Origin: Paramagnetospirillum magnetotacticum MS-1
GTDB lineage: Bacteria > Pseudomonadota > Alphaproteobacteria > Rhodospirillales > Magnetospirillaceae
Assembly: GCF_000829825.1 (NCBI RefSeq)
Contig: NZ_JXSL01000030.1
Coordinates: 813,501 to 877,500 of the forward strand
Reading direction: 5' to 3'
Length of the DNA: 64,000 nucleotides
Part shown: one piece after another, positions 1 to 64,000 of the stretch
Numbering within the stretch: position 1 is the stretch's first letter
Layout of the letters: every line of letters begins with the position of its first letter
Position numbers and translations under genes: made by a program
Notes under the pieces: model-generated
Seen by the model: only the letters and a program-made list of their open reading frames with translations
Told to the model about the DNA's origin: nothing
The model's database searches: none

Positions 1-1
1 T

Positions 2-148
2 TCCCCCGAACGGGCCTGCTTTCGCTTCGGCACCTTCATTGCCGACGGCGCACGCCATGAGGCGATCCGCGCCGAATGGTCGCTGCGCTTTCCCCATCTG
101 GTGGAACGGTTCGGCCGCCGCCTTTTGTGCTACAGGTATCGGACATGA
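2..148 (+). CDS. 3' end of an unidentified upstream gene
   Basis: Only the last 48 codons are inside the window. The frame is open from the left edge, runs through an Arg/Phe-rich tail ending CYRYRT, and stops with TGA at 146-148. That stop overlaps the ATG of the next gene in an ATGA arrangement, the coupling used by many genes in this island, which is the main support for its being real. No domain can be named from this fragment. By position it probably belongs to the same sugar-acid or surface-glycan operon as the NeuA-type gene after it; that is inference only. Confidence 0.55.
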   Translation, partial: SPERACFRFGTFIADGARHEAIRAEWSLRFPHLVERFGRRLLCYRYRT

Positions 149-867
149 TCGACGGTCTTTCGGTTCTGGCGCTGATCACCGCGCGGGGTGGCTCCAAGGG
201 GCTGCCGGGCAAGAATGTCCGACCGCTGGCGGGCCGGCCCCTGGTGGCCTGGAGCGTGGCGCAGGCGCGGGCCTCGGCCCTGGTCGACCGGGTGGTGATC
301 TCGTCCGACGATCCCGAGATCGTCCAGGCCGCCACGGCCGCGGGCTGCGAGGCGCCGTTCATACGCCCCGCGGAGCTGGCCTCGGACACCGCCTCTTCGG
401 TTGAGGTGGCTGTTCATGCCCTGGAGGCCATCGATGGCGCATATGACATCCTGGTGCTCTTGCAGCCCACATCGCCGCTCCGTCATACCGCCGATATCGA
501 CGCCTGCCTGCGCCAGCTGGTGGACAACCGGGCGCCGTCCTGCGTCTCGGTGTGCGAAGCGGCCAAATCGCCATGGTGGATGCTGCGCATGGATGAGGCC
601 GGTACCCTGACCCGATTGCTCGAGCCGCTGGATGCCAGCCGGCGTCAGGACCTGCCCAAGGTGTTCGTCGCCAACGGCGCCGTTTATGCCGTCCGCGTTC
701 CCTGGTTGCTGGAGCAGCGGAAATTTCTCGGCGAGGGCAGCGTCGGCCATGTCATGCCCGCTGAGCGTTCGGTGGATATCGATACCGCCCTGGATTTCCG
801 CCTGGCCGAACTGCTTGCCGCCGAGTCCCTTCCGAAGTCCTCCGGAAATGACGGAGAATCGCCATGA
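145..867 (+). CDS. neuA: CMP-sugar synthetase, NeuA/LegF/PseF family
   Basis: A 240-residue cytidylyltransferase that would transfer CMP from CTP to a nonulosonic acid (sialic, legionaminic or pseudaminic type) in the cytoplasm. The nucleotide-binding signature ARGGSKGLPGKN lies at residues 13-24, the LLQPTSPLR motif at about 103-111, and a VDIDTALDF segment near the end; all are typical of NeuA/LegF/PseF, and the length fits the short form without an extra esterase domain. I chose the ATG at 145 because it overlaps the preceding stop by four bases; an in-frame ATG at 76 would add non-homologous residues. The next gene is also coupled by ATGA. Sequence alone does not say which nonulosonate is the substrate. 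LegB and LegC genes lie some 33 kb to the right, so CMP-legionaminate is a reasonable guess. Confidence 0.88.
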   Translation: MIDGLSVLALITARGGSKGLPGKNVRPLAGRPLVAWSVAQARASALVDRVVISSDDPEIVQAATAAGCEAPFIRPAELASDTASSVEVAVHALEAIDGAYDILVLLQPTSPLRHTADIDACLRQLVDNRAPSCVSVCEAAKSPWWMLRMDEAGTLTRLLEPLDASRRQDLPKVFVANGAVYAVRVPWLLEQRKFLGEGSVGHVMPAERSVDIDTALDFRLAELLAAESLPKSSGNDGESP

Positions 868-1709
868 CCCGACCCGATCGCTGCCTGATCTGCGGCGCAC
901 CCGATGCGCAACTGCTCCTGGCCGCCGACCAGCCTGATTCCTACGAAAGACGGGTCGGGGTGACGGAGGATGGCTTTGCCCGCGCCTGGGTTCGCTGTAC
1001 CGGCTGTGGCTTTCATTATTCGCGTTATTCCCGCGATCCTCAGATCCTGGACCGCCTCTACGAGGATGGCTATCGCGATGCCGCCGCCGCCTGGCGCGGC
1101 GCCACCACCGAAGAGGTCTTCCGCAAGGTCATCGCCCTGCCCGACGACCAGTCCGAGACCCGCGCCCGTATCCGCTGGATCAAGCAGGGCATCGCCCAGG
1201 CCCAAGGGGCCGACCTGATCCACTGGCCGGCCGCGCCATGGCGCATGGTCGATGTGGGCGGCGCCACCGGCATCATGGCCTACGAGTTCCGCGATTCCCA
1301 ATGGCTGCCCCATGTGGTCGATCCGGCGCCCGAAGGCCGCTTCGTCGAAGCCTACGGCATCCCTTATATCCAAGCTCCTTTCCGGGCCGGTCTGCTGGAC
1401 GCGCCGGTGCAGATGGCCAGCCTTGTCTATGTGCTTGAACATCTGCGCGACCCGGAACAGGCGCTGCGCGATGTCGCCTCGGGCCTGGCACCCGACGGTC
1501 TGGTCTTCATCGAAGTGCCCGACGCCCTGGCCTTTGGCCGCAAACCGGCCGAGGACGATATCTTCAATTCCTGCCATTTGTGGCTGTTCGACCCGGTCAG
1601 CCTGCTGGCGCTGCTGGCCCGGACCGGTTTCGAGGCACTGCAACTGGCGAGAATCCGCACCATTCGCGGCCACTACACCCTGATGGTCCTGGCCAAGGCC
1701 TCGGCTTGA
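864..1709 (+). CDS. class I SAM-dependent methyltransferase with N-terminal zinc ribbon
   Basis: A 281-residue protein beginning with a Cys-x2-Cys pair (CLICG, residues 8-12) and a second Cys-x2-Cys (CTGCGF, about 50-55). This makes a small zinc ribbon like that in sugar C- and O-methyltransferases of deoxysugar and surface-glycan pathways. A Rossmann methyltransferase fold follows, with motif I VDVGGATGIMAYEF at about 129-142 and a later LVYVLEHLRDP segment. The start overlaps the neuA stop (ATGA at 864-867). The position right after a CMP-sugar synthetase suggests that it methylates the same sugar or its glycan, but the acceptor is unknown. Confidence 0.82.
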   Translation: MTRPDRCLICGAPDAQLLLAADQPDSYERRVGVTEDGFARAWVRCTGCGFHYSRYSRDPQILDRLYEDGYRDAAAAWRGATTEEVFRKVIALPDDQSETRARIRWIKQGIAQAQGADLIHWPAAPWRMVDVGGATGIMAYEFRDSQWLPHVVDPAPEGRFVEAYGIPYIQAPFRAGLLDAPVQMASLVYVLEHLRDPEQALRDVASGLAPDGLVFIEVPDALAFGRKPAEDDIFNSCHLWLFDPVSLLALLARTGFEALQLARIRTIRGHYTLMVLAKASA

Positions 1710-1720
1710 GGCCGATTTTG

Positions 1721-1749
1721 GTGACATTTTCGGAAAATCTCGCTAGTGT
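1721..1749 (+). promoter_or_regulatory. possible promoter in the 103-base gap before the SDR gene
   Basis: The gap contains GTGACA (1721-1726) followed after 17 bases by TAGTGT (1744-1749), a weak sigma70-like pair. Between them lies a short perfect inverted repeat, ATTTTC-G-GAAAAT. The match to consensus is poor at the -10 element, so this is only a candidate for separate transcription of the genes from 1813 onward. Confidence 0.25.
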
Positions 1750-1812
1750 ACGCCGCGTTTTCCTGGGCGCCTCTTCCGTGCGCCACCCTCGATGTACTGA
1801 AAACCGCGCAGA

Positions 1813-2583
1813 GTGACAGAATCGATCATACCTTCGCTGCGGCATAAGCGGGTCCTGGTGACAGGCGCAGGGTCGGGGATCGGAGCGGCCATCGCCAGTG
1901 CCTTCGGTCGTCAGGGAGCGCTGGTCGGGCTGCATCACCGGGGAGAGCCCGACAAGGTGCTGGCCGTCGCCGCCGAGATCGAGGCCTCTGGCTCGCGCGC
2001 CCTGTGCTTCAAGGCTGATTTGGCCGATCCGACCCAGGTCACCCGTCTGGGCCGCGAATTCCTGGAGGCCGTCGGCGGAATCGATATCCTGGTCAACAAT
2101 GCCGGAGGGATCGGAGATTACCCGGACTTCCTGGATCTGACCGAGGAATCCTGGAACCAGGCCATGACCGTCAACGCTCAGGCCCCTCTATGGCTGATTC
2201 GGGCCGTCTGGCCTGCCATGGTCGAGGCCCGGTCGGGACGCATTATCAACATCAGTTCCGCCGCGGTGGGATATGGCGGCAGCGTCAACGGAATCCACTA
2301 TGTGGCGGCAAAGGCAGCCCTGGAAACCATGAGCCTGACCCTGGCCAAGGAAGGTGCCCGGCACAACATCCTGGTCAACGTCGTCCGGCCGGGACTGACC
2401 GATACCGGCAATTACCGCAAGATCGCTGGCTATACCGAGGAACGCTACGCCAAACGCACGGCGCTGGTCCCCTTGGGCCGGGCTGGACGCCCCGACGAGA
2501 TCGCCGCCATGGTGACCCATTTGGCGTCTGGTGACGGCGGCTTCATCACCGGCCAGATCATCGCCGTGGCCGGGGGAGATTGA
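1813..2583 (+). CDS. short-chain dehydrogenase/reductase (SDR)
   Basis: A 256-residue classical SDR using NAD(P)H to reduce a ketone or oxidise an alcohol. The dinucleotide-binding glycine motif TGAGSGIG is at residues 17-24, NNAG at 95-98, the catalytic Ser in ISSAA near 148-149, and the YVAAK catalytic Tyr163-Lys167 pair; the C-terminal GRAGRPDEIA and GGFITGQ segments are standard. The start is GTG; no ATG is suitably placed. Neighbours are a CMP-sugar synthetase and radical SAM enzymes. In Campylobacter flagellin glycosylation a similar-sized SDR, PtmA, sits beside the NeuA-type PtmB, so a role in nonulosonate tailoring is plausible, but FabG-like SDRs are too broad a family to fix a substrate. 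Confidence 0.85.
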   Translation: MTESIIPSLRHKRVLVTGAGSGIGAAIASAFGRQGALVGLHHRGEPDKVLAVAAEIEASGSRALCFKADLADPTQVTRLGREFLEAVGGIDILVNNAGGIGDYPDFLDLTEESWNQAMTVNAQAPLWLIRAVWPAMVEARSGRIINISSAAVGYGGSVNGIHYVAAKAALETMSLTLAKEGARHNILVNVVRPGLTDTGNYRKIAGYTEERYAKRTALVPLGRAGRPDEIAAMVTHLASGDGGFITGQIIAVAGGD

Positions 2584-2584
2584 C

Positions 2585-2722
2585 ATGACGGACTCGGCCT
2601 GCGCCAAGAAATCGGCGGCAAACCCTTGGCAAAGCCACCATCAGGGACCATCTGCCGATTTTACCAAGGTCTGGACGGGGCTGGACCAGAAAAGAACCGA
2701 TCAGTGGTTGGAGTTCTGGTAA
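2585..2722 (+). CDS. small hypothetical protein (45 residues)
   Basis: The ATG lies two bases after the TGA of the SDR gene (TGACATG), so it is positioned for translational coupling. The predicted peptide is polar, with no membrane segment or signal, and ends in an aromatic-rich tail (QWLEFW). I recognise no domain. It could be a genuine small protein, the remnant of a larger decayed gene, or chance; the aromatic-rich end and tight spacing are mild support. Confidence 0.35.
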   Translation: MTDSACAKKSAANPWQSHHQGPSADFTKVWTGLDQKRTDQWLEFW

Positions 2723-2850
2723 TTTGCGATCAATTCGCATTATAAAGTTCGGCCAATATCTCCGGCCAAGTCTGCGCCTCCCCACGCGCATTGAAGTTCC
2801 CGGACTTTCCGCCGCCACCCGGAAAGCTCCCTGAAAGGAAGGGCAAGCCT
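2723..2850 (+). promoter_or_regulatory. AT-richer leader with inverted repeat before the radical SAM pair
   Basis: This 128-base stretch is visibly more AT-rich than its surroundings. It carries a short inverted repeat, TGCGA-TCAAT-TCGCA (2725-2739), immediately followed by TATAAA (2741-2746), a good -10-like box. No convincing -35 lies 16-18 bases upstream, so if it is a promoter it may need an activator; the inverted repeat overlapping the expected spacer would suit an operator. A ribosome-binding site (GAAAGGAAGG) precedes the ATG at 2851. Confidence 0.35.
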
Positions 2851-4263
2851 ATGACCTATCCCGTCGTTCTGGTCAATGTATCGCGCAATACCAATGCAAT
2901 CTCGTTCCCCATGGGGTTGAGCGTGGTTGCGAACGCCCTGCTGCACCACGACATCACGCCCCAGATCATCGACCTGATCCCGGTCATGCCCGACCAGCGA
3001 ATCGACTACTTTTTGCGCACCATGCCGAAGGAGCCCGCCATTTACGGCTTCAGCATGATGATCGGCAATTTCCACCTTGATCATGCCGAGCATTATGCCC
3101 GCCTGATCAAGGAGCACAGCCCCGACAGCATCGTGGTCTATGGCGGATCACTGCCCTCGTCGGTCCCCGAACTGCTGGTCGAAAACTGCGAGTGCGACTT
3201 TGTCATCCATGGCGAGGGCGAGGTGGTGTTCCCGGCCTTCGTCAAGGCCCTGCGCGAGGGGGAGAGCTTCCCCGAAGGTCCCGGCATCTTTTACAAGGGC
3301 GCCGACGGTCAAGTGGTCGGCACAAAGGCCAAGCGCATGCGCCGGCTTGATCACCTTTCGCGCCAGAATTACAGCCTGTTCGACATGGATTTCTATTCCG
3401 GCTACTTCAAGGAAGTGGGCCTGAGCTGGGAAATCATGGCCTCGCGCGGCTGCAAGGCCCACTGCTCGTTCTGCTACAAATTCATGGGTGACGGCATCGG
3501 CCTGCGTGAGGTCGGCGAGGTACTGGATGAAATCCAGTACATCATGGAAAATTACGGCATCACGAAGTTTTACTTCGTTGACGAAAATTTCATGCAGATC
3601 AAGAAGTACTTCTACTCTTTCCTTGAGGAGAAGAAAAACCGCGGCCTAAACTTTACGTTTATCGCCTCATCGCGCATCGATGAGATTGATGAAGAACGCA
3701 TCAGCATCGCCAAGGAACACGGACTGACCGCGCTGACCACCGGCGTTGAATCGGTCAACCAGGCGACGCTGAACGCCATCGACAAACGTATCGACATCGA
3801 GGATGCCGAGCGGGCGGTCAAGCTTCTGCGTCAGTACGGCATCCGCCCCCATGTGAACCTGATCATCGGATTCGAGTGGGAGAGCGAGGACGATTATAAG
3901 GCCATGCTCGAATTCATCGAACGCAACGACCTGCGCGGCACGGTGAAGCTGTCATATCTGACCCCGCTGCCCGCCACCCGCCTTTATGAAGACGCCAAGA
4001 GCCGCAACAAGCTAGGCAAGCCCGAATTCGAATATGTCCGCACCTTGGGCAATCTATATTGGGAGCTGATGGTCAACATGACCAACATGCCCGACGAACT
4101 GCTCAAGCACTATTACGCCCTGATTTCCGACGTCGGCAAGGAAACCCGCGCCCTGCCCGTCACTCCGGCCTATCGCCAGAACCTCAATGACGATCTGGTC
4201 ATGTACAAGACGGTCGCGGCGCCGTCCCCACCTCCCGCTCACGCCGCGTGGAGCTTGCCGTGA
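2851..4263 (+). CDS. radical SAM enzyme of the B12-binding-like class
   Basis: A 470-residue protein. Residues 1-150 look like the Rossmann-type cobalamin-binding domain found before many radical SAM cores, with VVYGGS (about 96-100) and HGEGE (120-124) as usual, but the cobalt-ligating Asp-x-His-x2-Gly motif is not visible. The radical SAM [4Fe-4S] motif Cys-x3-Cys-x2-Cys is at residues 201, 205 and 208. A TTGVES segment and an HVNLIIGF strand follow, typical of the elongated barrel. The start at 2851 is chosen for its Shine-Dalgarno; an in-frame upstream ATG at 2791 lacks one. The stop overlaps the next gene's GTG (GTGA), so two radical SAM enzymes are coupled. The reaction is unknown: methylation at an unactivated carbon, epimerisation or dehydration of a sugar are possibilities from the family. 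Confidence 0.85.
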   Translation: MTYPVVLVNVSRNTNAISFPMGLSVVANALLHHDITPQIIDLIPVMPDQRIDYFLRTMPKEPAIYGFSMMIGNFHLDHAEHYARLIKEHSPDSIVVYGGSLPSSVPELLVENCECDFVIHGEGEVVFPAFVKALREGESFPEGPGIFYKGADGQVVGTKAKRMRRLDHLSRQNYSLFDMDFYSGYFKEVGLSWEIMASRGCKAHCSFCYKFMGDGIGLREVGEVLDEIQYIMENYGITKFYFVDENFMQIKKYFYSFLEEKKNRGLNFTFIASSRIDEIDEERISIAKEHGLTALTTGVESVNQATLNAIDKRIDIEDAERAVKLLRQYGIRPHVNLIIGFEWESEDDYKAMLEFIERNDLRGTVKLSYLTPLPATRLYEDAKSRNKLGKPEFEYVRTLGNLYWELMVNMTNMPDELLKHYYALISDVGKETRALPVTPAYRQNLNDDLVMYKTVAAPSPPPAHAAWSLP

Positions 4264-5300
4264 ACCAGGTTTCCGCCCGACGCCCCGTCACCGTTACCGG
4301 CGAGGACTGGTTCGAAATCGCCAAGACCTTGGAGATTTCCAGCGAAAGCGTGGTGCAGGATTTCTTGCGCGATAACCCCGGCTTCGCCGCCGATCTGGTT
4401 ATTCCCAAGAGGGTGACCATCGAAACCGTGTTCGGCTGCAACGCGCGCTGCGGCATGTGCGTCATCGATCAGCCCACCGAACGCCCCAAGGGCACCATGC
4501 CCTTGGAGCAGTTCAAGGCGATCGTCGATAAACTAGTCCCCTACCGGGATCGTATCGAGATGATGGATTTCTTCGCCCTCGGCGAACCCCTGATCGATAC
4601 CCATCTGTTCGAACGTATCCGCTATGTCAAGGCCAAGGGATTCCGCCGTTTGGCCTTTGCCACCAACGCCCATCTCCTGACCGCCGCCAAGCGCCGCGAC
4701 CTCTTGGAAAGCGGCATCGACACCGTCATTTTCAGCATCGACGGCATTACCAAGGCCACCCACGAATCCATCCGCGAACGCGTGAATTTCGACAAGGTCA
4801 TGGAAAATGTTCAGGCGGTCATCCGCGAACGCGACCAGGGCGACTTTAAGACACGCTTCGTGGTCCGCTTCGTTCGCCAGGCCAAGAACCGACATGAGTG
4901 GGAAGAGTACAAGGCCTTCTGGTCCAGCCGGATTTCCCCCGACCGCAACGACGTGGTGACGTCTTACGACATGCATACCTGGGGCGGCCAGGTGGCCAAC
5001 AAGGACGATGTCATCGGCGGCGAACAACAGCGCGACGAGATGGTGGAGCGCCTGCCCTGCCACCATGCCTTCGACAAGCTGACGATCCTGGCCGACGGCT
5101 CCATTCCGCTGTGCTCCGAGGATATCCTGGAGCCCGCTTACGGCTTCGGCAAGATCGGTGACCAGGACCCCATTCAGGTCTTCAATTCCGAACGCCTGCG
5201 GGCCATGCGGCGGCTGCATCTGGCCGGACGCAAAGCCCTCCTCAAGGGCTGCGGCGAATGCACTCTGCTTTACAGCGAGCCGCGACGCGGAAGCGACTGA
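4260..5300 (+). CDS. radical SAM enzyme with SPASM-like C-terminus
   Basis: A 346-residue protein with Cys-x3-Cys-x2-Cys (GCNARCGMC) at residues 60, 64 and 67, followed by MDFFALGEPL (the GGEP-equivalent strand) and FSIDG. The C-terminal third has a Cys before HHAF, a Cys in SIPLC, and a CGEC pair, consistent with auxiliary iron-sulfur cluster ligands of SPASM/Twitch proteins. SPASM enzymes typically oxidise or crosslink peptides or dehydrogenate sugars. The GTG start at 4260 overlaps the previous stop (GTGA); another GTG at 4248 is possible. Coupling to the radical SAM gene at 2851 suggests that the two act in one pathway. No precursor peptide gene is obvious nearby, so a sugar or lipid substrate is more likely, though unproven. 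Confidence 0.85.
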   Translation: MNQVSARRPVTVTGEDWFEIAKTLEISSESVVQDFLRDNPGFAADLVIPKRVTIETVFGCNARCGMCVIDQPTERPKGTMPLEQFKAIVDKLVPYRDRIEMMDFFALGEPLIDTHLFERIRYVKAKGFRRLAFATNAHLLTAAKRRDLLESGIDTVIFSIDGITKATHESIRERVNFDKVMENVQAVIRERDQGDFKTRFVVRFVRQAKNRHEWEEYKAFWSSRISPDRNDVVTSYDMHTWGGQVANKDDVIGGEQQRDEMVERLPCHHAFDKLTILADGSIPLCSEDILEPAYGFGKIGDQDPIQVFNSERLRAMRRLHLAGRKALLKGCGECTLLYSEPRRGSD

Positions 5301-5434
5301 CGGCCAGCCCGCATACCAGCCCTTGCCGCCTGCCTCTGGACAGGTTTACAACGTAGGCCCGGTTCCGGTCGCCCATCCGCGGTCGGCCCCCAAGCCAACA
5401 GGCCGCCCGCCCGCGGTTCCCAGGGAGTAGCGTC

Positions 5435-6445
5435 ATGACGGTCAAGATCGGTGTAGTGGGTTACGGCTATTGGGGACCCAACATCGTCCGGAATTTCGCG
5501 GAAACCCCTGGAGCTCAATTGGTAGCCGTCAGCGACCTTCGCGACGACAAGCGCGCCTTGGTCGAGCGTCGCTATCCCGGAATCCGCGCCACTCGCGACG
5601 CCCGCGAGATCTTCGCCGCCACCGATATCGACGCCGTGGCCATCGCCACCCCGGTGGGCTCCCACTACGAACTGGCCCTGGCGGCCCTGCGGGCGGGAAA
5701 GCATGTCTTGGTGGAAAAGCCCATGACGGCCGATGCCGCCCAGGCCCGCCACCTGATCGAAGAGGCCGAAAAGCGCGGCCTGACCCTGATGGTCGACCAC
5801 ACCTTCTGCTACACCGGCGCCGTCCGGAAAATGAAGGAGATGGTCGAGACGGGCGAACTGGGCGACCTCTATTATTATGATTCCCTGCGGGTCAATCTTG
5901 GCCTGTTCCAGCATGACGTCAACGTCATCTGGGATCTGGCGGTGCACGACCTGTCGATCCTGGAATTCGTGGTGCCGCACAAGCCCCTTGCCGTTTCGGC
6001 GGTCGGCATGAGCCATGTCCCCGGAACACCCGAGAACCTCGCCTATATCACCGTCTTCTACGACAGCCCGTTCATCGCCCATGTCAACGTCAACTGGCTG
6101 GCCCCGGTGAAGGTGCGCAAGACCCTGTTGGGCGGCAGCCGCAAGATGGCGGTCTATGATGATTTGGAGCCGTCCGAGAAGCTCAAGGTCTACGACAAGG
6201 GTATTACCACCACACCCAGCCCGGAGCAGATCTACCAGATGCTGGTCGGCTACCGCTCGGGCGACATGTGGGCTCCCCAACTGGCCGGAACCGAGGCACT
6301 GTCCCTTGAAACCCGCCACTTCATCGATTGCATCAAGGGCAAGACCCAGCCCGTCACCGATGGCGCCATGGGCCTCGGAGTCGTAGAAATCCTTGCCGCC
6401 GCCAGTCAGTCCATGGCATTGCGCGGCCAGCCGGTCGATCTGTAG
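5435..6445 (+). CDS. Gfo/Idh/MocA family NAD-dependent sugar oxidoreductase
   Basis: A 336-residue protein with the N-terminal Rossmann motif VVGYGYWGPN at about residues 7-16 and the family-defining GKHVLVEKP (about 88-96). A DLAVHDLSI segment bears the active-site Asp/His, and a C-terminal beta domain follows. These enzymes oxidise or reduce nucleotide sugars or free polyols with NAD(P). It follows the radical SAM pair after 134 bases in which I see no structure, and has a GGGAG-type ribosome-binding site. The closest family type in this window is the WlbA/WbpB-like protein at 37517-38536, which shares the GYWGPN start, so a 3-keto sugar nucleotide intermediate is conceivable. Confidence 0.87.
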   Translation: MTVKIGVVGYGYWGPNIVRNFAETPGAQLVAVSDLRDDKRALVERRYPGIRATRDAREIFAATDIDAVAIATPVGSHYELALAALRAGKHVLVEKPMTADAAQARHLIEEAEKRGLTLMVDHTFCYTGAVRKMKEMVETGELGDLYYYDSLRVNLGLFQHDVNVIWDLAVHDLSILEFVVPHKPLAVSAVGMSHVPGTPENLAYITVFYDSPFIAHVNVNWLAPVKVRKTLLGGSRKMAVYDDLEPSEKLKVYDKGITTTPSPEQIYQMLVGYRSGDMWAPQLAGTEALSLETRHFIDCIKGKTQPVTDGAMGLGVVEILAAASQSMALRGQPVDL

Positions 6446-6458
6446 GAGAGCATTGAAT

Positions 6459-7442
6459 ATGGATCTGGCGGGCAAGCGCATCCTGGTCACGGGAGGAGCC
6501 GGCTTCATCGGCTCGGCCATTATCGATCAACTGGCGACCGAAGGCTGCTCTGAGATCGTGGCGGTGGATAATTTCGTGCGCGGCAGGAAGGAGAACCTTG
6601 ACGCGGCCCTGGCGCGCGGCAATGTCCGGCTGGTGGACGGCGATATCCGCGACCGCTCCCTGATGGATGGTCTGGTGGCGGGAAGCGACCTGATCTTCCA
6701 CATGGCCGCCCTGCGCATCACCCATTGCGCCGCCGAACCGAGGCTGGCGCTGGAAGTGATGGTGGATTCGGTCTTCGACCTGCTGGAACTGGCGGTCAAG
6801 CACAAGGTCGAAAAGATCGTGGCGGCCTCGTCGGCCTCCATCTACGGTCTGGCCTCGCACTTCCCCACCACCGAGGCGGAAAACCCCTACGACAACCGCA
6901 CCCTCTACGGCGCCGCCAAGGCCTTCAATGAAGGTCTGCTCAAGTCGTTCGCCGATATGTACGGCATCCGGTATTGCGCCATGCGTTATTTCAACGCCTA
7001 TGGCCCGCGCATGGACATTCACGGCAAATATACCGAAGTGCTGATCCGCTGGATGGAACGCATCGACGGCGGGCAAAAGCCGCTGATCTTCGGCGACGGG
7101 CTCCAAACCATGGACTTCGTTCATGTGGACGACATCGCCAGGGCCAATATCCTGGCCGCCAAGTCCGACTGCGTCGAGGACGCCTTCAACGTCGCCAGCC
7201 AGACCGAGACCAGCCTGCGCCAATTGGCCGATCTGCTGTGCAAGGTCATGGGACGCGAAGGTCTCGAGCCCGAATACGGCCCAGAACGCTCTGTCAATCC
7301 CGTGCCGCGCCGCCTGGCCGATATCTCCAAGGCCCGGGCCCTGCTGGGCTTTGAACCTCGCGTCAACCTCGAAGACGGCCTTCGCGGCCTGGTGGACTGG
7401 TGGCGGACCGAGCGGGCCCGCTTCGAGCAGCCCGCCGGATGA
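6459..7442 (+). CDS. NAD-dependent nucleotide-sugar epimerase/dehydratase
   Basis: A 327-residue extended SDR. It has TGGAGFIG at residues 11-18, the catalytic region SSASIYG near 124-130 and the Tyr150-x3-Lys154 pair (YGAAK), followed by MRYFNAYGPRMD, all as in UDP-glucuronate/UDP-GlcNAc 4-epimerase relatives. The ATG at 6459 is preceded by TAGGAGAG; an in-frame ATG at 6393 lies inside the previous gene. The stop is coupled to the membrane protein that follows (ATGA). Substrate unresolved: 4-epimerisation of a UDP-hexose or HexNAc is most likely. Confidence 0.87.
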   Translation: MDLAGKRILVTGGAGFIGSAIIDQLATEGCSEIVAVDNFVRGRKENLDAALARGNVRLVDGDIRDRSLMDGLVAGSDLIFHMAALRITHCAAEPRLALEVMVDSVFDLLELAVKHKVEKIVAASSASIYGLASHFPTTEAENPYDNRTLYGAAKAFNEGLLKSFADMYGIRYCAMRYFNAYGPRMDIHGKYTEVLIRWMERIDGGQKPLIFGDGLQTMDFVHVDDIARANILAAKSDCVEDAFNVASQTETSLRQLADLLCKVMGREGLEPEYGPERSVNPVPRRLADISKARALLGFEPRVNLEDGLRGLVDWWRTERARFEQPAG

Positions 7443-8908
7443 GCCATCAGGCGCCATCCTTTCGCTTTGCCACATTCGCGGCGGTGGCCTTGGTCATTGT
7501 GACCGGCGCCGCCCTGCAATCCCAGGTCGCCATCAGCCGCGACATCGCCTATTTCATCTACAACAACGCGCGCATGCTGGCCGGACAGCAGGTGGTGGGA
7601 GCCGATGCCCCGCTTTATTTCACCGGCCTGATGGTATCGAACTTCATCCTCTACGCGCCGGTTTCCGCCCTGGTCGCCATGGGGGTGAATGCCCAGGCAG
7701 CCCTCTTCACCTATGTTTTCGCCATGTTCGCTCCCGCGGGCTTGGCTCTGTACCGCCACTACAGCCAAACCGGGCGGCAGCCCCTGGCCATGGCCATGAC
7801 CAGCGCCCTGGCCGTCATGGCGTTCGTCTTTCCCATCGACATGTTCGGCCAGCGGGAACACTTCTTCTTCCTGCTGCTGGTCCCCTATGCCGTGTACATG
7901 ATGAAACGGCTGGACGGGCCGGATGCCGCCTTTGCTTCCCCGGCGGTGATCGCCTGCACCGTCCTTGCCATTCTGATCAAGCCCCATTTCGTCTTCGCGC
8001 CAGCCGCCGCTGAAATTGTCGCCGCCTGGCGCGAAGGCAAGTGGCGGGCACCGTTCAACCGCGTGGTCCTGGCCATCGCCATCACCTCGTCGGCCTATTA
8101 CGGCTGGGCCCTGTCCACCATGGCCTCCGATCCCAACCGGCAATTGGCGGTTCAGCTCAATCAGGCATACTTCTACCATCCATTCAGCGAGATGATCTTT
8201 CGCAAGTACAGCCTTCTCTGGGTGGGAACGGCGGGGGCCTGGATGACGGCACGGCTCTTCAGACGGACTGATTTCGGCACCGATCTCTGGCCGATTCTCT
8301 GGCTTGGAGCCCTCGGCGCCGCCTTGGTGCAGCAAAAGGGAGTGGATTACCACTTTCTGCCGGCAACCGCCTTCGCCCTGCTGGCCTCAGTGCACGCCGC
8401 TGGCGTTTCTCCCCCAGGCCGCCGACGGACCGCGACCGCGCTGCTGGTGGCTGCCTTCATCGTCCTGGCGGGCTGGCGTGGCCAGACCAAGCTGCGCGAC
8501 GAGCATGCGGCACTGAACCAGATCCGACAACTGGAAGCCGCCGTTCTGCGCCATGCGGGTGATCGTCCGTTTCTGCTTGTCTCGACGGATCATTGGCCGC
8601 TTTACCCCATCCTGGTGCGGACCGGCCTGATTTATGCGTCGCGTTTCAACACCTTCTGGTTCATCGATTCACTGGCGGCGGTGGAAGCGCGCCGAGGTCC
8701 GGTCGAGGGCTCCGTCCACCGGGCATTGGAACAGGCGGTCGTCGAGGATTTTCAGCGATATCGTCCCCGTCTGGCGGTACTGCGCCGCGACGAGGAGCCT
8801 GAATTGACCCGCTTCCTGACAAACCCGCCCATCTCCGGCCTTCTGGCCCGTTATCGGGAAGTGGAAGACGTGGACGGCTTTCGCTTCCTCATCGCCGAGG
8901 GGGATTGA
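7439..8908 (+). CDS. polytopic membrane protein, GT-C-like glycosyltransferase candidate
   Basis: A 489-residue integral membrane protein. A first helix at about residues 10-28 is followed by an acidic periplasmic-type loop (SRDIAYFIYNNARMLAGQ) resembling the first loop of lipid-linked-sugar-dependent transferases (ArnT/PMT/DUF2029-like). Several more hydrophobic segments run to about residue 350, with a soluble C-terminal tail. It would use a polyprenyl-phosphate-linked sugar as donor on the periplasmic side. The start ATG overlaps the previous stop by four bases. The GT2 at 9798 is a candidate maker of such a donor. The family assignment is by architecture only. Confidence 0.7.
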   Translation: MSHQAPSFRFATFAAVALVIVTGAALQSQVAISRDIAYFIYNNARMLAGQQVVGADAPLYFTGLMVSNFILYAPVSALVAMGVNAQAALFTYVFAMFAPAGLALYRHYSQTGRQPLAMAMTSALAVMAFVFPIDMFGQREHFFFLLLVPYAVYMMKRLDGPDAAFASPAVIACTVLAILIKPHFVFAPAAAEIVAAWREGKWRAPFNRVVLAIAITSSAYYGWALSTMASDPNRQLAVQLNQAYFYHPFSEMIFRKYSLLWVGTAGAWMTARLFRRTDFGTDLWPILWLGALGAALVQQKGVDYHFLPATAFALLASVHAAGVSPPGRRRTATALLVAAFIVLAGWRGQTKLRDEHAALNQIRQLEAAVLRHAGDRPFLLVSTDHWPLYPILVRTGLIYASRFNTFWFIDSLAAVEARRGPVEGSVHRALEQAVVEDFQRYRPRLAVLRRDEEPELTRFLTNPPISGLLARYREVEDVDGFRFLIAEGD

Positions 8909-8911
8909 ATC

Positions 8912-9805
8912 ATGAGCGTATCGCCCCGCGTGCTGGTGACCGGGGGATCCGGTTTTGTCGGACTGGCCGCGGTCAAGGCCCTGCTGGCCGCTGGTCGCCG
9001 GGTGACCGCCACCACCACCCGTCCCGGCACGCCACCCCTGACCGCTGAGGGTCTGGACTGGGTGGGCTGGGACGCCGAGACGACGACGCTTCCCCCAATG
9101 GAGTGGGACGGCATCGATGCCGTTTGCCATCTGGCCGTCCCGCGCCAGCTTTCCCCCTTTCCGGATCGGGCGGCGGCACTTTATGCCGTCAATGTCCAAG
9201 CGACCTTCGCCTTGCTCGAAGCGTCCCGCCGCCACGGCGTCCGCCGCTTCCTACTGGCTTCGACCGGTGACGTCCTGGCGCCTGAATCTGAACTGGCCCC
9301 TGATGGCGACACCGGTTACGCCCCCCGGAATTTCTACGGCAGCAGCAAAATTTGCGCCGAAGTTCTGACCCAGGCCTATGGCGACATTTTGTCTCCCGCG
9401 ATCTTACGCATCTATCACCCCTACGGCCCCAACGGAGAGCGGTTCCTGATCAACCGTCTTTTACGCAAGGTCGAGGCGGGCGAGGAAATCCGCCTGGAAG
9501 GAACCGACGGCATCCTCGTCAACCCCATTTGGATCGACGATCTCGGCCAGGCGATCGCCCGGCTGGCGGAAGGCGAGCAGACCGGCCTGTTCAACCTGGG
9601 CGGCCGGGAATTCCTCCGCCTCGGCGCGCTCTTGCGGCTGGCAGGTGAATTATGTGGGCGCACGCCATTGCTGCATTCCTCGGGCGCTCCGCCCGACCCC
9701 CGGCACGCGGGCGAGGTCGAGGCCAGTTGCCGCCGACTGAATTGGGCTCCACGGATCGATCTACGTGAAGGACTGTCTCGGCTGCTGATCCCGGCCGATG
9801 GTTGA
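8912..9805 (+). CDS. NAD-dependent epimerase/reductase family protein
   Basis: A 297-residue extended SDR. It carries TGGSGFVG at residues 10-17, the LASTGDV strand near 115-121 and the Tyr142-x3-Lys146 pair (YGSSK), with RIYHPYGP afterwards. The normally conserved second Ser/Thr region reads STGD, a little unusual but within family variation. The ATG at 8912 has a GAGGGGGA ribosome-binding site. The last eight bases overlap the start of the GT2 gene. It could be a 4-reductase or 4-epimerase acting on a nucleotide sugar; the substrate cannot be told. Confidence 0.82.
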   Translation: MSVSPRVLVTGGSGFVGLAAVKALLAAGRRVTATTTRPGTPPLTAEGLDWVGWDAETTTLPPMEWDGIDAVCHLAVPRQLSPFPDRAAALYAVNVQATFALLEASRRHGVRRFLLASTGDVLAPESELAPDGDTGYAPRNFYGSSKICAEVLTQAYGDILSPAILRIYHPYGPNGERFLINRLLRKVEAGEEIRLEGTDGILVNPIWIDDLGQAIARLAEGEQTGLFNLGGREFLRLGALLRLAGELCGRTPLLHSSGAPPDPRHAGEVEASCRRLNWAPRIDLREGLSRLLIPADG

Positions 9806-10844
9806 CGACCTGCCCCAAAAAGCGGCACAAACAGCACCGGATCAAAGCCTTGAGGTCGTGATGCACACCGAGCTTGCCGGAACCATAACCTATTCCATCG
9901 TCGTGCCCGCCTATTGCGAGGCGGGCAATATCGGTGAATTCCATCGTCGCCTCAGCGCGGCAATGGAACCTTTGGACGGAGAATGGGAACTGATCATCGT
10001 CGATGACCGCTCCATCGACGAAACCTTTGCCGTGGTTTCGGAACTGGCCGCCCGCGATCCTCGGGTGCGAGGCCTGCGCTTCGCCCGTAACCAGGGCTCG
10101 CATACCGCCATCCTGTGCGGCCTGCACCACGCCCGGGGCGAATGTGCCGTCGTCCTGGCCGCCGACCTGGAGGATCCGCCCGAACTGGTTCCGCAACTGG
10201 TGGCCAAGTGGCGCGAGGATAAGGCCAAGATCGTCTGGGGCGTCCGCGGCCGGCGGCTGGCTCAAACCCGCTCGACCTTGTTCTTTGCCGGAGCGTTCTA
10301 CTTCATTCTCCGCCACGTCATGGGCATGAAGGAAATGCCAGCCAGCGGTACCGACTGCTTCCTGGCCGACCGCGTCGTATTGGACGCCCTGGCCCGCTTT
10401 CCCGAGCGCAATCTCAACGTGATCGCCCTGCTGCTTTGGATGGGATTCGACCAGGCCTTCATGGTCTATGACAAGCAGCCCCGCCACCATGGAAGCTCGG
10501 GCTGGACCCTGGCCAAGAAGATCAAGCTGGCCATCGATTCGGTGACGTCGTTCAGTTACGTCCCCATCCGCTGGATGTCCCTGATCGGGGTTGGAGTCGC
10601 CTGCGGCGGATTTCTATACGCCGGTCTGGTTTTCGTCATGAGCCTGTTCGACCGCGTTGTCCCGGGATGGTCCTCGCTGATGTTCGTCGTGCTGGTGCTC
10701 GGCGGAATGCAGATGATGATGCTGGGCATCTTGGGAGAATATCTCTGGCGGACACTGGACGAAGGCCGCCGCCGCCCCCGCTACATCGTCGAGGACACCG
10801 CGGGCAAGGCCGAACCCGCCGATTTAAGGGGCGGAGAGGGCTGA
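9798..10844 (+). CDS. GT2 glycosyltransferase, polyprenyl-phosphate type (GtrB/DPM-like)
   Basis: A 348-residue protein with a GT-A domain: YSIVVPAYCEAGNI (about 32-45), a VDDRS in place of the common DDGS, and the DLEDPPELV motif that binds metal and nucleotide. Two C-terminal hydrophobic helices (about residues 265-290 and 295-325) follow, as in GtrB and bacterial DPM-like enzymes. These load a sugar from a nucleotide onto undecaprenyl phosphate at the inner membrane. The start overlaps the preceding gene by eight bases; a second in-frame ATG about 20 codons on is also possible. The membrane protein at 7439-8908 may use its product. Confidence 0.85.
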   Translation: MVDDLPQKAAQTAPDQSLEVVMHTELAGTITYSIVVPAYCEAGNIGEFHRRLSAAMEPLDGEWELIIVDDRSIDETFAVVSELAARDPRVRGLRFARNQGSHTAILCGLHHARGECAVVLAADLEDPPELVPQLVAKWREDKAKIVWGVRGRRLAQTRSTLFFAGAFYFILRHVMGMKEMPASGTDCFLADRVVLDALARFPERNLNVIALLLWMGFDQAFMVYDKQPRHHGSSGWTLAKKIKLAIDSVTSFSYVPIRWMSLIGVGVACGGFLYAGLVFVMSLFDRVVPGWSSLMFVVLVLGGMQMMMLGILGEYLWRTLDEGRRRPRYIVEDTAGKAEPADLRGGEG

Positions 10845-10925
10845 TCGCGGGCGGTACTGGTGGACTTTACCGGTGATTTCAGGCACCCTCCCGGCCCACG
10901 GTGACCCGCGTTTCAGAGGAAGTCG

Positions 10926-11480
10926 ATGACCCGTTCCGCCTCCTATGTTTCCCTCGACGACCCCGAAACCTGCTGGAAAGATCCCAACGCAAAATCCACG
11001 GGTTTTTTCGCCAGGCACCAGCAGATCTGCCTGACCCGCGACGTGGTCGAACAGATCAAGCGCACCGCCCTGGACAGCGGGGTCAATTGCCGGCTGTCGC
11101 TGCATACCGGCCCCGAGGATGACTTCCACGAGATGATCATCTTCCAGCATCGGGATCAGTACTACCGGCCGAAAAAGCATATCCGCCCCAAGTCGTTCCA
11201 TATGATCGAGGGTGAGATGGCGGTATTCGTCTTCGCCGATGACGGCGAGGTGATCGACGCCCAGATCGTCAACACCACCACTAACCTGATCTATCGGGTC
11301 GGCGCCAATCTCTTCCACACCGACGTGCCGCTCACCCCTTATGTCGTGCATCACGAGAGCACGCTGGGGCCGTTCCTCGGCAAGTCGGATCACACCTTCG
11401 CCCCCTTTTCGCCGCCCGCCGACGACAAGGAGGCCTATTTGAAGTTTCGCGACGGCCTGCTGAAGCTGGTCGGTCGCTGA
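10926..11480 (+). CDS. WbuC-like cupin-fold protein
   Basis: A 184-residue protein resembling WbuC-family cupins found in O-antigen clusters. It has NCRLSLHTGPEDDFHEMII, a histidine-rich RPKKH segment, SFHMIEGEMAVFVF and a VPLTPYVVHHES strand, giving two cupin-type motifs with His/Glu metal ligands. WbuC has no firmly assigned reaction. An AGGAAG ribosome-binding site supports the start, and an 81-base spacer separates it from the GT2. The UGM-like flavoprotein follows after 21 bases, suggesting joint function in making or assembling a furanose-containing or otherwise modified sugar. Confidence 0.75.
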   Translation: MTRSASYVSLDDPETCWKDPNAKSTGFFARHQQICLTRDVVEQIKRTALDSGVNCRLSLHTGPEDDFHEMIIFQHRDQYYRPKKHIRPKSFHMIEGEMAVFVFADDGEVIDAQIVNTTTNLIYRVGANLFHTDVPLTPYVVHHESTLGPFLGKSDHTFAPFSPPADDKEAYLKFRDGLLKLVGR

Positions 11481-11501
11481 GTTTTCGGGAGTTTTGCCAG
11501 T

Positions 11502-12629
11502 ATGAAGAAGGCTCTGGTCATCGGCGGCGGCTTCGCCGGATGCAGCGCGGCCCATCTATTGTCGCTGCAGGGCGGCTGGGACATCACCGTGGTCGAAAGT
11601 GGTCCCTGGCTGGGTGGCGGCTGCAAGACCCTGTGGTATGGCGGCCATCCCTACACTTTCGGACCGCGGCACTTCCTGACCCAGAACGTGCCCGTATTCG
11701 ACTACCTCAACAAGTACTGCCCGCTGCGCCGCTGCAACGACCATGTGTTCCTGACCTATGTGGAAAAGGACGCTCAGTTCTATAATTATCCGATCCACAT
11801 CGACGACGTCGCCCGTATGCCGGAAAAGGATCAGATCAACAAGGAACTGACCGAGGCCAAGCAACTCAACGGTGCCGGTGCCGCCAAGGATTTCGAGGAA
11901 TATTGGCTGGCCTCCATCGGCCGCACCCTCTACGACAAGTTCGTCAACACCTACTCCAAGAAAATGTGGATGTTGGACGACAACAAGGTGATGGACGATT
12001 TCTCCTGGTCGCCCAAGGGCGTCGCCCTGAAGGAAGGTCCGCGCCAGGCCTGGGATACCGCCATCTCGGCCTATCCCATCGCCCCCAACGGCTATGACGA
12101 CTATTTCGAGATCGCCACCAGGGCCGAGGGCGTCAAGGTCCTGTGGACCACGATCGAGCAGTACGATCTGCCCAACAAGACGGTGGTGATCGACGGCGAG
12201 AAGCGGACCTACGACGCCATCATCAATACCGCCTCGCCCGATCTGGTCATGGACAACGCCTTTGGCGAGCTGCCCTATATCGGCCGTGATTTCATCAAAT
12301 TCGTGCTGCCCATCGCCCATGCCTTCCCCAAGGACGTGTACTTCCTGTACTACGCCAGCGACGAGCCCTTCACCCGCCTGGTGGAATACAAGCAGTTCAC
12401 CCGAATCAATTACGACGCCGAATCGACCATCATCGGCATGGAGATCCCGTCCAAGAACGGCCGCTACTACCCGCTGCCGCTCAAGACGGAATACGAGCGG
12501 GCCCAGAAGTATTTCGACGCCATGGGCGAGAACGTGTTCTCCATCGGCCGCTGCGGCAGCTATCAGTATCGGGTGGACGTGGACGACTGCATCGCCCAGG
12601 CCATGGACTCGGTGGAGAAACTGAAGTGA
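11502..12629 (+). CDS. UDP-galactopyranose mutase-like flavoprotein
   Basis: A 375-residue protein with the FAD-binding GGGFAGCSAA motif at residues 8-17, VVESGPWLGGGC, and the mutase-like segments GPRHFLTQN, FYNYPIHIDDV and YTKKM-like NTYSKKMW. A Pro-Leu-Pro-Leu and Arg-rich nucleotide-binding region and the C-terminal SIGRCGSYQYRVDVDDCI (the second FAD contact) complete it. UGM converts UDP-Galp to UDP-Galf using reduced FAD. Length matches the family. The stop overlaps the next gene (GTGA). Divergence from canonical Glf means that a different UDP-sugar furanose, or another flavin reaction, cannot be excluded. Confidence 0.78.
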   Translation: MKKALVIGGGFAGCSAAHLLSLQGGWDITVVESGPWLGGGCKTLWYGGHPYTFGPRHFLTQNVPVFDYLNKYCPLRRCNDHVFLTYVEKDAQFYNYPIHIDDVARMPEKDQINKELTEAKQLNGAGAAKDFEEYWLASIGRTLYDKFVNTYSKKMWMLDDNKVMDDFSWSPKGVALKEGPRQAWDTAISAYPIAPNGYDDYFEIATRAEGVKVLWTTIEQYDLPNKTVVIDGEKRTYDAIINTASPDLVMDNAFGELPYIGRDFIKFVLPIAHAFPKDVYFLYYASDEPFTRLVEYKQFTRINYDAESTIIGMEIPSKNGRYYPLPLKTEYERAQKYFDAMGENVFSIGRCGSYQYRVDVDDCIAQAMDSVEKLK

Positions 12630-13711
12630 CAGTCCACGGGCTTCCCGCCCCCAGCGCCGATACGGCGCTCTACCAGTCGATCATGGAGGCGGGCTTCACC
12701 GCCTTTCCCGAGCGGCTGGCCAATTGGCGCCGCTTCAAGGCGGCCCAGCGGGGCGAGCGGCTCGACTACCTGCCGGTCAAGCTCGACGTCGAGCATGTCA
12801 GCCGCTGCAACTACCGCTGCACGATGTGCCAGGTCAGCGACTGGCCGAAGATGACGCGGGCCGCCGACATGACCGTGGGCGACTTCAAATCCCTGCTGGA
12901 ACAGCAGATCGGCGTGGTCGAGATCAAGCTTCAGGGCATGGGCGAGCCGCTGCTGGCCGCCGAATCGTTCTTCGAGATGATCCGCCACGCCCGAGAGCGG
13001 CACATCTGGGTGCGGGCCACCACCAACGGCTCCCTGCTCCATATCAAGGAGAATTATAAGGGTCTGGTGGAATCCGACATCTGCGAGATCCAGGTTTCCA
13101 TCGACGGTGCCCGGCCCGAGACCTACGAGGCTATCCGCCGTGGCGGCAAATTCGAACGCGTGGCCGAAAATTGCCGCCTGCTCAACGCCCATGCCGCCCA
13201 GGACGGGCGCGAGCGCACCCGCATGTGGGTCGTGGTGCAGCAGGGTAATCTGGCCGATCTCGACCTGCTGCCCAAAGCCGCGGCCGAGATGGGCTTCAAA
13301 CGCCTGACCCTGTCGCTGGACCTGACCTCCTGGGGCCAAGAGACCTGGGAGCGCAACAACGAAGCGCTGGATGCCCACGACCTGCTGCCAGTGGAAAAGG
13401 CCTGGGCCCTGGTCGAGGAGGGCAAGCGTCTGGGCGTCGAGGTCACCTTCTGGGCCATCGATTCCAAATATGACTGGTCCGACCCCGCCAAGCTCTGCCC
13501 ATGGCCGTTCGAACGCGCCTATATCGCTTCGGACATGCGGGTGGTGCCCTGCTGCATGATCGCCAACCCGGACGTGCTGGACATGGGCGATGCCCGCGAC
13601 CTCACCGGCGTGTGGACGGGAGAGCGCATGGCCGAATTCCGCCGCGCCCATCTGGAGGGGCGGATTCCCGAAGTCTGCAACTCCTGTTATCGGGACCCGC
13701 CAGCCCCGTGA
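12626..13711 (+). CDS. radical SAM/SPASM enzyme
   Basis: A 361-residue protein with Cys-x3-Cys-x2-Cys (RCNYRCTMC) at residues 61, 65 and 68, then KLQGMGEPLLA (the GGEP-like strand) and VSIDGA. The C-terminal SPASM region carries CPWPFERAYI, VVPCCM and VCNSCY cysteines for auxiliary [4Fe-4S] clusters. The family includes sugar and aminoglycoside dehydrogenases and peptide-modifying enzymes. The GTG start overlaps the mutase-like gene's stop and the stop overlaps the SGNH hydrolase's GTG, so three genes are translationally chained. The substrate is unknown. Confidence 0.87.
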   Translation: MTVHGLPAPSADTALYQSIMEAGFTAFPERLANWRRFKAAQRGERLDYLPVKLDVEHVSRCNYRCTMCQVSDWPKMTRAADMTVGDFKSLLEQQIGVVEIKLQGMGEPLLAAESFFEMIRHARERHIWVRATTNGSLLHIKENYKGLVESDICEIQVSIDGARPETYEAIRRGGKFERVAENCRLLNAHAAQDGRERTRMWVVVQQGNLADLDLLPKAAAEMGFKRLTLSLDLTSWGQETWERNNEALDAHDLLPVEKAWALVEEGKRLGVEVTFWAIDSKYDWSDPAKLCPWPFERAYIASDMRVVPCCMIANPDVLDMGDARDLTGVWTGERMAEFRRAHLEGRIPEVCNSCYRDPPAP

Positions 13712-14847
13712 GTGGCCATCCCAACACCCTGGTCGGCCAGATCGAGGCAGTCGGCGCCCGGCTCGATGATCTTCTGCCCGCCTATCCCGGACTGAGCGCG
13801 GAGCAAATCGACGAGGTCCTGCGGGACGGCGCCCTGGCGCTCAGCAGGCCGGTGATGGCCTATGGCCTGCTGGGCGTGCACCCCTGCCGCACCGCCACCC
13901 TCAACGTCCACCCCGCAGGCTTTCGCGACGACGGCAGCGGCCAAGCATGGCCGAATCGGGACGGCATCCGGCGGCTATTCGTGTTCGGCGGCTCCACCAC
14001 CTTCGGCTTCAATGTGTCCGATGGCGATACCGTGCCCGCCCGCCTGGGGGCACGGCTGAGCGAGGCCGGGCTCGACGGCTGGGAGGTCTACAATTTCGGC
14101 AGCGGCAGCTACACAAGTCGCCACGAGATGTTGCGCTTCCTGGCTCTGCTGGACCAGGGTATCAGACCGGACATGGCCCTGTTCCTCGACGGTTACAACG
14201 ATTCCTTCTACGCCTTCGGCAATCCCCGGCTGGTGGAGGCCCTGGACGGCCTGTACCAGGGGGAAAAGCGCCGGCGCCGGATGGGCCTGCTGAGCGCCGT
14301 CGCGGATTATTGGCGCGAGGCCCGGACGGTCCGCTCGGGCCGGATGCCGTCGGTCGCAGACTATTCCGCTGGCGATAGCGCCTTTGCCGCGCCCCTGATC
14401 ACCTGGGACGCGGTCGAGGCGGCGTTGGCGGCCAGCAGCCGCCCAGCCGATGACACCGCTTTTGGCGCGCCCGGCGCCCGGGTCGCCGGACTAGTGTGGG
14501 ACCGCTACGGCGACAGCGTCGCCATGATCCGCGCCGCCGCCTTGCGCCATCGGATTCCGGTTGTCTTCGCCTGGCAGCCGGTGCCATTCTTCGCCACCGA
14601 GCCCGGCCAACGCATTCTCGACCCGCTGCACCGCCTGTTCCGGGCCGGAGCCTTTTGCGCCCCGGTCTATCACTGGCTGCATACCAACGGTTTTCCCGGC
14701 ATGGGCGACGCCCCTGATTTCGTCGATCTCAGCGAGGCGGGAAAGGGGCTGGACGCAGTGGCTTATCTCGACGTATGCCATTACACGCGGGCTATGGCCG
14801 ATCGCATCGCCCAGGCTCTTGTCGCCCAGCTGGCGCCACGGATGTAA
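13708..14847 (+). CDS. SGNH/GDSL-type hydrolase or O-acyltransferase-like esterase
   Basis: A 379-residue protein. The block I motif FVFGGSTTFGFN places a Ser nucleophile near residue 96. An NFGSGSY strand supplies the oxyanion Gly, and DGYNDSFY supplies the Asn. The C-terminal YLDVCHYT gives the Asp-x2-His pair. These are the four SGNH blocks. Such enzymes remove or add acyl groups on polysaccharides. The GTG start at 13708 overlaps the stop of the radical SAM gene; frames reading further upstream are inside that gene. I see no clear signal peptide or membrane helix, so it may act in the cytoplasm on a lipid-linked or nucleotide sugar. Confidence 0.8.
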   Translation: MSGHPNTLVGQIEAVGARLDDLLPAYPGLSAEQIDEVLRDGALALSRPVMAYGLLGVHPCRTATLNVHPAGFRDDGSGQAWPNRDGIRRLFVFGGSTTFGFNVSDGDTVPARLGARLSEAGLDGWEVYNFGSGSYTSRHEMLRFLALLDQGIRPDMALFLDGYNDSFYAFGNPRLVEALDGLYQGEKRRRRMGLLSAVADYWREARTVRSGRMPSVADYSAGDSAFAAPLITWDAVEAALAASSRPADDTAFGAPGARVAGLVWDRYGDSVAMIRAAALRHRIPVVFAWQPVPFFATEPGQRILDPLHRLFRAGAFCAPVYHWLHTNGFPGMGDAPDFVDLSEAGKGLDAVAYLDVCHYTRAMADRIAQALVAQLAPRM

Positions 14848-14857
14848 AGGAAGCTTC

Positions 14858-15034
14858 ATGCTCCGCGCCCTGATCACAGCAGCCTTTCCCCAGGCCGGGC
14901 AACAGCCCTCGCTAGCGCGATGGCTGTTGCCCCTGGCCCTGCGCTTCCTGCGCCACCCGGCGGAGATCATGGCGCTGACCCGCCGAATCCGTAGCAAGGG
15001 CCGGGTGGACGACGATCTCTATCCCCTGTGGTGA
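14858..15034 (+). CDS. small hypothetical protein (58 residues)
   Basis: The ATG at 14858 has a good AAAGGAAG ribosome-binding site, ten bases after the hydrolase stop. The TGA overlaps the GTG start of the TIGR04372-type gene (GTGA), so it is chained on both sides. The peptide is basic with a short hydrophobic stretch (WLLPLALRFL) and a charged end (RVDDDLYPLW). No family is recognised. Its context makes it a better candidate for a real small gene than its length would suggest. Confidence 0.5.
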   Translation: MLRALITAAFPQAGQQPSLARWLLPLALRFLRHPAEIMALTRRIRSKGRVDDDLYPLW

Positions 15035-16221
15035 TCAGAGAGATGCTTCGTCTGGGCCTGCGTATCGCCTGCAAATTTGTCGCCCTTGGCCTGATGGCGG
15101 TGCTCTGGCTGGTCGAGCCGTTCTGGCGACTGCGTTTTACCCATCTGTGGTGCGCCCGCTTCGGCCCACTGGCCTACAGCACCCATTTGTGGGTGGCAAA
15201 GCGCCGCCTCGAAGGACCGGAACGGCGCACCACCCGGCTGTTTTTCGGCGCCCAGCCAGCCAATTGCCAGCTTTTCGCCATGTGGAAGCGGGTGCTGCCC
15301 ATCGTCGAGAGCCGGGCCTTGTCGGCCTTCTATCACTATTGCGGCACGACCTTAAGCAGTCGCCGTTTTTTCGCCCCGATTCCCGACGAGTTCGACAATC
15401 ATCGGGCCATCCACGTCCAACCGGTACTATCCTTCAATGCCGAGGATGAAGCCCGCGGTGCCGGGCTGTTGGCCGAGATGGGCATGAGTCCGGCGGATTG
15501 GTGGATCTGCTTCCAGGCCCGCGATCCCCTCTATCACGAAACCCGCGGCTTCGGCGACAGCGGCGCCCACCGCAATTGCCGGGTCGAGAACTATCTGGCG
15601 GCGGCAGCCTGGGTGACCGCCCGCGGCGGCTGGGCGCTGCGCATGGGCGCGGCGGTCGAACGCCCTCTGCCAGCAAACGGTGATCCCCATGTCATCGATT
15701 ACGCCGCTCGCCATCGCAGCGATTTCGGCGATATTTACCTGCTGGGAAAGTGCCGCTTCCTCCTTGCCTGCGGCACCGGCACCGAATCCGTGCCGCCGCT
15801 GTTCGGCATACCGGTGGCCAAGGCCAATATGATGCCGCTGCGCCCCACCCCGGTGGGCGCCAACGGGCTTTACATTCCCAAGCTGATCCGCGAAGGCGAG
15901 GGCGGGCCGGTGCTGAGCTTCAGCCGCTGCCAGGCCCTGGGAGGCTACAGCTATACCGACCCTGCCGCGCTGAAGCTGTGGCAATATCCCGGCAATCTCG
16001 AACGCCAGGGGCTGCACCTGCAAGAGAATGGCGAGGACGACATCCTCGATCTGTGCCGCGACATGTTCGACCGCCTCGACGGCATCGCCCCCGACCCCGA
16101 GGCCGCCCGGCTTCAAGCGCACTACAAGGCGCGCTTCTTCTCCCATGTTCCCGACATGGCCCTGATGCCCGATATCGGGGGCCGCTTCGCATTGAAATAC
16201 CGTCACCTCATCGAAGGTTGA
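15031..16221 (+). CDS. TIGR04372-type putative glycosyltransferase
   Basis: A roughly 396-residue protein with an N-terminal hydrophobic anchor (about residues 8-30). A soluble body follows with features I associate with the TIGR04372 family: a WWICFQARD strand, a HRNCRVENYLAA segment, a GGWALRMG motif and LACGTGTESVPPLFGIPVA, the GT-B-like donor-binding loop. Members sit in surface-glycan clusters of alphaproteobacteria and spirochaetes; the sugar transferred is not known. GTG codons at 15028 and 15031 and an ATG at 15043 are all possible starts; 15031 gives the GTGA coupling used elsewhere here. Confidence 0.75.
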   Translation: MIREMLRLGLRIACKFVALGLMAVLWLVEPFWRLRFTHLWCARFGPLAYSTHLWVAKRRLEGPERRTTRLFFGAQPANCQLFAMWKRVLPIVESRALSAFYHYCGTTLSSRRFFAPIPDEFDNHRAIHVQPVLSFNAEDEARGAGLLAEMGMSPADWWICFQARDPLYHETRGFGDSGAHRNCRVENYLAAAAWVTARGGWALRMGAAVERPLPANGDPHVIDYAARHRSDFGDIYLLGKCRFLLACGTGTESVPPLFGIPVAKANMMPLRPTPVGANGLYIPKLIREGEGGPVLSFSRCQALGGYSYTDPAALKLWQYPGNLERQGLHLQENGEDDILDLCRDMFDRLDGIAPDPEAARLQAHYKARFFSHVPDMALMPDIGGRFALKYRHLIEG

Positions 16222-16241
16222 TTCCGAGGAGAAACCGGACC

Positions 16242-17546
16242 ATGTCCCACATCCTGCGCAAGTTCCCCAACGATCCGGCCAAGCCACGCGTCGTCAAGGC
16301 CGAGGGGCTTTACATCCACACAGAAGACGGCCGCAAGCTGCTGGACATGACGGCGGGCACCACCACCTTCGGCGTGTTGGGCTACAGCCACCCCGAAGTC
16401 CTGGCGGCCATGCAGGCGCAGATGGGGAAGTTCTGCCACATCGATTACAACACCTGGGTCGATCCCAATCTGGAAGAACTCGCGGCCCTGCTTCTGTCGC
16501 GGGCGCCCAGGGGCCTGGACAAGGTCTATTTTCCGGGCAATTCGGGCTCGGAGGCCATGGAAGCGGCCATGAAGCTCAGCTATCACGTCCATCACGATTC
16601 GGGCAAACCGGGCAAGACCCATTACATCGCCCGGCTGCAAAGCTTTCACGGCGCCACCCTGCACGGCATCTCCATCTCCGAACTTCCCATCCTGGCCTTC
16701 TACGAGCCTTTGCTGCCCGATGGCCGGTCCAAGATCGCCCAGCACAATCCGTCCCTCAACCGCCTGCCCGGCGAGTCCATGGAGGACTACGCCAGGCGCT
16801 CGGCCAAGGAACTGGAGGACAAGATCCTGGAAATCGGCCCCGACAAGGTCGGCGCTTTCATCGGCGAGACCATGCTGGGCTCCCTGGTGGGCGACGTGCC
16901 CCCGGCACCGGGTTATTGGAAACTGATCCGCGAGGTCTGCGACCGCTATGACGTCCATCTGATCCTGGACGAGATCTATTGCGGCTTGGGTCGCTCGGGG
17001 CGGATCTATTGCTGCGACTGGGATGGAATCGTCCCGGACTTCGTGTGCATCGGTAAGAATTTGGCCGCTGGCCATGCTCCTCTGTCGGCGGTGGTCACCA
17101 ACCACCGGGTCGAGGACATCATCGCCAAGGGCCAGGGCCGCATCCAGCACGGCCACACCCACCAGGGCTATTCCCTTGGCGTCGCCGCCGCCCTGGCGGT
17201 GCAGAGGATCGTCCACACCGATGCCATGCTCGACCATATCCAGGCGCGTGGCCGCCAGATCGTCGATACCATCACCACCCGGCTGGGCGGCCATCCCTTC
17301 TTCAAGGAAGTGCGCGGCCGCGGTCTGCTGCAAAGCTTCGAATACGATTGCGCGGACAAGAACGGTTTCGGTATGACCCTGGCGAAGCGCATGCTGGACG
17401 AGCACGCCACCGTCATCAATGCCAAGTGGCACAGGGTTTCCTTCACCCCGGGCTATATCATCACCGAGGCCCAACTGGGCCGGGTCCTTGATGATTTCGT
17501 CGCGGTGTTCGAAAGTACCGCTTCGGGCTGGAAGACGGCGGGTTAA
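16242..17546 (+). CDS. class III PLP-dependent aminotransferase (HemL-like fold)
   Basis: A 434-residue protein of the glutamate-1-semialdehyde aminomutase/ornithine aminotransferase superfamily. It has NSGSEAMEAA (phosphate-binding), LILDEIYCGLGRSG with the cofactor-pyridine Asp, and the Schiff-base lysine at about residue 272 in CIGKNLAAG. It would move an amino group between an amino acid and a ketone or aldehyde. It is unlikely to be the housekeeping HemL because the usual substrate-loop motifs are absent and it ends a glycan operon; amination of a keto-sugar or of a side chain attached to the glycan is more plausible. The start has a GAGGAGAAA ribosome-binding site. Confidence 0.83.
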   Translation: MSHILRKFPNDPAKPRVVKAEGLYIHTEDGRKLLDMTAGTTTFGVLGYSHPEVLAAMQAQMGKFCHIDYNTWVDPNLEELAALLLSRAPRGLDKVYFPGNSGSEAMEAAMKLSYHVHHDSGKPGKTHYIARLQSFHGATLHGISISELPILAFYEPLLPDGRSKIAQHNPSLNRLPGESMEDYARRSAKELEDKILEIGPDKVGAFIGETMLGSLVGDVPPAPGYWKLIREVCDRYDVHLILDEIYCGLGRSGRIYCCDWDGIVPDFVCIGKNLAAGHAPLSAVVTNHRVEDIIAKGQGRIQHGHTHQGYSLGVAAALAVQRIVHTDAMLDHIQARGRQIVDTITTRLGGHPFFKEVRGRGLLQSFEYDCADKNGFGMTLAKRMLDEHATVINAKWHRVSFTPGYIITEAQLGRVLDDFVAVFESTASGWKTAG

Positions 17547-17558
17547 CCCACCGTCTTC
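17531..17558. terminator. bidirectional palindrome spanning two convergent stop codons
   Basis: Fourteen-base arms (17531-17544 and 17545-17558) form an inverted repeat with a single mismatch, centred on GGTTAACC. The TTAA at the centre provides the stop codon of both the plus-strand aminotransferase and the minus-strand epimerase. There is no long T-tract, so intrinsic termination would rest on the strong hairpin. Because it is palindromic, both proteins end with similar residues (KTAG and KTVG). Confidence 0.6.
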
Positions 17559-18442
17559 AGGGCGGCGATCCCCGCGGCCAGGGAGACCTTGGGCTCCCAG
17601 CCGAGTTCGGCCCGGATGCGGGTGGTGTCGGCCAGAATGACCTTGGGCTCGCCCGGTCGGGCGGGAATATAGGTGATGGCGCCCCCCACCAGCTCGGCCA
17701 GGCGGTTGACGGTCTCGGGCCGACCCGACCCGAGATTGTAGGCGGCGCTGCTCTTCTCGCTCGCCGCCCCGGCCAGAAAGGCGGCGACCACGTCGCTCAC
17801 ATGAATGAAGTCGCGCTCCTGGGTGCCGTCACCGGTCACGGTCAGCGCCTCGCCAGCGGCAGCCTTCTTCAGGAAGAAGCCGATGGGGCCACTGGCGGTG
17901 GCGCGCGGGCCATAGCAATTGAAGATACGGAAGCTCAAGGTCGCCACGCCGAACACCTTGGACCAGTGGGCGCATGCCTCCTCGGCCATCCACTTGGTCA
18001 GGCCGTAGGGATTGACCGGATTGATGGGATGATCCTCGGCGGTCGGAGCCGCCGCGATGCCATAGACCGCCGCCGACGAAGCGTTGATCACCTTGCGCAC
18101 CTTGTGATGGCGGGCCGCCTCCAGCACCCGGACCACCGCCATCACATTGGCCTGCATGTAGCGCTCGGGCACCTGCAGTGAGGGCACATGGTCGGCGATC
18201 CCAGCGCAGTGATAGATGACATCCACCCCGGCGAAGATGGGATCGTCGGCGGGAATGTCGAGCAGGTCGCGCTTATCCAGGGACAGGCCGGGATGATCGA
18301 GCAGCGCGCCCAGGCTGTCTTCAAACCGGGCGCCGGGCAGATCGAGGCCCCGAACCCGATGGCCTTGGGCCAACAGGGCCTCGATAGTGTGGCTGCCGAG
18401 AAAGCCAGCGGCACCGGTAACGAGAGCGACGGACGGATTCAC
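17543..18442 (-). CDS. NAD-dependent nucleotide-sugar epimerase/dehydratase
   Basis: A 299-residue extended SDR. TGAAGFLGSH is at residues 9-18, the catalytic SSAAVYG strand near 120-126, and NPYGLTKWMAEE supplies the Tyr-x3-Lys pair. Then come RIFNCYGPR and a DFIHVSDVV segment. The GTG start at 18442 overlaps the GNAT stop (GTGA), which fixes it; extra upstream codons would lie inside that gene. It resembles UDP-glucose 4-epimerase/UDP-glucuronate-decarboxylase relatives; the exact reaction is not determinable. Confidence 0.87.
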   Translation of the reverse strand: MNPSVALVTGAAGFLGSHTIEALLAQGHRVRGLDLPGARFEDSLGALLDHPGLSLDKRDLLDIPADDPIFAGVDVIYHCAGIADHVPSLQVPERYMQANVMAVVRVLEAARHHKVRKVINASSAAVYGIAAAPTAEDHPINPVNPYGLTKWMAEEACAHWSKVFGVATLSFRIFNCYGPRATASGPIGFFLKKAAAGEALTVTGDGTQERDFIHVSDVVAAFLAGAASEKSSAAYNLGSGRPETVNRLAELVGGAITYIPARPGEPKVILADTTRIRAELGWEPKVSLAAGIAALKTVG

Positions 18443-18957
18443 GATTGCGCTTCCTCTTTCGACGTAATGACCCAACGGATGAATGGACGGCCCCAGACCG
18501 TGACCTGATTGGCGCGGCGCATGCCAGCCTTGGCCATAACCGCCATGGAGGCGGGGTTCTCGGGCTCGGAGATGGCGATGATATGATCAAGCCCGAGTTG
18601 GGCGAAACCCCATTCGATGGAGGCCCGAACCGCCTCGGTGGCCAGACCCCGGCCCCAGAACGGGCGGTCGATGAGATAGGCCACCTCCACCTCGCCCAGA
18701 GGTTCCAGCAGGTCGAGACCACAATGGCCGATGGCCGCACCGCTGGCCCGGTCGATGACACACCACAGACCGTAGCCCTGGCTGGCCCACTTGGCCGCCT
18801 TGCGCTCCACCGACAGCCGTGCCGCCTCGGCGGATTTGGCGCCGTTCATGTGTTCCATGGTCACTGGATCGCCATAGATGCGCTGGAACACCGCCACATC
18901 GACCGATGGGTCGAAGGGACGAAGGATCATATTCCGGGTTTCAAGGATGACGGACAT
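18439..18957 (-). CDS. GNAT-family N-acetyltransferase (RimJ/RimL-like)
   Basis: A 172-residue protein with the acetyl-CoA site DRPFWGRGLATEAVRA (the RxxGxG/A loop), an N-terminal ETRNMILRPF beta strand, and C-terminal ENPASMAVMAKAGM, typical of RimJ/RimL-type GNATs. It would acetylate an amine from acetyl-CoA; in this setting the amine of an amino-sugar nucleotide is plausible, but protein N-termini and small molecules are also known targets. The ATG at 18957 has a GGGGAAA ribosome-binding site; reading further upstream adds non-homologous residues. Confidence 0.83.
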   Translation of the reverse strand: MSVILETRNMILRPFDPSVDVAVFQRIYGDPVTMEHMNGAKSAEAARLSVERKAAKWASQGYGLWCVIDRASGAAIGHCGLDLLEPLGEVEVAYLIDRPFWGRGLATEAVRASIEWGFAQLGLDHIIAISEPENPASMAVMAKAGMRRANQVTVWGRPFIRWVITSKEEAQS

Positions 18958-18994
18958 GGCAATTTCCCCGATCGGACCTGGATGACCGATACCG

Positions 18995-20854
18995 TCACCG
19001 CTGCAGATAGACGCCGACATTACGCATCCGGGGAGTCCCCACACCTGGAGCGTCCCGGCCATCCGCCCGGGCCTTCACGTAATCGTCCGCGCTGCGCCAC
19101 ATGACCGACGGCACCTCGCCGACTTTGGTGAATCCCTCGGGAAAGAAGACGCCGTATGGCTTGAGGCAAGCCGTCAGGGCTTCAGAGAAACCAGCATTGG
19201 CCAGAACAATAAGCCGTTCGCCCGGTTGCAGCGGGTTCAGCGGAAAATACCGGCAGGTGGCATCATCGTTGGAGCGGGTGTAGTCCAGAACCGCCTCGTA
19301 CTTGTTCTTGATCACGAAGGTGGGGAACTGGAACATTTCTCCGAAACCAGGCACCCCGGCAATCAGAGCCTCTCCAGCCATGGTGCGATAGGCGAAAATC
19401 CGCCGGTTGGGAGCGCTGGCAATGTCGCCCTGCCGCAACAGGTCGCGCAAGCCATCGGCATAAAGCTTCTCCGCCAGGACGGGGCGCAGACCCTGAAGGG
19501 CGGGAATGCCTTCGAAATCGGCGAAGTCCCCCCTGGGCGAAAAACGATCCGCCAGAAATGGGATCCGGTTCATGGTCAGACTGGCAACGGGCACCATGGC
19601 GAACAGAGCCGTGGCAACCATACCTGCCCGCCGCAGACCGAGAGACGATTCCAACGAAAAGAGGCCGAAGACCGCCCCCAGAAGAACCATCCAGGGACCG
19701 ATATTGTTGGCGGCGAACTGGATCCACGATCCCAGTGATCCCGCCTCGGTGACGCAGGGCATGACCACCAGCAGAACCGTCAGCAAAAGCCAATTCCGGC
19801 CGTTGGCGGCAACGGCCCGACCATATCGGGCCCAAACAAGCAGCCCGGCCAGGAGAGCCACGGCGATGATCTGCTGCATGTAGAGATCGCGGGCATAGCT
19901 CACCACACCCAGATGGGCGAGAGCGCCGATTCCCAGAATTCCGACGGCTCCCCACAGTGGCCAGGACCAACTGCGCGGCCGCCAGGCCAGAAGCAGCGTG
20001 AAGGGCAGCAGCGGCATGACCAGCCAGAACAGCTTGCTGCGCACCGCATGCCAAAGAAAATCCACCCAGGCCGCCCCCTGGACGAAAAGCTGAAAGACCA
20101 CCGAGTGGAACGGAGCGCTGTCGATAACGATCCCCATGACCGTGCGATAACGGCTGAAATCACCGAACACCGCTCCCCAGGCAGCGGGCACCGCCAGGGC
20201 GACGGCCAGCATCACACCCCATTGGCGGACGATTTCTCCCCTCTGCGACCAGGGCCTGCCCAATAGCAAGATGGCGCTGGCAATGCCAAGGCAGACCAGC
20301 CCGCTGGGCAATCGCGCGGCCACACCCGCCGCGATTCCGAGTCCTGCCAAGCCCGCATGGGCAAGCCCCTGGACACGAGATGACGCGACCGAAGCCATCA
20401 ACGCCCCACCCGCCGCCACGTTGATGGCGACCGCGCACATCAGATAATAATTGAGGGTCAGAACATTCTTGCCGGTGAAGCTGTAGACCGCCCCCGCCAG
20501 AGCGAAGCCGAAAAGGGCGGGCAGACTGGCGGGCCAACCGATCCGCTCCGTCACGAAGCGATGGACACCGCGGGCAAGGCAGTACGACCCTGCCGCATGC
20601 AGGACCAGCGACATCACCCGGGGCAGCAGCGCACTGCCAGCGAACAGCTCCATGAAAGGCCTGATTACCCAGCTCATGCCGGTGGGCAGCATCAGTGATT
20701 CCGGGTGATTGATCCCCCACAGATACCAGGCTTCATCACTGAAGAAGAAGAATCCGTATCGGATGGTAAGGATCAGGAGGACGAAACCGAAGAGACCGGC
20801 AAGCGCCGGCACCGCGGCAAGGATAGCCGTCTCGCGGCGGATAGTAGCGTCCAT
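18995..20854 (-). CDS. large polytopic membrane protein, GT-C-like glycosyltransferase candidate
   Basis: A 619-residue protein with about ten to twelve hydrophobic segments between residues 10 and 430 and a soluble C-terminal portion of about 190 residues. The first extracytoplasmic loop (FFFSDEAWYLWGINHPES) holds an acidic Asp-Glu in the position used by GT-C enzymes for sugar transfer from polyprenyl-phosphate donors. The start at 20854 is chosen for an AAGG just upstream. It heads a three-gene minus-strand unit with the GNAT and epimerase. No specific family signature beyond the overall architecture can be claimed. Confidence 0.7.
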   Translation of the reverse strand: MDATIRRETAILAAVPALAGLFGFVLLILTIRYGFFFFSDEAWYLWGINHPESLMLPTGMSWVIRPFMELFAGSALLPRVMSLVLHAAGSYCLARGVHRFVTERIGWPASLPALFGFALAGAVYSFTGKNVLTLNYYLMCAVAINVAAGGALMASVASSRVQGLAHAGLAGLGIAAGVAARLPSGLVCLGIASAILLLGRPWSQRGEIVRQWGVMLAVALAVPAAWGAVFGDFSRYRTVMGIVIDSAPFHSVVFQLFVQGAAWVDFLWHAVRSKLFWLVMPLLPFTLLLAWRPRSWSWPLWGAVGILGIGALAHLGVVSYARDLYMQQIIAVALLAGLLVWARYGRAVAANGRNWLLLTVLLVVMPCVTEAGSLGSWIQFAANNIGPWMVLLGAVFGLFSLESSLGLRRAGMVATALFAMVPVASLTMNRIPFLADRFSPRGDFADFEGIPALQGLRPVLAEKLYADGLRDLLRQGDIASAPNRRIFAYRTMAGEALIAGVPGFGEMFQFPTFVIKNKYEAVLDYTRSNDDATCRYFPLNPLQPGERLIVLANAGFSEALTACLKPYGVFFPEGFTKVGEVPSVMWRSADDYVKARADGRDAPGVGTPRMRNVGVYLQR

Positions 20855-20912
20855 GCCTTCGTCGCCCTGGTTGATGCCGTCATGGTTTGGAACGCCCACG
20901 ACCGGGCGGCAG

Positions 20913-20939
20913 AGTATACGCAGGGCAATTCCGATACAA
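20913..20939 (-). promoter_or_regulatory. candidate promoter in the 166-base divergent gap
   Basis: The gap 20855-21020 separates divergent genes. On the minus strand it holds TATACT (20918-20913), a good -10 box, with TTGTAT 15 bases upstream, a shorter spacer than usual. This would lie about 60 bases upstream of the membrane-protein gene. I found no comparable plus-strand pair for the methyltransferase gene. Confidence 0.3.
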
Positions 20940-21020
20940 CCCTCGTCACTTTCCTCAAGGAGCCTTGCCGAAGGGCGCTCACTCCCCGATTATGGCGGCG
21001 AATTTCCGACGAGAGTGGAC

Positions 21021-21656
21021 ATGAGCGAGCGAACCGGCGGCCTGCGCCGCATCCTAGGAGCCCCCTGGGTCTACAGACTCTATCAGGCCTTGGCCAACCG
21101 CCCGGACACCTGGAGCCGGATGGTCGATCGCTATGTGCGGCCATGGCCCGGAGCGGCGATCCTCGATATCGGCTGCGGGCCGGGCACCATCCTCGACGTC
21201 ATGCCCGAGGGCGTGTCCTATCTGGGTCTCGACCGCAATTCCAGCTACATCGAGGAGGCGCGGCGCCGCTACGGCTCGCGCGGGACCTTTCTGGAGCAGG
21301 ACGTCACCGACCTGCCCGCGGCCGAGCGGAGCTTCGATCTGGTGATGGCATTCGGCCTGCTTCACCATGTGGACGACGATGGCGCCCGTGCCGTAATGAC
21401 GGCGGTCAGCCAGCGGCTGCGACCGGGCGGGCGGCTGATCACGCTTGATCCGGTCTTCGTCGATGGCCAGTCGGCCATGGCCCGCTGGATCGCCGCCAAT
21501 GACCGGGGCCGGTTCGTGCGCAGCCCCGAGGGTTACCGCAGCCTGGCCGAGACCGCCCTGCCAGCGGTAACGGTGGAGATTCTTCACGACCTGCTGCGCA
21601 TTCCCTTCAGCAGCATCGTGATGATTTGCGGCACTGGCGATCAGGAGCGCCCATAA
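21021..21656 (+). CDS. class I SAM-dependent methyltransferase
   Basis: A 211-residue methyltransferase with motif I ILDIGCGPGTILDVMP at about 47-62, the acidic post-I residue in LGLDRN, a QDVTDLP motif II, FGLLHHVDD, and RPGGRLITLDP, all typical of the Methyltransf_11 type. It stands alone between two minus-strand blocks; its 3' end overlaps the end of the KdsB-like gene by 16 bases in convergent orientation. The acceptor is unknown: glycan or lipid O-methylation is a guess from context. Confidence 0.83.
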   Translation: MSERTGGLRRILGAPWVYRLYQALANRPDTWSRMVDRYVRPWPGAAILDIGCGPGTILDVMPEGVSYLGLDRNSSYIEEARRRYGSRGTFLEQDVTDLPAAERSFDLVMAFGLLHHVDDDGARAVMTAVSQRLRPGGRLITLDPVFVDGQSAMARWIAANDRGRFVRSPEGYRSLAETALPAVTVEILHDLLRIPFSSIVMICGTGDQERP

Positions 21657-22426
21657 GCCTTGGCGTTCCAGAGAGGATCGGTCGCCATGGTCTTGGTGAC
21701 CCGGGCCAGATCCTCGGCATTGTCCACGGTGTCCGAGACGATGGGGGTAACCAGCACTTTCATGGAACGGCCCATCTCGATGACCCGGTTATAGTCGATG
21801 CCCTCGACCTCTTCGTTATAGGTCATGCCGAAGGCCAGGAACTCCTTCAGGAAGGCGGGCTTGAAGGCGATGATGGCCGTATGCTTGTACACGCGCTCGG
21901 GCAGTACGCCGTGCTTCTTGGGGCTGGGGATGGGGGCGCGCGACATGTAGATCAGTCCGCCGTCGCTATCGCGGAACAGCACCTTGACGCGGTTGAGGTC
22001 GTGAAACTCTTCGATCAGGGTCAGGGGCTCCACCAGGGTCGAGGATTCCAGCCCCGGATCGGCGGCATGGGCGGCGATGATCTGATCCAGCATGTCGGGG
22101 TGGACCAGCGGCTGGTCGCCCTGGACGTTGATCACCAAGTCATAGGGACCATCGGTCTTGGCCACCTCTTCATAGGCCCAGGCGATGCGGTCGTTGCACA
22201 TGTCGAATTCAGGCGTAACAACCACCTCGCCACCCAAGGAGCGAATGTCGGCGGCCACCTCCTCATTGGGGGTGGCGACCACCACCTTGGTGAGCGTCTT
22301 GCACAGGCGGGTGCGCAGAGTGCAATGGCCCACCATGGACATGCCGTCGATGGTCTTCAGCGGCTTGCCGGGAAAGCGGCCGGAATTCATGCGGGCGGGA
22401 ACGATGGCGATGGTGCGGAGAGTCAT
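21641..22426 (-). CDS. KdsB-like cytidylyltransferase (CMP-keto-acid synthetase family)
   Basis: A 261-residue nucleotidyltransferase. IVPARMNSGRFPGKPL at about 8-23 is the CTP-binding loop of KdsB, INVQGDQPLV holds the metal-binding Asp, and the YKHTAIIAFKPAFL and NAEDLARV segments follow KdsB order. The usual KdsB substrate motif (His, Ser-Gly-Thr-Asp/Glu-Arg) is replaced by a FDMCNDR segment, so the activated sugar acid is probably not ordinary Kdo. It is the last gene of a 17-gene minus-strand run and lies 22 bases after a radical SAM gene. The start ATG at 22426 agrees with family length. Confidence 0.82.
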   Translation of the reverse strand: MTLRTIAIVPARMNSGRFPGKPLKTIDGMSMVGHCTLRTRLCKTLTKVVVATPNEEVAADIRSLGGEVVVTPEFDMCNDRIAWAYEEVAKTDGPYDLVINVQGDQPLVHPDMLDQIIAAHAADPGLESSTLVEPLTLIEEFHDLNRVKVLFRDSDGGLIYMSRAPIPSPKKHGVLPERVYKHTAIIAFKPAFLKEFLAFGMTYNEEVEGIDYNRVIEMGRSMKVLVTPIVSDTVDNAEDLARVTKTMATDPLWNAKAYGRS

Positions 22427-22448
22427 CTGCTGTCCTCGGCGTCCAAGG

Positions 22449-24452
22449 TCAAGAAAGGTGGGGAGGGGTGGCGGGCGGCGAAGCGGCCCGGGTCCGGTCG
22501 AGCAGAAGAGCATCGAGGCTGCCCGCCCCAACCGAACCATAAATTCCGTAGAGGCTTGATACGACGTCGCCGTCATAATTTTCGACGAAGGCATCGATGG
22601 CGGGATGACGCCGCGTCTCCTGGAGATCGGTATGGGAGCCCAAGGCCGCCGCGATGGCGGGATAGTCGATGATCTTGGCCTCGACCGCGGCCAGGGCGGC
22701 ATCGAAAACGGTGGCGGCGACACCCATCTCTTCAACCATGATCCGCCGCAACGCCCGACCCATGGCCGCTCGGTAAATCCCTCCACGCTCAAAGAACAGT
22801 GCGATGGCGTAATGGATATTGTAGCGCTTTTGCTGGTCGATGGATCCCGCCAGACTGTCGCCTTCGGGCCTGCCGTCCGTGCCCATGCGCCGCCCATCGG
22901 CGGAAGGCTGGGGACCAAAGACGAACTCCCCGGCGGTATCGTGCTCGAAAGCCTGCAGCAGGGGCCGCAAATCGGGATCGTCCATCTCGGCCAGGCGGTC
23001 GAACAGGGCCATGATGCCGCGATCCCCGCAGACCCGGTCATAGAGGACGGTGACATCGTCGAACAGACGATAGGTCAGGAAGACGCCGACCAGGAAATGC
23101 AGCTTCCGCACATAGGCCTGGTCTTCCATGGTGAAATCATCGGTTGCCACCACGATTTCCTGATACTCGCAGGCGGGGATGCCAGCGAAGATCCCCGACT
23201 GGCCCCACAACCGGCGCCAGCCGGTCTTGAGGCCGTATTTTTCCCGACTCTCCGTCGAGGCCAGCTCCGATCCAGGCAGCAATTCGGTGGGATAGAGGCG
23301 GATCTCGGTCCGCAGCGGGTCGGCCTGGCGGAAGATGCGGTCCAGACCCTGGATGAAACTCTGCCGGGTCTCGCCCGGCAGGGGATAGATGATCTCCACC
23401 ATCGACTCGACGTTGCCAGCCCCCAATTCGACTTGTATCCGGGCATATGTCTCATCGTCGAGATTGGCCCGCTTGGTGTTGGCCAGCACCGCCTCGGTCA
23501 TGGACTGGCGGGCTAAGGAGACCTTGGTCATATCGCGCAGCAGGCGGGCGACGTCGATCACCCGGTCACCGGAATTCTTGGCGAAGTAGAGATAGAGCTT
23601 GTCGGGCCATCCGGTGCGCTCGCGCATGTCGTGGACATGCCGGGCGATCTCCACGTCCCGGGGCAGCAAACCGAAATTGGCGTCGCCGAAGAACAGGCGG
23701 GACGAATTGGCGGACCGCTGGGCGATATAGTCGATCTCGGCGATGGCCCGGCCGACGGAGAAGCTGCTGACCTTGTTGAGCAGACGGCTGCCCCAGCAGC
23801 AGAAAGTGCAGGCATAGGGACAACCGCGAACCGTCTCCACCATGGGCCCCAGATTGGCGATCTTGAAATAGGGATCCATCAGGCCGGTCAGATAGGGAGA
23901 CGGCAATTCGTCCAGGTCCTTCGACCGGCGCAGCAGGGCGTCCACCGTCCGCCCGCCTTCCCGCACACCGGCGGGAGTACGGATGAACAATCCGGGAAAG
24001 GCGCCTTCGTACACGGCCTGACGACAGGTGCCAGGAGCCGATGCCAACATCAGCTCGATCAATTCGGCAAAGGCGAACTCGCCAGCTCCCGCGACATAGG
24101 CATCCATGCCTGCGGCCCGCGCGAAGAACTCGTCCAGCCAGGGCTGATCGTCGCGGGCGAAGCATGGCCCGCCCATAACGACCACGCTCTCGGGCGAGCA
24201 CTCTCGCGCATGCGCCGCAAGCTGAATGTTGATGTTGCGGTTCCAGGAATAATTGGCCAAACCGAGAAGGTCGGGGGGCGCCCGCCGGATGGTTTCGGCC
24301 AGTTCGGTCGGATCGATGAACATGGAGATCTCGACCCGGGCGCCGAAGCGCTGGCGAGCATAGGCAGCAAGATAGCCGATCCCCAGGGGAAAGCAGGTCC
24401 CGCCGGTAAAATAGCGCAGATCGCCCAGGTAGATTTTCAAGGCCGGGGTCAT
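22449..24452 (-). CDS. radical SAM enzyme of the B12-binding-like class, long form
   Basis: A 667-residue protein. Residues 1-150 form a Rossmann-like region with the VVMGGPCFA strand (about 91-99) but no visible cobalamin-ligating Asp-x-His-x2-Gly. The radical SAM motif Cys-x3-Cys-x2-Cys (GCPYACTFCCWG) lies at residues 211, 215 and 218; FGDANFG and EIIYPLPGET follow. About 250 C-terminal residues beyond the barrel have no motif I recognise. The start ATG overlaps the stop of the GT2-dehydrogenase fusion gene (ATGA), so the two are made together. Chemistry unknown; carbon methylation, thiomethylation or rearrangement of a sugar intermediate are family possibilities. Confidence 0.83.
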   Translation of the reverse strand: MTPALKIYLGDLRYFTGGTCFPLGIGYLAAYARQRFGARVEISMFIDPTELAETIRRAPPDLLGLANYSWNRNINIQLAAHARECSPESVVVMGGPCFARDDQPWLDEFFARAAGMDAYVAGAGEFAFAELIELMLASAPGTCRQAVYEGAFPGLFIRTPAGVREGGRTVDALLRRSKDLDELPSPYLTGLMDPYFKIANLGPMVETVRGCPYACTFCCWGSRLLNKVSSFSVGRAIAEIDYIAQRSANSSRLFFGDANFGLLPRDVEIARHVHDMRERTGWPDKLYLYFAKNSGDRVIDVARLLRDMTKVSLARQSMTEAVLANTKRANLDDETYARIQVELGAGNVESMVEIIYPLPGETRQSFIQGLDRIFRQADPLRTEIRLYPTELLPGSELASTESREKYGLKTGWRRLWGQSGIFAGIPACEYQEIVVATDDFTMEDQAYVRKLHFLVGVFLTYRLFDDVTVLYDRVCGDRGIMALFDRLAEMDDPDLRPLLQAFEHDTAGEFVFGPQPSADGRRMGTDGRPEGDSLAGSIDQQKRYNIHYAIALFFERGGIYRAAMGRALRRIMVEEMGVAATVFDAALAAVEAKIIDYPAIAAALGSHTDLQETRRHPAIDAFVENYDGDVVSSLYGIYGSVGAGSLDALLLDRTRAASPPATPPHLS

Positions 24453-26392
24453 GGGTGATCCCCGACATCAAGGATGATCTTGAGCCTAGAGCCGCCGCGC
24501 GCCAGCTCCCAGCCTTCCGCGAAGCGCTCCAGCGGCAGGTGGCAGGCCAAGAGCGGCGACAGGTCAAGCGACGGCATCAGGCGGATGGCTTCTTCGAAAT
24601 CCTCGGCGGTGGAGCCCACCGAGCCCACCACGGTCTTGTCATAGGCGGCGATGGCCTCGAAGGAGAATTCCTTGCGGGCATAGGGCAGCCCGAGCAGCAG
24701 CAAAGTAGCGCCCGCCGGGGCGGCATGCAGCGCCTTGTCCAGAACTTCCGGGTGGCCGGTGGCCTCGACCACCACATTGAACTCGCCCAGGCGGTCCAGG
24801 TCGGTGCTGGTCTCGATACTGTCGCGGCCTTTGAATACGTCCAGCCGGGACTGATTGCGGTCAAAAATGGTGACGGGGAAGCCGCGCCGCGCCAGTTCCA
24901 CAGCGCAGATATGGCCGATACAGCCCGCCCCCGTCACGGCGGCGCGCTTGGCCCCGCCGGGTGCGGCGGCCAGGGCGGGCATCAGACGGCGCATGCCCTT
25001 CAGCACCACGGCCAGGGGCTCGCACAGAGCGGCCTGGGCCATGTCGGTGCCCGCGGCCAGCTTGTGGACGAAGCGGGCGGGAACGGTGACGAAATCGGCA
25101 TAGGCGCCGTTTCGGCGGAACACCCCCAGCTCGGTGCGCTCGGCGCAGCCGATGAAATTGCCGGCCCGGCACTCGGCGCAGCTGCCGCAGCTTTGAATGC
25201 ACTCCACCACCACCGGATCGCCTTCCTTGAAGGCGGTGACGTTCTGGCCCATGGACACGACGTGGCCCGAGAATTCGTGGCCGGGCACGATGGGGTACTT
25301 GGCCATGCCGTTCTTGTAATAGCCCAGCGCCCCCGAAAGAATTTCCAGATCGGTGGCGCAGACGCCCACATGGGCCGTGGCGATGACCACGTCGCCGGGC
25401 TTGCACTCGGGCATTTCCATCTCTTCCAGCGCCACCTTGCCGGGGCCGTGGATCACCACGGCACGGGTGGAGCGGTCGAACAGGGCGTCCTCCTGCTCCT
25501 GGCGGGTCTCCAGAGGATGGGCCTCCAGCAGACCCTTGAAGGTGCCGATATTGCGGTTGACGCGGAAATAGACCACTTCGCGCAAGCGCTGGCCCAGTGT
25601 GAGCCGCGCCGCCACTGGATTGTCTTTGGGGTTGAAGGCATTGATCAGATCGCTGGCGGTGTTGCGTAACTCCGCCCATGTCTCGCCCAGCACCGTATTG
25701 GGCCCCTTGATCCCCATGCGCCGCGCCGCCACCGCTTCGCGGTAATAGCGCCGCCGGATCTGGCGCCAGCTTTCCTCATGCAGGTGATAAAGCCGGGCAT
25801 CAGGGCGGTAGACCACGCGAAAGCCCTTGTCCATCCAATGACGCGCCCAGCCGATATCCTCCAGGCCCGTCAATTCCTCGTCGAAGCCATACTGTTCCCA
25901 CAGATCCTTGCGGATGGCCGAATTGGCGTTGTTGACGCACCAGCGTGCCGGGCTTTCCTCGCGGCCATGGGGGCCAAAGGTCCGATCGAAATCCTCGGCC
26001 TCGGAGAACTTGGAGCAGGCCTTGCCCAATTGGCGGCCATAGCTCATGGCCACCGTGTCGTCCCTGAGCGGCTCGACCAGATTGGCGAGCCAATGCTCGT
26101 CGCAGGGTTCCGTATGGGCCGAGGCGATGGCGATGAACCGGCCCCTTGCTTCACGGATACCCGCGTTAAGGGAATAGCCGAAGGTGAAGTCGTGGCTGGA
26201 GATGCGCAGCACCTGATCGGCACGGGCCTCGGCGATCTCGCGCGTGCGGTCGAAAGAACCGGAATCGACGATGATCACCTCGAAATCGCGGTAGCTCTGG
26301 CGGTCCAGCGCGTCGAACAGGCCGGGCAGGTATTTCTGCTCGTTGAAACAGCGGATGATGACCGAGGTTTCGACGCTCGAAGGCTCAGCCAC
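24449..26392 (-). CDS. fusion of GT2 glycosyltransferase and zinc-dependent alcohol dehydrogenase
   Basis: A 647-residue two-domain protein read in one frame without interruption. Residues 1 to about 300 are a GT2 domain: SVIIRCFNEQKYL, VDSGSFDRT, a SAHTEP acidic motif in place of the usual Asp-x-Asp, and GLEDIGWARHW. Residues 308-647 are a medium-chain dehydrogenase with catalytic zinc ligands Cys345 and His372-Glu373 (PGHEF), structural-zinc cysteines 402, 405, 408 and 416, and a Rossmann VTGAGCIGHICAV motif. Either half is full length for its family. It overlaps the preceding hydroxyacid dehydrogenase gene by eight bases and the next by four. It may oxidise or reduce a sugar and transfer it, but coupling of the two activities is inference. 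Confidence 0.85.
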   Translation of the reverse strand: MAEPSSVETSVIIRCFNEQKYLPGLFDALDRQSYRDFEVIIVDSGSFDRTREIAEARADQVLRISSHDFTFGYSLNAGIREARGRFIAIASAHTEPCDEHWLANLVEPLRDDTVAMSYGRQLGKACSKFSEAEDFDRTFGPHGREESPARWCVNNANSAIRKDLWEQYGFDEELTGLEDIGWARHWMDKGFRVVYRPDARLYHLHEESWRQIRRRYYREAVAARRMGIKGPNTVLGETWAELRNTASDLINAFNPKDNPVAARLTLGQRLREVVYFRVNRNIGTFKGLLEAHPLETRQEQEDALFDRSTRAVVIHGPGKVALEEMEMPECKPGDVVIATAHVGVCATDLEILSGALGYYKNGMAKYPIVPGHEFSGHVVSMGQNVTAFKEGDPVVVECIQSCGSCAECRAGNFIGCAERTELGVFRRNGAYADFVTVPARFVHKLAAGTDMAQAALCEPLAVVLKGMRRLMPALAAAPGGAKRAAVTGAGCIGHICAVELARRGFPVTIFDRNQSRLDVFKGRDSIETSTDLDRLGEFNVVVEATGHPEVLDKALHAAPAGATLLLLGLPYARKEFSFEAIAAYDKTVVGSVGSTAEDFEEAIRLMPSLDLSPLLACHLPLERFAEGWELARGGSRLKIILDVGDHP

Positions 26393-27320
26393 GCAGACCG
26401 TCCAACAGATTCTTCAAGGTGGAATGGTGGATGCGCTCCCAGGCCTTGGGGCTGGAATTGCTGTTGTGGGGCGCCAGCATGACGTTGTCCATACCCAGCA
26501 GAGCGCTGGTCTTGGGCAGCGGCTCGTGCTCGAAGACGTCGAGTGCGCAGCCAACGATCTTGCCCGATTGCAGGGCGCGCACCAGGGCCTCTTCCTGCAC
26601 CACCGGGCCGCGCGCCGTGTTGACCAGCACCGAACCCGCCTTCATGCGCTTGAAGCGCTCGTCGTTGAACAGCAGATAGGAGGTGGGGTTGAGATCACAG
26701 CATACCGAGACAAAGTCCGACTGCTCCAGCAGCGAGTCCAGGTCCATCATCTCCACACCCACTTCGGCGACGAAGGCCGGGTCGATGGTGCGGATGTCGT
26801 TGCCCAGCAGCCGCGCCCCGAAGGGCTTGGCCCGGCGCAGCACGGCCGAGCCCATGCAGCCCACGCCCACCACGCCGATGGTGGATTCGTTCAAGGCGCG
26901 ACCGGGGATCTTGTCCCAGATACCGGCCTTCATCATCTTGTCCATCCACGGCAGATTGCGGGCGAAGGACAAAATGTAGCCCAGTGCCGTGTCGGCCACC
27001 GGCTGGGTGAAGGCGTCGAGCGTGCGCCCCGTGGGGATGCCCTTGGTGGCGGCATAGGCGGAATCGATGGAATCGATGCCGGTGCCCCATTTGGAGATGA
27101 CCTTGAGATTGGCGGCCGCATCGATCACCGTCTTGGTGATGCGGTCGTCGCCGCAGACGATGCCATGGTACTTGGCGATGATCGGCAGCAGGTCGGCCTC
27201 TTCCAGGCGCTCCTGCACATCGGCCACGGTGATCTCGATGTCGTGCTCGGCGAACCAGGGGCGGAAGCGGTCGATCACCGGGATCATGTAGGGGGCGCTA
27301 ATCAGGACTTGCCAGGTCAT
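26385..27320 (-). CDS. D-isomer-specific 2-hydroxyacid dehydrogenase (SerA-like)
   Basis: A 311-residue NAD-dependent dehydrogenase. It carries the VVGVGCMGSAVLRRA dinucleotide motif at mid-protein, NTARGPVVQEEALV with the substrate-binding Arg, and a CALDVFEHEPL Glu; the late His lies in MLAPHNSNSS. It would interconvert a 2-keto and a 2-hydroxy acid. It is shorter than full SerA and has no regulatory domain. Being embedded in a sugar-acid operon, upstream of a KdsB-like enzyme, suggests a 2-keto or 2-hydroxy acid sugar precursor rather than serine synthesis. Confidence 0.85.
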   Translation of the reverse strand: MTWQVLISAPYMIPVIDRFRPWFAEHDIEITVADVQERLEEADLLPIIAKYHGIVCGDDRITKTVIDAAANLKVISKWGTGIDSIDSAYAATKGIPTGRTLDAFTQPVADTALGYILSFARNLPWMDKMMKAGIWDKIPGRALNESTIGVVGVGCMGSAVLRRAKPFGARLLGNDIRTIDPAFVAEVGVEMMDLDSLLEQSDFVSVCCDLNPTSYLLFNDERFKRMKAGSVLVNTARGPVVQEEALVRALQSGKIVGCALDVFEHEPLPKTSALLGMDNVMLAPHNSNSSPKAWERIHHSTLKNLLDGLRG

Positions 27321-27375
27321 GGTGACTCCGAAGCGACGGTCGTGCCCGTCTTTCTCGCCCTTTGGCGCCCGTGCG

Positions 27376-28020
27376 TCAAGAATTGCGCGTCAGCACCACC
27401 CGGCACGGCGAGCCGTCGGCGCCGATCAGCTTCAACGGCAGGCAGACCAGTTCGTATTCACCGGGATCGATGCCACGCATGTCCAGACCCTCGACCGCCA
27501 CGATTCCGGCCCCCAGCAAAACGCGATGAGTGGTCGGTTCGGCATCGGCGAATCGTTGCACCGACAGATAGTCGATTCCAACCAACTTGATCCCACGCTC
27601 CACCAACCATTGCGCCCCCGCCGGAGTAAATGCGATGAAATCGGTGAAGAAGGGATGGTTGGGCTGATTCCACAGGGCGGAATTGCGCGTGGCAAGCAGC
27701 AAACGCTCGCAACCGGGCGGAACGGCCAGCGCCTCAAGCTCCGCCGGGCCGATCTCGGCGACATGGTCGGGCACATGGACGACCGAGCAAGGCCCCATCA
27801 GAACATCAAGGGCAAGGGAGGCAACATCGGCGCCGTCTCGAATAAAATGAATCGGCGCGTCCAGATGGGTGCCGTAATGCACGGCGAAATTCAGACGCGT
27901 GACGTTGCAGGCGTCCCCATTATCCATGTCGGAAAGGCGGGTAAGGATGGGAAGAGGCTCGCCGGGCCAGGCGGGCACACCGGCGCCGAAAGGAAGGGTC
28001 AGGTCGAAGCGCCTGATCAT
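27376..28020 (-). CDS. cyclase-family metal-dependent hydrolase
   Basis: A 214-residue protein of the cyclase/kynurenine-formamidase-like family. The signature HYGTHLDAPIHF lies at about residues 48-59, carrying the His and Asp metal ligands, and a late EGLDMRGIDPGEY segment matches the family. Members hydrolyse amides, isatin or lactones. The ATG overlaps the galE stop (ATGA). Nothing around it belongs to tryptophan breakdown, so a deformylase, deamidase or lactonase role on a sugar intermediate is the most likely reading, though unproven. Confidence 0.85.
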   Translation of the reverse strand: MIRRFDLTLPFGAGVPAWPGEPLPILTRLSDMDNGDACNVTRLNFAVHYGTHLDAPIHFIRDGADVASLALDVLMGPCSVVHVPDHVAEIGPAELEALAVPPGCERLLLATRNSALWNQPNHPFFTDFIAFTPAGAQWLVERGIKLVGIDYLSVQRFADAEPTTHRVLLGAGIVAVEGLDMRGIDPGEYELVCLPLKLIGADGSPCRVVLTRNS

Positions 28021-29006
28021 GGCTGCTGCTTAGCTTCCCATTCCAGCGCCGAACGAACCATCAGTTCCAGATCGTCGCGCCGTGCCACCCAACCGAGTTT
28101 TGCCTTCAGCAGGCCGGAATCCGCCACCAATGCCGGAGGGTCGCCACGCCGGCGCTCGGAACTGTGAACGGGGAAGTCGCGCCCCGACACGCGGCGGACG
28201 ACGTCGATGACCTCGCGCACGGAAAAGCCGTGACCGTAGCCGCAATTGGCGATCAGCGACTCTCCCCCCCGTTCCAGATGGGCAAGCGCCAGAACATGGG
28301 CTTCCGCCAGATCGGTGACGTGGATGTAGTCGCGGATACAGGTCCCGTCGGCGGTCGGATAATCGTCGCCATAGATGGCCATGCCCTCTCGGCGGCCCAA
28401 TGCCGCCTCGACGGCGATCTTGATCAGGTGAGTCGCCACGGGAGAGACCTGGCCGCTACGCCCCCGATGATCCGCCCCAGCCACATTGAAGTAACGCAGC
28501 GCCGCAAACCGCGTGGGCGCCGTTTCACAGATGTCGGACAGCGCCCACTCCACCGCCAGCTTGGAACGCCCATAGGGGCTGATGGGGCGCAGGGCCGCGC
28601 TTTCCGAGATGGGCAGCGTGTCTGGCGTGCCGTATACGGCAGCGGTCGAGGAATAGACGAAATGTCGGATTCCGGCTTCGACACATGTTTCCACAAAGGC
28701 AAGTCCGCTTCCGGCATTGTTGCGCCAGTAGGGCAGGGGCTCGCGGAAGGATTCGGAAACGATGATGGAACCGGCGAACATCATCACGCCGCTACAGCCA
28801 TGTTCGGCCAGAAGACGGCGGACCAGGGCGCGGTCACCCATATCGCCCCGCACGAAGACGGCACCCTCCGGCACCAGGGCTTGCCTGCCCGTGGACAGAT
28901 CGTCGAGAATCACCACGGGACGGCCAGCATCGGCCAGCGCCAGGGCCACATGACTGCCGATATAGCCCGCCCCGCCGGCGATGAGAACCGGACGGGGATC
29001 AGCCAT
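28017..29006 (-). CDS. galE: UDP-glucose 4-epimerase
   Basis: A 329-residue enzyme that interconverts UDP-glucose and UDP-galactose (or the GlcNAc pair) with bound NAD. It shows AGGAGYIGSHV at about 10-20, DDLSTGR, MMFAGSIIVSES (as in short alphaproteobacterial GalE forms), SSTAAVYG, and the PYGRSK Tyr-x3-Lys pair, then LRYFNVAGAD and GTCIRDYIHVTDLA, which is diagnostic of GalE. The ATG at 29006 overlaps the preceding gene by eight bases. UDP-galactose supply for the UGM-like enzyme on the plus strand would be one use. Confidence 0.9.
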   Translation of the reverse strand: MADPRPVLIAGGAGYIGSHVALALADAGRPVVILDDLSTGRQALVPEGAVFVRGDMGDRALVRRLLAEHGCSGVMMFAGSIIVSESFREPLPYWRNNAGSGLAFVETCVEAGIRHFVYSSTAAVYGTPDTLPISESAALRPISPYGRSKLAVEWALSDICETAPTRFAALRYFNVAGADHRGRSGQVSPVATHLIKIAVEAALGRREGMAIYGDDYPTADGTCIRDYIHVTDLAEAHVLALAHLERGGESLIANCGYGHGFSVREVIDVVRRVSGRDFPVHSSERRRGDPPALVADSGLLKAKLGWVARRDDLELMVRSALEWEAKQQP

Positions 29007-30060
29007 CGGTGCCTCGGAAAACATGATCATAATCGCCATTGGCCTTGGCGAAATCGTCCAGCCGCCCAATGTCGAGCCAGTATTCACGGATGGGGAAGGC
29101 GACGACCGGCCGCTCTTGCGCCATCATCTTGGTGAGCAGGCCCGGCATGTCGCAAGGCTGGCCGGTCTCCAGATGGCCGAGCACCACCGGATCGAGGACA
29201 TAGATGCCCGCATTGATGAAATGGGTCAAAACGGGCTTTTCCTTCAAGCCGCGCACCCGCGAATTCTCCACTTCGACCACCCCATAGGGCACCTCGATAT
29301 CGTATTCGCGCACGCACATGGTCGCGGCGGCGGCTTGCTCGGCGTGGAAATCGAGCAAAGCCCTGTAGTTGACGGAGGTCAGGACATCGCCGTTCATCAC
29401 GACGACCGGACCTGACGGCATCTCGGGCAGCAGACCCAGCGCGCCCGCGGTGCCCAACTTGCCGTCTTCACGCAGATAGCGGATGTCGAGGCCCAAACGC
29501 GAGCCGTCCCCGAAGGCTTCCTCGAACTTCTCGGCCATGTAGTTGACCGCCAGGAACACGCGGCGAAATCCGCTTGCGGCCAGTTGCAGCAGAATGGTCT
29601 CCAGTAGGGGACGCCCGCCCACCGGCAGCAAAGGTTTGGGTGTCGTCGCGGTCAGCGGCCGCAACCGCTCACCCAGCCCTCCGACCATCAGAATCACCCA
29701 GTTGGGCAGTTCCTCCCCGGCCAGCAGTTCACTCTCGGTCTCCAGGCCGACAAGCACGCCGCCCGCATCCACCACCGGAAGGTGACGAAGACGCCTGCTG
29801 CGGATCAGTGCCAGCCTCTCCTGCGGCGAGGAAGAGGGCAGAGCGGTCAGCGGCTTGGGGTTCATGATCGCCGTGGCCGGCTCGTCCAGCACCAGGCCGC
29901 GCAGAATGCCGCGCCTGATATCGCCGTCGGTGATGGTTCCAAGCAACCTGCGGTCGGAATCCACCACCAGGACGATCTGGGCGGCGAAGCGGTCGAGAAT
30001 CTTGATGACGTCCAGGATCGGCACCGTTGGGCCAACCAGGATCTGGTCCCAGTTCTTCAT
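28999..30060 (-). CDS. ptmE: CBS-pair nucleotidyltransferase, PtmE-like
   Basis: A 353-residue protein. Residues 1-115 hold two CBS domains (GTITDGDIRRG and a second, HLPVVDAGGVLVG). Residues 120-350 are a sugar-nucleotide transferase with MVGGLGERLRPLTATTPKPL and the VMNGDVLT metal-site Asp. This is the layout of PtmE, the glucosamine-1-phosphate guanylyltransferase that opens the GDP-linked legionaminic acid route in Campylobacter. LegB and LegC are two and three genes upstream, which strengthens the assignment. An HddC-like GDP-heptose role is the alternative. The CBS pair suggests control by an adenylate or similar ligand. Confidence 0.83.
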   Translation of the reverse strand: MKNWDQILVGPTVPILDVIKILDRFAAQIVLVVDSDRRLLGTITDGDIRRGILRGLVLDEPATAIMNPKPLTALPSSSPQERLALIRSRRLRHLPVVDAGGVLVGLETESELLAGEELPNWVILMVGGLGERLRPLTATTPKPLLPVGGRPLLETILLQLAASGFRRVFLAVNYMAEKFEEAFGDGSRLGLDIRYLREDGKLGTAGALGLLPEMPSGPVVVMNGDVLTSVNYRALLDFHAEQAAAATMCVREYDIEVPYGVVEVENSRVRGLKEKPVLTHFINAGIYVLDPVVLGHLETGQPCDMPGLLTKMMAQERPVVAFPIREYWLDIGRLDDFAKANGDYDHVFRGTDG

Positions 30061-30092
30061 GACCTAACCCATAGCCGAGCTGAGGATCGAAT

Positions 30093-31943
30093 TCAATCCT
30101 CGGCCTCCGCTGAGGCGCCGGTCCGCCGCCAGAATGTTTCCGAGGCGGCACCGGGCCATCCACCGCCACAAAAGTGATCGAGAATTGCCTCCCTGTCAGG
30201 AGCCCGCCCCGCCGCCAGATCCGCCCCCAACGCCTCGGCGTCACTATAGACGCAAAGCGGACCGATGCAGTCCATGACCAGGGAATGGGGCCGCGGCGCC
30301 AGGGCGAAATAAGGACGGCCAAATGCCAGTGTCTCCACCAGGGCTCCCGAGTCGACGGGACCTATGACCAGATCCGCCCAGGACAGATGATCCGGAACCA
30401 GCCCGGCCTCGACGATCTCCAGACCAAGTCCGAATTCGGCATTCAGGCGGTGATAATAGTTGGGAGAATAGCCCGGATGCAGCTTCAGCCGAATCCGGCC
30501 ATAGCCCAGACCGGCCAGCATCCTGGCCACCGCCACGATGGCAGGATAGGCCTGGCTCTTGATGGCACGCAAATTCCCGCCGGCAGGTACGATGGGCAAG
30601 AGCAGGACGTTGCCCGAGCCGACGGGCGGCAGACCGTAGGGTCTATGGTCGCCCCGGACGGAAATGGGATCCAGTCCGGGATAGCCGACCCTGACACAGG
30701 GAAGTGGCGACCCAATGGCCCGTAGCCATAGCTCCTGCTGCCGACCCCAGGTCAACATTCGATCAACGCCCGGCCGCTGACCCTCCACGGCACAACGGGT
30801 GTCGGAGACGTAGTCGTGAACAAACATGCCGTTCAGCAGCTCGTCCACCTCCGCCCCCTCCCGGCGAGCCGCCAGAGACAACAGCCGCGCGGTGGGATTG
30901 GTGGCGTCGCCGACCACAACCTTGACGATACGGTTGCGACGGAGCAAGAGGCATAACGCCGCGAATTCGGCCAAGGCCGCATGCAGCCGCCCGCGACCCA
31001 GAACCGAGTTCTCCACATAATGGCGTCGCACCGCATCAGTGACGTCGGCGGGCGGCACGGCTCTCCATCGGCTGCGCAATTCCGTGATGGCCGCATCCAC
31101 GCGGGCGATTTCGAGCGCAGTCGATCGGGCGGCGCGAAGGCCGCCCAGGCGAACACCCCGGCGCAGACACTTCAGCACGAAGGCCGGCGTCTTTGGCGAC
31201 CGCCCAACGATCAGCACGGGAGTATCGCCAGGCCGATTATGGGCGATCAGGCCCTGCTCCATCATGGGATTGAGAAACAGCAAGACCCGATGAACCGTCC
31301 GGGCCGTGGCCAGGCAAGTAATGCCCTCGGCGATGGCGCAGGCCAGCCGGATTATCAGCGACCTGAACCTGGGCGGGGTCTTGGGAGCACGGCCATAGCC
31401 CAGTTCATCGGGAAAATAAGGGTCATCGCGGCTCGGAGAATCCAGTTGGTTCTCGAACACCGCACCGTGACGCCGCGCCGCATCGCGCACCACGATCTGC
31501 TTGCTCTCGTCATCAAGCAAGCCGTACTCGGTGCGCGCATCGAGCAAGACGATGCGCTCCACCGGGTAGCGGCGGCACAGACTTTCAAGGGCATGGCTCA
31601 GCCGATCCACGCCGAACAGCAGGATTTCCAGTTCACGATTGAAAGTCGCGGCAATCTCGGCCAGATCGGGGGGCAGATCCCTACACCAGTTGCCGTAGCG
31701 GACATAGACGTCGGCGGGCGGGCGGAAATCATCTAGCAGGAACTGATCGATGAACACAGCCGGACAATCGGCTCGGGCAAGGTCCTGCCACACCATCCAG
31801 TCGGTGGAGACGACAAGCGCACCCTCGACCCGCCGGGCGGCGGCAATATGGCGGGGATGCGACAGCAGAACCAGGGTCTTGAACCCACCCGCTGGCAAAG
31901 GCGCATCCAGTGGCAGGGGCGAAAAAGCAGACCGACCGGTCAT
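30093..31943 (-). CDS. putative glycosyltransferase of unknown family (616 residues)
   Basis: I do not recognise a named family. The first 180 residues look like a Rossmann region (TLVLLSHPRHIAAARRV, ERIVLLDART). The last 200 residues resemble the donor half of GT-B or capsule glycerophosphotransferase-type proteins: NVLLLPIVPAGG, RIRLKLHPGYSPNYY, and SWADLVIGPVDSGALVETLAFGRP, where an acidic residue follows a Gly-Pro loop. No membrane segment is evident. The start overlaps the legC stop (ATGA) and ptmE follows after 32 bases, so it sits inside the legionaminate genes. It could transfer the nonulosonate to protein (as flagellin Maf proteins do) or to lipid. Confidence 0.65.
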   Translation of the reverse strand: MTGRSAFSPLPLDAPLPAGGFKTLVLLSHPRHIAAARRVEGALVVSTDWMVWQDLARADCPAVFIDQFLLDDFRPPADVYVRYGNWCRDLPPDLAEIAATFNRELEILLFGVDRLSHALESLCRRYPVERIVLLDARTEYGLLDDESKQIVVRDAARRHGAVFENQLDSPSRDDPYFPDELGYGRAPKTPPRFRSLIIRLACAIAEGITCLATARTVHRVLLFLNPMMEQGLIAHNRPGDTPVLIVGRSPKTPAFVLKCLRRGVRLGGLRAARSTALEIARVDAAITELRSRWRAVPPADVTDAVRRHYVENSVLGRGRLHAALAEFAALCLLLRRNRIVKVVVGDATNPTARLLSLAARREGAEVDELLNGMFVHDYVSDTRCAVEGQRPGVDRMLTWGRQQELWLRAIGSPLPCVRVGYPGLDPISVRGDHRPYGLPPVGSGNVLLLPIVPAGGNLRAIKSQAYPAIVAVARMLAGLGYGRIRLKLHPGYSPNYYHRLNAEFGLGLEIVEAGLVPDHLSWADLVIGPVDSGALVETLAFGRPYFALAPRPHSLVMDCIGPLCVYSDAEALGADLAAGRAPDREAILDHFCGGGWPGAASETFWRRTGASAEAED

Positions 31944-33100
31944 AATCCCGCCCCGGCGGATATGACGGCGTCAAGAACCGGGCTTGGGCTGGATGGAATA
32001 TTGATCAGCCGGTCTTCCAGTGCCTCGGTCACCGCCAGATCGTCGCGCGGACAGTACCGATACATGGGCAGGCGGTGCATGGGCGTCCAGATGGGCCGAC
32101 ACTGAAGACCCCGAGCGGCGGCTCCCTCGATCACTTGCGCCACAAGATCGCGGTCTGGCCGATCGAGGATCAAGGCATTCAGCCAGAAATTCCCGGCGCA
32201 TCCGGCGCGGTCCGCCACCACCTTCACGCCGGGCAAATCGGCAAAGGCCTCCTGGTAGAGGCTGGCCAGCCTACGCTTGCGGCCGAGATAGGCGGGCAGG
32301 GCTTCCAATTGCGCGCAGCCCAGGGCCGCGTTCAGGTTGGGAAGACGATAGTTCCAGCCCACCTCGTCATGGTCGAAGCGATAGGGGTGGGAAAGCTTGG
32401 CCGTGGTGGTCAGATGCTTGGCCCGACGCGCCAGGTCGGGATCGTTGGTCAAGACGGCTCCGCCGCCGCCGGTGGTGACGATCTTATTGCCGTTGAAACT
32501 AAGCGCCGACAGCAGACCGCTCGTTCCCGTGTGGCGACCGCCGCTATAACTGCCCAGGGATTCTGCGGCATCCTCGATCAGGGGAACCCCATGCCGGGCG
32601 CAAACCTGCATCAGACCATCCAGGTCGGCGGCATGGCCGAATGTGTGCATGACCACCACCGCCTTGATCGGCCGGTCCCCATGGCGCGCGAGATGATCGT
32701 CAAGCCGGGCCGGGTCGAGACCCAGGGTCGCCTCATCCACATCCACGAACCGGCAGGAGGCGCCGAGATGGCTGACCGCATTGGCTGTGGCGATGAAGGT
32801 GAGGGACGGTAAGACGACGTCATCACCCGCCCCAACGCCAGCCAGATGCAGGCAGACCTCCAGCGCGGCGCTCCCGTTGACCGTGGCGACCGCATGGTGC
32901 GCCCCGGTGATGTCGGCCAGCATGGCCTCGAAGCGATCGACATAGGCCCCCACCGACGACACCCAGCCAGTGTCGAGGCAGTCCTTGACGTACTCCCATT
33001 CGTGGCCCTCGAAGACCGGAGCATGCAAGGGCACCGGGCCGTCAACCCGTAGGGTCCGGCGCCATACGGCTTCAAGGCGGCAGATGATCTCGTTATGCAT
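31940..33100 (-). CDS. legC: LegC-type PLP aminotransferase
   Basis: A 386-residue DegT/DnrJ/EryC1/StrS aminotransferase. The N-terminal stretch with VPLHAPVFEGHEWEYVKD and DTGWVSSVGAYV is the LegC signature. The PLP site has VNGSAALEV, EDAAESLGSYSGG, and the lysine in SFNGNKIVTTGGGG. In legionaminic acid synthesis LegC aminates the 4-keto-6-deoxy GlcNAc nucleotide made by LegB, using glutamate. The ATG at 33100 lies five bases after the legB stop at 33106. Confidence 0.9.
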   Translation of the reverse strand: MHNEIICRLEAVWRRTLRVDGPVPLHAPVFEGHEWEYVKDCLDTGWVSSVGAYVDRFEAMLADITGAHHAVATVNGSAALEVCLHLAGVGAGDDVVLPSLTFIATANAVSHLGASCRFVDVDEATLGLDPARLDDHLARHGDRPIKAVVVMHTFGHAADLDGLMQVCARHGVPLIEDAAESLGSYSGGRHTGTSGLLSALSFNGNKIVTTGGGGAVLTNDPDLARRAKHLTTTAKLSHPYRFDHDEVGWNYRLPNLNAALGCAQLEALPAYLGRKRRLASLYQEAFADLPGVKVVADRAGCAGNFWLNALILDRPDRDLVAQVIEGAAARGLQCRPIWTPMHRLPMYRYCPRDDLAVTEALEDRLINIPSSPSPVLDAVISAGAGL

Positions 33101-33105
33101 GGCGC

Positions 33106-34152
33106 TCAGATATTGTAACGGTCGGCTTTGTAGAAACCGAGATTGGCCGGATCGCGGAACCACTCCACCGTTTCGGCCAGGGCACGATCAAAACCGTCGC
33201 CACCGCCGTATCGCGGTGACCAGCCCAGCAGCCGGGCCGCCTTGGCATTGTCACCCCACAACCGTTCGACCTCGCTCTTTTCCGGGCGCAGGCGCGCCTC
33301 CTCGCATTCGATCTCCACGTCGCAGCCAACCGCCCGTGCGATGGCCCGCGCCGTATCGCCGATGGAAATTTCGAAATTCGACGCCGCATTGATGGTCTCG
33401 CCCTCGATGCCCTCGGCCTCCATGGCGGCAATGAAGGCCCGCACGGTATCGGCGACGTAATTGAAGTCGCGGGTGGGATGGACGGCGCCCAGCTTGATCT
33501 TTCTCCGTCCGGCCAGAAGCTGGGTGATGATGGTGGGAATCACCGCCCGCGCCGATTGCCGGGGGCCGAATGTGTTGAACGGCCGCAAGATGGTGACCGG
33601 AGTTGCGAAAGAACGCCAGAACGCCTCGGCCATCTGGTCCGCACCGATCTTGCTCGCCGAATAGGGAGACTGCCCGACCAGCGGGTGGTCTTCCGTGATG
33701 GGCACGAAGCGGGCCGTCCCGTAAACCTCGCTGGTGGAGGTGTGAACCAGCCGCCCCACGCCGAGGTCACGCACCGCCTGCAATACGTTGAGAGTCCCGG
33801 TCACATTGGTGTCCACATAGGTGGCGGGCGAGTGATACGAGAACGGAATGGCGATCAGCGCCGCCAGATGCAACACGGCGTCACATCCCTTGACTGCCTC
33901 GCGCACGCCGAACGGGTCGCGGATATCACCTGAAAAGACGTCGAGCGAACGCTTGATCTCCGGCTCGGAGTGATCAAGCCAGCCCCAGGAATTGAAGGAG
34001 TTGTAGCACACCATGGCCCGGACATCGTGACCCCGGCGAACCAGCGCCTCGGTCAGATGAGAACCGATGAAGCCGTCGGCGCCGGTCACGAGGATCTTTT
34101 TGGGGCTCATGGGCGTCTTCACCGATCCGGGTCCAGGGGCGGCCATACTCAT
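33106..34152 (-). CDS. legB: LegB-type nucleotide-sugar 4,6-dehydratase
   Basis: A 348-residue extended SDR. It has KKILVTGADGFIGSHLTEAL and then VCYNSFNSWGWLD, which marks LegB. HTSTSEVYG supplies the catalytic Thr with Glu in the next positions, and SPYSASKIGADQ the Tyr-x3-Lys; the RPFNTFGPRQSARAVIPTII tail is typical. It converts the GlcNAc nucleotide to its 4-keto-6-deoxy form. The ATG at 34152 has a GGAGAG ribosome-binding site; an internal ATG at 34110 lacks one. LegC follows immediately. Confidence 0.9.
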   Translation of the reverse strand: MSMAAPGPGSVKTPMSPKKILVTGADGFIGSHLTEALVRRGHDVRAMVCYNSFNSWGWLDHSEPEIKRSLDVFSGDIRDPFGVREAVKGCDAVLHLAALIAIPFSYHSPATYVDTNVTGTLNVLQAVRDLGVGRLVHTSTSEVYGTARFVPITEDHPLVGQSPYSASKIGADQMAEAFWRSFATPVTILRPFNTFGPRQSARAVIPTIITQLLAGRRKIKLGAVHPTRDFNYVADTVRAFIAAMEAEGIEGETINAASNFEISIGDTARAIARAVGCDVEIECEEARLRPEKSEVERLWGDNAKAARLLGWSPRYGGGDGFDRALAETVEWFRDPANLGFYKADRYNI

Positions 34153-34189
34153 ATCACGATCTCTCCGGACAAGGCAGGGGGGTTGCGTG

Positions 34190-36091
34190 TCATGGGTCCA
34201 GGGGGCAAGGCGCCGGTGCTATCGCAATCAGATACCAGTACCAGGAGATGGTGGGACTGGGGCCGTCCAAGGTGCGCGAACCGTATAGCGACCCGGTCCG
34301 GTGCATGCCCAGTTCACGAGCACAGCCACGACTGATCAAAGCCTCGGCCATCATGCCGCTGCTGTCGGCCGAATAGGTTTTCACGCTGCTGGGTCCCACC
34401 AGGATATGCGTCACGCCCTGACGCCGCAATTGGGCGAGATAATGGGCCGGATCGTCGTTGTCCGGCCGGGTTTCTACCCGCGCTTCCACATGGGGATGGG
34501 CGTAGAATACCGGGGTTTCGAACAGGTAGATCAGCTCCCGACGAAGAGTCAGGACCTTGTCCGTGGGCCGCAGCATGCCATCCACCCACTGCACGGCACC
34601 GAAGGCGGGGGTATTGCGCAGCAGGAAGGCGTCCCGGCCTTCCCCGGTCAGCAGCCGTCTGGCGTGATTGGACGCCACCAGCCCCTGGGCTCCCAGTTGG
34701 AGAATCAAGGACATGGCGAGGCCCGCGCCCAGGGCCAAACGGGACGAGCGCCCCCGGGTGGCTCTTTCCGAAGCCACCATCAGAACAATGAGCACAATCG
34801 GTACGATGGGAACGTAATGGCGGATGCGCTGCGATGTTCCGAAGAAGAACCACGCGGCATAAAACAGCGCCGCGATGGCCAGCATCGGTGTCAGCGGCGA
34901 AGCCGCCAGAGACCGGCGCTGCCGCCAGGCACCGGCGATGGCAAAGGGCAAGGCCAGCAGGGGAAAGGGCCCCAGGCCGGTTCGACCCGCCTCGAAGCCC
35001 GGATGGCCATCCACCAGAACCCGGAAAGGATAGGCCAGCCACCACCACAGCGTTTGGGGCAGAAGGATCTCGCTGCCGAAGAACGCCTCGCGCATATAGG
35101 CGGCCTGAGCCGCGCTCCACGGAACCCCGTCACGATAGGGCAAGAGGCTGAACAGCATGGGATAGACCGGGTCGCCGGTATTCCAGTAGTTCCACAGATA
35201 CCATTGACCGCCGGCGGCCAGTGTCGCCAGACCGAAAACGGCACACCGCAGGAACCAGCCCCGCCCGGCCAGCAGGACCAATCCCATGGCGGCGATAAAC
35301 ATCAGGGCGGTGTATTTGGACCCCAGAAACAGACCGGCGGCGATGCCCGCCAGCCCGGCGGCACGCAGGGAACGCTTTCCCAGGCTGTCCGCGGCGGCCG
35401 ACGCCGCCACCAGGACGAAGGCCGCGGTTCTTACCTCCACCTGACCGGTGCCAGCGGAATAGATAATGGTGGGAAGCGACAGGGTCAGGGCGCCCGCCGC
35501 CAAAGACCAATCGCGGTCGAGATACCGTCTGGCGACTCCAAAAACCGCAATGGGCAACAACCAGCCGGTCAGCATGCACCACAGGGTCAAGGCCCGCTCG
35601 CCGCCCAGACCGAGCGCCAGCATATATGTCATCTGCGGCAAGAGCGGCGCGGCGCCGTCCGAAGCGCGGGGAATGAAGACCATTCCGCCATTTTCGAGGA
35701 ATAACTTGGGGTTTGCGAAATGATAGGCCAAGGAATCGGCGTCGGCGGGCGGCGACAGCCCCTCCAGAAAATCCCCAAAGGCCAAGGCGGCGATCAGGCC
35801 CCCCAGGGTCCAGGTCCAGACCGTAAGGCGCTCCCCCTTTGGCGGAGAAAAGCCGCGCAATAGCCACAGACCCGGCAGGCCCGCACCCGGCACGGCTGCC
35901 AGAACGACAGCGTCCAGATGATGAAAAAGCGCGGGAAAAAAGGCCAGCCAACCCAGAACGCCGAATCCCAACACCAGGGAGCGGCTCAGTCGCTCGGCCG
36001 CCAAACCGCCGCAGCCCAGCAGACGATCAAGCATCAATCCCCAGCCGAGCATGCCGCCACCCATCAGGGCGAGGACGAGAGTCGTCGTCAT
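34190..36091 (-). CDS. large polytopic membrane protein, GT-C-like
   Basis: A 633-residue integral membrane protein with roughly a dozen hydrophobic segments up to residue 480 and a soluble C-terminal domain. A first-loop motif, SPPADADSLAYHFANPKLF, contains acidic residues followed by YHFANPK, similar to GT-C transferases that act on lipid-linked donors. The ATG at 36091 overlaps the stop of a 38-codon membrane peptide (ATGA), fixing the start. It would act on the periplasmic face. The function remains a family-level guess. Confidence 0.7.
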   Translation of the reverse strand: MTTTLVLALMGGGMLGWGLMLDRLLGCGGLAAERLSRSLVLGFGVLGWLAFFPALFHHLDAVVLAAVPGAGLPGLWLLRGFSPPKGERLTVWTWTLGGLIAALAFGDFLEGLSPPADADSLAYHFANPKLFLENGGMVFIPRASDGAAPLLPQMTYMLALGLGGERALTLWCMLTGWLLPIAVFGVARRYLDRDWSLAAGALTLSLPTIIYSAGTGQVEVRTAAFVLVAASAAADSLGKRSLRAAGLAGIAAGLFLGSKYTALMFIAAMGLVLLAGRGWFLRCAVFGLATLAAGGQWYLWNYWNTGDPVYPMLFSLLPYRDGVPWSAAQAAYMREAFFGSEILLPQTLWWWLAYPFRVLVDGHPGFEAGRTGLGPFPLLALPFAIAGAWRQRRSLAASPLTPMLAIAALFYAAWFFFGTSQRIRHYVPIVPIVLIVLMVASERATRGRSSRLALGAGLAMSLILQLGAQGLVASNHARRLLTGEGRDAFLLRNTPAFGAVQWVDGMLRPTDKVLTLRRELIYLFETPVFYAHPHVEARVETRPDNDDPAHYLAQLRRQGVTHILVGPSSVKTYSADSSGMMAEALISRGCARELGMHRTGSLYGSRTLDGPSPTISWYWYLIAIAPAPCPLDP

Positions 36092-36204
36092 GCCAGACCA
36101 ACCCGGGCCAGGATCGGCCCGATCAGGGATCTGAACTGATAGAGGAACGCCGCCAGGGCCAGCACCGCCCACAGCCAGGACAGGATCGCCTCGGCGTGGC
36201 GCAT
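36088..36204 (-). CDS. 38-residue single-pass membrane peptide
   Basis: A short frame that runs from ATG at 36204 to TGA at 36088 and ends exactly on the start of the large membrane protein (ATGA). It has a GAGGAAA ribosome-binding site inside the end of the GT2 gene. The peptide has one hydrophobic helix (WLWAVLALAAFLYQF) followed by basic and Gly/Pro residues. It could be a subunit of the membrane protein, like small partners of some GT-C enzymes, or a leader enabling coupled translation. Tight packing on both sides is the evidence. Confidence 0.55.
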   Translation of the reverse strand: MRHAEAILSWLWAVLALAAFLYQFRSLIGPILARVGLA

Positions 36205-36209
36205 GTGGC

Positions 36210-36932
36210 TTATTTCCTCAGACCCAGGCCGATAAGGAAGATGGGGCGCAGCATGCGCCACCAGTCGATGCCCGGCTTCATCTTGGTGTTACCGATGGCC
36301 TTGGGGGGATAGATCTTGCTGACTGGCACTTCGGTACAGCGATAGCCCAGGCGCAGCACCTTCATCAGCAGATAGACCTCCAACTCGTAGCGGTCCAGCC
36401 AAGCCTGGCGCAAATCGATGCGCTTGTCGTCCAGTACCGAGACCTTCATGGCGCGGTAGCCATTGGTGCTTTCCGTGATGCGCTTTCCACAAAAGAAGCC
36501 CACCAGCATGGGATGCAGGCGGGTGGCAATCTTGCGGTAGAAGGGCATGTCGCCGCCGTGACGCCCGCCTTCGCGCCAGCGTGAGCCCATGACGAAGTCC
36601 ATGTTGTCGTCGCAGATGGGGTCCAGCAGGCGGGTGATCTCTTCCGGCGCGTCCTTGTTGTTGCCGGCGATGACCACGGCGATGTCGAAGCCCTCGGCTT
36701 TGGCCTTGTCGAAGCCGGTACGGATGGCCGCGCCCACGCCCAGCACGGCGCCCAGGCTGATCACCACGGCGCCCTTGTCGCGCGCCGCGCTCGCGGTGCC
36801 GTCGGTAGAGCCGTCATCGACCACCAGCACGGTGTCGATGATGTCGCGCGGCGCCCGGCGCACCACCTCGGCGATCTTGACCTCCTCGTTATAGGCGGGA
36901 GCGATCAGGATGACGCGGCGGCCCTTATACAT
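36210..36932 (-). CDS. GT2 glycosyltransferase, polyprenyl-phosphate mannosyl/glucosyl type
   Basis: A 240-residue GT-A protein: VILIAPAYNEEVKIAEVV, VVDDGSTDGTA, then AGNNKDAPEEI where most relatives have an Asp-rich loop, and SRWREGGRH. No membrane helix follows the catalytic domain, apart from a short hydrophobic end. The ATG at 36932 matches family length; upstream codons would lie in the acetyltransferase. The NNKD in place of the usual Asp-x-Asp metal site is noteworthy but not unique in this family. It probably adds a sugar to undecaprenyl phosphate or to the growing chain. Confidence 0.83.
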   Translation of the reverse strand: MYKGRRVILIAPAYNEEVKIAEVVRRAPRDIIDTVLVVDDGSTDGTASAARDKGAVVISLGAVLGVGAAIRTGFDKAKAEGFDIAVVIAGNNKDAPEEITRLLDPICDDNMDFVMGSRWREGGRHGGDMPFYRKIATRLHPMLVGFFCGKRITESTNGYRAMKVSVLDDKRIDLRQAWLDRYELEVYLLMKVLRLGYRCTEVPVSKIYPPKAIGNTKMKPGIDWWRMLRPIFLIGLGLRK

Positions 36933-36936
36933 GGCC

Positions 36937-37515
36937 TCAGCCCTTTGCGCAGGTGCAGGAAACGCCGTTGGCGGGCTTGGATTCCATGGGCCGCCCGCAG
37001 GAGCAGACCCAGCTCTTCTGCTCGGCGGGATTACCAGCCACCATGGCATGGGCGGGCACGTCGCGGGTCACCACCGCTCCGGCGGCCACCATGGCATAGG
37101 CGCCAATGGAAATGCCGGGGCAGATCACCGCGCGGGCGCCGATGGACACACCCTTCTCGACCACGGTGGAGGCCAGCCAACCGGCCTTGTCGGCATAGCG
37201 CGCCGCCACGGCCGCCACGCCTTCCATGCGCGGGCTGCGCGGATGGCGGTCATTGGTGAAGGCCATGCCGGGACCGAGGAAAACGTCGTCGCCGACCGTG
37301 ACTCCTTCCCACACCATCACCTGATTCTTGACGGTGACCCGGTCGCCCAACACCGCGCCGCCCTCGATGAAGGCATGGTCGCCGATATTGCAGCCCGAAC
37401 CGATCCGGGCTCCCTTCATCACATGGGCGAAGGCCCAGACACGGGTGCCAGCGCCGATCTCGGTGCTTTCGCACAGGGCGTTGGGATGGACGAAGACGTT
37501 GGCGGCTTCGGCCAT
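36937..37515 (-). CDS. WbpD/WlbB-type left-handed beta-helix N-acetyltransferase
   Basis: A 192-residue hexapeptide-repeat protein: HPNALCESTEIGAGTRVWAF, GARIGSGCNIGDHAFIEGG, GPGMAFTNDRHPRSP, and SIGARAVICPGISIGAYAMV, with a Cys-rich tail (SWVCSCGRPM and SCTC) that is common in this subgroup. WbpD/WlbB acetylates the 3-amino group of the UDP-2-acetamido-3-amino uronic acid made by the aminotransferase next door. The stop is four bases from the GT2 start, and it begins two bases from the oxidoreductase stop, so the set is strictly operonic. Confidence 0.88.
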   Translation of the reverse strand: MAEAANVFVHPNALCESTEIGAGTRVWAFAHVMKGARIGSGCNIGDHAFIEGGAVLGDRVTVKNQVMVWEGVTVGDDVFLGPGMAFTNDRHPRSPRMEGVAAVAARYADKAGWLASTVVEKGVSIGARAVICPGISIGAYAMVAAGAVVTRDVPAHAMVAGNPAEQKSWVCSCGRPMESKPANGVSCTCAKG

Positions 37516-37516
37516 G

Positions 37517-38536
37517 TCAGCGGATCTCGACCGGCGTGCCGCCCTGGGCGATGGAGCGGGTGGCGGCTTCCAGGGCACGCACCACGGCGGCGCCGTTGGC
37601 GGCATCGGTCAGCGGGCGGGAGCCCGTCGCGATGCAGTCGAGGAAGTGCTCGCACTCGCTTTGCAGCGGGCGGTTCAGCTTGACCGGTACCGAGGCGTGG
37701 CCGCCATCGACGCACAGCGTCTTGTATTCCATGAAGTCGCCCTTGAGCTCCTGGGCGCTGGGCAGATCGACTCGCTTGTCATAGACCAGCACCGGCTCCT
37801 TGATCTCGAGATCGTTCCACACGGCCATCTTCTGACTGCCGGTGATGGTCAGCGTGCGGACCTTCTGAGGGTTCAGCCAGCTGGCATGAACATTGGCCAG
37901 GGCGCCATTGGGGAAGGTGAAGGTGGCGAAGACCACGTCTTCCACGCCCTTGTTGAGGAAGCTCTGGCCCACCGCCGACACCGAGACCGGCTCGGCGTCC
38001 ATCAGATAACTCATGATGGAGATGTCGTGGGTGGCCAGATCCCACAGCGCGTTCACATCGGTGCGCACCGGACCCAGATTGGTGCGTACGAAGCTCATGG
38101 CGTGGACGTCGCCCAACTCGCCCTTGTCGATCAGGTCTTTCAACACCCGGATGGTGTTGTTGTAAAGGAAGACGTGGCCGACCATCAGAACCCGGCCCAT
38201 CTTGTCGGCGAGCGCGCCCAGTTCCAAGCTTTCCGCCGTGGTGAGCGTCAGCGGCTTTTCCACCAGCACATGCTTGCCCGCCTCCAGGGCGGCCTTGGCG
38301 ATGGCGAAATGGGTGTTGGTGGGGGTGGCAACCGCCACCGCGGTAATGGACTTGTCTTCCAGGATGTCGGCCAGCCGGTTGGTGGCCTTGGCCTGGGGAT
38401 AGCGCTGGGAGAACGCGGTGAGGCGCGCCGGGTCCAGATCGCACAGCCCGGCGACTCGGGCCTTCTCGGTGGCGACGAAGGAATTGGCGACGTTGGGACC
38501 CCAATAGCCGGTGCCGATCAGTGCGACATCGATCAT
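37517..38536 (-). CDS. WbpB/WlbA-type UDP-GlcNAcA 3-dehydrogenase (Gfo/Idh/MocA)
   Basis: A 339-residue oxidoreductase. ALIGTGYWGPNVANSF starts the Rossmann domain, with GKHVLVEKPLTL in the middle and WDLATHDISI at the active site, followed by the C-terminal beta sheet. WbpB/WlbA oxidises UDP-GlcNAc uronic acid at C3 using bound NAD, feeding the WbpE aminotransferase. Its partners flank it directly (aminotransferase one base upstream, acetyltransferase one base downstream). No UDP-GlcNAc 6-dehydrogenase (WbpA) lies in the window. Confidence 0.88.
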   Translation of the reverse strand: MIDVALIGTGYWGPNVANSFVATEKARVAGLCDLDPARLTAFSQRYPQAKATNRLADILEDKSITAVAVATPTNTHFAIAKAALEAGKHVLVEKPLTLTTAESLELGALADKMGRVLMVGHVFLYNNTIRVLKDLIDKGELGDVHAMSFVRTNLGPVRTDVNALWDLATHDISIMSYLMDAEPVSVSAVGQSFLNKGVEDVVFATFTFPNGALANVHASWLNPQKVRTLTITGSQKMAVWNDLEIKEPVLVYDKRVDLPSAQELKGDFMEYKTLCVDGGHASVPVKLNRPLQSECEHFLDCIATGSRPLTDAANGAAVVRALEAATRSIAQGGTPVEIR

Positions 38537-38537
38537 C

Positions 38538-39638
38538 TCAGATCACCTGGCGCAGCACGGCGGCAGCGCGCGAAGCGGCATCATCGGGCAGTTCGGCGTA
38601 GATGGGCAGGCTGATGCAGTGGTGCGCCCAGTCCTCGGCCATGGGGAAGGCGCCGGGCTTATGGCCCAGGGAAGCATAGGCCTCCAGCTCGTGCAGGGCG
38701 AAGGGATAGTGGATGCCCGCGCCGATGCCAGCTTCGTTCAGGGCCTTCAGCACCCGGTCGCGCTCTTCCACGCGGATAACGTAAAGATGATAGACGCTGC
38801 CCGGATCGCTCTTGGTCAGGCGCACACCCTTGATGTCGGCCAGGGCCGCGTCGTAACGCTTGGCATGCTTGCGGCGCGCGTCGTTCCAGCCAGCCAGATG
38901 GGGCAGCTTGACCCGCAGAATGGCGGCCTGGATGGTGTCCAGGCGCGAATTGGGGCCGATGATCTCGTGGTGGTACTTCTTGGATGAACCCAAATGGCGC
39001 AGCAGGAAAAGCTTCTGGGCCAGGGCAGGGTCGTTGGTCAGCAGACCACCGGCATCACCATAGGCGCCGAGATTCTTGCCGGGATAGAACGAGAAGCAGC
39101 CGATGGACCCCACCGTGCCAGCCTTCAGCCCGTCACGGCTGGCGCCATGGGCTTGCGCCGCATCTTCCACCAGATACAGCTTATGCTTGTCGCAGATAGC
39201 CTTCAGCGCCTTGAGATTTGCCATCTGGCCGAACAGGTGCACCGGCAGGATGGCCTTGGTCTTCGGCGTGATGGCCGCCTCGGCCTTGGCTGGGTCCAGC
39301 AGGCCGGTCTCGGCCTCCACGTCCACCAGAACCGGCGTGGCTCCCGCCAGACTGACGCCCAGCGCGGTGGCGATGAAGGTCATGGCCGGAACGATCACCT
39401 CGTCGCCCGGACCGATATCCAGCGCCATCATGGCCAGCTGCAGCGCATCGGTGCCGTTGGCGCAGCCCACCGAGTGGGACGCCCCCGAAAATGCCGCGAA
39501 TTCCTTCTCAAAACCGTCAACGTCCTTGCCCAGAATGAAATCGCCCCGCGCCAGCACGGCGGCGATGGCGGCGTTGACATCCGCCTCGATGGAGCGGAAC
39601 TGAGCCTTGAGATCGACGAGAGGGATGTTATCGGCCAC
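38538..39638 (-). CDS. WbpE/WlbC-type aminotransferase
   Basis: A 366-residue DegT/DnrJ/EryC1/StrS enzyme. It starts with IPLVDLKAQFRSIEADV, has GCANGTDALQLA for the phosphate site, EDAAQAHGA with the cofactor Asp, and the Schiff-base Lys in SFYPGKNLGAYGD. This subgroup includes WbpE/WlbC, which transfers the amino group to the 3-keto UDP-hexuronate from WbpB. Start ATG 39638 is consistent with family length. It begins the WbpE-B-D module. Confidence 0.9.
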   Translation of the reverse strand: MADNIPLVDLKAQFRSIEADVNAAIAAVLARGDFILGKDVDGFEKEFAAFSGASHSVGCANGTDALQLAMMALDIGPGDEVIVPAMTFIATALGVSLAGATPVLVDVEAETGLLDPAKAEAAITPKTKAILPVHLFGQMANLKALKAICDKHKLYLVEDAAQAHGASRDGLKAGTVGSIGCFSFYPGKNLGAYGDAGGLLTNDPALAQKLFLLRHLGSSKKYHHEIIGPNSRLDTIQAAILRVKLPHLAGWNDARRKHAKRYDAALADIKGVRLTKSDPGSVYHLYVIRVEERDRVLKALNEAGIGAGIHYPFALHELEAYASLGHKPGAFPMAEDWAHHCISLPIYAELPDDAASRAAAVLRQVI

Positions 39639-39686
39639 TTGGGGGTCCTCGCGGGTTGGCGCCTCCGACCTGAAGGCCCGCTCCGG

Positions 39687-41219
39687 TTATTGAATTTTGG
39701 CGGATTTGTCAATGAAAGAGGCCGAACCACCCCATAGCCCAAGCCGGAGGCCGCCCCATAGGACCAGCCCCATGGTCGGCAGATTGCCGATCATGAGGGT
39801 GATATTGGACTCGGGAACCAGCAAGGGAACCAGCAAGGTGGCGCATAGGGCGACCTCCGCGGGACGGGCATCGGGGCGGTTGAGGGATATCTCGATCAGG
39901 CCCAACCCCAGCCCCACAAGGAACATGCCGACGACCACTCCAGGCATCAGAAAGTTGGCATACAGTTCGGTCAACCATGGCAGGTTCACCGACATGGTCG
40001 TGTCGCCCGGCTGCAGGATCTGGTAGCGGCGGCCGAATTCGTTTCCGAACCGCTCCTCCGGCTTGTCCCGCCAAAGGGCGCGCGGAACGGAGGCCAGAGG
40101 CAGATGCTTCAGGGAATGGCCGTCCCACGACGGGATTTCGCCGGGAGTCCGCTGTACCACAACGGCCAGAATCGATGCCTGATCCACCCTCTTCAGAAGG
40201 GGCCATACCAGTTGGCCCAGTGTGTTGCTATAGGGGTGCCATTGGGCATTGGATGTCGCGGCGCCCCACAATCCCCCAGGCTGAAACTGGTTCCTGCTAA
40301 AACCCTCGGCGAAAGCAGCCACCTTATCCCTGAGATTGAGAGACTCGGATTTGGGTCCCCAGGTCACCATCCGGAAATACTGCATCGGCGTATAGAGGCA
40401 GGCGGCCACTGCGACGACGGCCAGCATGGGCAAGATAGCCCGGCGCCGAAGAGCGGCAAGAACGAGGGCGATGCAGGCGACAAGGATCAGGCTGTTGTTG
40501 AGGGACCCGGTGGCAAGACCGGCAACCAGGCGGGCGGGAAGCAGCACCAGCAAAATCAGGACGATCTCCAGCCGACTGAAACCCCCGGAAACCATGGCGG
40601 CGACAGCCAGGGACCCGGCAAGCAGGCCAGTGGGGCGCAGCAATTGACCGACCGACGCCGCCCCGGCCAAGGGCGGATAAAGCAGCAAGACAGCGTGCAC
40701 CGCCATTGCGCCATAAGCGATCATGGCCAGACGCCGGGGCGATGACGTGGGCAATCGGACGGCGTCCACGGGCCGGAACCGCCGCGACAGCGCCATGCCC
40801 GCCACCAGCATGATGAGCCCGGCGAGAATGGTGCCGGTGGTACCGGCGCCGATGAATTCCAGCTCCGGGGCGTCGCTGTAAAGCCGGATCGGCTGTCCGT
40901 TCGGCCAGGTCACGTCAAGCAGCAGGGGCGGCAGAATGAAGAAGGGAACGTAGAACAGCGCGGCCAGCGGCAGGATGGGAAGCGGCCCGGGCCGGTCCTC
41001 CGCCAGACGGGCCGCCATCGGCAATACCGCGACAATCAGGGCTGCGCAGGCACACAGCGCGCCTTCAAGGGTAAGACGCTCGGAACGCAGGGCCAGAAGC
41101 ACTCCCGACCCGATGACGGCCGCCACGATGACCGCCACCCCGCGGCGGAGGTTTCCCCGCCCCTGTAAAGGCATCCGCATTCGACTGAACCACCTGGGAC
41201 CCATTGCCGGGGTCAACAT
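39687..41219 (-). CDS. polytopic membrane protein, polysaccharide polymerase-like
   Basis: About 510 residues with roughly ten to eleven hydrophobic segments and a large loop between residues 330 and 430 (SWDGHSLKHLPLASVPRALW). That loop resembles the periplasmic loop of Wzy or O-antigen-polymerase-like proteins. Several ATGs (41219, 41204, 41180, 41174) are possible starts and none has a clear ribosome-binding site. It is the first gene of the long minus-strand run. Its identity as a polymerase is inferred from topology and neighbours. Confidence 0.6.
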   Translation of the reverse strand: MLTPAMGPRWFSRMRMPLQGRGNLRRGVAVIVAAVIGSGVLLALRSERLTLEGALCACAALIVAVLPMAARLAEDRPGPLPILPLAALFYVPFFILPPLLLDVTWPNGQPIRLYSDAPELEFIGAGTTGTILAGLIMLVAGMALSRRFRPVDAVRLPTSSPRRLAMIAYGAMAVHAVLLLYPPLAGAASVGQLLRPTGLLAGSLAVAAMVSGGFSRLEIVLILLVLLPARLVAGLATGSLNNSLILVACIALVLAALRRRAILPMLAVVAVAACLYTPMQYFRMVTWGPKSESLNLRDKVAAFAEGFSRNQFQPGGLWGAATSNAQWHPYSNTLGQLVWPLLKRVDQASILAVVVQRTPGEIPSWDGHSLKHLPLASVPRALWRDKPEERFGNEFGRRYQILQPGDTTMSVNLPWLTELYANFLMPGVVVGMFLVGLGLGLIEISLNRPDARPAEVALCATLLVPLLVPESNITLMIGNLPTMGLVLWGGLRLGLWGGSASFIDKSAKIQ

Positions 41220-41318
41220 AGCCCAGCCTTGACAGCCCTGCCAATCCCTTGACTGTTGCGCCCCTAGCCGATTTGAACTAATGGGTAGCGCCATCCACCC
41301 GAACCCGGAGCAAGGATC
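41220..41318. promoter_or_regulatory. divergent promoter region
   Basis: A 99-base gap between the 17-gene minus-strand run and a plus-strand operon. On the plus strand it contains TTGACA (41229-41234) and TTGACT (41249-41254), good -35 boxes. The second is followed 17 bases later by TTTGAA, a poor -10. It may serve the plus-strand genes. No clear minus-strand promoter was found, so the long run could also begin within or upstream of its first gene. Confidence 0.35.
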
Positions 41319-42386
41319 TTGGCAGGAAAGGTCATCGTCACCGGAGGCGCCGGCTTCGTCGGGTCGTCCCTCGCCTTGTCCATGAAACGCGACCACCCGG
41401 ATCGGGCTATCGTCGCCGTCGACAACCTAAAGCGCCGCGGTAGCGAGTTGGCGCTGGAGCGGTTGCGCGCCGGAGGGGTCGATTTCGTCCACGGCGACAT
41501 TCGTAGTGCCGAGGACCTGGATGCCGCAGGACCCTGTGACCTCATCTTGGAATGTTCGGCGGAGCCCAGTGTCCACGCTGGCTATGGCGGCTCGCCAGCC
41601 TATCTGATCAACACCAACCTGATGGGCACCCTGAACTGCCTGGAGCACGCCCGGCGGCACGGGGCGGCCTTTGCCTTCATTTCCACCAGCCGGGTCTATC
41701 CCATCGCCGCCTTGCGCGCCCTGCCGCTTTCACCTTCGGGTGATCGCCTTGTGCTGCCGGCAGGCGCCGCTGGCCCCGGCTGGTCCGAAGCGGGCATTTC
41801 CGAGGACTTCCCACTGACCGGCGCCCGGTCCCTTTACGGCACCACCAAGCTGGCCTCCGAGTTGCTGGTGGAGGAGTATCGGGCCACCTATGGCATCAAG
41901 ACGCTGACCTATCGTTGCGGTGTGCTGGCTGGACCGTGGCAGATGGGCAAGGTGGACCAGGGCTTCTTGGTCTTGTGGGCCGCCCGTCACCTTTATGGCG
42001 GCAGTCTTGGCTATATGGGCTTCGGCGGCCACGGGCATCAGGTCCGAGACGTGCTTCATGTGGATGATTTTTACGAGCTTCTGGCTCTGCAACTGGGCGA
42101 TCTCGACCGCTGGAACGGGTCGCTGTTCAATGCGGGCGGCGGTGCCGCCAACGCGGTCAGCTTGCGCGAACTGACCGCGTTGTGCGAGGCCGCCACCGGC
42201 AAGACCGTCGTCATGGGCAGCACGCCGGAAACCCGCGATGCCGATATTCCCTATTACGTGACCGACAACGGCCGGGTCACCGCCGCCACCGGCTGGGCTC
42301 CGAAGCGAGGAGTCCCCGGACTGGTGGATGATATCTGTCGTTGGCTGGCCGACAACCGGGCCAGGCTTGAACCTGTTTTACGCTAA
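41319..42386 (+). CDS. NAD-dependent epimerase, CDP-tyvelose/paratose 2-epimerase-like (first copy)
   Basis: A 355-residue extended SDR. The start is TTG at 41319 with GGAGCAAGGA upstream. VTGGAGFVGSSLAL begins the cofactor site, ECSAEPSVHAG resembles the NSAxxSV-like signature of CDP-tyvelose epimerases, and LYGTTKLASE gives an intact Tyr-x3-Lys pair. A CGVLAGPWQMGKVDQGF segment matches the family. It would epimerise a nucleotide-bound sugar at C2. It is followed closely by a second, diverged relative. Confidence 0.8.
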   Translation: MAGKVIVTGGAGFVGSSLALSMKRDHPDRAIVAVDNLKRRGSELALERLRAGGVDFVHGDIRSAEDLDAAGPCDLILECSAEPSVHAGYGGSPAYLINTNLMGTLNCLEHARRHGAAFAFISTSRVYPIAALRALPLSPSGDRLVLPAGAAGPGWSEAGISEDFPLTGARSLYGTTKLASELLVEEYRATYGIKTLTYRCGVLAGPWQMGKVDQGFLVLWAARHLYGGSLGYMGFGGHGHQVRDVLHVDDFYELLALQLGDLDRWNGSLFNAGGGAANAVSLRELTALCEAATGKTVVMGSTPETRDADIPYYVTDNGRVTAATGWAPKRGVPGLVDDICRWLADNRARLEPVLR

Positions 42387-42395
42387 GGATTGGTC

Positions 42396-43463
42396 ATGAG
42401 CGTCGCCATCGTCACCGGTTCGGCCGGTCTCATCGGGTCCGAAGCCGCCCGCTTTTTCCACGCCAAGGGGCTGGACGTGGTCGGCATCGACAACGACATG
42501 CGCAAGACGTTCTTCGGGGAAGGGGCCAGCACCGCCTGGTCGGTGGGCGAACTGGCCCGCGATCTGCCCAATTACCGCCACGAGAGCCTGGACATCCGCG
42601 ATATCGGTGCAGTCGAATCGTTGTTCGCCCGCTATGGCAAGTCCATTGCCGTGGTGATCCACACGGCGGCGCAGCCCTCCCATGATTGGGCGGCCAGCGA
42701 TCCCCACACCGACTTCACGGTCAACGCCAACGGCACCCTGGCGCTGCTTGAGGCGGCGCGCAAATATTGCCCCGACGCGCCCTTCATTCACTGCTCCACC
42801 AACAAGGTCTATGGCGACACACCGAACCGGCTGCCGCTGGTGGAGCGCGAGAGCCGTTGGGAGTTGGATCCGTCCCATCCCTATGCCGAGCACGGCATCG
42901 ATGAAAGCATGAGCATCGACGGCTGCATGCATTCCCTGTTCGGGGTGTCAAAGGCGTCCTCGGACCTGATGGTGCAGGAATACGGCCGCTATTTCGGTAT
43001 GAAGACCGCCTGCTTCCGGGGCGGCTGCCTGACGGGGCCCAATCACTCGGGCGCCCAGTTGCACGGCTTTCTCAGCTATCTGGTCAAATGTGCGGTGACC
43101 GGTGACGCCTATACGGTGTTCGGCTACAAGGGCAAGCAGGTCAGGGACAACATCCACGCCTGGGATCTGGTCAACGCCTTCTGGCATGTGTTTCAGAAAC
43201 CGCGTTCGGCCGAGGTCTATAATATGGGCGGATCGCGCCACTCCAATTGTTCCATGCTGGAAGCCATCGCGGTCTGCGAGGAGCTGACCGGGCGGCCCAT
43301 GAACTGGAGCTATGCCGAAGGCAACCGGGCTGGCGACCACATCTGGTGGATCAGCGATGTGCGCCGTTTCCGGTCCCACTATCCCGAATGGTCCTATCGC
43401 TACGACATGCGCGCCATTCTGGCCGAGATTCACGACGCCATGACCAAGAGGTTCGGCCGGTGA
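42396..43463 (+). CDS. NAD-dependent epimerase, CDP-tyvelose-like, catalytic Tyr replaced (second copy)
   Basis: A 355-residue extended [19 protein letters not shown] is the cofactor motif, [11 protein letters not shown] and CSTNKVYGD follow, and [12 protein letters not shown] occupies the Tyr-x3-Lys position with Phe in place of Tyr while Lys is retained. [16 protein letters not shown] and [13 protein letters not shown] are as in the CDP-tyvelose epimerase relatives. The ATG at 42396 has a TAAGGA ribosome-binding site, ten bases after the previous stop. Loss of the tyrosine suggests altered chemistry, but the family may use another base. Confidence 0.8.
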
Positions 43464-44254
43464 GCGAATCCCCCTTGCGCTCTCTGGCCGATTGGGTCGA
43501 AGCCGGCATTCCGGGCCTGCTAAGCGTGGTGATTCCCGCCCATAACGAGGAAGGTAACCTCATCGAGACGGTCCCTGCCCTGGTCGCCGCTCTGGAAGCG
43601 GCCGGAATCGATTACGAGATCGTGGTGGTCAATGACAATTCCACCGACGGCACCGTGGCCGAGTTGCGGGGGCTCGAAGCCCGCTTCCCCAAACTGCGCC
43701 ATGTGGACAACACGCCGCCCAACGGATTCGGTTTTGCCGTCAGGCGCGGACTGGCCGAATTCAAGGGAGAGGCGGTGGCCATCGTCATGGCGGACCTTTC
43801 CGATTCACCCGACGATCTGGTGCGGTACTGGCACAAGCTGAACGAGGGCTACGACTGCGTCTTCGGTTCCCGCTTCATCAAGGGCGGCAAAGTGGTCGAT
43901 TACCCGCCCCATAAGCTTGCCCTGAACCGGCTGGCCAACACGTTCATAAGGGTGCTGTTCGGGCTGGGTCTCAACGACACCACCAACGCCTTCAAATGCT
44001 TTCGCCGCGATGTGATCGCCGGAGTGCAGCCCTTCCTCGCCCACCATTTCAATCTGACGGTGGAACTGCCGCTGAAGGCCATCATACGGGGCTATTCCTA
44101 TGCCGTGGTGCCCATCTCCTGGCATAACCGCAAGACCGGCGTCTCCAAGCTGAAAATCCGCGAGATGGGCTCACGATATCTCTTTATCGTGCTCTACTGC
44201 CTGATCGAGAAGCTGTTGTCGCGCGGCGACTACCTGCGCAAGGCCGGTCGGTGA
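43460..44254 (+). CDS. GT2 glycosyltransferase, polyprenyl-phosphate type
   Basis: A 264-residue GT-A protein: [30 protein letters not shown], and a [12 protein letters not shown] metal site. The [16 protein letters not shown] segment is typical of DPM-like enzymes, and a weakly hydrophobic C-terminal segment may bind the membrane. The GTG start overlaps the epimerase stop (GTGA), and the stop overlaps the next gene's GTG, forming a chain of coupled genes that starts with the two epimerases. It probably makes an undecaprenyl-phosphate sugar for the membrane protein that follows. Confidence 0.85.
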
Positions 44255-45729
44255 ACCGACAGGCAGTCATTCCGACCGTGGCCGCCGCTTTTGCCGCGGC
44301 GGCGGCGGCGGTATTGCTGGGCCTGAGAGTGGAATCCGCCATTTCGCTCGCCCGGCCCCTGCTGGTGGTGACCAGCGGTGCCGAGGAGGAGGCCATCCTG
44401 GGCGTCTTGCGGGCCATGGACGGCCAGGCCTATGTGGACACCGCCCGCATCCCGTTCGCGGCAACCTACTATAATTGGGCGTTCTACGACCTTTATGCCG
44501 CCTTCATCCGGATGGTCTTGGCCATGTTCGGCCTGGGCATCGACTGGGCGACCACGGCGGGACGGTTCCTCAGCCTGCTCGCCACCTTCGCCTGCGGTCT
44601 GGTCGCGAGCGCCGCCATCACCCGCGTGGCTCCCGGCTGTTCGGTGCCGGTCCGCCTGCACAATGCCGCGCTGACGGCATGGCTGAGTATCGGTCCGCTG
44701 GTCGGCTACTGGGCGATCTCCATCAATGTCGAACTCTGGGCCCATCTGTGCACCATGGCCGCCATGCTGGTGATGATGATCGCCTATGAGCGCAACCGGC
44801 TGGGAGCGGTGGCGGCCGCCAGCCTGCTCTCCCTGGCGGCCTGGAGTTTCAAGCAGTCCTATATCTTCGCCCCCATGGCCATGGGGTTGTTCCTGCTGAT
44901 TCGCCGCGATTGGCGCGGCATCGCCTTGGCTGTCGTCCTGCATCTGGCGGGACTCGCGGCAACACTGGGTTTCGGCAGTCCGGAATACCGGGCCATGATG
45001 CTGGCCTGGCGGGGTTCGGATTTCGCCCTTTGGCAGTTGAGCCGGAACCTGCTCAATGTCGGAGTGAAAATCCTGCCAGTGGCCGTTGCGGCGGCCTTGG
45101 CCGCGCCGCTGATGCTGAACCGGCGGGCCTTGGCAGCCGACACGCCTCTGCTTCTAGGGCTGTGCGGCCTGATCGCCACGGCCCCGATCATCCCCGCGGC
45201 GGCCAAGGTCGGCGCCGCCGAGAACTATTTCTTTCCGCTGGTCTTTTTCCTCGCTCTTCTCGGAGCGCGCGGCGTGGCGGAGCTGGACCGGCGTCACTGG
45301 CCCCGGCTGCCCAGCCTGGTCCTGGCGGCGGCCTGGGGCGCCGAGATGGTCGCCTGCGCCCTGGTCATCGGCGGCGTGACAGGCTCTAACGGCGTTTCCC
45401 ACCTGGATCGGCGCTATGGCGAGCAACGCCCCTGCGTCGCCCAACTGCCATCGCCCATGTATGCCTTCGACCCCTATCTGGCGCTGCCCTGGATGCATGC
45501 CGACGGGCCGTATTTCGTTCTGGCCTACCAATACGCCATGGAGCGTGCCGCCGGGCGAAGCTTCGAACGCGGCGGTATAGGCGGGCTGGTGGGAGAGGGC
45601 TACTTCGCCTCCGTTGTTCTTCCAACGGGCATGCCCGCCGAAATAGATGGCACGCCCCTTGCGGAACGCTACCGCCTCGACCGGCGCGGCTGCGCGGGCC
45701 TCGACATCTATCTGAGAGCCGGAAATTGA
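44251..45729 (+). CDS. polytopic membrane protein, GT-C-like
   Basis: A 492-residue membrane protein with about ten hydrophobic segments from residue 8 onward and a soluble C-terminal region of about 90 residues. After the first helix, a loop with GAEEEAILGVLRAMDGQAY contains acidic residues in the position of GT-C catalytic loops. A GTG start (44251) overlaps the GT2 stop. With the GT2 it forms a typical donor-maker/user pair. Exact specificity unknown. Confidence 0.7.
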   Translation: MNRQAVIPTVAAAFAAAAAAVLLGLRVESAISLARPLLVVTSGAEEEAILGVLRAMDGQAYVDTARIPFAATYYNWAFYDLYAAFIRMVLAMFGLGIDWATTAGRFLSLLATFACGLVASAAITRVAPGCSVPVRLHNAALTAWLSIGPLVGYWAISINVELWAHLCTMAAMLVMMIAYERNRLGAVAAASLLSLAAWSFKQSYIFAPMAMGLFLLIRRDWRGIALAVVLHLAGLAATLGFGSPEYRAMMLAWRGSDFALWQLSRNLLNVGVKILPVAVAAALAAPLMLNRRALAADTPLLLGLCGLIATAPIIPAAAKVGAAENYFFPLVFFLALLGARGVAELDRRHWPRLPSLVLAAAWGAEMVACALVIGGVTGSNGVSHLDRRYGEQRPCVAQLPSPMYAFDPYLALPWMHADGPYFVLAYQYAMERAAGRSFERGGIGGLVGEGYFASVVLPTGMPAEIDGTPLAERYRLDRRGCAGLDIYLRAGN

Positions 45730-45730
45730 A

Positions 45731-45760
45731 AGCGTCGGGCCGAGCCGTCGGCCCGACGCT
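45731..45760. terminator. bidirectional hairpin terminator
   Basis: Eleven-base perfect inverted repeat (AGCGTCGGGCC / GGCCCGACGCT) with an eight-base loop, placed between the convergent end of the plus-strand membrane-protein gene and purH. On the minus strand the stem is followed by TTCAATTTCC, mildly T-rich; on the plus strand by CCCCTTCTAA. Confidence 0.75.
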
Positions 45761-45766
45761 CCCCTT

Positions 45767-47347
45767 CTAATGCCGGAAGTGACGCATTCCGGTGAACACC
45801 ATGGCCAGCCCCTTCTCGTCGGCAGCGGCGATCACCTCTGCGTCACGCATGGAGCCGCCTGGCTGAATCACCGCCGTGGCGCCCGCCGCCGCCGCCGCCA
45901 GCAATCCGTCCGCGAAGGGGAAAAAGGCGTCCGAGGCCACCACCGAGCCGATGGTGCCCGGCTGGGCCAGACCGGCGGCGGTCGCCGCCTCCTGCGACTT
46001 CCAGGCGGCGATGCGCGAACTGTCCACGCGGCTCATCTGGCCGGCACCGATGCCGACAGTGGCCCCGTCCTTCACATAGATGATGGCGTTGGACTTGACG
46101 TGCTTGCAGATGCGGAAGGCCAGCAGCAGGTCTTTGAGCTCCTGCTCGGTGGGGGCGCGCTTGGTCACCACCTTGAGGTCGGGCAGCATGATGCGGCCGT
46201 TATCCTTGGTCTGGAAGAGATAGCCGCCCGCCACCGGGCGCAACGTCATCCCGGCTTCCGAGGGGTCGGGCATGCCGCCGGTGACCAGCAGGCGCAAATT
46301 CTTCTTGGCGGCGAAGGCGGCCACGGCAGCGTCATCAGCTTCCGGGGCGATCACAACTTCGGTGAAGAGCTTGGCGATTTCCTCGGCGGTGGCGCCGTCC
46401 AGCTTGCGGTTGATGGCGACGATGCCGCCGAAGGCCGAGACCGGATCGGTGGCCAGCGCCGCCTTGTAAGCCGAGACGATGTCCTTGCCCACCGCCACGC
46501 CACAAGGGTTGGCGTGCTTGATGATGGCCACGGCGGGTTCGTCGAACTCGGCCACCAGCTCATAGGCGGCGTCGGTGTCGTTGAGGTTGTTGTAGCTGAG
46601 TTCCTTGCCCTGAAGCTGGCGTGCGGAGGAGACGCCGGGGCGCTGGTGACCTGTGACATAGAAGGCTGCGGCCTGATGCGGGTTCTCGCCATAGCGCAGC
46701 GACTGCTTCAACTCGCCCGCCACCACGACGCGGCGCGGGAAGGTGTCGCCCAGTTCACGCGCGAACCACTGGCTGATGGCGGCGTCATAGGCGCCGGTGC
46801 GGGCATAGGCCGTGGCGGCCAAACGCTTCCTGAGGGCCAAGGTGGTGGCGCCGTTATTGGCCTCCATCTCGGCTTGGACCACGGCATAATCCTCCACATC
46901 CACCACCACGGCGACGGCGGCGTGATTCTTGGAGGCAGCGCGGATCATGGCGGGGCCGCCGATGTCGATGTTCTCGACACAGTCGTCGTACTCGGCGCCC
47001 TTGGCCACCGTGCTCTCGAACGGATAGAGGTTGACCACCAGCAGATCGATGGGGGCGATACCGTGCTCGGCCATGGCCTTCTCGTGCTCGGCATTGCCGC
47101 GGATACCCAGCAGCCCGCCATGAACCTTGGGGTGCAGAGTCTTGACGCGGCCATCAAGCATCTCGGGAAAACCGGTGTGATCCGCCACTTCGGTAACCTT
47201 GATGCCGGCATCGCGCAGTGCCTTACAGGTACCGCCCGTAGACAGGATTTCGACGCCCTTGCCAGCCAGGAAACGGCCGAACTCGACCAGTCCCGTCTTG
47301 TCCGAAACGGAAAACAGGGCGCGGCGGATAGGGGACAGGTCGGACAT
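45767..47347 (-). CDS. purH: bifunctional AICAR transformylase/IMP cyclohydrolase
   Basis: A 526-residue housekeeping enzyme performing the last two steps of IMP synthesis. The N-terminal cyclohydrolase domain has [19 protein letters not shown] and [15 protein letters not shown]. The transformylase half has [13 protein letters not shown] with the catalytic Lys-His pair and, later, the [19 protein letters not shown] region. Length is normal. The start ATG at 47347 has a GGAGAG ribosome-binding site; upstream in-frame codons are intergenic. It is the only clear core-metabolism gene in the window, between two glycan clusters. Confidence 0.97.
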
Positions 47348-47493
47348 GGATCGGGCTCTCCGTCTGATCAGGATTTCCAGGGGGATATAGCACAGCCGAA
47401 GCCCCAGGAAAGGTCCCAATTTCATCGCTGGATTAAGGAATGTCCGGCGGCTATATATTCGGTGCCATTCCTCTCCGAAAGAACGCCGCCCCG
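47348..47493. promoter_or_regulatory. divergent spacer between purH and the 2-epimerase gene
   Basis: A 146-base gap carrying TATATATT (47452-47459), a strong -10-like tract 35 bases upstream of the plus-strand ATG at 47494. No good -35 is placed for it. On the purH side TATATC is preceded by TTTCCT at 16 bases, also weak. I see no clear guanine- or PurR-type regulatory structure by eye. Confidence 0.35.
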
Positions 47494-48603
47494 ATGAATC
47501 ATCGCCTGAGAACGGTCGTATGCGTTGTCGGCGCCCGGCCCAACTATATGAAGGTCGCGCCCATCGCGGCGGAGCTTGGCCGTTCGTCCTGTCTGTCCCC
47601 TGTGCTGATCCATACCGGCCAGCACTATGATCCGGATATGAACGAGCGGTTCTTCTCGGAACTGGGCATGCCCGCCCCCGATGCCAATCTCGAAGTCGGC
47701 TCCGCCAGCCACGCCGTGCAGACCGCTCAGGTGATGATCCGTTTCGAGCCTGTCTTGGATCAGGCCATCGCCCCCATCGTGCTGGTGGTCGGCGATGTGA
47801 ACTCAACCATAGCCTGTGCCTTGGTGGCCGCCAAGAAAGGCATTCCGGTGGTGCATGTGGAGGCGGGCCTGCGATCGCGCGACCGCACCATGCCCGAGGA
47901 AATCAACCGGGTCCTCACCGACCAGATTTCCGATCTGCTGTTCACCACCGAACGCTCCGCGCTGGGCAATCTGACGGCGGAGGGGATCGCCGCCGAGCGG
48001 GTTCATTTCGTCGGCAATGTGATGATCGACACGCTGATGGCCAATTTGCCGCGCGCCATCCAGCCAAGCGTCACCCTGGCCGAGGCGGGACTGGAATTGC
48101 CGGAGCGCTTTTCTTTGGCCACCTTGCACCGACCATCCAATGTGGACGAGCCCGGCATGCTGGCCACGCTTCTGGGATGCCTTGCGGAAATCGGCCGGGA
48201 TCTGCCGGTCGTCATGCCCTTGCACCCGCGCACCCGAGCCCGTATCGAGGCGGCCGGGCTCTCGGGCATGCTCGACAACCGGCTGATTCTGCCGCTGGGG
48301 CCGTTGGGCTACCTGTCCATGCTCGGCATGATGAAGTCGGCCAAGCTGGTCCTGACCGATTCCGGCGGCATTCAAGAGGAGACCACCGCGCTCGGCGTGC
48401 CCTGCCTGACCCTGCGCGACAACACCGAACGGCCCATCACTGTCGAATGTGGCACCAATACCCTGGTCGGTCGTGATCCCGGGCGGATTCTCGCTTTGGT
48501 CCGCGAGATCGGCACAACAGGTGGCAAGGCCGGGCGAATCCCCGAGATGTGGGATGGACAGGCGGCCAAACGAATCGTCGCTGTCCTGGAAAGGTTTTCC
48601 TGA
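47494..48603 (+). CDS. wecB: non-hydrolysing UDP-N-acetylglucosamine 2-epimerase
   Basis: A 369-residue enzyme: [18 protein letters not shown] at the start, [29 protein letters not shown] and [15 protein letters not shown], all hallmarks of WecB/WbpI. It equilibrates UDP-GlcNAc and UDP-ManNAc, or, as WbpI, the diacetamido-uronic form. With the WbpB/D/E-type genes elsewhere in the window, the latter role (UDP-ManNAc3NAcA) is attractive. The ATG at 47494 gives standard family length. An O-antigen-ligase-like gene follows after three bases. Confidence 0.9.
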
Positions 48604-48606
48604 GAC

Positions 48607-49866
48607 ATGAAATCGATCAATGCGTCCCATGCGCTTGCTTTCGGGGCCATCTTCGCGCCGACCGTGGCGATCTATGCTCCCCTTGGCATGGCGCCGCTCT
48701 TCATCCTGGTCGGCGTAGCGGTCCTGGTTCTGGAATGGCGCAGCAAGCCTTGGACCGCGGTATGGCGGCCGGGATTGCTGATTCTTGGTTGCGCGCTGAT
48801 CTGGATGACCATCGGATTGCTTTGGGCGCTTGATGTCTTGCAAGCCCTGAAGACCCTGACGGGTTTGATCCTGCTGTTTTCCGGAGGGCCGTTGGTCGTT
48901 GCCGCCGCTGGCCGATTGGACGACGCCGGGCGCAAGCGTGTCCGCATCGCCCTGGTGCTGGGAGTGCTCGTCGGGCTCGGCCTTGCCGCGGCGGAAGTGA
49001 TCAAGATCGGACCGGGGAGCTTTCTCCATCCCCAGCGCAGCCACCTGGACCAAGCCTTCAACGGCCGCATCAGCCGGGGATTGACCGTTTCGGCCCTGCT
49101 AATCGGGCCAGCCTTGATTGCCGCTTGGCGGCTTGGACGGCCCCGTCTGACCATCGCCATGGCCTTGTTGGCGGCCTTCGCCATCTTCGGCGGCCATTCC
49201 CTGGCCGCCAAACTGCCGATTCTACTGGCCCCCCTGGTCATATGGGGAGTGATCCGCAACCCTGGACTCTGCGCCCGACTTACCATGGGCGGAAGTATTG
49301 CGGTAATTTTGGCCTTCCCCTTGCTTTCCATGGTTCCGCCTCCGCAGGAAACCATGGACCGGCTGTCCTTGTTGCCCAACTCGGCCCATCATCGCCTGAC
49401 CATATGGAACTTTACCGCGACCAGGATTCTCGAGCATCCGCTGCGTGGATGGGGTTTGGACGGCTCGCGCAACATCCCCGGCGCGGAGGAGAACGTGCTG
49501 GTGATGCGTCGGTTTAATGTCCCCTACGGCGCCGGTCCTGATGGGGTACCTTTGAACGAACAGCTGCTTCCGCTCCATCCTCATTCGGGTCCAGGTCAGA
49601 TTTGGCTTGAGCTGGGTGCCGTTGGAGTTGTCATGCTTTGCAGCCTGATCATTGTTTTGGCCCGCAGGATCACCACCGTCCGAAACCCGCTGGATGCAGC
49701 GGTCACCGCCCAGGGCATCGTCGTCGGGATTGTGGTGTCCAGTGTCAGCTACGGTGTCTGGCAGAGCTGGTGGCTTTGTTCCGTGTGGCTTGCGGCGGCC
49801 TTGGCCATGGCAGTGGCCGCAGGCCACAGCGATATTGTCGAACCTGATGGAAATCGTCAGGGCTAG
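48607..49866 (+). CDS. O-antigen ligase/polymerase-like membrane protein
   Basis: A 419-residue protein with about ten hydrophobic segments and a periplasmic loop near residues 260-325. That loop contains HHRLTIWNF, HPLRGWGLDGSR and a late HPHSGPGQIWLELG. The Arg/His-containing loop (xxHxxHxxxxQ-like) is the PF04932 signature of WaaL ligases and related polymerases. It would transfer undecaprenyl-linked glycan to lipid A core or polymerise repeat units. Ligase and polymerase cannot be told apart by eye. Confidence 0.85.
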   Translation: MKSINASHALAFGAIFAPTVAIYAPLGMAPLFILVGVAVLVLEWRSKPWTAVWRPGLLILGCALIWMTIGLLWALDVLQALKTLTGLILLFSGGPLVVAAAGRLDDAGRKRVRIALVLGVLVGLGLAAAEVIKIGPGSFLHPQRSHLDQAFNGRISRGLTVSALLIGPALIAAWRLGRPRLTIAMALLAAFAIFGGHSLAAKLPILLAPLVIWGVIRNPGLCARLTMGGSIAVILAFPLLSMVPPPQETMDRLSLLPNSAHHRLTIWNFTATRILEHPLRGWGLDGSRNIPGAEENVLVMRRFNVPYGAGPDGVPLNEQLLPLHPHSGPGQIWLELGAVGVVMLCSLIIVLARRITTVRNPLDAAVTAQGIVVGIVVSSVSYGVWQSWWLCSVWLAAALAMAVAAGHSDIVEPDGNRQG

Positions 49867-49907
49867 ACGCTACAACGACCCAGTTTACTAAAGCTCCAAG
49901 GACAGCC

Positions 49908-50528
49908 ATGTCGTTTCCCGATAAGCCATTCGGCAGCATCACGACCTATTTCGAAGCCTATGCGGAACAGGTGGGAAAGGCCATGGCCTCGGTTCCCAGA
50001 AGCGCCCTTGCCGCCGCCGAAATCCTTCTGCGCGAAGCGGTTGAGGCCGACGCGCATGTGTATTGCTGCGGCAATGGCGGATCGGCGGCCATCTCCAATC
50101 ATTTGGTTTGCGACCATGTGAAGGGCATCCAGACGGATACCGACTTCAAGCCCCGCGTCCATTCTCTCTCTTCCACCATCGAGATGATCACGGCCATCGC
50201 CAATGACATCTCCTATGCCGAGGTCTTTTGTTACCAGTTGCAGAGCTTTGCGCGCCCCGGCGACCTTCTGATCACCATCAGCTCGTCAGGCGATTCCGAA
50301 AACGTGGTCCGCGCCATTCAATGGGCCAAGGACAACGGAGTCCGCACCCTCGCCATGACCGGCTTTTCCGGCGGCCGCTCGTCCAGACTGGCCGATGTGA
50401 GCCTGCATGTGACTTCCGATAATTATGGGGTGATCGAGGATGTGCACCAATCCTTGATGCACGTCCTGGCCCAATTCGTTCGAATGGGCCGCATGAGCCG
50501 TGACTTGATCACCGCCCGAAAATTCTAA
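49908..50528 (+). CDS. gmhA: phosphoheptose isomerase-like SIS-domain protein
   Basis: A 206-residue SIS protein. CCGNGGSAAISNHLVCDHVKG matches GmhA; ISSSGDSENVVRAIQWAK is the SIS phosphosugar-binding motif. GmhA isomerises sedoheptulose 7-phosphate to D-glycero-D-manno-heptose 7-phosphate. No heptose kinase or phosphatase lies in the window, so the enzyme either feeds a heptose route encoded elsewhere or handles a different phosphosugar. Short gaps from both neighbours and convergent placement with the dehydratase gene. Confidence 0.83.
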   Translation: MSFPDKPFGSITTYFEAYAEQVGKAMASVPRSALAAAEILLREAVEADAHVYCCGNGGSAAISNHLVCDHVKGIQTDTDFKPRVHSLSSTIEMITAIANDISYAEVFCYQLQSFARPGDLLITISSSGDSENVVRAIQWAKDNGVRTLAMTGFSGGRSSRLADVSLHVTSDNYGVIEDVHQSLMHVLAQFVRMGRMSRDLITARKF

Positions 50529-50531
50529 AGC

Positions 50532-52415
50532 TCAGCTTGCCGGGGAATACTCCGGCACCAGACGACGCACAACGGCCATTGCCCGCTCGGGTTGGTGGGC
50601 GCGGCATGCCTCTGCCAGATCGGCGATGGCAATCCCCAACTCCTCTGCGTCAACGGCCCGGGGCGCCGCGACCAGCACGCCGGGCTGGCCGGTCTGCACC
50701 GGCGGCTCGGCACCGTGAAAGATTTCCTCGAACAACTTTTCGCCGGGCCTGAGGCCAGTGAAGACGATCTCCACATCCTTGTCGGGACGCAGACCGGCCA
50801 GACGGATCATCTGTCGGGCCAAATGGACGATCTTCACCGGTTCGCCCATGTCGAGAACGAAGATCTTGCCGCGGTAATCGGGATGTCCGACCCCGAAGGC
50901 CGAGGCCTGCAGCACCAGTTCCACCGCTTCCCTGACCGTCATGAAGTACCGGGTCATGTCGGGATGGGTGACGGTGATGGGGCCGCCAGCCGCCAGTTGC
51001 TTCTGAAATAGCGGCACCACCGAGCCGGTGGAGCCCAGCACATTACCGAAACGCACCGTGACAAAGCGCGTGCCGTCTTCCCTTGCGCCTGCGGCCAGAT
51101 CAAGGGCCTGGGCATACATCTCGGCCACCCGCTTGGACGCGCCCATGACATTGGTGGGATTGACTGCCTTATCAGTGGAGATCTGCACCATCAGCGCCAC
51201 ACCCGCCTCGATGCAGGCGTCGACGACGATCCGGGTGCCCACGGCATTGGTGAGAACACCTTCCTCCGGGTTGTACTCGACCATGGGCACATGCTTCAGC
51301 GCGGCGGCGTGGAACACCAGTTCCGGCTGGTGGATCGCCATCACCGAACGCACCCGCACCGCGTCGCGCACATCGCCCAGGACCGGCACATGCTCGGGGC
51401 CGCCATCGCGCTGGGATAGTTCCTGGTCGATGGAATACAGGTTGAACTCGCAGGCCTCGAACAGCACCAGCAGCGACGGTCCGAAATCGGCGATCTGGCG
51501 CACCAGTTCCGAGCCGATGGAACCACCCGCCCCGGTAACCATCACCCGGCGGCCCTTGATCAGGGCCTCCATTCCGGCGCGGTCGAGCGCCATCTGCGGC
51601 CGTCCCAGGAGATCCTCGACGGCAATGGGCCGGAGCGTCAGATGCTCGGCCAACCCGTCCTTGAGGTCGGTCAGACGGGGAATACGGGCCAGGGTCATGC
51701 CCAAACGATCGGCGGCGTCCAGCATCTCGCGCACCACCGAGCCGTCCAGGCGGTGATCGGTGATGATCAGGCGCTGCGGCGCCTCGCCCCTGGATTTCAG
51801 CGCAGCCACCACCTGTTCCAGCTCATCGGTGGACCCCAGCACATCGATGCCGTGGATGTTGCGGCCCACCCGACCGCCGCGTTCACTGACCAAGCCGACG
51901 GCGCGATATTCGGCATCGGTCGAGCGAGTGGCGCGGATGAACAACTCCGCCTCGTCACCGGCGCCCACCAGCAGGACCGGAATGGCGTCGCTGCGCAGCA
52001 GGCGGCTGGCCTGCACCTTGTCCTTGAAGGTCCGGTAAAGGAAGCGCGGCCCACCCAGCAGGGCCAACAGCACGAACCAGTTGATGATCAGAACCGAACG
52101 CGGCAGGGCCTCGAGCCGGGTGATCAGGAACAGCAGAGCCATGAAAATCAGCACGGTCAGCGTGCTGGCCCGCACCAGGGCAGCCATGTCGTTGACCGAG
52201 GCATAGCGCCAGACGCCACGGTAGAGGCGCTGGGAAATGAACACAGGAATGGCGATAGCCACGAACAGGATGGTTCCGGCCGCCAGATCGCCGCTTTTCC
52301 ATAGCAGCCACATGTCTTCGCCGAGACGCAGGTTGAGCGCCGCCCAGAATGAGACCGCCGCCATGACCACGTCATGGACGAAAGCGATATGGGCGCGCGA
52401 CAGCTTTTCCTTCAT
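50532..52415 (-). CDS. WbpM/CapD-type membrane nucleotide-sugar 4,6-dehydratase
   Basis: A 627-residue protein. Four N-terminal membrane helices (about residues 10-115), a GxxGxG-like central domain with LLVGAGDEAELFI, and a C-terminal extended SDR: VMVTGAGGSIGSELVRQIA, HAAALKHVPMVEYNP, ISTDKAVNPTNVMGASKRVAE (the catalytic Met-x3-Lys style site of this group). It converts UDP-GlcNAc to the 4-keto-6-deoxy sugar at the membrane. QuiNAc or FucNAc synthesis by the reductase at 59268-60227 would be a natural next step. Confidence 0.9.
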   Translation of the reverse strand: MKEKLSRAHIAFVHDVVMAAVSFWAALNLRLGEDMWLLWKSGDLAAGTILFVAIAIPVFISQRLYRGVWRYASVNDMAALVRASTLTVLIFMALLFLITRLEALPRSVLIINWFVLLALLGGPRFLYRTFKDKVQASRLLRSDAIPVLLVGAGDEAELFIRATRSTDAEYRAVGLVSERGGRVGRNIHGIDVLGSTDELEQVVAALKSRGEAPQRLIITDHRLDGSVVREMLDAADRLGMTLARIPRLTDLKDGLAEHLTLRPIAVEDLLGRPQMALDRAGMEALIKGRRVMVTGAGGSIGSELVRQIADFGPSLLVLFEACEFNLYSIDQELSQRDGGPEHVPVLGDVRDAVRVRSVMAIHQPELVFHAAALKHVPMVEYNPEEGVLTNAVGTRIVVDACIEAGVALMVQISTDKAVNPTNVMGASKRVAEMYAQALDLAAGAREDGTRFVTVRFGNVLGSTGSVVPLFQKQLAAGGPITVTHPDMTRYFMTVREAVELVLQASAFGVGHPDYRGKIFVLDMGEPVKIVHLARQMIRLAGLRPDKDVEIVFTGLRPGEKLFEEIFHGAEPPVQTGQPGVLVAAPRAVDAEELGIAIADLAEACRAHQPERAMAVVRRLVPEYSPAS

Positions 52416-52559
52416 TCCCCGCTCGGGCTTGCCAGATGTGCCCCATACTTAGCCGACGCGGCCCGCCGCTCCAAGCCGAAAGCTTGTCTTGCCGCCCTGG
52501 AACAAGAATCAAAAATCGGCTAGGACTGGCGGCATCTCATTAGCGGAACCTTCGAAGCA

Positions 52560-54308
52560 ATGTGTGGTCTGGCCGCGCTTTTCAGTTACCGAGCCGACGC
52601 GCCACCCCCGGACGCGGCCGAACTGGCACGCATGACCGGCGCCATGACCCGGCGCGGCCCCGATGGCGAGGGCGTGTGGAGCGGAGCAGAAGGGCGGGTC
52701 CGGCTGGGCCACCGCCGCCTGTCCATCATCGAGCTGGGAGAGCCCGGCGCCCAACCCATGATTGCCGATGACGGCAAGACCGCCATCGTCTTCAACGGCG
52801 AGATCTATAACTACCGTGCACTGCGCCTGCGCCTCGAGCAGCAGGGCGTCCGCTTGCGCTCCCATTCCGATACTGAAGTGATCCTGGAGGGCTACCGCCT
52901 TCTGGGGCCGGACATTCTTGCCCAATTGCGAGGTATGTTCGCCCTGGCGATCTGGGATGGGGAACGGGGTGGCATACTGGCGGCTCGCGACGGGCTGGGC
53001 ATCAAACCACTGTATGTTGCCGATGACGGGCGGACAGTGCGCCTCGCCTCCCAGGTCAAGGCCCTGCTGGCCGGTGGCGGCATCGAGACCGCCCCCGACC
53101 CGGCCGGGCATGCTGGATTCTTCCTGTGGGGCCATGTGCCCGAACCCCACACCCTCTACCGCTCCATCCGGGCCTTAAAGCCCGGCACCTGGGAGAGGTG
53201 GGGCCTGGATGGCCGCCGAGATTCGGGCGCTTTCTTTGATTTGGGCGCCGAACTGCGCCGCCCGCGCCAAGCCCCCCGCGCCGATCTCAAATCCGCCTTG
53301 GAAGACTCCGTGGCCCATCATCTAGTGGCTGATGTGCCGGTGGGGGTCTTCCTGTCGGCTGGCCGCGATTCCACCACGCTCGCCGCCATGGCAGCCAAAC
53401 TGGGCACGGGAAAAGTCAAAAGCGTCACCCTGGCTTTCGAGGAATTCGCCGGAACGCCCAAGGACGAGGCCCCCCTGGCCGAGCTGGCCGCGCGTCATTA
53501 CGCAACCGAACACATCACCCGGCGCATTCCGGGCGGTGATTTCGCGGCGTGTCGCGATCAGATCCTGGCTGACATGGATCAGCCGACCATCGACGGGGTC
53601 AATGTGTGGTTCGTGGCCCGTGCGGCGCGGGAATCGGGGCTGAAAGTGGCGCTGTCGGGCCTGGGCGGCGACGAATTGTTCGCTGGCTACGACAATTTCA
53701 CCACCATTCCCCGTATAGTGTCCGTGTTGGGTCCGTCAGGGGCCATTCCCGGCCTTGGTCGGGGCTTCAGAGCGCTGGCCGGTCATTTCGTGCGGCCCAA
53801 ACTGGCCGGATTGCTGGAGCTTGGCACCACCCTACCCGACGCCTATCTGTTGCGGCGCGGTCTGTTCATGCCTTGGGAACTGCCCCAGGTGATGGATGCG
53901 GACATGGCGCGCATTGGCCTGGAAGCTCTGGCGCCTCGCCTGCATTTGAAACGGGCCGCCGCCGGTCTGGGCGACGATGTTGCCGCCATCTCCGCCCTGG
54001 AGATGCAGTTCTACATGCGCAACCAGCTGCTGCGCGACGCCGATTGGGCGGGCATGGCCCATTCCCTGGAAATCCGGGTGCCCCTGGTGGATACGCATCT
54101 GCTGGACGCCGTGCTGGACCTACGCGCCGCAGGAAGGACTCCGGGTAAGGCAGACATGGCGGCATGCGCCGATCCCGGCCTGCCCACCGCCATCCTCGAG
54201 CGGCCCAAGACCGGCTTTTTCGTGCCCGTGGCCCAATGGCTGGGCGAGAGCTCCTTGCGCGGCTGGGCCAAGCGGGTCCATGCCGCCCTTTGCGAAGAGA
54301 CCCTGTGA
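52560..54308 (+). CDS. asnB: asparagine synthetase-like amidotransferase
   Basis: A 582-residue protein. Met-Cys2 starts the glutaminase domain (MCGLAALFS), followed by RGPDGEG, GHRRLSIIEL, FNGEIYNYRAL and SDTEV. The synthetase half has LSAGRDSTTLAAMA, where canonical AsnB has SGGxDS, and LSGLGGDELFAGYD. Such proteins in O-antigen loci (WbpS/WbmE type) amidate uronic acids. The diacetamido-uronic acid genes in this window offer a substrate. True asparagine synthesis remains possible. It opens a nine-gene plus-strand run to 61618; the 144-base gap before it shows no clear promoter. Confidence 0.85.
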   Translation: MCGLAALFSYRADAPPPDAAELARMTGAMTRRGPDGEGVWSGAEGRVRLGHRRLSIIELGEPGAQPMIADDGKTAIVFNGEIYNYRALRLRLEQQGVRLRSHSDTEVILEGYRLLGPDILAQLRGMFALAIWDGERGGILAARDGLGIKPLYVADDGRTVRLASQVKALLAGGGIETAPDPAGHAGFFLWGHVPEPHTLYRSIRALKPGTWERWGLDGRRDSGAFFDLGAELRRPRQAPRADLKSALEDSVAHHLVADVPVGVFLSAGRDSTTLAAMAAKLGTGKVKSVTLAFEEFAGTPKDEAPLAELAARHYATEHITRRIPGGDFAACRDQILADMDQPTIDGVNVWFVARAARESGLKVALSGLGGDELFAGYDNFTTIPRIVSVLGPSGAIPGLGRGFRALAGHFVRPKLAGLLELGTTLPDAYLLRRGLFMPWELPQVMDADMARIGLEALAPRLHLKRAAAGLGDDVAAISALEMQFYMRNQLLRDADWAGMAHSLEIRVPLVDTHLLDAVLDLRAAGRTPGKADMAACADPGLPTAILERPKTGFFVPVAQWLGESSLRGWAKRVHAALCEETL

Positions 54309-55279
54309 TGACGCCCTGGCTGCTTGACTTGCTGCAATGCCCCTCCTGTCACGCCGAGTCGAGGCTGGTTCACGAGGGTGATGGCCTAGCCTGCCCTGCT
54401 TGCGGCCAGTCGGTGCCGGTGGTCAACGGCATCCCCCGTTTCGTTGCGGCCTCCGAGAACTATGCCGAGGGTTTCGGCTGGCAATGGACGCGCTGGCGCG
54501 CTCTGCAGGTGGATCGGCTGGCGGGGCATCCCCTGTCCGAGCGCCGCTTTCTGGCCGATTCCCGCTGGGACCCCGCCTGGATCAAGGGCAAGCTGATCCT
54601 GGACGCCGGTTGCGGCGCGGGTCGCTTCACCGATGTGGCGGCGCAATTGGGGGCCCGCGTGGTGGCCTGTGACTTAAGCCGCGCCATCGACGCCTGTCAC
54701 GCCAATTGCGACGAGCCCCAGGGCAAGGCCCCCGAGCGCGGCGAAGTGGCCTGGGTCCAGGCCAACCTGCTGAACCTGCCATTCCGCCCCGGCGTCTTCG
54801 ACGCGGTCTATTGCATGGGGGTAATCCAGCACACCCCCGATCCGCCCGCGGTGATGCGCGCCCTTCCCCCCTTGCTCAAATCCGGGGGGCGGCTGGCCTA
54901 TAATTTCTACGAGAAGAACCCGCTGCGCCGCCTGGAAGTGGTGAAATACGCGCTGCGCCGCATCACTCCCGGCTGGGAGCAAAAGCGGCTGCTGGCCCTG
55001 TGCGAGACCCTGGTGAAGCTGTTCTTCCCGCTGACCCGTTGGATGAGCCGCATTCCCAAGGTCCGCTTCTTCACCCGCTTCGCCCCCATCTGCGCCACCC
55101 ATCCACCCGAACTGACCACCGAACAGCAATACGAGTGGACGGTGTTGGATACCTTCGACTGGCTCAATCCCCATTACGAGATCTGCCAGGACCACCGGGA
55201 AGTGGCGGATCTGCTGCGCGGCCTGGGCGTTGACGAGGTCGCTTCCGCCCCCGGTCTGGCCTGGGGGCGCAAGCCGTGA
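54308..55279 (+). CDS. SAM-dependent methyltransferase with N-terminal Trm112-like zinc ribbon
   Basis: A 323-residue protein. The first 45 residues contain LLQCPSCHAES and LACPACGQSVPVVNGIPRFV, a Trm112-type zinc ribbon. The methyltransferase domain has LILDAGCGAGRFTDVAA, VVACDLSRAIDA, a QANLLNLPF motif II and CMGVIQHTPDPP. The ATG at 54308 overlaps the asparagine-synthetase stop by one base (TGATG). It probably methylates a glycan or lipid in the same pathway; no closer assignment is possible. Confidence 0.85.
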   Translation: MTPWLLDLLQCPSCHAESRLVHEGDGLACPACGQSVPVVNGIPRFVAASENYAEGFGWQWTRWRALQVDRLAGHPLSERRFLADSRWDPAWIKGKLILDAGCGAGRFTDVAAQLGARVVACDLSRAIDACHANCDEPQGKAPERGEVAWVQANLLNLPFRPGVFDAVYCMGVIQHTPDPPAVMRALPPLLKSGGRLAYNFYEKNPLRRLEVVKYALRRITPGWEQKRLLALCETLVKLFFPLTRWMSRIPKVRFFTRFAPICATHPPELTTEQQYEWTVLDTFDWLNPHYEICQDHREVADLLRGLGVDEVASAPGLAWGRKP

Positions 55280-56112
55280 GCCTGCGTGACGCCATCGCCC
55301 CCCTGGCCCTGGCCGGCTGGCGGTTGGTTCGGCCAGTCCTGGGCGAAGAGAACACCTTCCGCATCCTGCTTCTCCATGACGTTCCCACCTCGAAACGAGA
55401 TGTCTTTGCCCGCCTCGTCCAGAATCTGACCATGGCCCGACGCCTGATCACCCCAGTCGAGGCCGAAGCCATCCTGGCCGGTGGGCCGGTGCCGCCGGGC
55501 CCATCGCCGGTTCTGCTCAGCTTCGACGATGGCTTCGCCTCCAATCTGGATGTGGCCGAGACCATCCTGGCCCCCCTGGGGATCAAGGCGCTGTTCTTCG
55601 TCTGCCCCGGCCTGATCGGGCTGGAACCCGAGGCCCGCGCGGCCGCCGCCACCGCCAATATCCTGCGCGGACAAAGACCGGCGCCCGAGCCGCTGCTGGG
55701 CTGGGACGGCATCGAACGGCTGGCGGCGCTGGGCCACACCATGGGCAGCCATACCAGCCATCATCTGCGCCTGACCACGCTGTCGCCCGATCAGCGCGCC
55801 GAGGAGATCGGCGGGGCCGCCCGTCTCCTGACCGAACGGCTAGGCAAGATTCCGGACTGGTTCGCCTACACCTTCGGCGATATCGACTCCATCGATGCCG
55901 CCAGTCTGGCCGAGATCGGACGGCATCACCGCTATTGCCGCTCTGGTGTTCGGGGCCCCAACAGTAAGGCAACGCCGCCGCTCGCCCTGCGCGGAGACAA
56001 TATCGATCTGGGGACTGGCGAGGCCTGGCGGGGGCTGGCGGTCGAGGGCGGTCTCGACGTCTTGTACCGCAAGCAGCGGCGCATACTCGACGCCATGGCC
56101 GATCGGAGTTAA
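55276..56112 (+). CDS. polysaccharide deacetylase-family protein (NodB homology)
   Basis: A 278-residue protein. The NodB motif 1 is VLLSFDDGFASN (Asp-Asp), motif 2 MGSHTSHHLRLT (His-x3-His zinc ligands), and YTFGDIDSIDAA lies near motif 3. There is an ILLLHDV at the N-terminus. It would remove an N- or O-acetyl group from a polysaccharide or its precursor. I see no signal peptide, so it may act in the cytoplasm. The GTG start overlaps the methyltransferase stop (GTGA). Confidence 0.85.
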   Translation: MSLRDAIAPLALAGWRLVRPVLGEENTFRILLLHDVPTSKRDVFARLVQNLTMARRLITPVEAEAILAGGPVPPGPSPVLLSFDDGFASNLDVAETILAPLGIKALFFVCPGLIGLEPEARAAAATANILRGQRPAPEPLLGWDGIERLAALGHTMGSHTSHHLRLTTLSPDQRAEEIGGAARLLTERLGKIPDWFAYTFGDIDSIDAASLAEIGRHHRYCRSGVRGPNSKATPPLALRGDNIDLGTGEAWRGLAVEGGLDVLYRKQRRILDAMADRS

Positions 56113-56121
56113 GAAGAAGCC

Positions 56122-58275
56122 ATGAAGCAGATCATCCAAAGCGCCAAATCCGGCAAGCTGTCGCTGAAACAGGTCCCCGAGCCCCGCGTGCGCACCGGCC
56201 ACCTTCTGGTCGCCACCCGCGCCTCGCTGATCAGCGCCGGGACCGAGCGCATGGTCATCGATTTCGCCAAGAAGAGTCTGGCCGCCAAGGCCAAGGCGCG
56301 GCCCGATCTGGTGCGCAAGGTGGTGGACAAGGCGCGGCGCGACGGCATCCTGGCTACCTTCAAGGCGGTGATGGCGCGCCTCGACGAGCCGCTGCCCCTG
56401 GGTTATTCCGCTGCCGGAACGGTGAGCGCCGTGGGCGGTGGCCTGGAAGGCACCTTCACCATGGGCCAGCGGGTCGCCATGGCCGGAGCCGGTCTGGCCA
56501 ATCATGCCGAGCTCAATGTGGTGCCGCGCAATCTGGCCGCGCCCATCCCCGACGATGTCCCCGACGAGGAAGCGGCCTTCGGCACGGTGGGCGCCATCGC
56601 CCTGGCCGGTGTGCGGTCCTTGGGCGCGCAGTTGGGCGATCTGGTCGCCGTGCTGGGCGTCGGGCTGGTGGGCCAGATGGCGGTGCAGTTGCTGGCCTTG
56701 CAAGGGGCCCGGGTCATCGCCCTGGACGTCAATCCCGACCGCCTGGCCCTGGCCAAATCCATGGGCGCCGAACTCACCTGGACCTTGGGCGAGCCCGGCC
56801 TTACCGAGGCGGTTGCCGCCCTGTCGGGCGGCGTGGGCTGCGATTCCGTGCTGATCGCGGCGGCCACCGATTCCTCCGAGCCACTGGCCCTGGCCGCCGA
56901 ACTGGCCCGCGACCGCGCCCGCGTGGTGCTGGTTGGCAAGACCGGCACCGAATTCGACTACGCTGCCTATATGAAGAAGGAGCTGACCCTTTCGGTGTCG
57001 CGCTCCTATGGCCCTGGCCGCTATGACGAGGAATTCGAAGGACGCGGCGTCAAATACCCGGTGGGCTGGGTGCGTTGGACCGAGACCGAAAACTTGCGCG
57101 AAGTGGTCCGCCTGATGAGCCCGTCCCTGCCCCGTCGCCTGGATGTGGGCGCCCTGATCAGCCACCGCTTCGATTTCGATCAGGCCGAGGAGGCCTATGC
57201 TCTGGTCACCGGCGGCCAGCAACCCTCCCTGGGCGTGGTGCTGCATTATGCCGAGCGGGTTTGCACCGCCCCCGCTTTCGCCGCTCCTGCCGCCGCCGCC
57301 ACGGGCAAATGCGTGCTGGGCGTTATCGGCGCCGGTAATTTCGCCCGCACCGTTCTGCTGCCCGAACTGGCCCGGCTGCCCGGCGTGGAGATGCGCACCA
57401 TCTGCACCCAGCGCGGCCAGACCGCTGAGCACGGGCAGCAGACCTTCGGCTTCGCCAATGCCACCACCGACGTGGACGCCGTGCTGAACGACACGTCCAT
57501 CAACGCGGTGCTGGTGGCCACCCGCCACGGCAACCATGCCGAGATGGTGGCGCGGTGCCTTTCCGCTGGCAAATCGGTGCTGGTGGAAAAGCCCCTGGCG
57601 CTGGACCGCGCCCAATTGAATCAGGTGATCACGGCGCGGCAAGCCTCCAACGGCTTCTTCACCGTCGGCTTCAACCGCCGCTTCGCCCCCATGGCCCAAA
57701 AGGCCGCCGCCCATCTGGCCCGCCATCTTGGCCCCAAAGTGGCGGTGCTGCGCGTCAATGCCGGGGCCCTGCCCGCCGAAAGCTGGGTCAATGCCGCCGA
57801 AGAGGGCGGCGGGCGCATCCTGGGCGAGGTCTGCCACTTCGTGGATCTGGCCCGTGCCCTGATCGGCGCGCCCATCAAGACGGTGCAGGCCGATGCCGCC
57901 CGCGTCACCCACGGGGTCTGCGACGATCTCTCCGTATCGCTGACCTTCGCAGATGGATCTCTGGCCACCATCATCTACACCGCCCAGGGCGACACCTCCC
58001 TGTCCAAGGAACGCTTCGAGTGTTTCGCTGGCGGAACTATCGTCACCATCGATAATTTTCTGTCGCTGTCCACCACCAAGGGCGGCGCCACAAAGGTGGA
58101 AAAGAGCCTGGGGCAGGACAAGGGCCACCGGGCCGAACTGGCCGCCTTCGTGGGCGCCGTGGCTTCGGGCGGCGCCGCCCCCGTTGACGAGGCCGAACTG
58201 ATCGAGACCTCCCTGGCCACCATCGCCGTGCTGGATTCGCTGGCCGAGGGCCGGCGGATCAGCCTGGAGGACTAG
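56122..58275 (+). CDS. bidomain oxidoreductase: medium-chain dehydrogenase plus Gfo/Idh/MocA
   Basis: A 717-residue fusion. Residues 1-385 are a medium-chain dehydrogenase (LISAGTERMVIDFAK, PLGYSAAGTV, AVLGVGLVGQMAVQLLA) without the canonical catalytic zinc Cys/His set. Residues from about 395 to 717 are a Gfo/Idh/MocA protein with GVIGAGNFARTVLLPEL, GKSVLVEKPLAL and GEVCHFVDLARAL. This bidomain family is known from polysaccharide clusters and some heparin-like pathways, but its reaction is unclear. It precedes the initiating glycosyltransferase by three bases. Confidence 0.88.
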   Translation: MKQIIQSAKSGKLSLKQVPEPRVRTGHLLVATRASLISAGTERMVIDFAKKSLAAKAKARPDLVRKVVDKARRDGILATFKAVMARLDEPLPLGYSAAGTVSAVGGGLEGTFTMGQRVAMAGAGLANHAELNVVPRNLAAPIPDDVPDEEAAFGTVGAIALAGVRSLGAQLGDLVAVLGVGLVGQMAVQLLALQGARVIALDVNPDRLALAKSMGAELTWTLGEPGLTEAVAALSGGVGCDSVLIAAATDSSEPLALAAELARDRARVVLVGKTGTEFDYAAYMKKELTLSVSRSYGPGRYDEEFEGRGVKYPVGWVRWTETENLREVVRLMSPSLPRRLDVGALISHRFDFDQAEEAYALVTGGQQPSLGVVLHYAERVCTAPAFAAPAAAATGKCVLGVIGAGNFARTVLLPELARLPGVEMRTICTQRGQTAEHGQQTFGFANATTDVDAVLNDTSINAVLVATRHGNHAEMVARCLSAGKSVLVEKPLALDRAQLNQVITARQASNGFFTVGFNRRFAPMAQKAAAHLARHLGPKVAVLRVNAGALPAESWVNAAEEGGGRILGEVCHFVDLARALIGAPIKTVQADAARVTHGVCDDLSVSLTFADGSLATIIYTAQGDTSLSKERFECFAGGTIVTIDNFLSLSTTKGGATKVEKSLGQDKGHRAELAAFVGAVASGGAAPVDEAELIETSLATIAVLDSLAEGRRISLED

Positions 58276-58278
58276 GAT

Positions 58279-59271
58279 ATGGCCGAGGCGTGGCAGGCGG
58301 GAATGGTGGCCGGTCTGGCCACATTCGCGGCCAGTATCGCCTCCACCCGGCTGGTCCTGGCCTGGCTGCGCCACAAGCAGATCCTCGACCATCCCAATGA
58401 GCGGTCCAGTCATAGCCTGCCCACGCCGCGTGGCGGCGGGATCGGCCTGACCCCGGTTCTGGCCCTGGCCCTGATCATGGTGGCCTATGCGGTGCCCGGC
58501 GAGACCGTGCTGCTGGCCGCCGGCGCCCTGATCCTGATGGCCATCTCCTGGCTGGATGACCGCAAGGGCCTAGCGCCCGGCCCCCGCTTCGCCGTCCAGG
58601 CCGCCGTTATCGCCGCCGCCCTGATGGGCTTGGGCGGCACGGTGATCCTGCCCCTGCCCCTATGGGCCGATCGGGTTCTGGTGGGGTTGGCTTGGCTGTG
58701 GTTCGTCAATCTCTACAATTTCATGGACGGCATCGACGGCATAACGGGCGTGGAAAGCGCCGGAATCGGCCTGGGGCTGGCCCTGGTGGCCGCCATCACC
58801 GGCGATGGCGCCCTGATTCCCCCCGCCCTGATCGTGGCGGCATGCGGGTTGGGCTTTTTGGTGTGGAACTGGCATCCGGCCAAGATCTTCATGGGCGATT
58901 CGGGGTCCATTCCGCTCGGTTTCGTGCTGGGCGGGCTGCTTCTGTCTCTGGCTGCGCAAGGCCAGTTGGCCGCCGCCCTGATCCTGCCCGGCTATTATCT
59001 CGCCGACGCCACCATCACTTTGCTTTGGCGCCTGAAAGACGGCGAAAAGATTTGGCAGGCCCATCGCCGCCATTTCTACCAGCGCGCCGTGCGCGGCGGG
59101 AAAAGCCACGCCCATGTGTCGAGCGCCGTGGCGATTTGCAATCTGCTGCTGATCGGCTGCGCCTGTCTGGCGGCGGCAGGGCTTCCAATGGCGGCAAGCC
59201 TGATGGCCATCCTGGTGGTCGGCGGGCTTTTGACCCTGTTCACCCGCTGGGCCGGAGGCATTGTGCGATGA
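58279..59271 (+). CDS. undecaprenyl-phosphate glycosyl-1-phosphate transferase (WecA/WbpL/MraY family)
   Basis: A 330-residue polytopic membrane enzyme with the family motifs NERSSHSLPTPRGGGIGL, WLDDRKGL, FVNLYNFMDGIDGI, FMGDSGSIPLGF and HRRHFYQRA. It transfers a HexNAc-1-phosphate from a UDP-sugar to undecaprenyl phosphate, starting glycan assembly. WbpL-like members accept QuiNAc or FucNAc; the neighbouring reductase and the 4,6-dehydratase would supply such a substrate. The stop overlaps the reductase start (ATGA). Confidence 0.9.
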   Translation: MAEAWQAGMVAGLATFAASIASTRLVLAWLRHKQILDHPNERSSHSLPTPRGGGIGLTPVLALALIMVAYAVPGETVLLAAGALILMAISWLDDRKGLAPGPRFAVQAAVIAAALMGLGGTVILPLPLWADRVLVGLAWLWFVNLYNFMDGIDGITGVESAGIGLGLALVAAITGDGALIPPALIVAACGLGFLVWNWHPAKIFMGDSGSIPLGFVLGGLLLSLAAQGQLAAALILPGYYLADATITLLWRLKDGEKIWQAHRRHFYQRAVRGGKSHAHVSSAVAICNLLLIGCACLAAAGLPMAASLMAILVVGGLLTLFTRWAGGIVR

Positions 59272-60227
59272 AGGTCCTGATCACCGGCGCCAATGGTTTC
59301 GTCGGTAAGGCTTTGGGCCTGCGTCTGCTGGAGGCAGGTCATTGCGTCTGCGGAGCGATTCGGCCCAATGCCCCTCTGGCGCCGGGGATCGAGGCGCGGC
59401 CCGCTGCCCATTTGTCGGCATCGGGGGACTGGAACCCCGCCGTGACCGGCTGCGAGGCCGTGGTCCATCTGGCGGCCCGCGTTCACGTCATGCACGACAC
59501 CTCGACCGATCCCCTAGCCGAGTTCCGTGCAGCCAATGTGGCGGGAACCCTGCGTCTGGCCGAGCAGGCGGCGGCGGCGGGGCTCGGCCATCTGGTGTTC
59601 CTGTCGTCCATCAAGGCCAATGGCGAGGAAACCTTCGGCACCCCCTTCGGCCCCGACAATGCCGCGCCGGTGGACCCCTACGGCATCTCCAAACTGGAAG
59701 CCGAGCGGGGGTTGGCCGAGATCGCGGCGCGCACCGGTCTGGCGGTGACGGTGCTGCGTCCTCCCCTGGTCTATGGGCCGGGGGTAAAAGGCAATTTCCG
59801 TTCCCTGATCGGGCTGGTGGACAGGGGCGTTCCCCTGCCCCTGGGCGCCATCCATAACCGCCGCTCGCTGATCGGACTGGGCAACCTCACCGACGCCATC
59901 CGCGCCTGCCTGGACCAGCCTCCGGGCGCCGGGCAGTGCCGGGTCTTCACCCTGGCCGACGGCGAAGCCTTATCCTCGCCCGATCTGGTCCGCCGCCTGG
60001 CCCGCGCCCTGGGGCGTCCCGCCCGGCTGCTGCCCGTTCCGGTCGGCCTGATGCGTTTCGCCGGAAGACTGGCCGGCAAGACCTCCGCCGTACAGCGCCT
60101 GACCGCCTCGTTGGAGGTGGAGTCCGGCACTATGGCCGCTATGATCGGCTGGTCGGCGCCCATGACCCTGGACGAGGGACTGGACGCCACCGCCCATTGG
60201 TGGCGCAACAAGGAGAAAACCTCATGA
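59268..60227 (+). CDS. NAD(P)-dependent 4-reductase/epimerase, WbpV/WbpK-like
   Basis: A 319-residue extended SDR. KVLITGANGFVGKALGL begins the cofactor site, VHLAARVHVMHD, FLSSIKANGEET, PYGISKLEAERGL with Tyr-x3-Lys, and PPLVYGPGVKGNF are the features shared with WbpV/WbpK and FnlB-like C4 reductases. It would reduce UDP-4-keto-6-deoxy-GlcNAc to UDP-QuiNAc or UDP-FucNAc. The ATG at 59268 overlaps the transferase stop and the gene's own stop overlaps manC, giving a coupled trio. Confidence 0.87.
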   Translation: MKVLITGANGFVGKALGLRLLEAGHCVCGAIRPNAPLAPGIEARPAAHLSASGDWNPAVTGCEAVVHLAARVHVMHDTSTDPLAEFRAANVAGTLRLAEQAAAAGLGHLVFLSSIKANGEETFGTPFGPDNAAPVDPYGISKLEAERGLAEIAARTGLAVTVLRPPLVYGPGVKGNFRSLIGLVDRGVPLPLGAIHNRRSLIGLGNLTDAIRACLDQPPGAGQCRVFTLADGEALSSPDLVRRLARALGRPARLLPVPVGLMRFAGRLAGKTSAVQRLTASLEVESGTMAAMIGWSAPMTLDEGLDATAHWWRNKEKTS

Positions 60228-61618
60228 GCGGCCCCATTCCGGTGATTCTGTCCGGCGGCGCGGGGACGCGCCTGTGGCCTCTGTCGCGCGAGCTGATGCC
60301 CAAGCAATTGCTCAAGTTGACGGGTGAGCGCACGTTGTTGCAGGAGACCGCGCTGCGCCTAGGCGCCCCCCCGGTGGTGGTGTGCAATTTCGAGCACCGC
60401 TTCATCGTCGCCGAGCAGTTGCGGGAAGAAGGCATCGAGCCCCGTGCCGTGGTGATCGAGCCGGTGGGCCGCAACACCGCCCCGGCAGCGGCGGTGGCCG
60501 CCCTGATGCTGGCGGAAAGTGACCCCGACGCCCTGATGCTGCTGATGCCGTCGGACCACCTGATCGCCGATACCGGGGCCTTCCGCCGCGCGGTGGATAT
60601 CGCCGTGCCGCTGGCCCGCCAGGGGTGCATGGTGACCTTCGGCATCACGCCCACCGGCCCCAATACCGGTTACGGCTACATCAAGCGCGGGGCGGCTCTG
60701 GACGGCGGCTTCATGGTCGAGCGCTTTGTCGAAAAGCCCGATCTGGCCACTGCGGAAAGCTATGTGGCCTCTGGCAAGTACACCTGGAACAGCGGCATCT
60801 TCCTGCTGCCCGTCGGCCTGTTTCTGGCCGAACTTGATCGATTCGCCCCCGGAATCAAGACGGGCTCTGCCGAAGCCCTGGCCAAGGGCCAGCGCGACCT
60901 GTTCTTCTTCCGCTTGGACGAGACGACCTTTGCCGCTATCGAGGGCCGCTCCATCGATTACGCGGTGATGGAGCCCTCGGACAAAGTAGCCGTAGTCCCC
61001 GTCGACATGGGCTGGTCCGATATCGGCTCGTGGTCGGCGCTGTGGCAGGAAAGCCCGCGCAATGCCGACGGCAACGTCATCCTGGGCGATGTGCTGGCGG
61101 TGGATTCCACCGATTGCTATCTGCGCAGCCAGGACCATCTGGTGGCCACGGTGGGGGTGAGCAACCTTGTGGTCATCGCCACCGACGATGCCGTGCTGGT
61201 GGCCGACAAAAGCCGCGACCAGGAGGTCAAGGCGGTGGTCGAAGCCTTGAAGCGCGAGGGCCGCCCCGAGGCGACCCAAGGCACGCGCGGCTGGCGTCCC
61301 TGGGGCTGGTACAAGACCATCGAGCAGGGCGAGCGCTTCAAGGTGAAGCAGATCCACGTCGATCCGGGGGCGAAACTTTCCCTGCAAAAGCACTGGCACC
61401 GCTCGGAACACTGGGTGGTGGTCAAGGGAACGGCGCTGGTCACCTGCGGCGACACGTCCTTCGTGCTGCGCGAAAACGAATCCACCTTCATCCCCGCTGG
61501 CACCAATCACCGGCTGGAAAACCCAGGCAAGGTGCCGCTGCGTCTGATCGAAGTGCAGTCGGGCGAATATGTGGGCGAGGACGATATCGTCCGCGTCGAG
61601 GACGATTACGGGCGCTGA
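60224..61618 (+). CDS. manC: mannose-1-phosphate guanylyltransferase/mannose-6-phosphate isomerase
   Basis: A 464-residue bifunctional enzyme. The N-terminal transferase has VILSGGAGTRLWPLSRELMP, MPSDHLI, and VEKPDLATAE. The C-terminal cupin isomerase has RPWGWYKTIEQG and the metal-binding QKHWHRSEHWVVVKG. It makes GDP-mannose from mannose 1-phosphate and links it to fructose 6-phosphate. The ATG overlaps the reductase stop. The 3' end overlaps the convergent GT4 gene by 13 bases. Confidence 0.93.
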   Translation: MSGPIPVILSGGAGTRLWPLSRELMPKQLLKLTGERTLLQETALRLGAPPVVVCNFEHRFIVAEQLREEGIEPRAVVIEPVGRNTAPAAAVAALMLAESDPDALMLLMPSDHLIADTGAFRRAVDIAVPLARQGCMVTFGITPTGPNTGYGYIKRGAALDGGFMVERFVEKPDLATAESYVASGKYTWNSGIFLLPVGLFLAELDRFAPGIKTGSAEALAKGQRDLFFFRLDETTFAAIEGRSIDYAVMEPSDKVAVVPVDMGWSDIGSWSALWQESPRNADGNVILGDVLAVDSTDCYLRSQDHLVATVGVSNLVVIATDDAVLVADKSRDQEVKAVVEALKREGRPEATQGTRGWRPWGWYKTIEQGERFKVKQIHVDPGAKLSLQKHWHRSEHWVVVKGTALVTCGDTSFVLRENESTFIPAGTNHRLENPGKVPLRLIEVQSGEYVGEDDIVRVEDDYGR

Positions 61619-62730
61619 ACCAAGCGGTCATAGGCCGCCACCGCCCGCTCTCCATAGTCGGACCAGCCGAATCCGGCCTCCACCCGTCGCCGGGCCGCTT
61701 CGCCCATGGCGCGGCGGCGTTCGGGATCGGCGGCCAGGCCCCGCAATGCCGCCGTCAACGCCTCCGGGTCATGCGACGGCACGATCAGTCCCTCGACACC
61801 GTGGGTGATCAGGTCGGCAGCCCCGGTCTCGGGTGTCGCCACCACCGGAAGGCCAGAGGCCATGGCCTGCAAGAGGGTCAACGGCAGCCCTTCCTCCAGT
61901 GACGGCAGGCAGAAGATGTCGGCCTCGGCGTATTCGCCGGGAAGCGCCGCACCCGGCTTCGGCCCCGCCACATGGGCGCCGCCTGCACCAAGTAAGGTGT
62001 CCATGCCCGCCTCCACAGGCCCCACAAGACGCACTTCGCAGGCGCCTTTCAGCCGCCGCCCGGCCTCCAGCAGAGTGGGGACGCCCTTGCGCAGGCCCAC
62101 CCGGCCGACGAACAGGATGCGGGGCGCCTCGGACTCCCGACGATGGGCCGCAGGGGCAAAGCCCGCCAGATCGACCCCGTAGGGATTGACCACCAGCTTT
62201 TCCGCCGCCACTCCTCGCGCCAGAAAGGTATCGCGGGCAAAGCCGGTCGGAACCGAGATCAGATCGGCAAGGACGTATTCCGCCTCCTCGCGCTCGATCA
62301 TGCGGGGATCGACCCCGGCCGAGGCCAAGCCAAAGCGTTTCGCCTCCGCCGCAAGAACCTCGGCCTGATGGCGGATATGGCTGGAGCCACGCTCGATCAC
62401 CACCCGGAACCCCCGTGCGCGCGCCGGGTCCATGGCTTCCAGGGTGGCGCCGCTCCAACCCACCAGGATGCCCGGCTCCTCGGGCAGATTGGCGGCAACG
62501 AAACGGGCGAAGGCCTTGCCGATAAAGAGATCGGGCGACGGAACAAGGGGCAGACGCCGCAAGGCCTCCAGCCAAGCAATGGTCCGCACCGGCAGATCGG
62601 CGGGCAGAAACCGGCGAACGGCAAAGGCGGGATAGGTGGTGATCAGCCGCTCCAACCGGCCCCTGCCCCATAATTCGCGGGCCAGATCAAAGCCATGAAA
62701 GCGCCCGTGCACGGCGATTGTGACCCGCAT
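61606..62730 (-). CDS. GT4-family glycosyltransferase
   Basis: A 374-residue GT-B protein with RILFVGRVGLRKGVPTLLE, a PSLEEGLPLTLLQAMASGLPVVAT donor-binding motif carrying the retaining Glu-x7-Glu pair, and an N-terminal TIAVHGRFHGFDLA. It probably adds a mannose or similar sugar in the cytoplasm. It converges on manC and follows a flippase gene one base upstream. A consistent family-length start at 62730. Confidence 0.88.
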   Translation of the reverse strand: MRVTIAVHGRFHGFDLARELWGRGRLERLITTYPAFAVRRFLPADLPVRTIAWLEALRRLPLVPSPDLFIGKAFARFVAANLPEEPGILVGWSGATLEAMDPARARGFRVVIERGSSHIRHQAEVLAAEAKRFGLASAGVDPRMIEREEAEYVLADLISVPTGFARDTFLARGVAAEKLVVNPYGVDLAGFAPAAHRRESEAPRILFVGRVGLRKGVPTLLEAGRRLKGACEVRLVGPVEAGMDTLLGAGGAHVAGPKPGAALPGEYAEADIFCLPSLEEGLPLTLLQAMASGLPVVATPETGAADLITHGVEGLIVPSHDPEALTAALRGLAADPERRRAMGEAARRRVEAGFGWSDYGERAVAAYDRLVQRP

Positions 62731-62731
62731 C

Positions 62732-63946
62732 TCAGCCCCTCCGCCGCAGGACCAGGACGGCCAGGGCCAGAAAAGCGGCCACGCAGGACGCCGACAGCGC
62801 CCAAGCCACCGGCTGCACCTCCCAAGCCCCGCTCCACCAGAACGGCGCTAAGGGCAGCAGGAATGCCGCATACTGAACCAGACGCGCCACCAGCAGCAGC
62901 CGCACCCGGCGCGCCGCCACCGCATAGGAGCGCAGGACCTCGAAGGGCAACACCGCCAGGATGACCCCGACCAGGGCGGCCAGGATGGCGGCGGCGGGCG
63001 CCCAGGCGGGACCGAAGATCATGGGAACCAGGGGATCGGCCCACAGCCAGACCACCAGCGCCGCCACGCCGAGTGGCAACGCCAACAACAGCAGGGCCTT
63101 GCGGCATCCCGCCCGGCGCACACTCTCATCGTCCTGGCGCGCCAGCCAGGTGAACAGCACCCGCGAGGTCACGGGCTGAAGGAATTGCTGCGGTACCACC
63201 GCCAGACGGTTGGCCTGATAGAACAGCCCCGCGCCGGTCAGCCCGCCGACCGCGCTGACCACCAGCAGGACGAGGCGCTGGAAGCTGCCTTCCAGCACGC
63301 TGTCCAGCCAGATGCCCCGCACATTGCGCAGCACCTGACGCCACTCCATCCAGGACGGCCAATGAGGGCGATAGAAGCTCAGCGTTCCCATACCGCCAAG
63401 AACGGCAAGGCCAGCCAGGGCGATGAACAGCTCGCGGATATAGATTGTCGCCACCCCGGCTCCGCCCAAGACGAGGGCGATGGCCAACACATGCCCGGCC
63501 ACGCTGGTGCCGGTCTCGATCAGGGCCAGGAGGCCATAGCGCATGGAGCGTTCGAAGAAGGTGCGGTCATGGGTGCTCCAATGCACGATCAGCACCGCCG
63601 CCACCAGCAACAGGTCCGACCAATGCCAGACATCGTTGGTAGCCAGCCACAGCACGGTGATCAGCCCCGCCGCCAGGGTCTCGATGCCCAGAACCGAGAA
63701 CAGGCGGCGGCGAACTTCCAGGGTCATCTCGGCCTCGGGCGCGCCCAGCACCTGGGTGCCGACCCTGAGCGAGATCAGCGACAGCACCAGCCCGGCCCCC
63801 GCCTGGACCACGGCGAAACGGCCGAAATCAGCGGGATCGAGATGGCGGACCAGGACCAGATTGGCGGCAAAGGCGATCAGCGCTTGGATGATGGTTCCGC
63901 CCACCAGATAGGCGCCGCTGAGAGAGAGCTGCCGCAGCCCGGCCAT
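62732..63946 (-). CDS. oligosaccharide flippase (Wzx/MOP superfamily)
   Basis: A 404-residue protein with about twelve hydrophobic segments evenly spread along the chain. The start MAGLRQLSLSGAYLVGGTIIQALIA-like region, LDPADFGRF after the second helix and charged residues between helices fit MOP-superfamily Wzx proteins. It would move undecaprenyl-linked glycans across the inner membrane. The upstream partial gene ends one base before its start. Confidence 0.8.
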   Translation of the reverse strand: MAGLRQLSLSGAYLVGGTIIQALIAFAANLVLVRHLDPADFGRFAVVQAGAGLVLSLISLRVGTQVLGAPEAEMTLEVRRRLFSVLGIETLAAGLITVLWLATNDVWHWSDLLLVAAVLIVHWSTHDRTFFERSMRYGLLALIETGTSVAGHVLAIALVLGGAGVATIYIRELFIALAGLAVLGGMGTLSFYRPHWPSWMEWRQVLRNVRGIWLDSVLEGSFQRLVLLVVSAVGGLTGAGLFYQANRLAVVPQQFLQPVTSRVLFTWLARQDDESVRRAGCRKALLLLALPLGVAALVVWLWADPLVPMIFGPAWAPAAAILAALVGVILAVLPFEVLRSYAVAARRVRLLLVARLVQYAAFLLPLAPFWWSGAWEVQPVAWALSASCVAAFLALAVLVLRRRG

Positions 63947-63947
63947 C

Positions 63948-64000
63948 TCAGGTGATCCTCTCGAAGCGCCAGTCCAGCGTCATCCGTTCCCCGCTCAAAG
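63948..64000 (-). CDS. 3' end of an unidentified gene
   Basis: Seventeen codons at the right edge, ending LDWRFERIT then TGA (63950-63948). The stop is one base from the flippase ATG at 63946, a spacing typical of operonic genes here. Nothing else can be said; an acetyltransferase or glycosyltransferase would fit the context, but this is a guess. Confidence 0.4.
   Translation of the reverse strand, partial: LSGERMTLDWRFERIT

Follow-up and report, generated by a model that had tools for sequence, protein, structure and literature searches.

To our knowledge, all CMP-activated 2-keto sugar acids of known biosynthesis start with a PEP-condensing synthase. The described systems that lie closest to the locus reported here are the CMP-Kdo synthetases KdsB and KpsU on the one hand and the legionaminate (Leg) gene sets on the other, among them the GDP-linked CMP-legionaminate pathway of Campylobacter (Schoenhofen, 2009) and the Leg cluster of Plesiomonas shigelloides (PMC4481668). 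That a bacterial polysaccharide can contain a 2-keto sugar acid other than Kdo is illustrated by the 4-deoxy-2-hexulosonic acid of the E. coli K3 capsule (Dengler, 1988, as cited in PMC10433991), a precedent that is chemical only. E. coli K15 was considered as a serA-kdsB precedent and set aside, serA being merely a flanking marker there.

Like the Campylobacter and Plesiomonas Leg sets, the glycan island of Paramagnetospirillum magnetotacticum MS-1, of which we analysed a 64,000-nucleotide stretch (the window), contains LegB, LegC, LegG, LegI, LegF-type and PtmE-like genes. Unlike those sets, it is divided between the two strands with some 20 kb in between, has no assigned LegH, PtmA or PtmF, and continues with genes for GalE, a cyclase, a 2-hydroxyacid dehydrogenase (HADH), a glycosyltransferase-alcohol dehydrogenase fusion (GT2-ADH) and a KdsB homologue (Table 1). 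We give about an even chance to the explanation that two routes to two CMP-activated acidic sugars are stacked in one surface-glycan island, and that the second sugar is not Kdo.

Table 1. Features of the split Leg-type set and the adjoining module, in window coordinates.
Feature	Position	Strand	Basis
LegB-type NDP-GlcNAc 4,6-dehydratase	33106..34152	-	TIGR04180 510.6 bits (cut-off 475); 87% to SP-1 LegB
LegC-type aminotransferase	31940..33100	-	TIGR04181 493.1 bits (cut-off 420); 71% to SP-1
616-aa orphan protein, possible CMP-sugar transferase	30093..31943	-	no Pfam/NCBIfam match
PtmE-like CBS + sugar-1-phosphate nucleotidyltransferase	28999..30060	-	PF00571 + PF00483; 79% to SP-1
GalE-type 4-epimerase	28017..29006	-	TIGR01179 401 bits (cut-off 262)
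Cyclase, kynurenine-formamidase-like metal hydrolase	27376..28020	-	PF04199
D-2-hydroxyacid dehydrogenase (HADH), module core	26385..27320	-	PF02826/PF00389 (2-Hacid_dh/_C)
GT2 + zinc alcohol dehydrogenase fusion (GT2-ADH), module core	24449..26392	-	GT2 ~1-300, ADH ~309-647
B12-binding radical-SAM (KedN5-like) enzyme	22449..24452	-	CxxxCxxC at residue 211
KdsB-like CMP transferase, altered sugar pocket, module core	21641..22426	-	PF02348 (CTP_transf_3); residue comparison
LegF/PseF-type CMP-nonulosonate synthetase of the split Leg-type set	76..867	+	TIGR03584 165.5 bits, below cut-off 205.7

The ten minus-strand genes described in the first-pass annotation, some of them ATGA-coupled, are all present from 34152 down to 21641 with the domains it named. 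It had the run start with PtmE, LegB and LegC; the actual order is LegB, LegC, the 616-aa protein, PtmE-like, GalE, cyclase, HADH, GT2-ADH, radical SAM and KdsB-like, with PtmE not first. ATGA junctions connect LegC to the 616-aa protein, GalE to the cyclase and GT2-ADH to the radical-SAM gene, 8-bp overlaps are found at PtmE/GalE and HADH/GT2-ADH, and the remaining junctions are gaps of at most 55 bp. Upstream of the ten genes the same-strand run extends to 41396. Likely starts are ATG 33100 for LegC and ATG 29006 for GalE, and the KdsB-like gene starts at ATG 22426; the longer, 471-aa open reading frame overlaps the radical-SAM gene.

The first route would lead to a GDP-linked legionaminate-type nonulosonate, using PtmE, LegB and LegC of this run together with LegG, LegI and LegF some 20 kb to the left. 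The ten-gene run itself indeed lacks NeuB, LegG and LegH, as had been noted earlier. The island as a whole does not support the view of a legionaminate route devoid of synthase and epimerase, since LegG-type, NeuB-type and CMP-transferase genes lie about 20 kb left of the run on the opposite strand, the NeuB-type (LegI) and LegG-type genes 1-4 kb past the left edge of the window. In Paramagnetospirillum marisnigri SP-1 they stand inside an unbroken and otherwise identical run (LegB-LegC-LegG-LegI-LegF-PtmE-GalE-cyclase-HADH-GT2ADH-KdsB-f580-ABC). Given this unbroken set and the proximity of the missing genes in MS-1, the route appears, as judged from gene content, complete but split, apart from LegH. 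LegG, a hydrolysing 2-epimerase, scores 446 bits against TIGR03568 (cut-off 235.9), and LegI scores 393.8 bits with NeuB_NnaB, slightly under the cut-off of 399.65; both are just 46-47% identical to their SP-1 copies, and the nonulosonate may therefore differ. The LegF-type synthetase shows 72.5% to its counterpart inside the SP-1 Leg cluster and is orthologous by position. The LegG-LegI pair has an AMP-ligase (L003:13478-14890) at its flank, and between LegI and LegF sits a FemAB/GNAT protein (L003:17090-18148); this protein is one of three candidates for LegH, together with a GNAT protein (18439-19062) and a hexapeptide protein (36937-37605), none of which is a clear match. Of the complete standard Leg set whose presence elsewhere in the genome would, according to the first-pass annotation, tell against its reading, most is found nearby, with LegH lacking a clear match. 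A complete second Leg set was rejected: there are only two NeuB genes, and the other is PseI in a Pse cluster. The best PDB relatives of the PtmE-like protein are mannose-1-P guanylyltransferases, and its domain layout points, only suggestively, to the use of GDP-linked sugars.

The HADH/GT2-ADH/KdsB set is a genuine second, separately conserved module that recurs beside nonulosonate genes. Orthologues of HADH and of GT2-ADH (the latter full-length, at 56-85%) occur in an identical set of genomes, 17 of the 317 in the order, from 7 family groups; the chance of identical sets is 1.7e-28, or 1.3e-14 when genera are counted, both figures ignoring shared ancestry. Module-type KdsB is present in all 17 and also in genome G044, where HADH is a 25-residue match only, in the neighbourhood. 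Nonulosonate genes (LegF, LegI, LegG or PtmE) appear in the fetched neighbourhoods of 13 of the 17, and each well-resolved locus carries both a LegF-type and a KdsB-type enzyme. The set comprises GalE, an optional cyclase, HADH, GT2[-ADH] and the KdsB homologue; an ABC exporter is often present as well, as is an orphan protein of ~580 aa. Because the GT2 proteins of G057 and G452 come without the ADH domain and several module loci have no cyclase, the acid-forming steps are not universal. GT2-ADH had no match on plasmids, so the module was not found plasmid-borne, and none was detected elsewhere in the class among 385 sampled genomes (mostly outside the order, three candidates scored per genome).

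Glycan islands shuffle, and this large one has been rearranged: LegG, LegI and LegF have moved by about 20 kb, and a radical-SAM gene has been gained in addition. A coincidental pile-up of neighbours that share no product is nonetheless decidedly improbable, and is already contradicted for HADH, GT2 and KdsB by their shared distribution and by an order conserved across families. The suggestion of two stacked routes made from the MS-1 sequence is supported, the neighbourhoods of 16 further genomes showing the conserved module adjoining nonulosonate genes; since this association recurs across families, the modules are not just neighbours by accident. On the shared regulation that was suggested along with it, the analysis covered gene spacing.

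The KdsB-like enzyme resembles the KdsB/KpsU CMP-Kdo synthetases in fold family (PF02348) and in its CTP/metal positions, keeping P8, R10, K19, R78, Q98, D100, R157, R213 and D235 (E. coli numbering). The two differ in the sugar pocket, in the absence of KdsA from the locus and in a partner that is a 2-hydroxyacid dehydrogenase. H181, Y185, E210 and Q211 are common to the true Kdo enzymes compared. Their putative role in Kdo binding is drawn from general background and from an active-site list based on a homology model (PMC12058783). In the module KdsBs, Y185 is replaced by I, E210 by D and Q211 by Y or M; the window enzyme has M74, I185, D210 and Y211, so that of the four positions H181 alone is retained, and a second module subtype carries Q181 in addition. 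All of Y185, E210 and Q211 are kept in E. coli KdsB, in the canonical KdsB encoded elsewhere in the MS-1 genome, in a plasmid KpsU-type enzyme and in a KdsA neighbour. The two module subtypes share 32-42% identity and do not form one clade in a quick tree; a single common substrate is therefore not certain. The window enzyme also falls below the cut-off in all NCBIfam KdsB models (191.9 against 193 in PRK05450.1-5, 112.7 against 155.2 in TIGR00466).

One could alternatively regard this protein as a KpsU-like second CMP-Kdo synthetase serving a capsule or glycan linker, with HADH and GT2-ADH as unrelated tailoring enzymes. It is a KdsB homologue, the genome makes Kdo (with one KdsA-family gene), and KpsU-type duplicates are known in capsule loci, for example beside KpsF in plasmid locus L103. 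We consider this unlikely, as S74, H181, Y185, E210 and Q211 are all conserved in KpsU and in three other Kdo enzymes, whereas the window enzyme has H181 alone of these five, a KpsF-like gene was not found in the run, and HADH accompanies the KdsB homologue in every module genome. A KdsB-like protein lacking residues common to all true Kdo enzymes compared is in keeping with the uncommon CMP-activated acidic sugar suggested earlier. Annotations as 3-deoxy-manno-octulosonate cytidylyltransferase made by similarity alone may thus be wrong about Kdo, and positions 185, 210 and 211 provide a simple residue test for a Kdo-type KdsB.

With two stacked routes as the preferred reading, a separate module would make and use the second, non-Kdo CMP-activated sugar. 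Computation establishes which genes make up the set, that they are inherited together and that they recur next to nonulosonate genes, as well as the intact catalytic and altered sugar-pocket residues, and we infer each reaction of the second route as well as its product. A sugar acid may arise through the ADH domain and the cyclase, by oxidation of an alcohol or aldose followed by ring opening; the metal motif of the cyclase (HYGTHLDAPIH) is intact, and a function as lactonase is possible. HADH, which has the NAD-binding fold, conserved catalytic Arg, Glu and His and the signature APHNSNSSP, would most likely oxidise C2 of the sugar acid, or of its phosphate, to a 2-keto acid and so do the job of the PEP-condensing synthase in known routes. 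The KdsB homologue would then add CMP. We regard a 2-keto sugar acid other than Kdo, made by HADH, as the probable product of the second route. It counts against this scheme that HADH family members act on many small 2-hydroxy or 2-keto acids and that the reaction could run as a reduction here. More tentatively, and as a possibility we rate well below the stacked routes themselves, the route may be synthase-independent, with oxidation of an aldonate or phospho-aldonate at C2 replacing the KdsA/NeuB step and the changed-pocket KdsB homologue activating the product. No described HADH-cytidylyltransferase pathway was found in the literature searched. A module without a dedicated synthase, in which a dehydrogenase is strictly tied to a changed-pocket KdsB homologue, leads us to expect a new nucleotide sugar, perhaps with a new chemistry behind it.

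Acylated nonulosonates exist, and an AMP-ligase and a FemAB/GNAT protein lie near LegG, LegI and LegF. HADH, ADH and the cyclase might accordingly make a glycerate- or lactate-like hydroxy-acid substituent for a nonulosonate, KdsB activating a variant nonulosonate, so that there would be one route and not two. Both the co-occurrence of LegF-type and KdsB-type enzymes in well-resolved loci and the finding of KdsB-HADH pairs away from nonulosonate genes speak against this, and we hold it to be rather improbable. Phosphonate clusters often use nucleotidyl activation (PMC6697681), which would cast HADH as a phosphonopyruvate reductase and the cytidylyltransferase as activating a phosphonate, but PntC enzymes fall in other Pfam families. 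The genome has no PEP mutase (PF13714), with positive controls, which effectively refutes this idea and leaves it a negligible likelihood.

The radical-SAM gene, which the first-pass annotation had included, lies outside the module: it is found between GT2-ADH and KdsB only in MS-1 and is absent there in four close relatives. The 616-aa protein has 31-33% homologues beside nonulosonate genes in loci L033 and L065, and a role as CMP-sugar transferase is possible by inference only. Searching the PDB with profiles of the 616-aa and ~580-aa families returned no match, a relationship between the two families was not demonstrable (probability 1.2%), and a single-sequence AlphaFold2 model of the 616-aa protein (mean pLDDT 39) was left unused.

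Finally, a divergent and independent KdsB2-HAD phosphatase-HADH2 cassette lies 55 kb away in the same genome and recurs in relatives; it may follow the same synthase-independent logic. In a plasmid cassette of Leisingera (L105, aldolase-KdsB-HAD hydrolase), a KdsB homologue likewise neighbours a HAD hydrolase and an enzyme that may form the acid, here an aldolase-domain protein in place of the HADH of the module.

All ten genes claimed for the minus-strand run from LegB to the KdsB-like gene were found as described and with operon-like spacing. The first-pass annotation had offered two readings, one route to an uncommon CMP-activated acidic sugar or two stacked routes, and our analyses favor the second as the better of the two. 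One half of the run belongs, in split form, to a known pathway of the legionaminate type, whose GDP-linked route has been described for Campylobacter in published papers. The other half forms a conserved module that appears to be undescribed, for which a non-exhaustive literature search found no published description and which we predict to be the source of a second CMP-activated acidic sugar.

LegB and LegC of the run pass curated cut-offs, and the 4.52-Mb genome encodes two copies of NeuB. The first is PseI, located on a different contig (C25) in a separate pseudaminic acid cluster of PseB, PseC, PseG, PseI, and a CMP transferase. The second lies just left of the window and adjoins a NeuC/LegG-type epimerase; a FemAB/GNAT protein comes next, and after it a PseF/LegF-type CMP transferase. 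Paramagnetospirillum marisnigri SP-1 has the whole set together (LegB-LegC-LegG-LegI-LegF-PtmE-GalE-cyclase-HADH-GT2ADH-KdsB-f580-ABC, f580 being an orphan family of about 580 residues), and the window thus carries the same set, split. LegB, PtmE, and LegF are 87%, 79%, and 73% identical to the SP-1 copies, but LegG and LegI only 47% and 46%, and judged from these low identities the exact nonulosonate may differ between the two. In addition, LegG-LegI lie between an AMP-ligase and the FemAB/GNAT gene, a hint that the nonulosonate may carry an unusual acyl group.

The neighborhood comparison that had been proposed as a check showed co-occurrence of the D-2-hydroxyacid dehydrogenase (HADH), the GT2-alcohol dehydrogenase fusion (GT2-ADH), and the KdsB type in 17 of 317 genomes of the order, mostly near nonulosonate genes: LegF, LegI, LegG, or PtmE occur nearby in 13 carriers, and two of the remaining four are very short contigs. 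GT2-ADH orthologs in these genomes are either full-length (56-85% identity) or GT2-only (60-63%), the latter class including at least one member (G462) truncated where its contig ends. HADH, used as the query of an independent search, gave the identical 17 genomes, from seven family groups and ten genera. The probability of identical sets arising by chance is 1.7e-28 with genomes taken as independent and 1.3e-14 by genera, with shared ancestry uncorrected in both and precision limited by search thresholds and incomplete assemblies. Both genes are present in 7 of the 17 members of the genus itself, and the closest carriers include Magnetospirillum sp. SS-4 and P. marisnigri SP-1, listed in that genus. 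GT2 adjoins HADH in 15 of 17 carriers; the exceptions are G011, with the two on separate contigs, and G448, whose contigs break off. Module-type KdsB, of two subtypes, occurs in all carriers plus G044. The window's subtype follows GT2-ADH, the other precedes HADH, and G452 has both. In G044, GalE-cyclase-KdsB is followed by an HADH match limited to the first 25 residues, which looks like a decayed module.

Kdo is probably not the substrate of the module KdsB. In an alignment to E. coli KdsB, the residues for CTP and metal are retained in the module enzymes, but Y185, which we take to be a Kdo-binding position, is replaced together with E210 and Q211. The C-terminal domain forms the Kdo-binding portion of the enzyme (PMC3149649), and H181, E210, and Q211 correspond to residues in a published active-site list for a KdsB homology model (PMC12058783). 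All three residues are intact in E. coli KdsB, in the canonical KdsB of this genome, and in two plasmid-borne enzymes, one of KpsU type next to KpsF and the other a KdsB next to KdsA. The canonical KdsB is encoded separately, and the single KdsA-family gene lies on another contig.

D-2-hydroxyacid dehydrogenases interconvert 2-hydroxy and 2-keto acids, and KdsB-family enzymes place CMP onto the anomeric hydroxyl of 2-keto sugar acids. The strict HADH-KdsB linkage suggests that HADH would supply the substrate of the KdsB-like enzyme. This genome has the same pairing in a second, divergent KdsB2-HAD phosphatase-HADH2 cassette, whose HADH2 is 31% identical to the module HADH and has homologs in 112 of the 317 genomes. 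Relatives carry the cassette too; among the best 30 HADH2 loci, viewed with 1.5-kb flanks, KdsB2 is present in 8 and the phosphatase in 17. At the place of HADH, a Leisingera plasmid carries an aldolase-domain protein beside KdsB and a HAD hydrolase, and a Pseudomonas plasmid carries KdsA beside KdsB. By analogy with these occupants, HADH would fill the acid-forming slot; its direction and substrate are inferred.

The zinc ligands of the ADH domain and the metal motif of the cyclase (PF04199) are intact, and together the two could form and then open a lactone. The cyclase was found only in loci in which GT2 bears the ADH domain or could not be judged, and is absent from the two GT2-alone loci, which is a weak hint. 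The GT2 domain has an invariant SAHT in 16 of 16 sequences, where many GT2 enzymes show a DxD-like motif.

This genome alone has the radical-SAM gene between GT2-ADH and KdsB; at other loci, different B12 radical-SAM genes lie nearby. Since four close relatives have GT2-ADH followed by KdsB without it, the gene is an addition in this genome. Its CxxxCxxC motif and B12 domain are intact, and it resembles KedN5-family C-methyltransferases, far under the cut-off (200 vs 700 bits); perhaps it methylates one of the sugars.

Features in and around the ten-gene run and elsewhere in the genome (window coordinates unless a locus, L, or the window's contig, G000:C30, is named)
Feature	Position	Remark
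PseF/LegF-type CMP transferase	76-867	
Sugar-chemistry block	2791-13711	plus strand
Radical SAM of run	22449-24452	
GT2-ADH fusion	24449-26392	
KdsB2-HAD phosphatase-HADH2	L069:8239-10627 (G000:C30:756.7-759.1 kb)	overlapping genes
AMP-ligase	L003:13478-14890	
FemAB/GNAT gene	L003:17090-18148	
Pseudaminic acid cluster	L005:5153-10696	contig C25
f580 family protein	L070:17910-19748	
ABC exporter	L070:403-2313	
Glycan-gene-rich region	G000:C30, about 749-859 kb	at least 100 kb

Upstream of the run the same strand continues to 41396 with a PMT-like protein, a GT2, a hexapeptide transferase, a GFO/IDH/MocA oxidoreductase, a DegT aminotransferase, and a weakly Wzy-like protein. The f580 protein and the ABC exporter, neighbors of the module elsewhere, sit in the left part of the glycan region. 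Moreover, the plus-strand block encodes a B12 radical SAM, two SPASM radical SAM proteins, a UDP-galactopyranose-mutase-like gene, and a WbuC cupin, suggesting further unusual sugar chemistry within the island.

Follow-up and report, generated by a model that had tools for sequence, protein, structure and literature searches.

Related Systems

Two described kinds of metabolism come closest to the gene set considered here. In the CMP-Kdo and CMP-nonulosonate (legionaminate, pseudaminate) pathways, a 2-keto sugar acid is activated by a KdsB/NeuA-type enzyme and then transferred, and legionaminate genes lie close to the module described below. Oxidative sugar-acid metabolism (aldose 1-dehydrogenase, gluconolactonase, 2-ketoaldonate reductase GhrB/TkrA) draws on the same enzyme families as the module, namely SDR or MDR dehydrogenases, SMP-30 or MBL lactonases, and 2-hydroxyacid dehydrogenases. 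The module differs from the former pathways in having no PEP-condensing synthase of its own and in including a 2-hydroxyacid dehydrogenase and a sugar dehydrogenase. It differs from the latter in lying within surface-glycan clusters, tied to CTP activation and a glycosyltransferase, and is therefore presumably biosynthetic.

At its center is a protein joining a GT2 glycosyltransferase to a medium-chain zinc dehydrogenase. The first half shares with the GT2 family (GT-A fold; PF00535) its fold, N-terminal nucleotide-binding motifs, and “ED” motif, with chondroitin synthase among its solved relatives, but departs from the family in its S-[AG]-H motif, its synteny with a CMP-sugar synthetase, and the attached dehydrogenase. 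The second half has the catalytic and structural zinc ligands and Rossmann fold of the polyol/threonine/idonate/glucose dehydrogenase group of zinc MDRs, but falls below the curated subfamily cut-offs and is appended to a GT2. Open-access full text yielded no description of a GT2-dehydrogenase fusion, in agreement with the preliminary description of this DNA, and no match for the gene combination or for CMP-activated ulosonates of the kind proposed here; the gene set around the fusion is apparently undescribed.

Fusion Gene and Reading Frame

The window analyzed is a 64,000-nucleotide stretch of the Paramagnetospirillum magnetotacticum MS-1 genome; features discussed in the text are listed in Table 1. 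The minus strand of the fusion gene translates as a single uninterrupted frame of 647 residues plus stop, whereas the plus strand is interrupted by a stop; the preliminary description had named neither strand. Four Pfam matches, all exceeding their gathering cut-offs, cover the protein: Glycos_transf_2 (residues 10–121, E = 1.9e-21, 77.1 bits against a cut-off of 23.3), ADH_N (331–445, E = 2.7e-27), and, toward the C-terminus, Glu_dehyd_C (454–629) and ADH_zinc_N (504–606). In a structure model the GT2 half was good, with confidence extending to approximately residue 290, and the N-terminal catalytic domain of the dehydrogenase was mostly poor (pLDDT <50).

Table 1. Coordinates of the fusion gene, its functional motifs, and neighboring genes within the window.
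Feature	Position	Strand	Remarks
KdsB-like CMP-sugar synthetase, paralog of the genome's canonical KdsB	21641..22429	-	Start inferred
GT2::zinc-dehydrogenase fusion gene, 647 aa	24449..26392	-	GTG start; stop at 24449–24451; 13 further full-length fused homologs
Medium-chain zinc dehydrogenase half, residues 308–647 plus stop	24449..25471	-	
Rossmann GxGxxG (488–493) and Asp511	24860..24931	-	Invariant
Glu458, probable fourth catalytic-zinc ligand, sorbitol/threonine dehydrogenase type	25019..25021	-	Invariant
Structural zinc lobe, Cys402/405/408/416	25145..25189	-	Invariant
His372-Glu373, catalytic zinc ligands	25274..25279	-	Invariant
Cys345, catalytic zinc ligand	25358..25360	-	Invariant
Junction, residues 305–312 (FDRSTRAV)	25457..25480	-	No linker; 0 indels in 14 fused proteins
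GT2 half, residues 1–307	25472..26392	-	Pfam PF00535 at 10–121
E178-D179, GT2 “ED” motif with presumed catalytic base	25856..25861	-	Invariant
S91-A92-H93, replacing the GT-A DxD motif	26114..26122	-	Invariant in 14 fused copies
SerA-like 2-hydroxyacid dehydrogenase	26385..27320	-	8-nt overlap with fusion gene; Arg/Glu/His catalytic triad intact
PF04199 cyclase/arylformamidase-like metal hydrolase, candidate lactonase or amidase	27376..28020	-	
GalE-type UDP-glucose 4-epimerase	28017..29009	-	TIGR01179, 401.7 bits (cut-off 262.3)
CBS-domain sugar-1-phosphate nucleotidyltransferase (PtmE-like)	28999..30060	-	
LegC aminotransferase and LegB dehydratase, legionaminate pathway context	31940..34152	-	Both above curated cut-offs

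The same fusion, 641–650 residues long, was found in 14 of 297 genomes sampled from the host's order, where it is spread over several families, a recurrence well outside what chance would give. Residues 280–335 are free of indels across the 14 full-length fused proteins, all of which carry every zinc and cofactor residue. Among the five closest fused genes, dN/dS was 0.18–0.28 for the GT2 half and 0.13–0.27 for the dehydrogenase half, with purifying selection acting on each. The gene is thus a genuine in-frame join of an intact GT2 fold and a complete zinc dehydrogenase, as initially proposed; the same fusion in independent homologs excludes both a missed stop and a frameshift at residues 295–310. 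That it is a sequencing or assembly artifact, or a pseudogene, is refuted by its presence in 14 genomes, by dN/dS well below 1 in both halves, and by the retention of all catalytic residues, leaving this reading a vanishing probability.

Zinc Dehydrogenase Half

The zinc-site residues named in the preliminary description (C345, H372, E373, and C402/C405/C408/C416) were correctly identified, and are invariant in the 14 full-length fused proteins. Glu458, as judged from the enzyme family, is probably a fourth ligand of the catalytic zinc. With the four-cysteine structural lobe and the Rossmann motif G488-x-G490-x-x-G493, these ligands place the domain among the MDRs, and the glycine motif together with D511 suggests NAD(H) as the cofactor. 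Against named MDR equivalogs the domain scored under every curated cut-off seen (at best 151.3 bits vs. 450), its best matches being threonine 3-dehydrogenase, scyllo-inosose 3-dehydrogenase, galactitol-1-P 5-dehydrogenase, and HpsP. Since no characterized subfamily was matched above its cut-off, oxidation at C1 is a guess, and on sequence grounds oxidation of a polyol or ketose is equally possible.

GT2 Half and Its Missing DxD Motif

The GT2 half, reported initially as intact, has kept its fold, but the canonical DxD metal/diphosphate motif is missing, an absence that the preliminary description had overlooked. S91-A92-H93 aligns with the DCD of chondroitin synthase, and the serine and histidine are also invariant in the aligned unfused relatives, giving the GT2 subfamily motif S-[AG]-H. 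The acidic “ED” pair is present ahead of the C-terminal helices, and its role as catalytic base we take from the GT2 family. Replacement of DxD by S-x-H is compatible with a monophosphate (CMP) donor, and a CMP-sugar may accordingly be what this half uses.

An alternative is that the donor of the GT2 is an ordinary UDP-, GDP-, or dTDP-sugar, that a GT-B-fold protein of ∼580 residues encoded next to many fused loci is the one using the CMP-sugar, and that the fusion provides only permanent co-expression. The 580-residue family yielded a confident, GT-B-like model (pLDDT 92), with structural matches including the Kdo transferase WaaA, TagF, and polysialyltransferase, and in the closest species one KdsB-like type adjoins it; it could be the real CMP-sugar user. 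However, unfused loci pair the GT2 with a cytidylyltransferase in the absence of this protein, the copy in the present genome lies ∼25 kb outside the window, and the GT2 has no DxD, so we regard this alternative as improbable. The 616-residue protein encoded within the window (30093–31943) was considered as a member of the 580-residue family and does not belong to it.

Conserved Gene Triad and Variable Neighbors

Also overlooked initially was a conserved triad, composed of this GT2 subfamily, a PF02348 cytidylyltransferase (CMP-sugar synthetase), and a SerA-like 2-hydroxyacid dehydrogenase. Among fused-clade loci with sufficiently long flanks it is complete in 14 of 15, and among unfused loci in 15 of 16; triad loci span several families, plasmids, and phylum-level relatives. 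The window's 2-hydroxyacid dehydrogenase matches the NAD-binding domain PF02826 at 184 bits, and its Arg/Glu/His residues are shared by 14 sequences drawn from both fused and unfused loci. The KdsB-like gene (searched over 21641–22393) scored 114.9 bits with TIGR00466, below the cut-off of 155.2; a canonical kdsB elsewhere in the genome scored 196.4 bits, above it.

The remaining redox and hydrolase genes vary, and the separate SDR and lactonase-type hydrolase genes of the relatives had likewise escaped the preliminary description. Half of the 16 unfused loci contain an SDR, with models for glucose 1-dehydrogenase or D-xylose 1-dehydrogenase giving the best matches to those scanned; each of these eight loci carries an SMP-30/gluconolactonase or UlaG-like MBL hydrolase as well, and the other eight have neither SDR nor hydrolase, from which it follows that these steps are not universal. 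This co-occurrence is perfect (Fisher p ∼1.6e-4) but represents only two to three phylogenetically independent contrasts, and we therefore do not claim it as statistically established. Two of the eight loci with both encode the MBL hydrolase and this GT2 as a single fused protein.

Instead of the SDR and gluconolactonase or MBL hydrolase, the fused clade has the zinc dehydrogenase, frequently accompanied by a PF04199 hydrolase. This cyclase occurs in seven fused loci, the window included, and is missing from several others (L036, L039, L107). The best NCBIfam model for the window's copy was arylformamidase (144.5 bits, below the cut-off of 223), and the PF04199 family is not known as one of sugar lactonases. 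The GalE-type epimerase recurs in fused and unfused loci.

Proposed Pathway

The fusion, its conservation, the intact active-site residues of the GT2 (ED), zinc dehydrogenase, and 2-hydroxyacid dehydrogenase, the gene triad, and the relatives' SDR-plus-hydrolase pair are all observed. From synteny we infer a CMP-ulosonate pathway, with a 2-keto sugar acid as substrate and a CMP-sugar as product. The zinc dehydrogenase half would oxidize a sugar at C1 or another hydroxyl; a separate hydrolase, in the window putatively the PF04199 cyclase and in relatives the SMP-30/gluconolactonase or UlaG-like MBL protein, would open the lactone; the SerA-like enzyme would turn C2 into a ketone to give the ulosonate; the KdsB/NeuA-like enzyme would join this to CMP; and the GT2 half, without the usual metal motif, would add the sugar to a growing surface glycan. 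The fusion would then put the initial and final enzymes of the route on a single chain, coupling sugar supply to use while passing no intermediate straight between its two active sites. The order of steps, the substrate, the CMP donor, and the role of the cyclase are the conditional parts of this scheme. That the fusion belongs to a conserved module that makes an acidic CMP-activated sugar and attaches it by these steps we judge slightly short of an even proposition. The broader claim of a new route to nucleotide-activated 2-keto sugar acids, by oxidation, lactone opening, C2 oxidation, and CTP activation without PEP condensation, feeding a DxD-less CMP-using GT2 and with its first and last enzymes fused in one order, is tentative and rather doubtful.

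A different use of the same genes would have the dehydrogenase half and 2-hydroxyacid dehydrogenase, working as an oxidation-reduction pair, alter the stereochemistry of a ready-made octulosonic or nonulosonic acid of Kdo or legionaminate type, or oxidize it, with the KdsB-like enzyme activating the variant and the GT2 or another transferase using it. LegB and LegC adjoin the cassette, homologs of NeuB and CMP-Leg synthetase lie just upstream, and two fused loci adjoin aminotransferase, Fe-ADH-like, and NeuB-like genes. There is also a precedent in Acinetobacter, where a putative extra oxidoreductase, ElaA, is used for 8-epilegionaminate (PMC9676051). We nevertheless consider this use unlikely: in unfused relatives the triad occurs with no legionaminate genes over the stretches that were read, and the aldose-dehydrogenase-like SDR and gluconolactonase of the relatives better fit oxidation of a sugar to an aldonate.

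The preliminary description had further suggested that the protein makes and uses an unusual oxidized or reduced sugar without releasing it. Making and using such a sugar is compatible with the gene neighborhood; retention is unsupported, because the activating enzymes (CMP-sugar synthetase, 2-hydroxyacid dehydrogenase, and often a hydrolase) are separate genes. A linkerless fusion whose junction is constant in 14 homologs would suit a dehydrogenase acting on a nucleotide sugar, or on a newly attached residue, in direct channeling or post-transfer oxidation. The separate cytidylyltransferase and 2-hydroxyacid dehydrogenase are, however, conserved with the GT2 whether fused or not, which makes it probable that the donor comes from other proteins, and zinc medium-chain dehydrogenases are not known to take nucleotide sugars as substrates; we thus find this arrangement quite improbable. 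On our best reading, the dehydrogenase step and the transfer are separated by at least CTP activation, which other proteins carry out.

If the proposed pathway is correct, CMP-activated ulosonates derived from sugar oxidation would form a new class of surface sugars, overlooked by present glycan annotation because each gene is labeled as ordinary metabolism (“phosphoglycerate dehydrogenase,” “alcohol dehydrogenase,” “gluconolactonase,” “arylformamidase”). The GT2 subfamily, which has no metal motif, would be a candidate for CMP-sugar-dependent transfer. That the redox gene and the transferase are fused is itself evidence that they act in one pathway.

Distribution and Origin of the Fusion

No fused copies were found outside the host's order, and among 372 genomes of the class (E ≤ 1e-50, best five candidates per genome scored) there were no stand-alone close dehydrogenases. 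One apparently unfused case (G943) was set aside, as its contig stops within the gene. The tail of the GT2 in G057/G817, which resembles the N-terminus of the dehydrogenase, was considered as a dehydrogenase remnant and rejected as not significant, with 7–68% of shuffles scoring equally, depending on the homolog. In the GT2 tree, where the fused clade has support of 98/99, there is one fusion event and later one loss of the dehydrogenase. The tree points to this loss in a single genus (G057/G817), which retains the GT2 without a dehydrogenase; the dehydrogenase is therefore dispensable in some backgrounds.

Conservation of the GT2–Zinc Dehydrogenase Fusion

The fusion gene forms a single unbroken 647-aa frame, whose translation matches Glycos_transf_2 (residues 10–121) and ADH_N, Glu_dehyd_C and ADH_zinc_N (together spanning residues 331–629), each above the Pfam cut-off. 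Because it overlaps the preceding 2-hydroxyacid dehydrogenase gene by 8 nt and the following radical SAM gene by 4 nt, we place it in an operon-like minus-strand row. The radical SAM gene stands between the fusion gene and a KdsB-like gene; it was not found at the corresponding site in other fused loci.

A search of 60 relatives returned nine more full-length fused proteins (59–85% identity), including some from other families of the Rhodospirillales; close relatives with names were Magnetospirillum sp. SS-4 and Paramagnetospirillum marisnigri. The GT2 subfamily occurred in 17 of 297 genomes of the order, as 14 full-length fusions, one truncated where its contig ends, and GT2-only proteins in two species of one genus. 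The domain order thus recurs elsewhere, and the in-frame fusion claimed in the preliminary description is borne out by the open frame, the domain scores and the full-length homologues. No further GT2–dehydrogenase fusion was recognized in 385 genomes of the Alphaproteobacteria and 399 of the Pseudomonadota, with ∼1,700 genomes sampled over all searches and scoring confined to the top candidates of each genome, and no plasmid record covered at least 80% of the fusion protein.

The fusion gene is a conserved gene. Every ligand of the zinc sites earlier assigned to the dehydrogenase half is invariant in the alignment of 14 fused proteins, as are the Rossmann motif of the dehydrogenase and the ED motif of the GT2, and the junction contains no indels. 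Among the five closest proteins, pairwise dN/dS was ∼0.13–0.28 in both halves alike. GT2–zinc dehydrogenase is a new domain combination, and the module around the GT2, cytidylyltransferase and 2-hydroxyacid dehydrogenase triad appears undescribed in the open-access literature.

Coordinates of the fusion gene and related features (L-numbered loci have their own coordinates; C30 is a contig of the same genome)
Feature	Sequence	Coordinates	Strand	Remark
GT2–zinc dehydrogenase fusion	window	24449–26392	−	
B12-dependent radical SAM protein	window	22449–24452	−	KedN5-like, score below cut-off
616-aa protein	window	30093–31943	−	no Pfam or NCBIfam match
717-aa dehydrogenase fusion	window	56122–58275	+	
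∼580-aa family	L038	6589–8331		and homologues; no Pfam match, predicted GT-B-like
∼580-aa family, own genome	C30	786533–788212		beyond the window
UlaG-like hydrolase–GT2 in-frame fusion	L079	9025–10692		
UlaG-like hydrolase–GT2 in-frame fusion	L120	9180–10847		
Aminotransferase, Fe-ADH-like and NeuB-like genes	L106	2385–4711		adjoin fused operon
Aminotransferase, Fe-ADH-like and NeuB-like genes	L107	1453–4807		adjoin fused operon
Second KdsB-like gene region	L130	6836–11349		own genome, C30, ∼52–57 kb before window

Evolutionary History

In a maximum-likelihood tree of GT2 halves, every fused protein fell in one clade (support 98/99), whose sister group consists of unfused GT2s. Both GT2-only proteins were nested within the fused clade (the 15-row clade holding them had 96/98 support), so a single fusion followed by a single dehydrogenase loss is most likely. 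A short tail in the GT2-only genus, considered as a dehydrogenase remnant, was indistinguishable from chance. In two sister-set loci, a UlaG-like metallo-beta-lactamase-fold hydrolase is joined to the opposite, N-terminal end of the same GT2, after which come genes for a cytidylyltransferase, a 2-hydroxyacid dehydrogenase and an SDR; this fusion is independent of the dehydrogenase fusion.

Conserved Neighbors and Proposed Pathway

A PF02348 cytidylyltransferase and a SerA-like 2-hydroxyacid dehydrogenase accompany the GT2 in nearly all loci, fused or unfused; the exceptions, one fused (L035) and one unfused (L077), showed no 2-hydroxyacid dehydrogenase. The cytidylyltransferase in the window is a KdsB-like paralogue, the canonical kdsB lying ∼300 kb away, and the 2-hydroxyacid dehydrogenases of these loci keep their Arg/Glu/His triad. 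In usual GT2 enzymes a DxD motif binds both the metal and the diphosphate of UDP, GDP or dTDP donors; at that position the present subfamily shows S-[AG]-H-x-x-P. Since CMP donors carry no diphosphate, loss of the DxD site is plausible with such a donor, and synteny and motif together suggest that the GT2 takes a CMP-sugar.

An SDR together with an SMP-30/gluconolactonase or UlaG-like hydrolase occurred in 8 of 16 unfused loci and neither in the other eight, a pairing representing only two to three independent contrasts. The SDRs scanned best matched glucose 1-dehydrogenase or D-xylose 1-dehydrogenase models. Fused loci have the zinc dehydrogenase and no such SDR–lactonase pair; seven, counting the window, contain a PF04199 cyclase, a family for which we know of no sugar lactonase activity. 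GalE recurs in fused and unfused loci alike.

The simplest account, with substrate and step order inferred, is a biosynthetic route in which a sugar dehydrogenase (the SDR in relatives, the fused zinc dehydrogenase here) would form a lactone, a hydrolase would open it to an aldonate, the 2-hydroxyacid dehydrogenase would yield a 2-keto acid, the cytidylyltransferase would activate this to a CMP-sugar, and the GT2 would transfer the sugar to a glycan. The same or closely related chemistry is known for members of each enzyme family except the cyclase. Bacterial capsules do hold ulosonic acids besides Kdo and nonulosonates, such as 4-deoxy-2-hexulosonic acid in the E. coli K3 antigen (PMC10433991).

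Given a CMP-sugar donor, CTP activation falls to a separately encoded protein, as very probably does C2 oxidation, and dehydrogenase and GT2 would therefore not catalyze consecutive steps. The earlier functional reading is thus partly supported: the fusion itself stands, but direct hand-over from dehydrogenase to GT2 is not supported, the other triad enzymes being encoded separately; given such a donor, the fusion is better read as coupling supply to use or assembling a multi-enzyme complex. The predicted structure is uninformative on channeling because confidence is low over most of the dehydrogenase N-terminal catalytic domain.

Alternative Roles and Other Cluster Genes

The zinc and 2-hydroxyacid dehydrogenases might instead edit a nonulosonate: the same cluster contains LegB and LegC, homologues of NeuB and of CMP-legionaminate synthetase are encoded just upstream and at the window start, respectively, and a putative extra oxidoreductase is believed to act in this way in Acinetobacter (PMC9676051). 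The gene sets adjoining two fused operons (L106 and L107), identified by eye, are reminiscent of KdnA/KdnB of 8-amino-Kdo synthesis.

The actual user of the CMP-sugar might also be the ∼580-aa protein encoded after many fused loci, in several directly 3′ of the fusion gene. Its confident model (pLDDT 92) resembles the Kdo transferase WaaA, TagF and a polysialyltransferase; however, it is absent from unfused triads, and its homologue in this genome lies outside the window.

The second KdsB-like gene region also contains a HAD phosphatase, a SerA-like dehydrogenase match and two Gfo/Idh dehydrogenases, and is possibly another unusual CMP-sugar route in this genome. Between the CBS-nucleotidyltransferase and LegC genes, the 616-aa protein shares 31% identity with a protein in another locus (L036). 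The surface-polysaccharide cluster holds a second dehydrogenase fusion, in which a zinc-dehydrogenase Rossmann domain (ADH_zinc_N) is joined to a GFO/IDH/MocA oxidoreductase, a type that we take to be already known.
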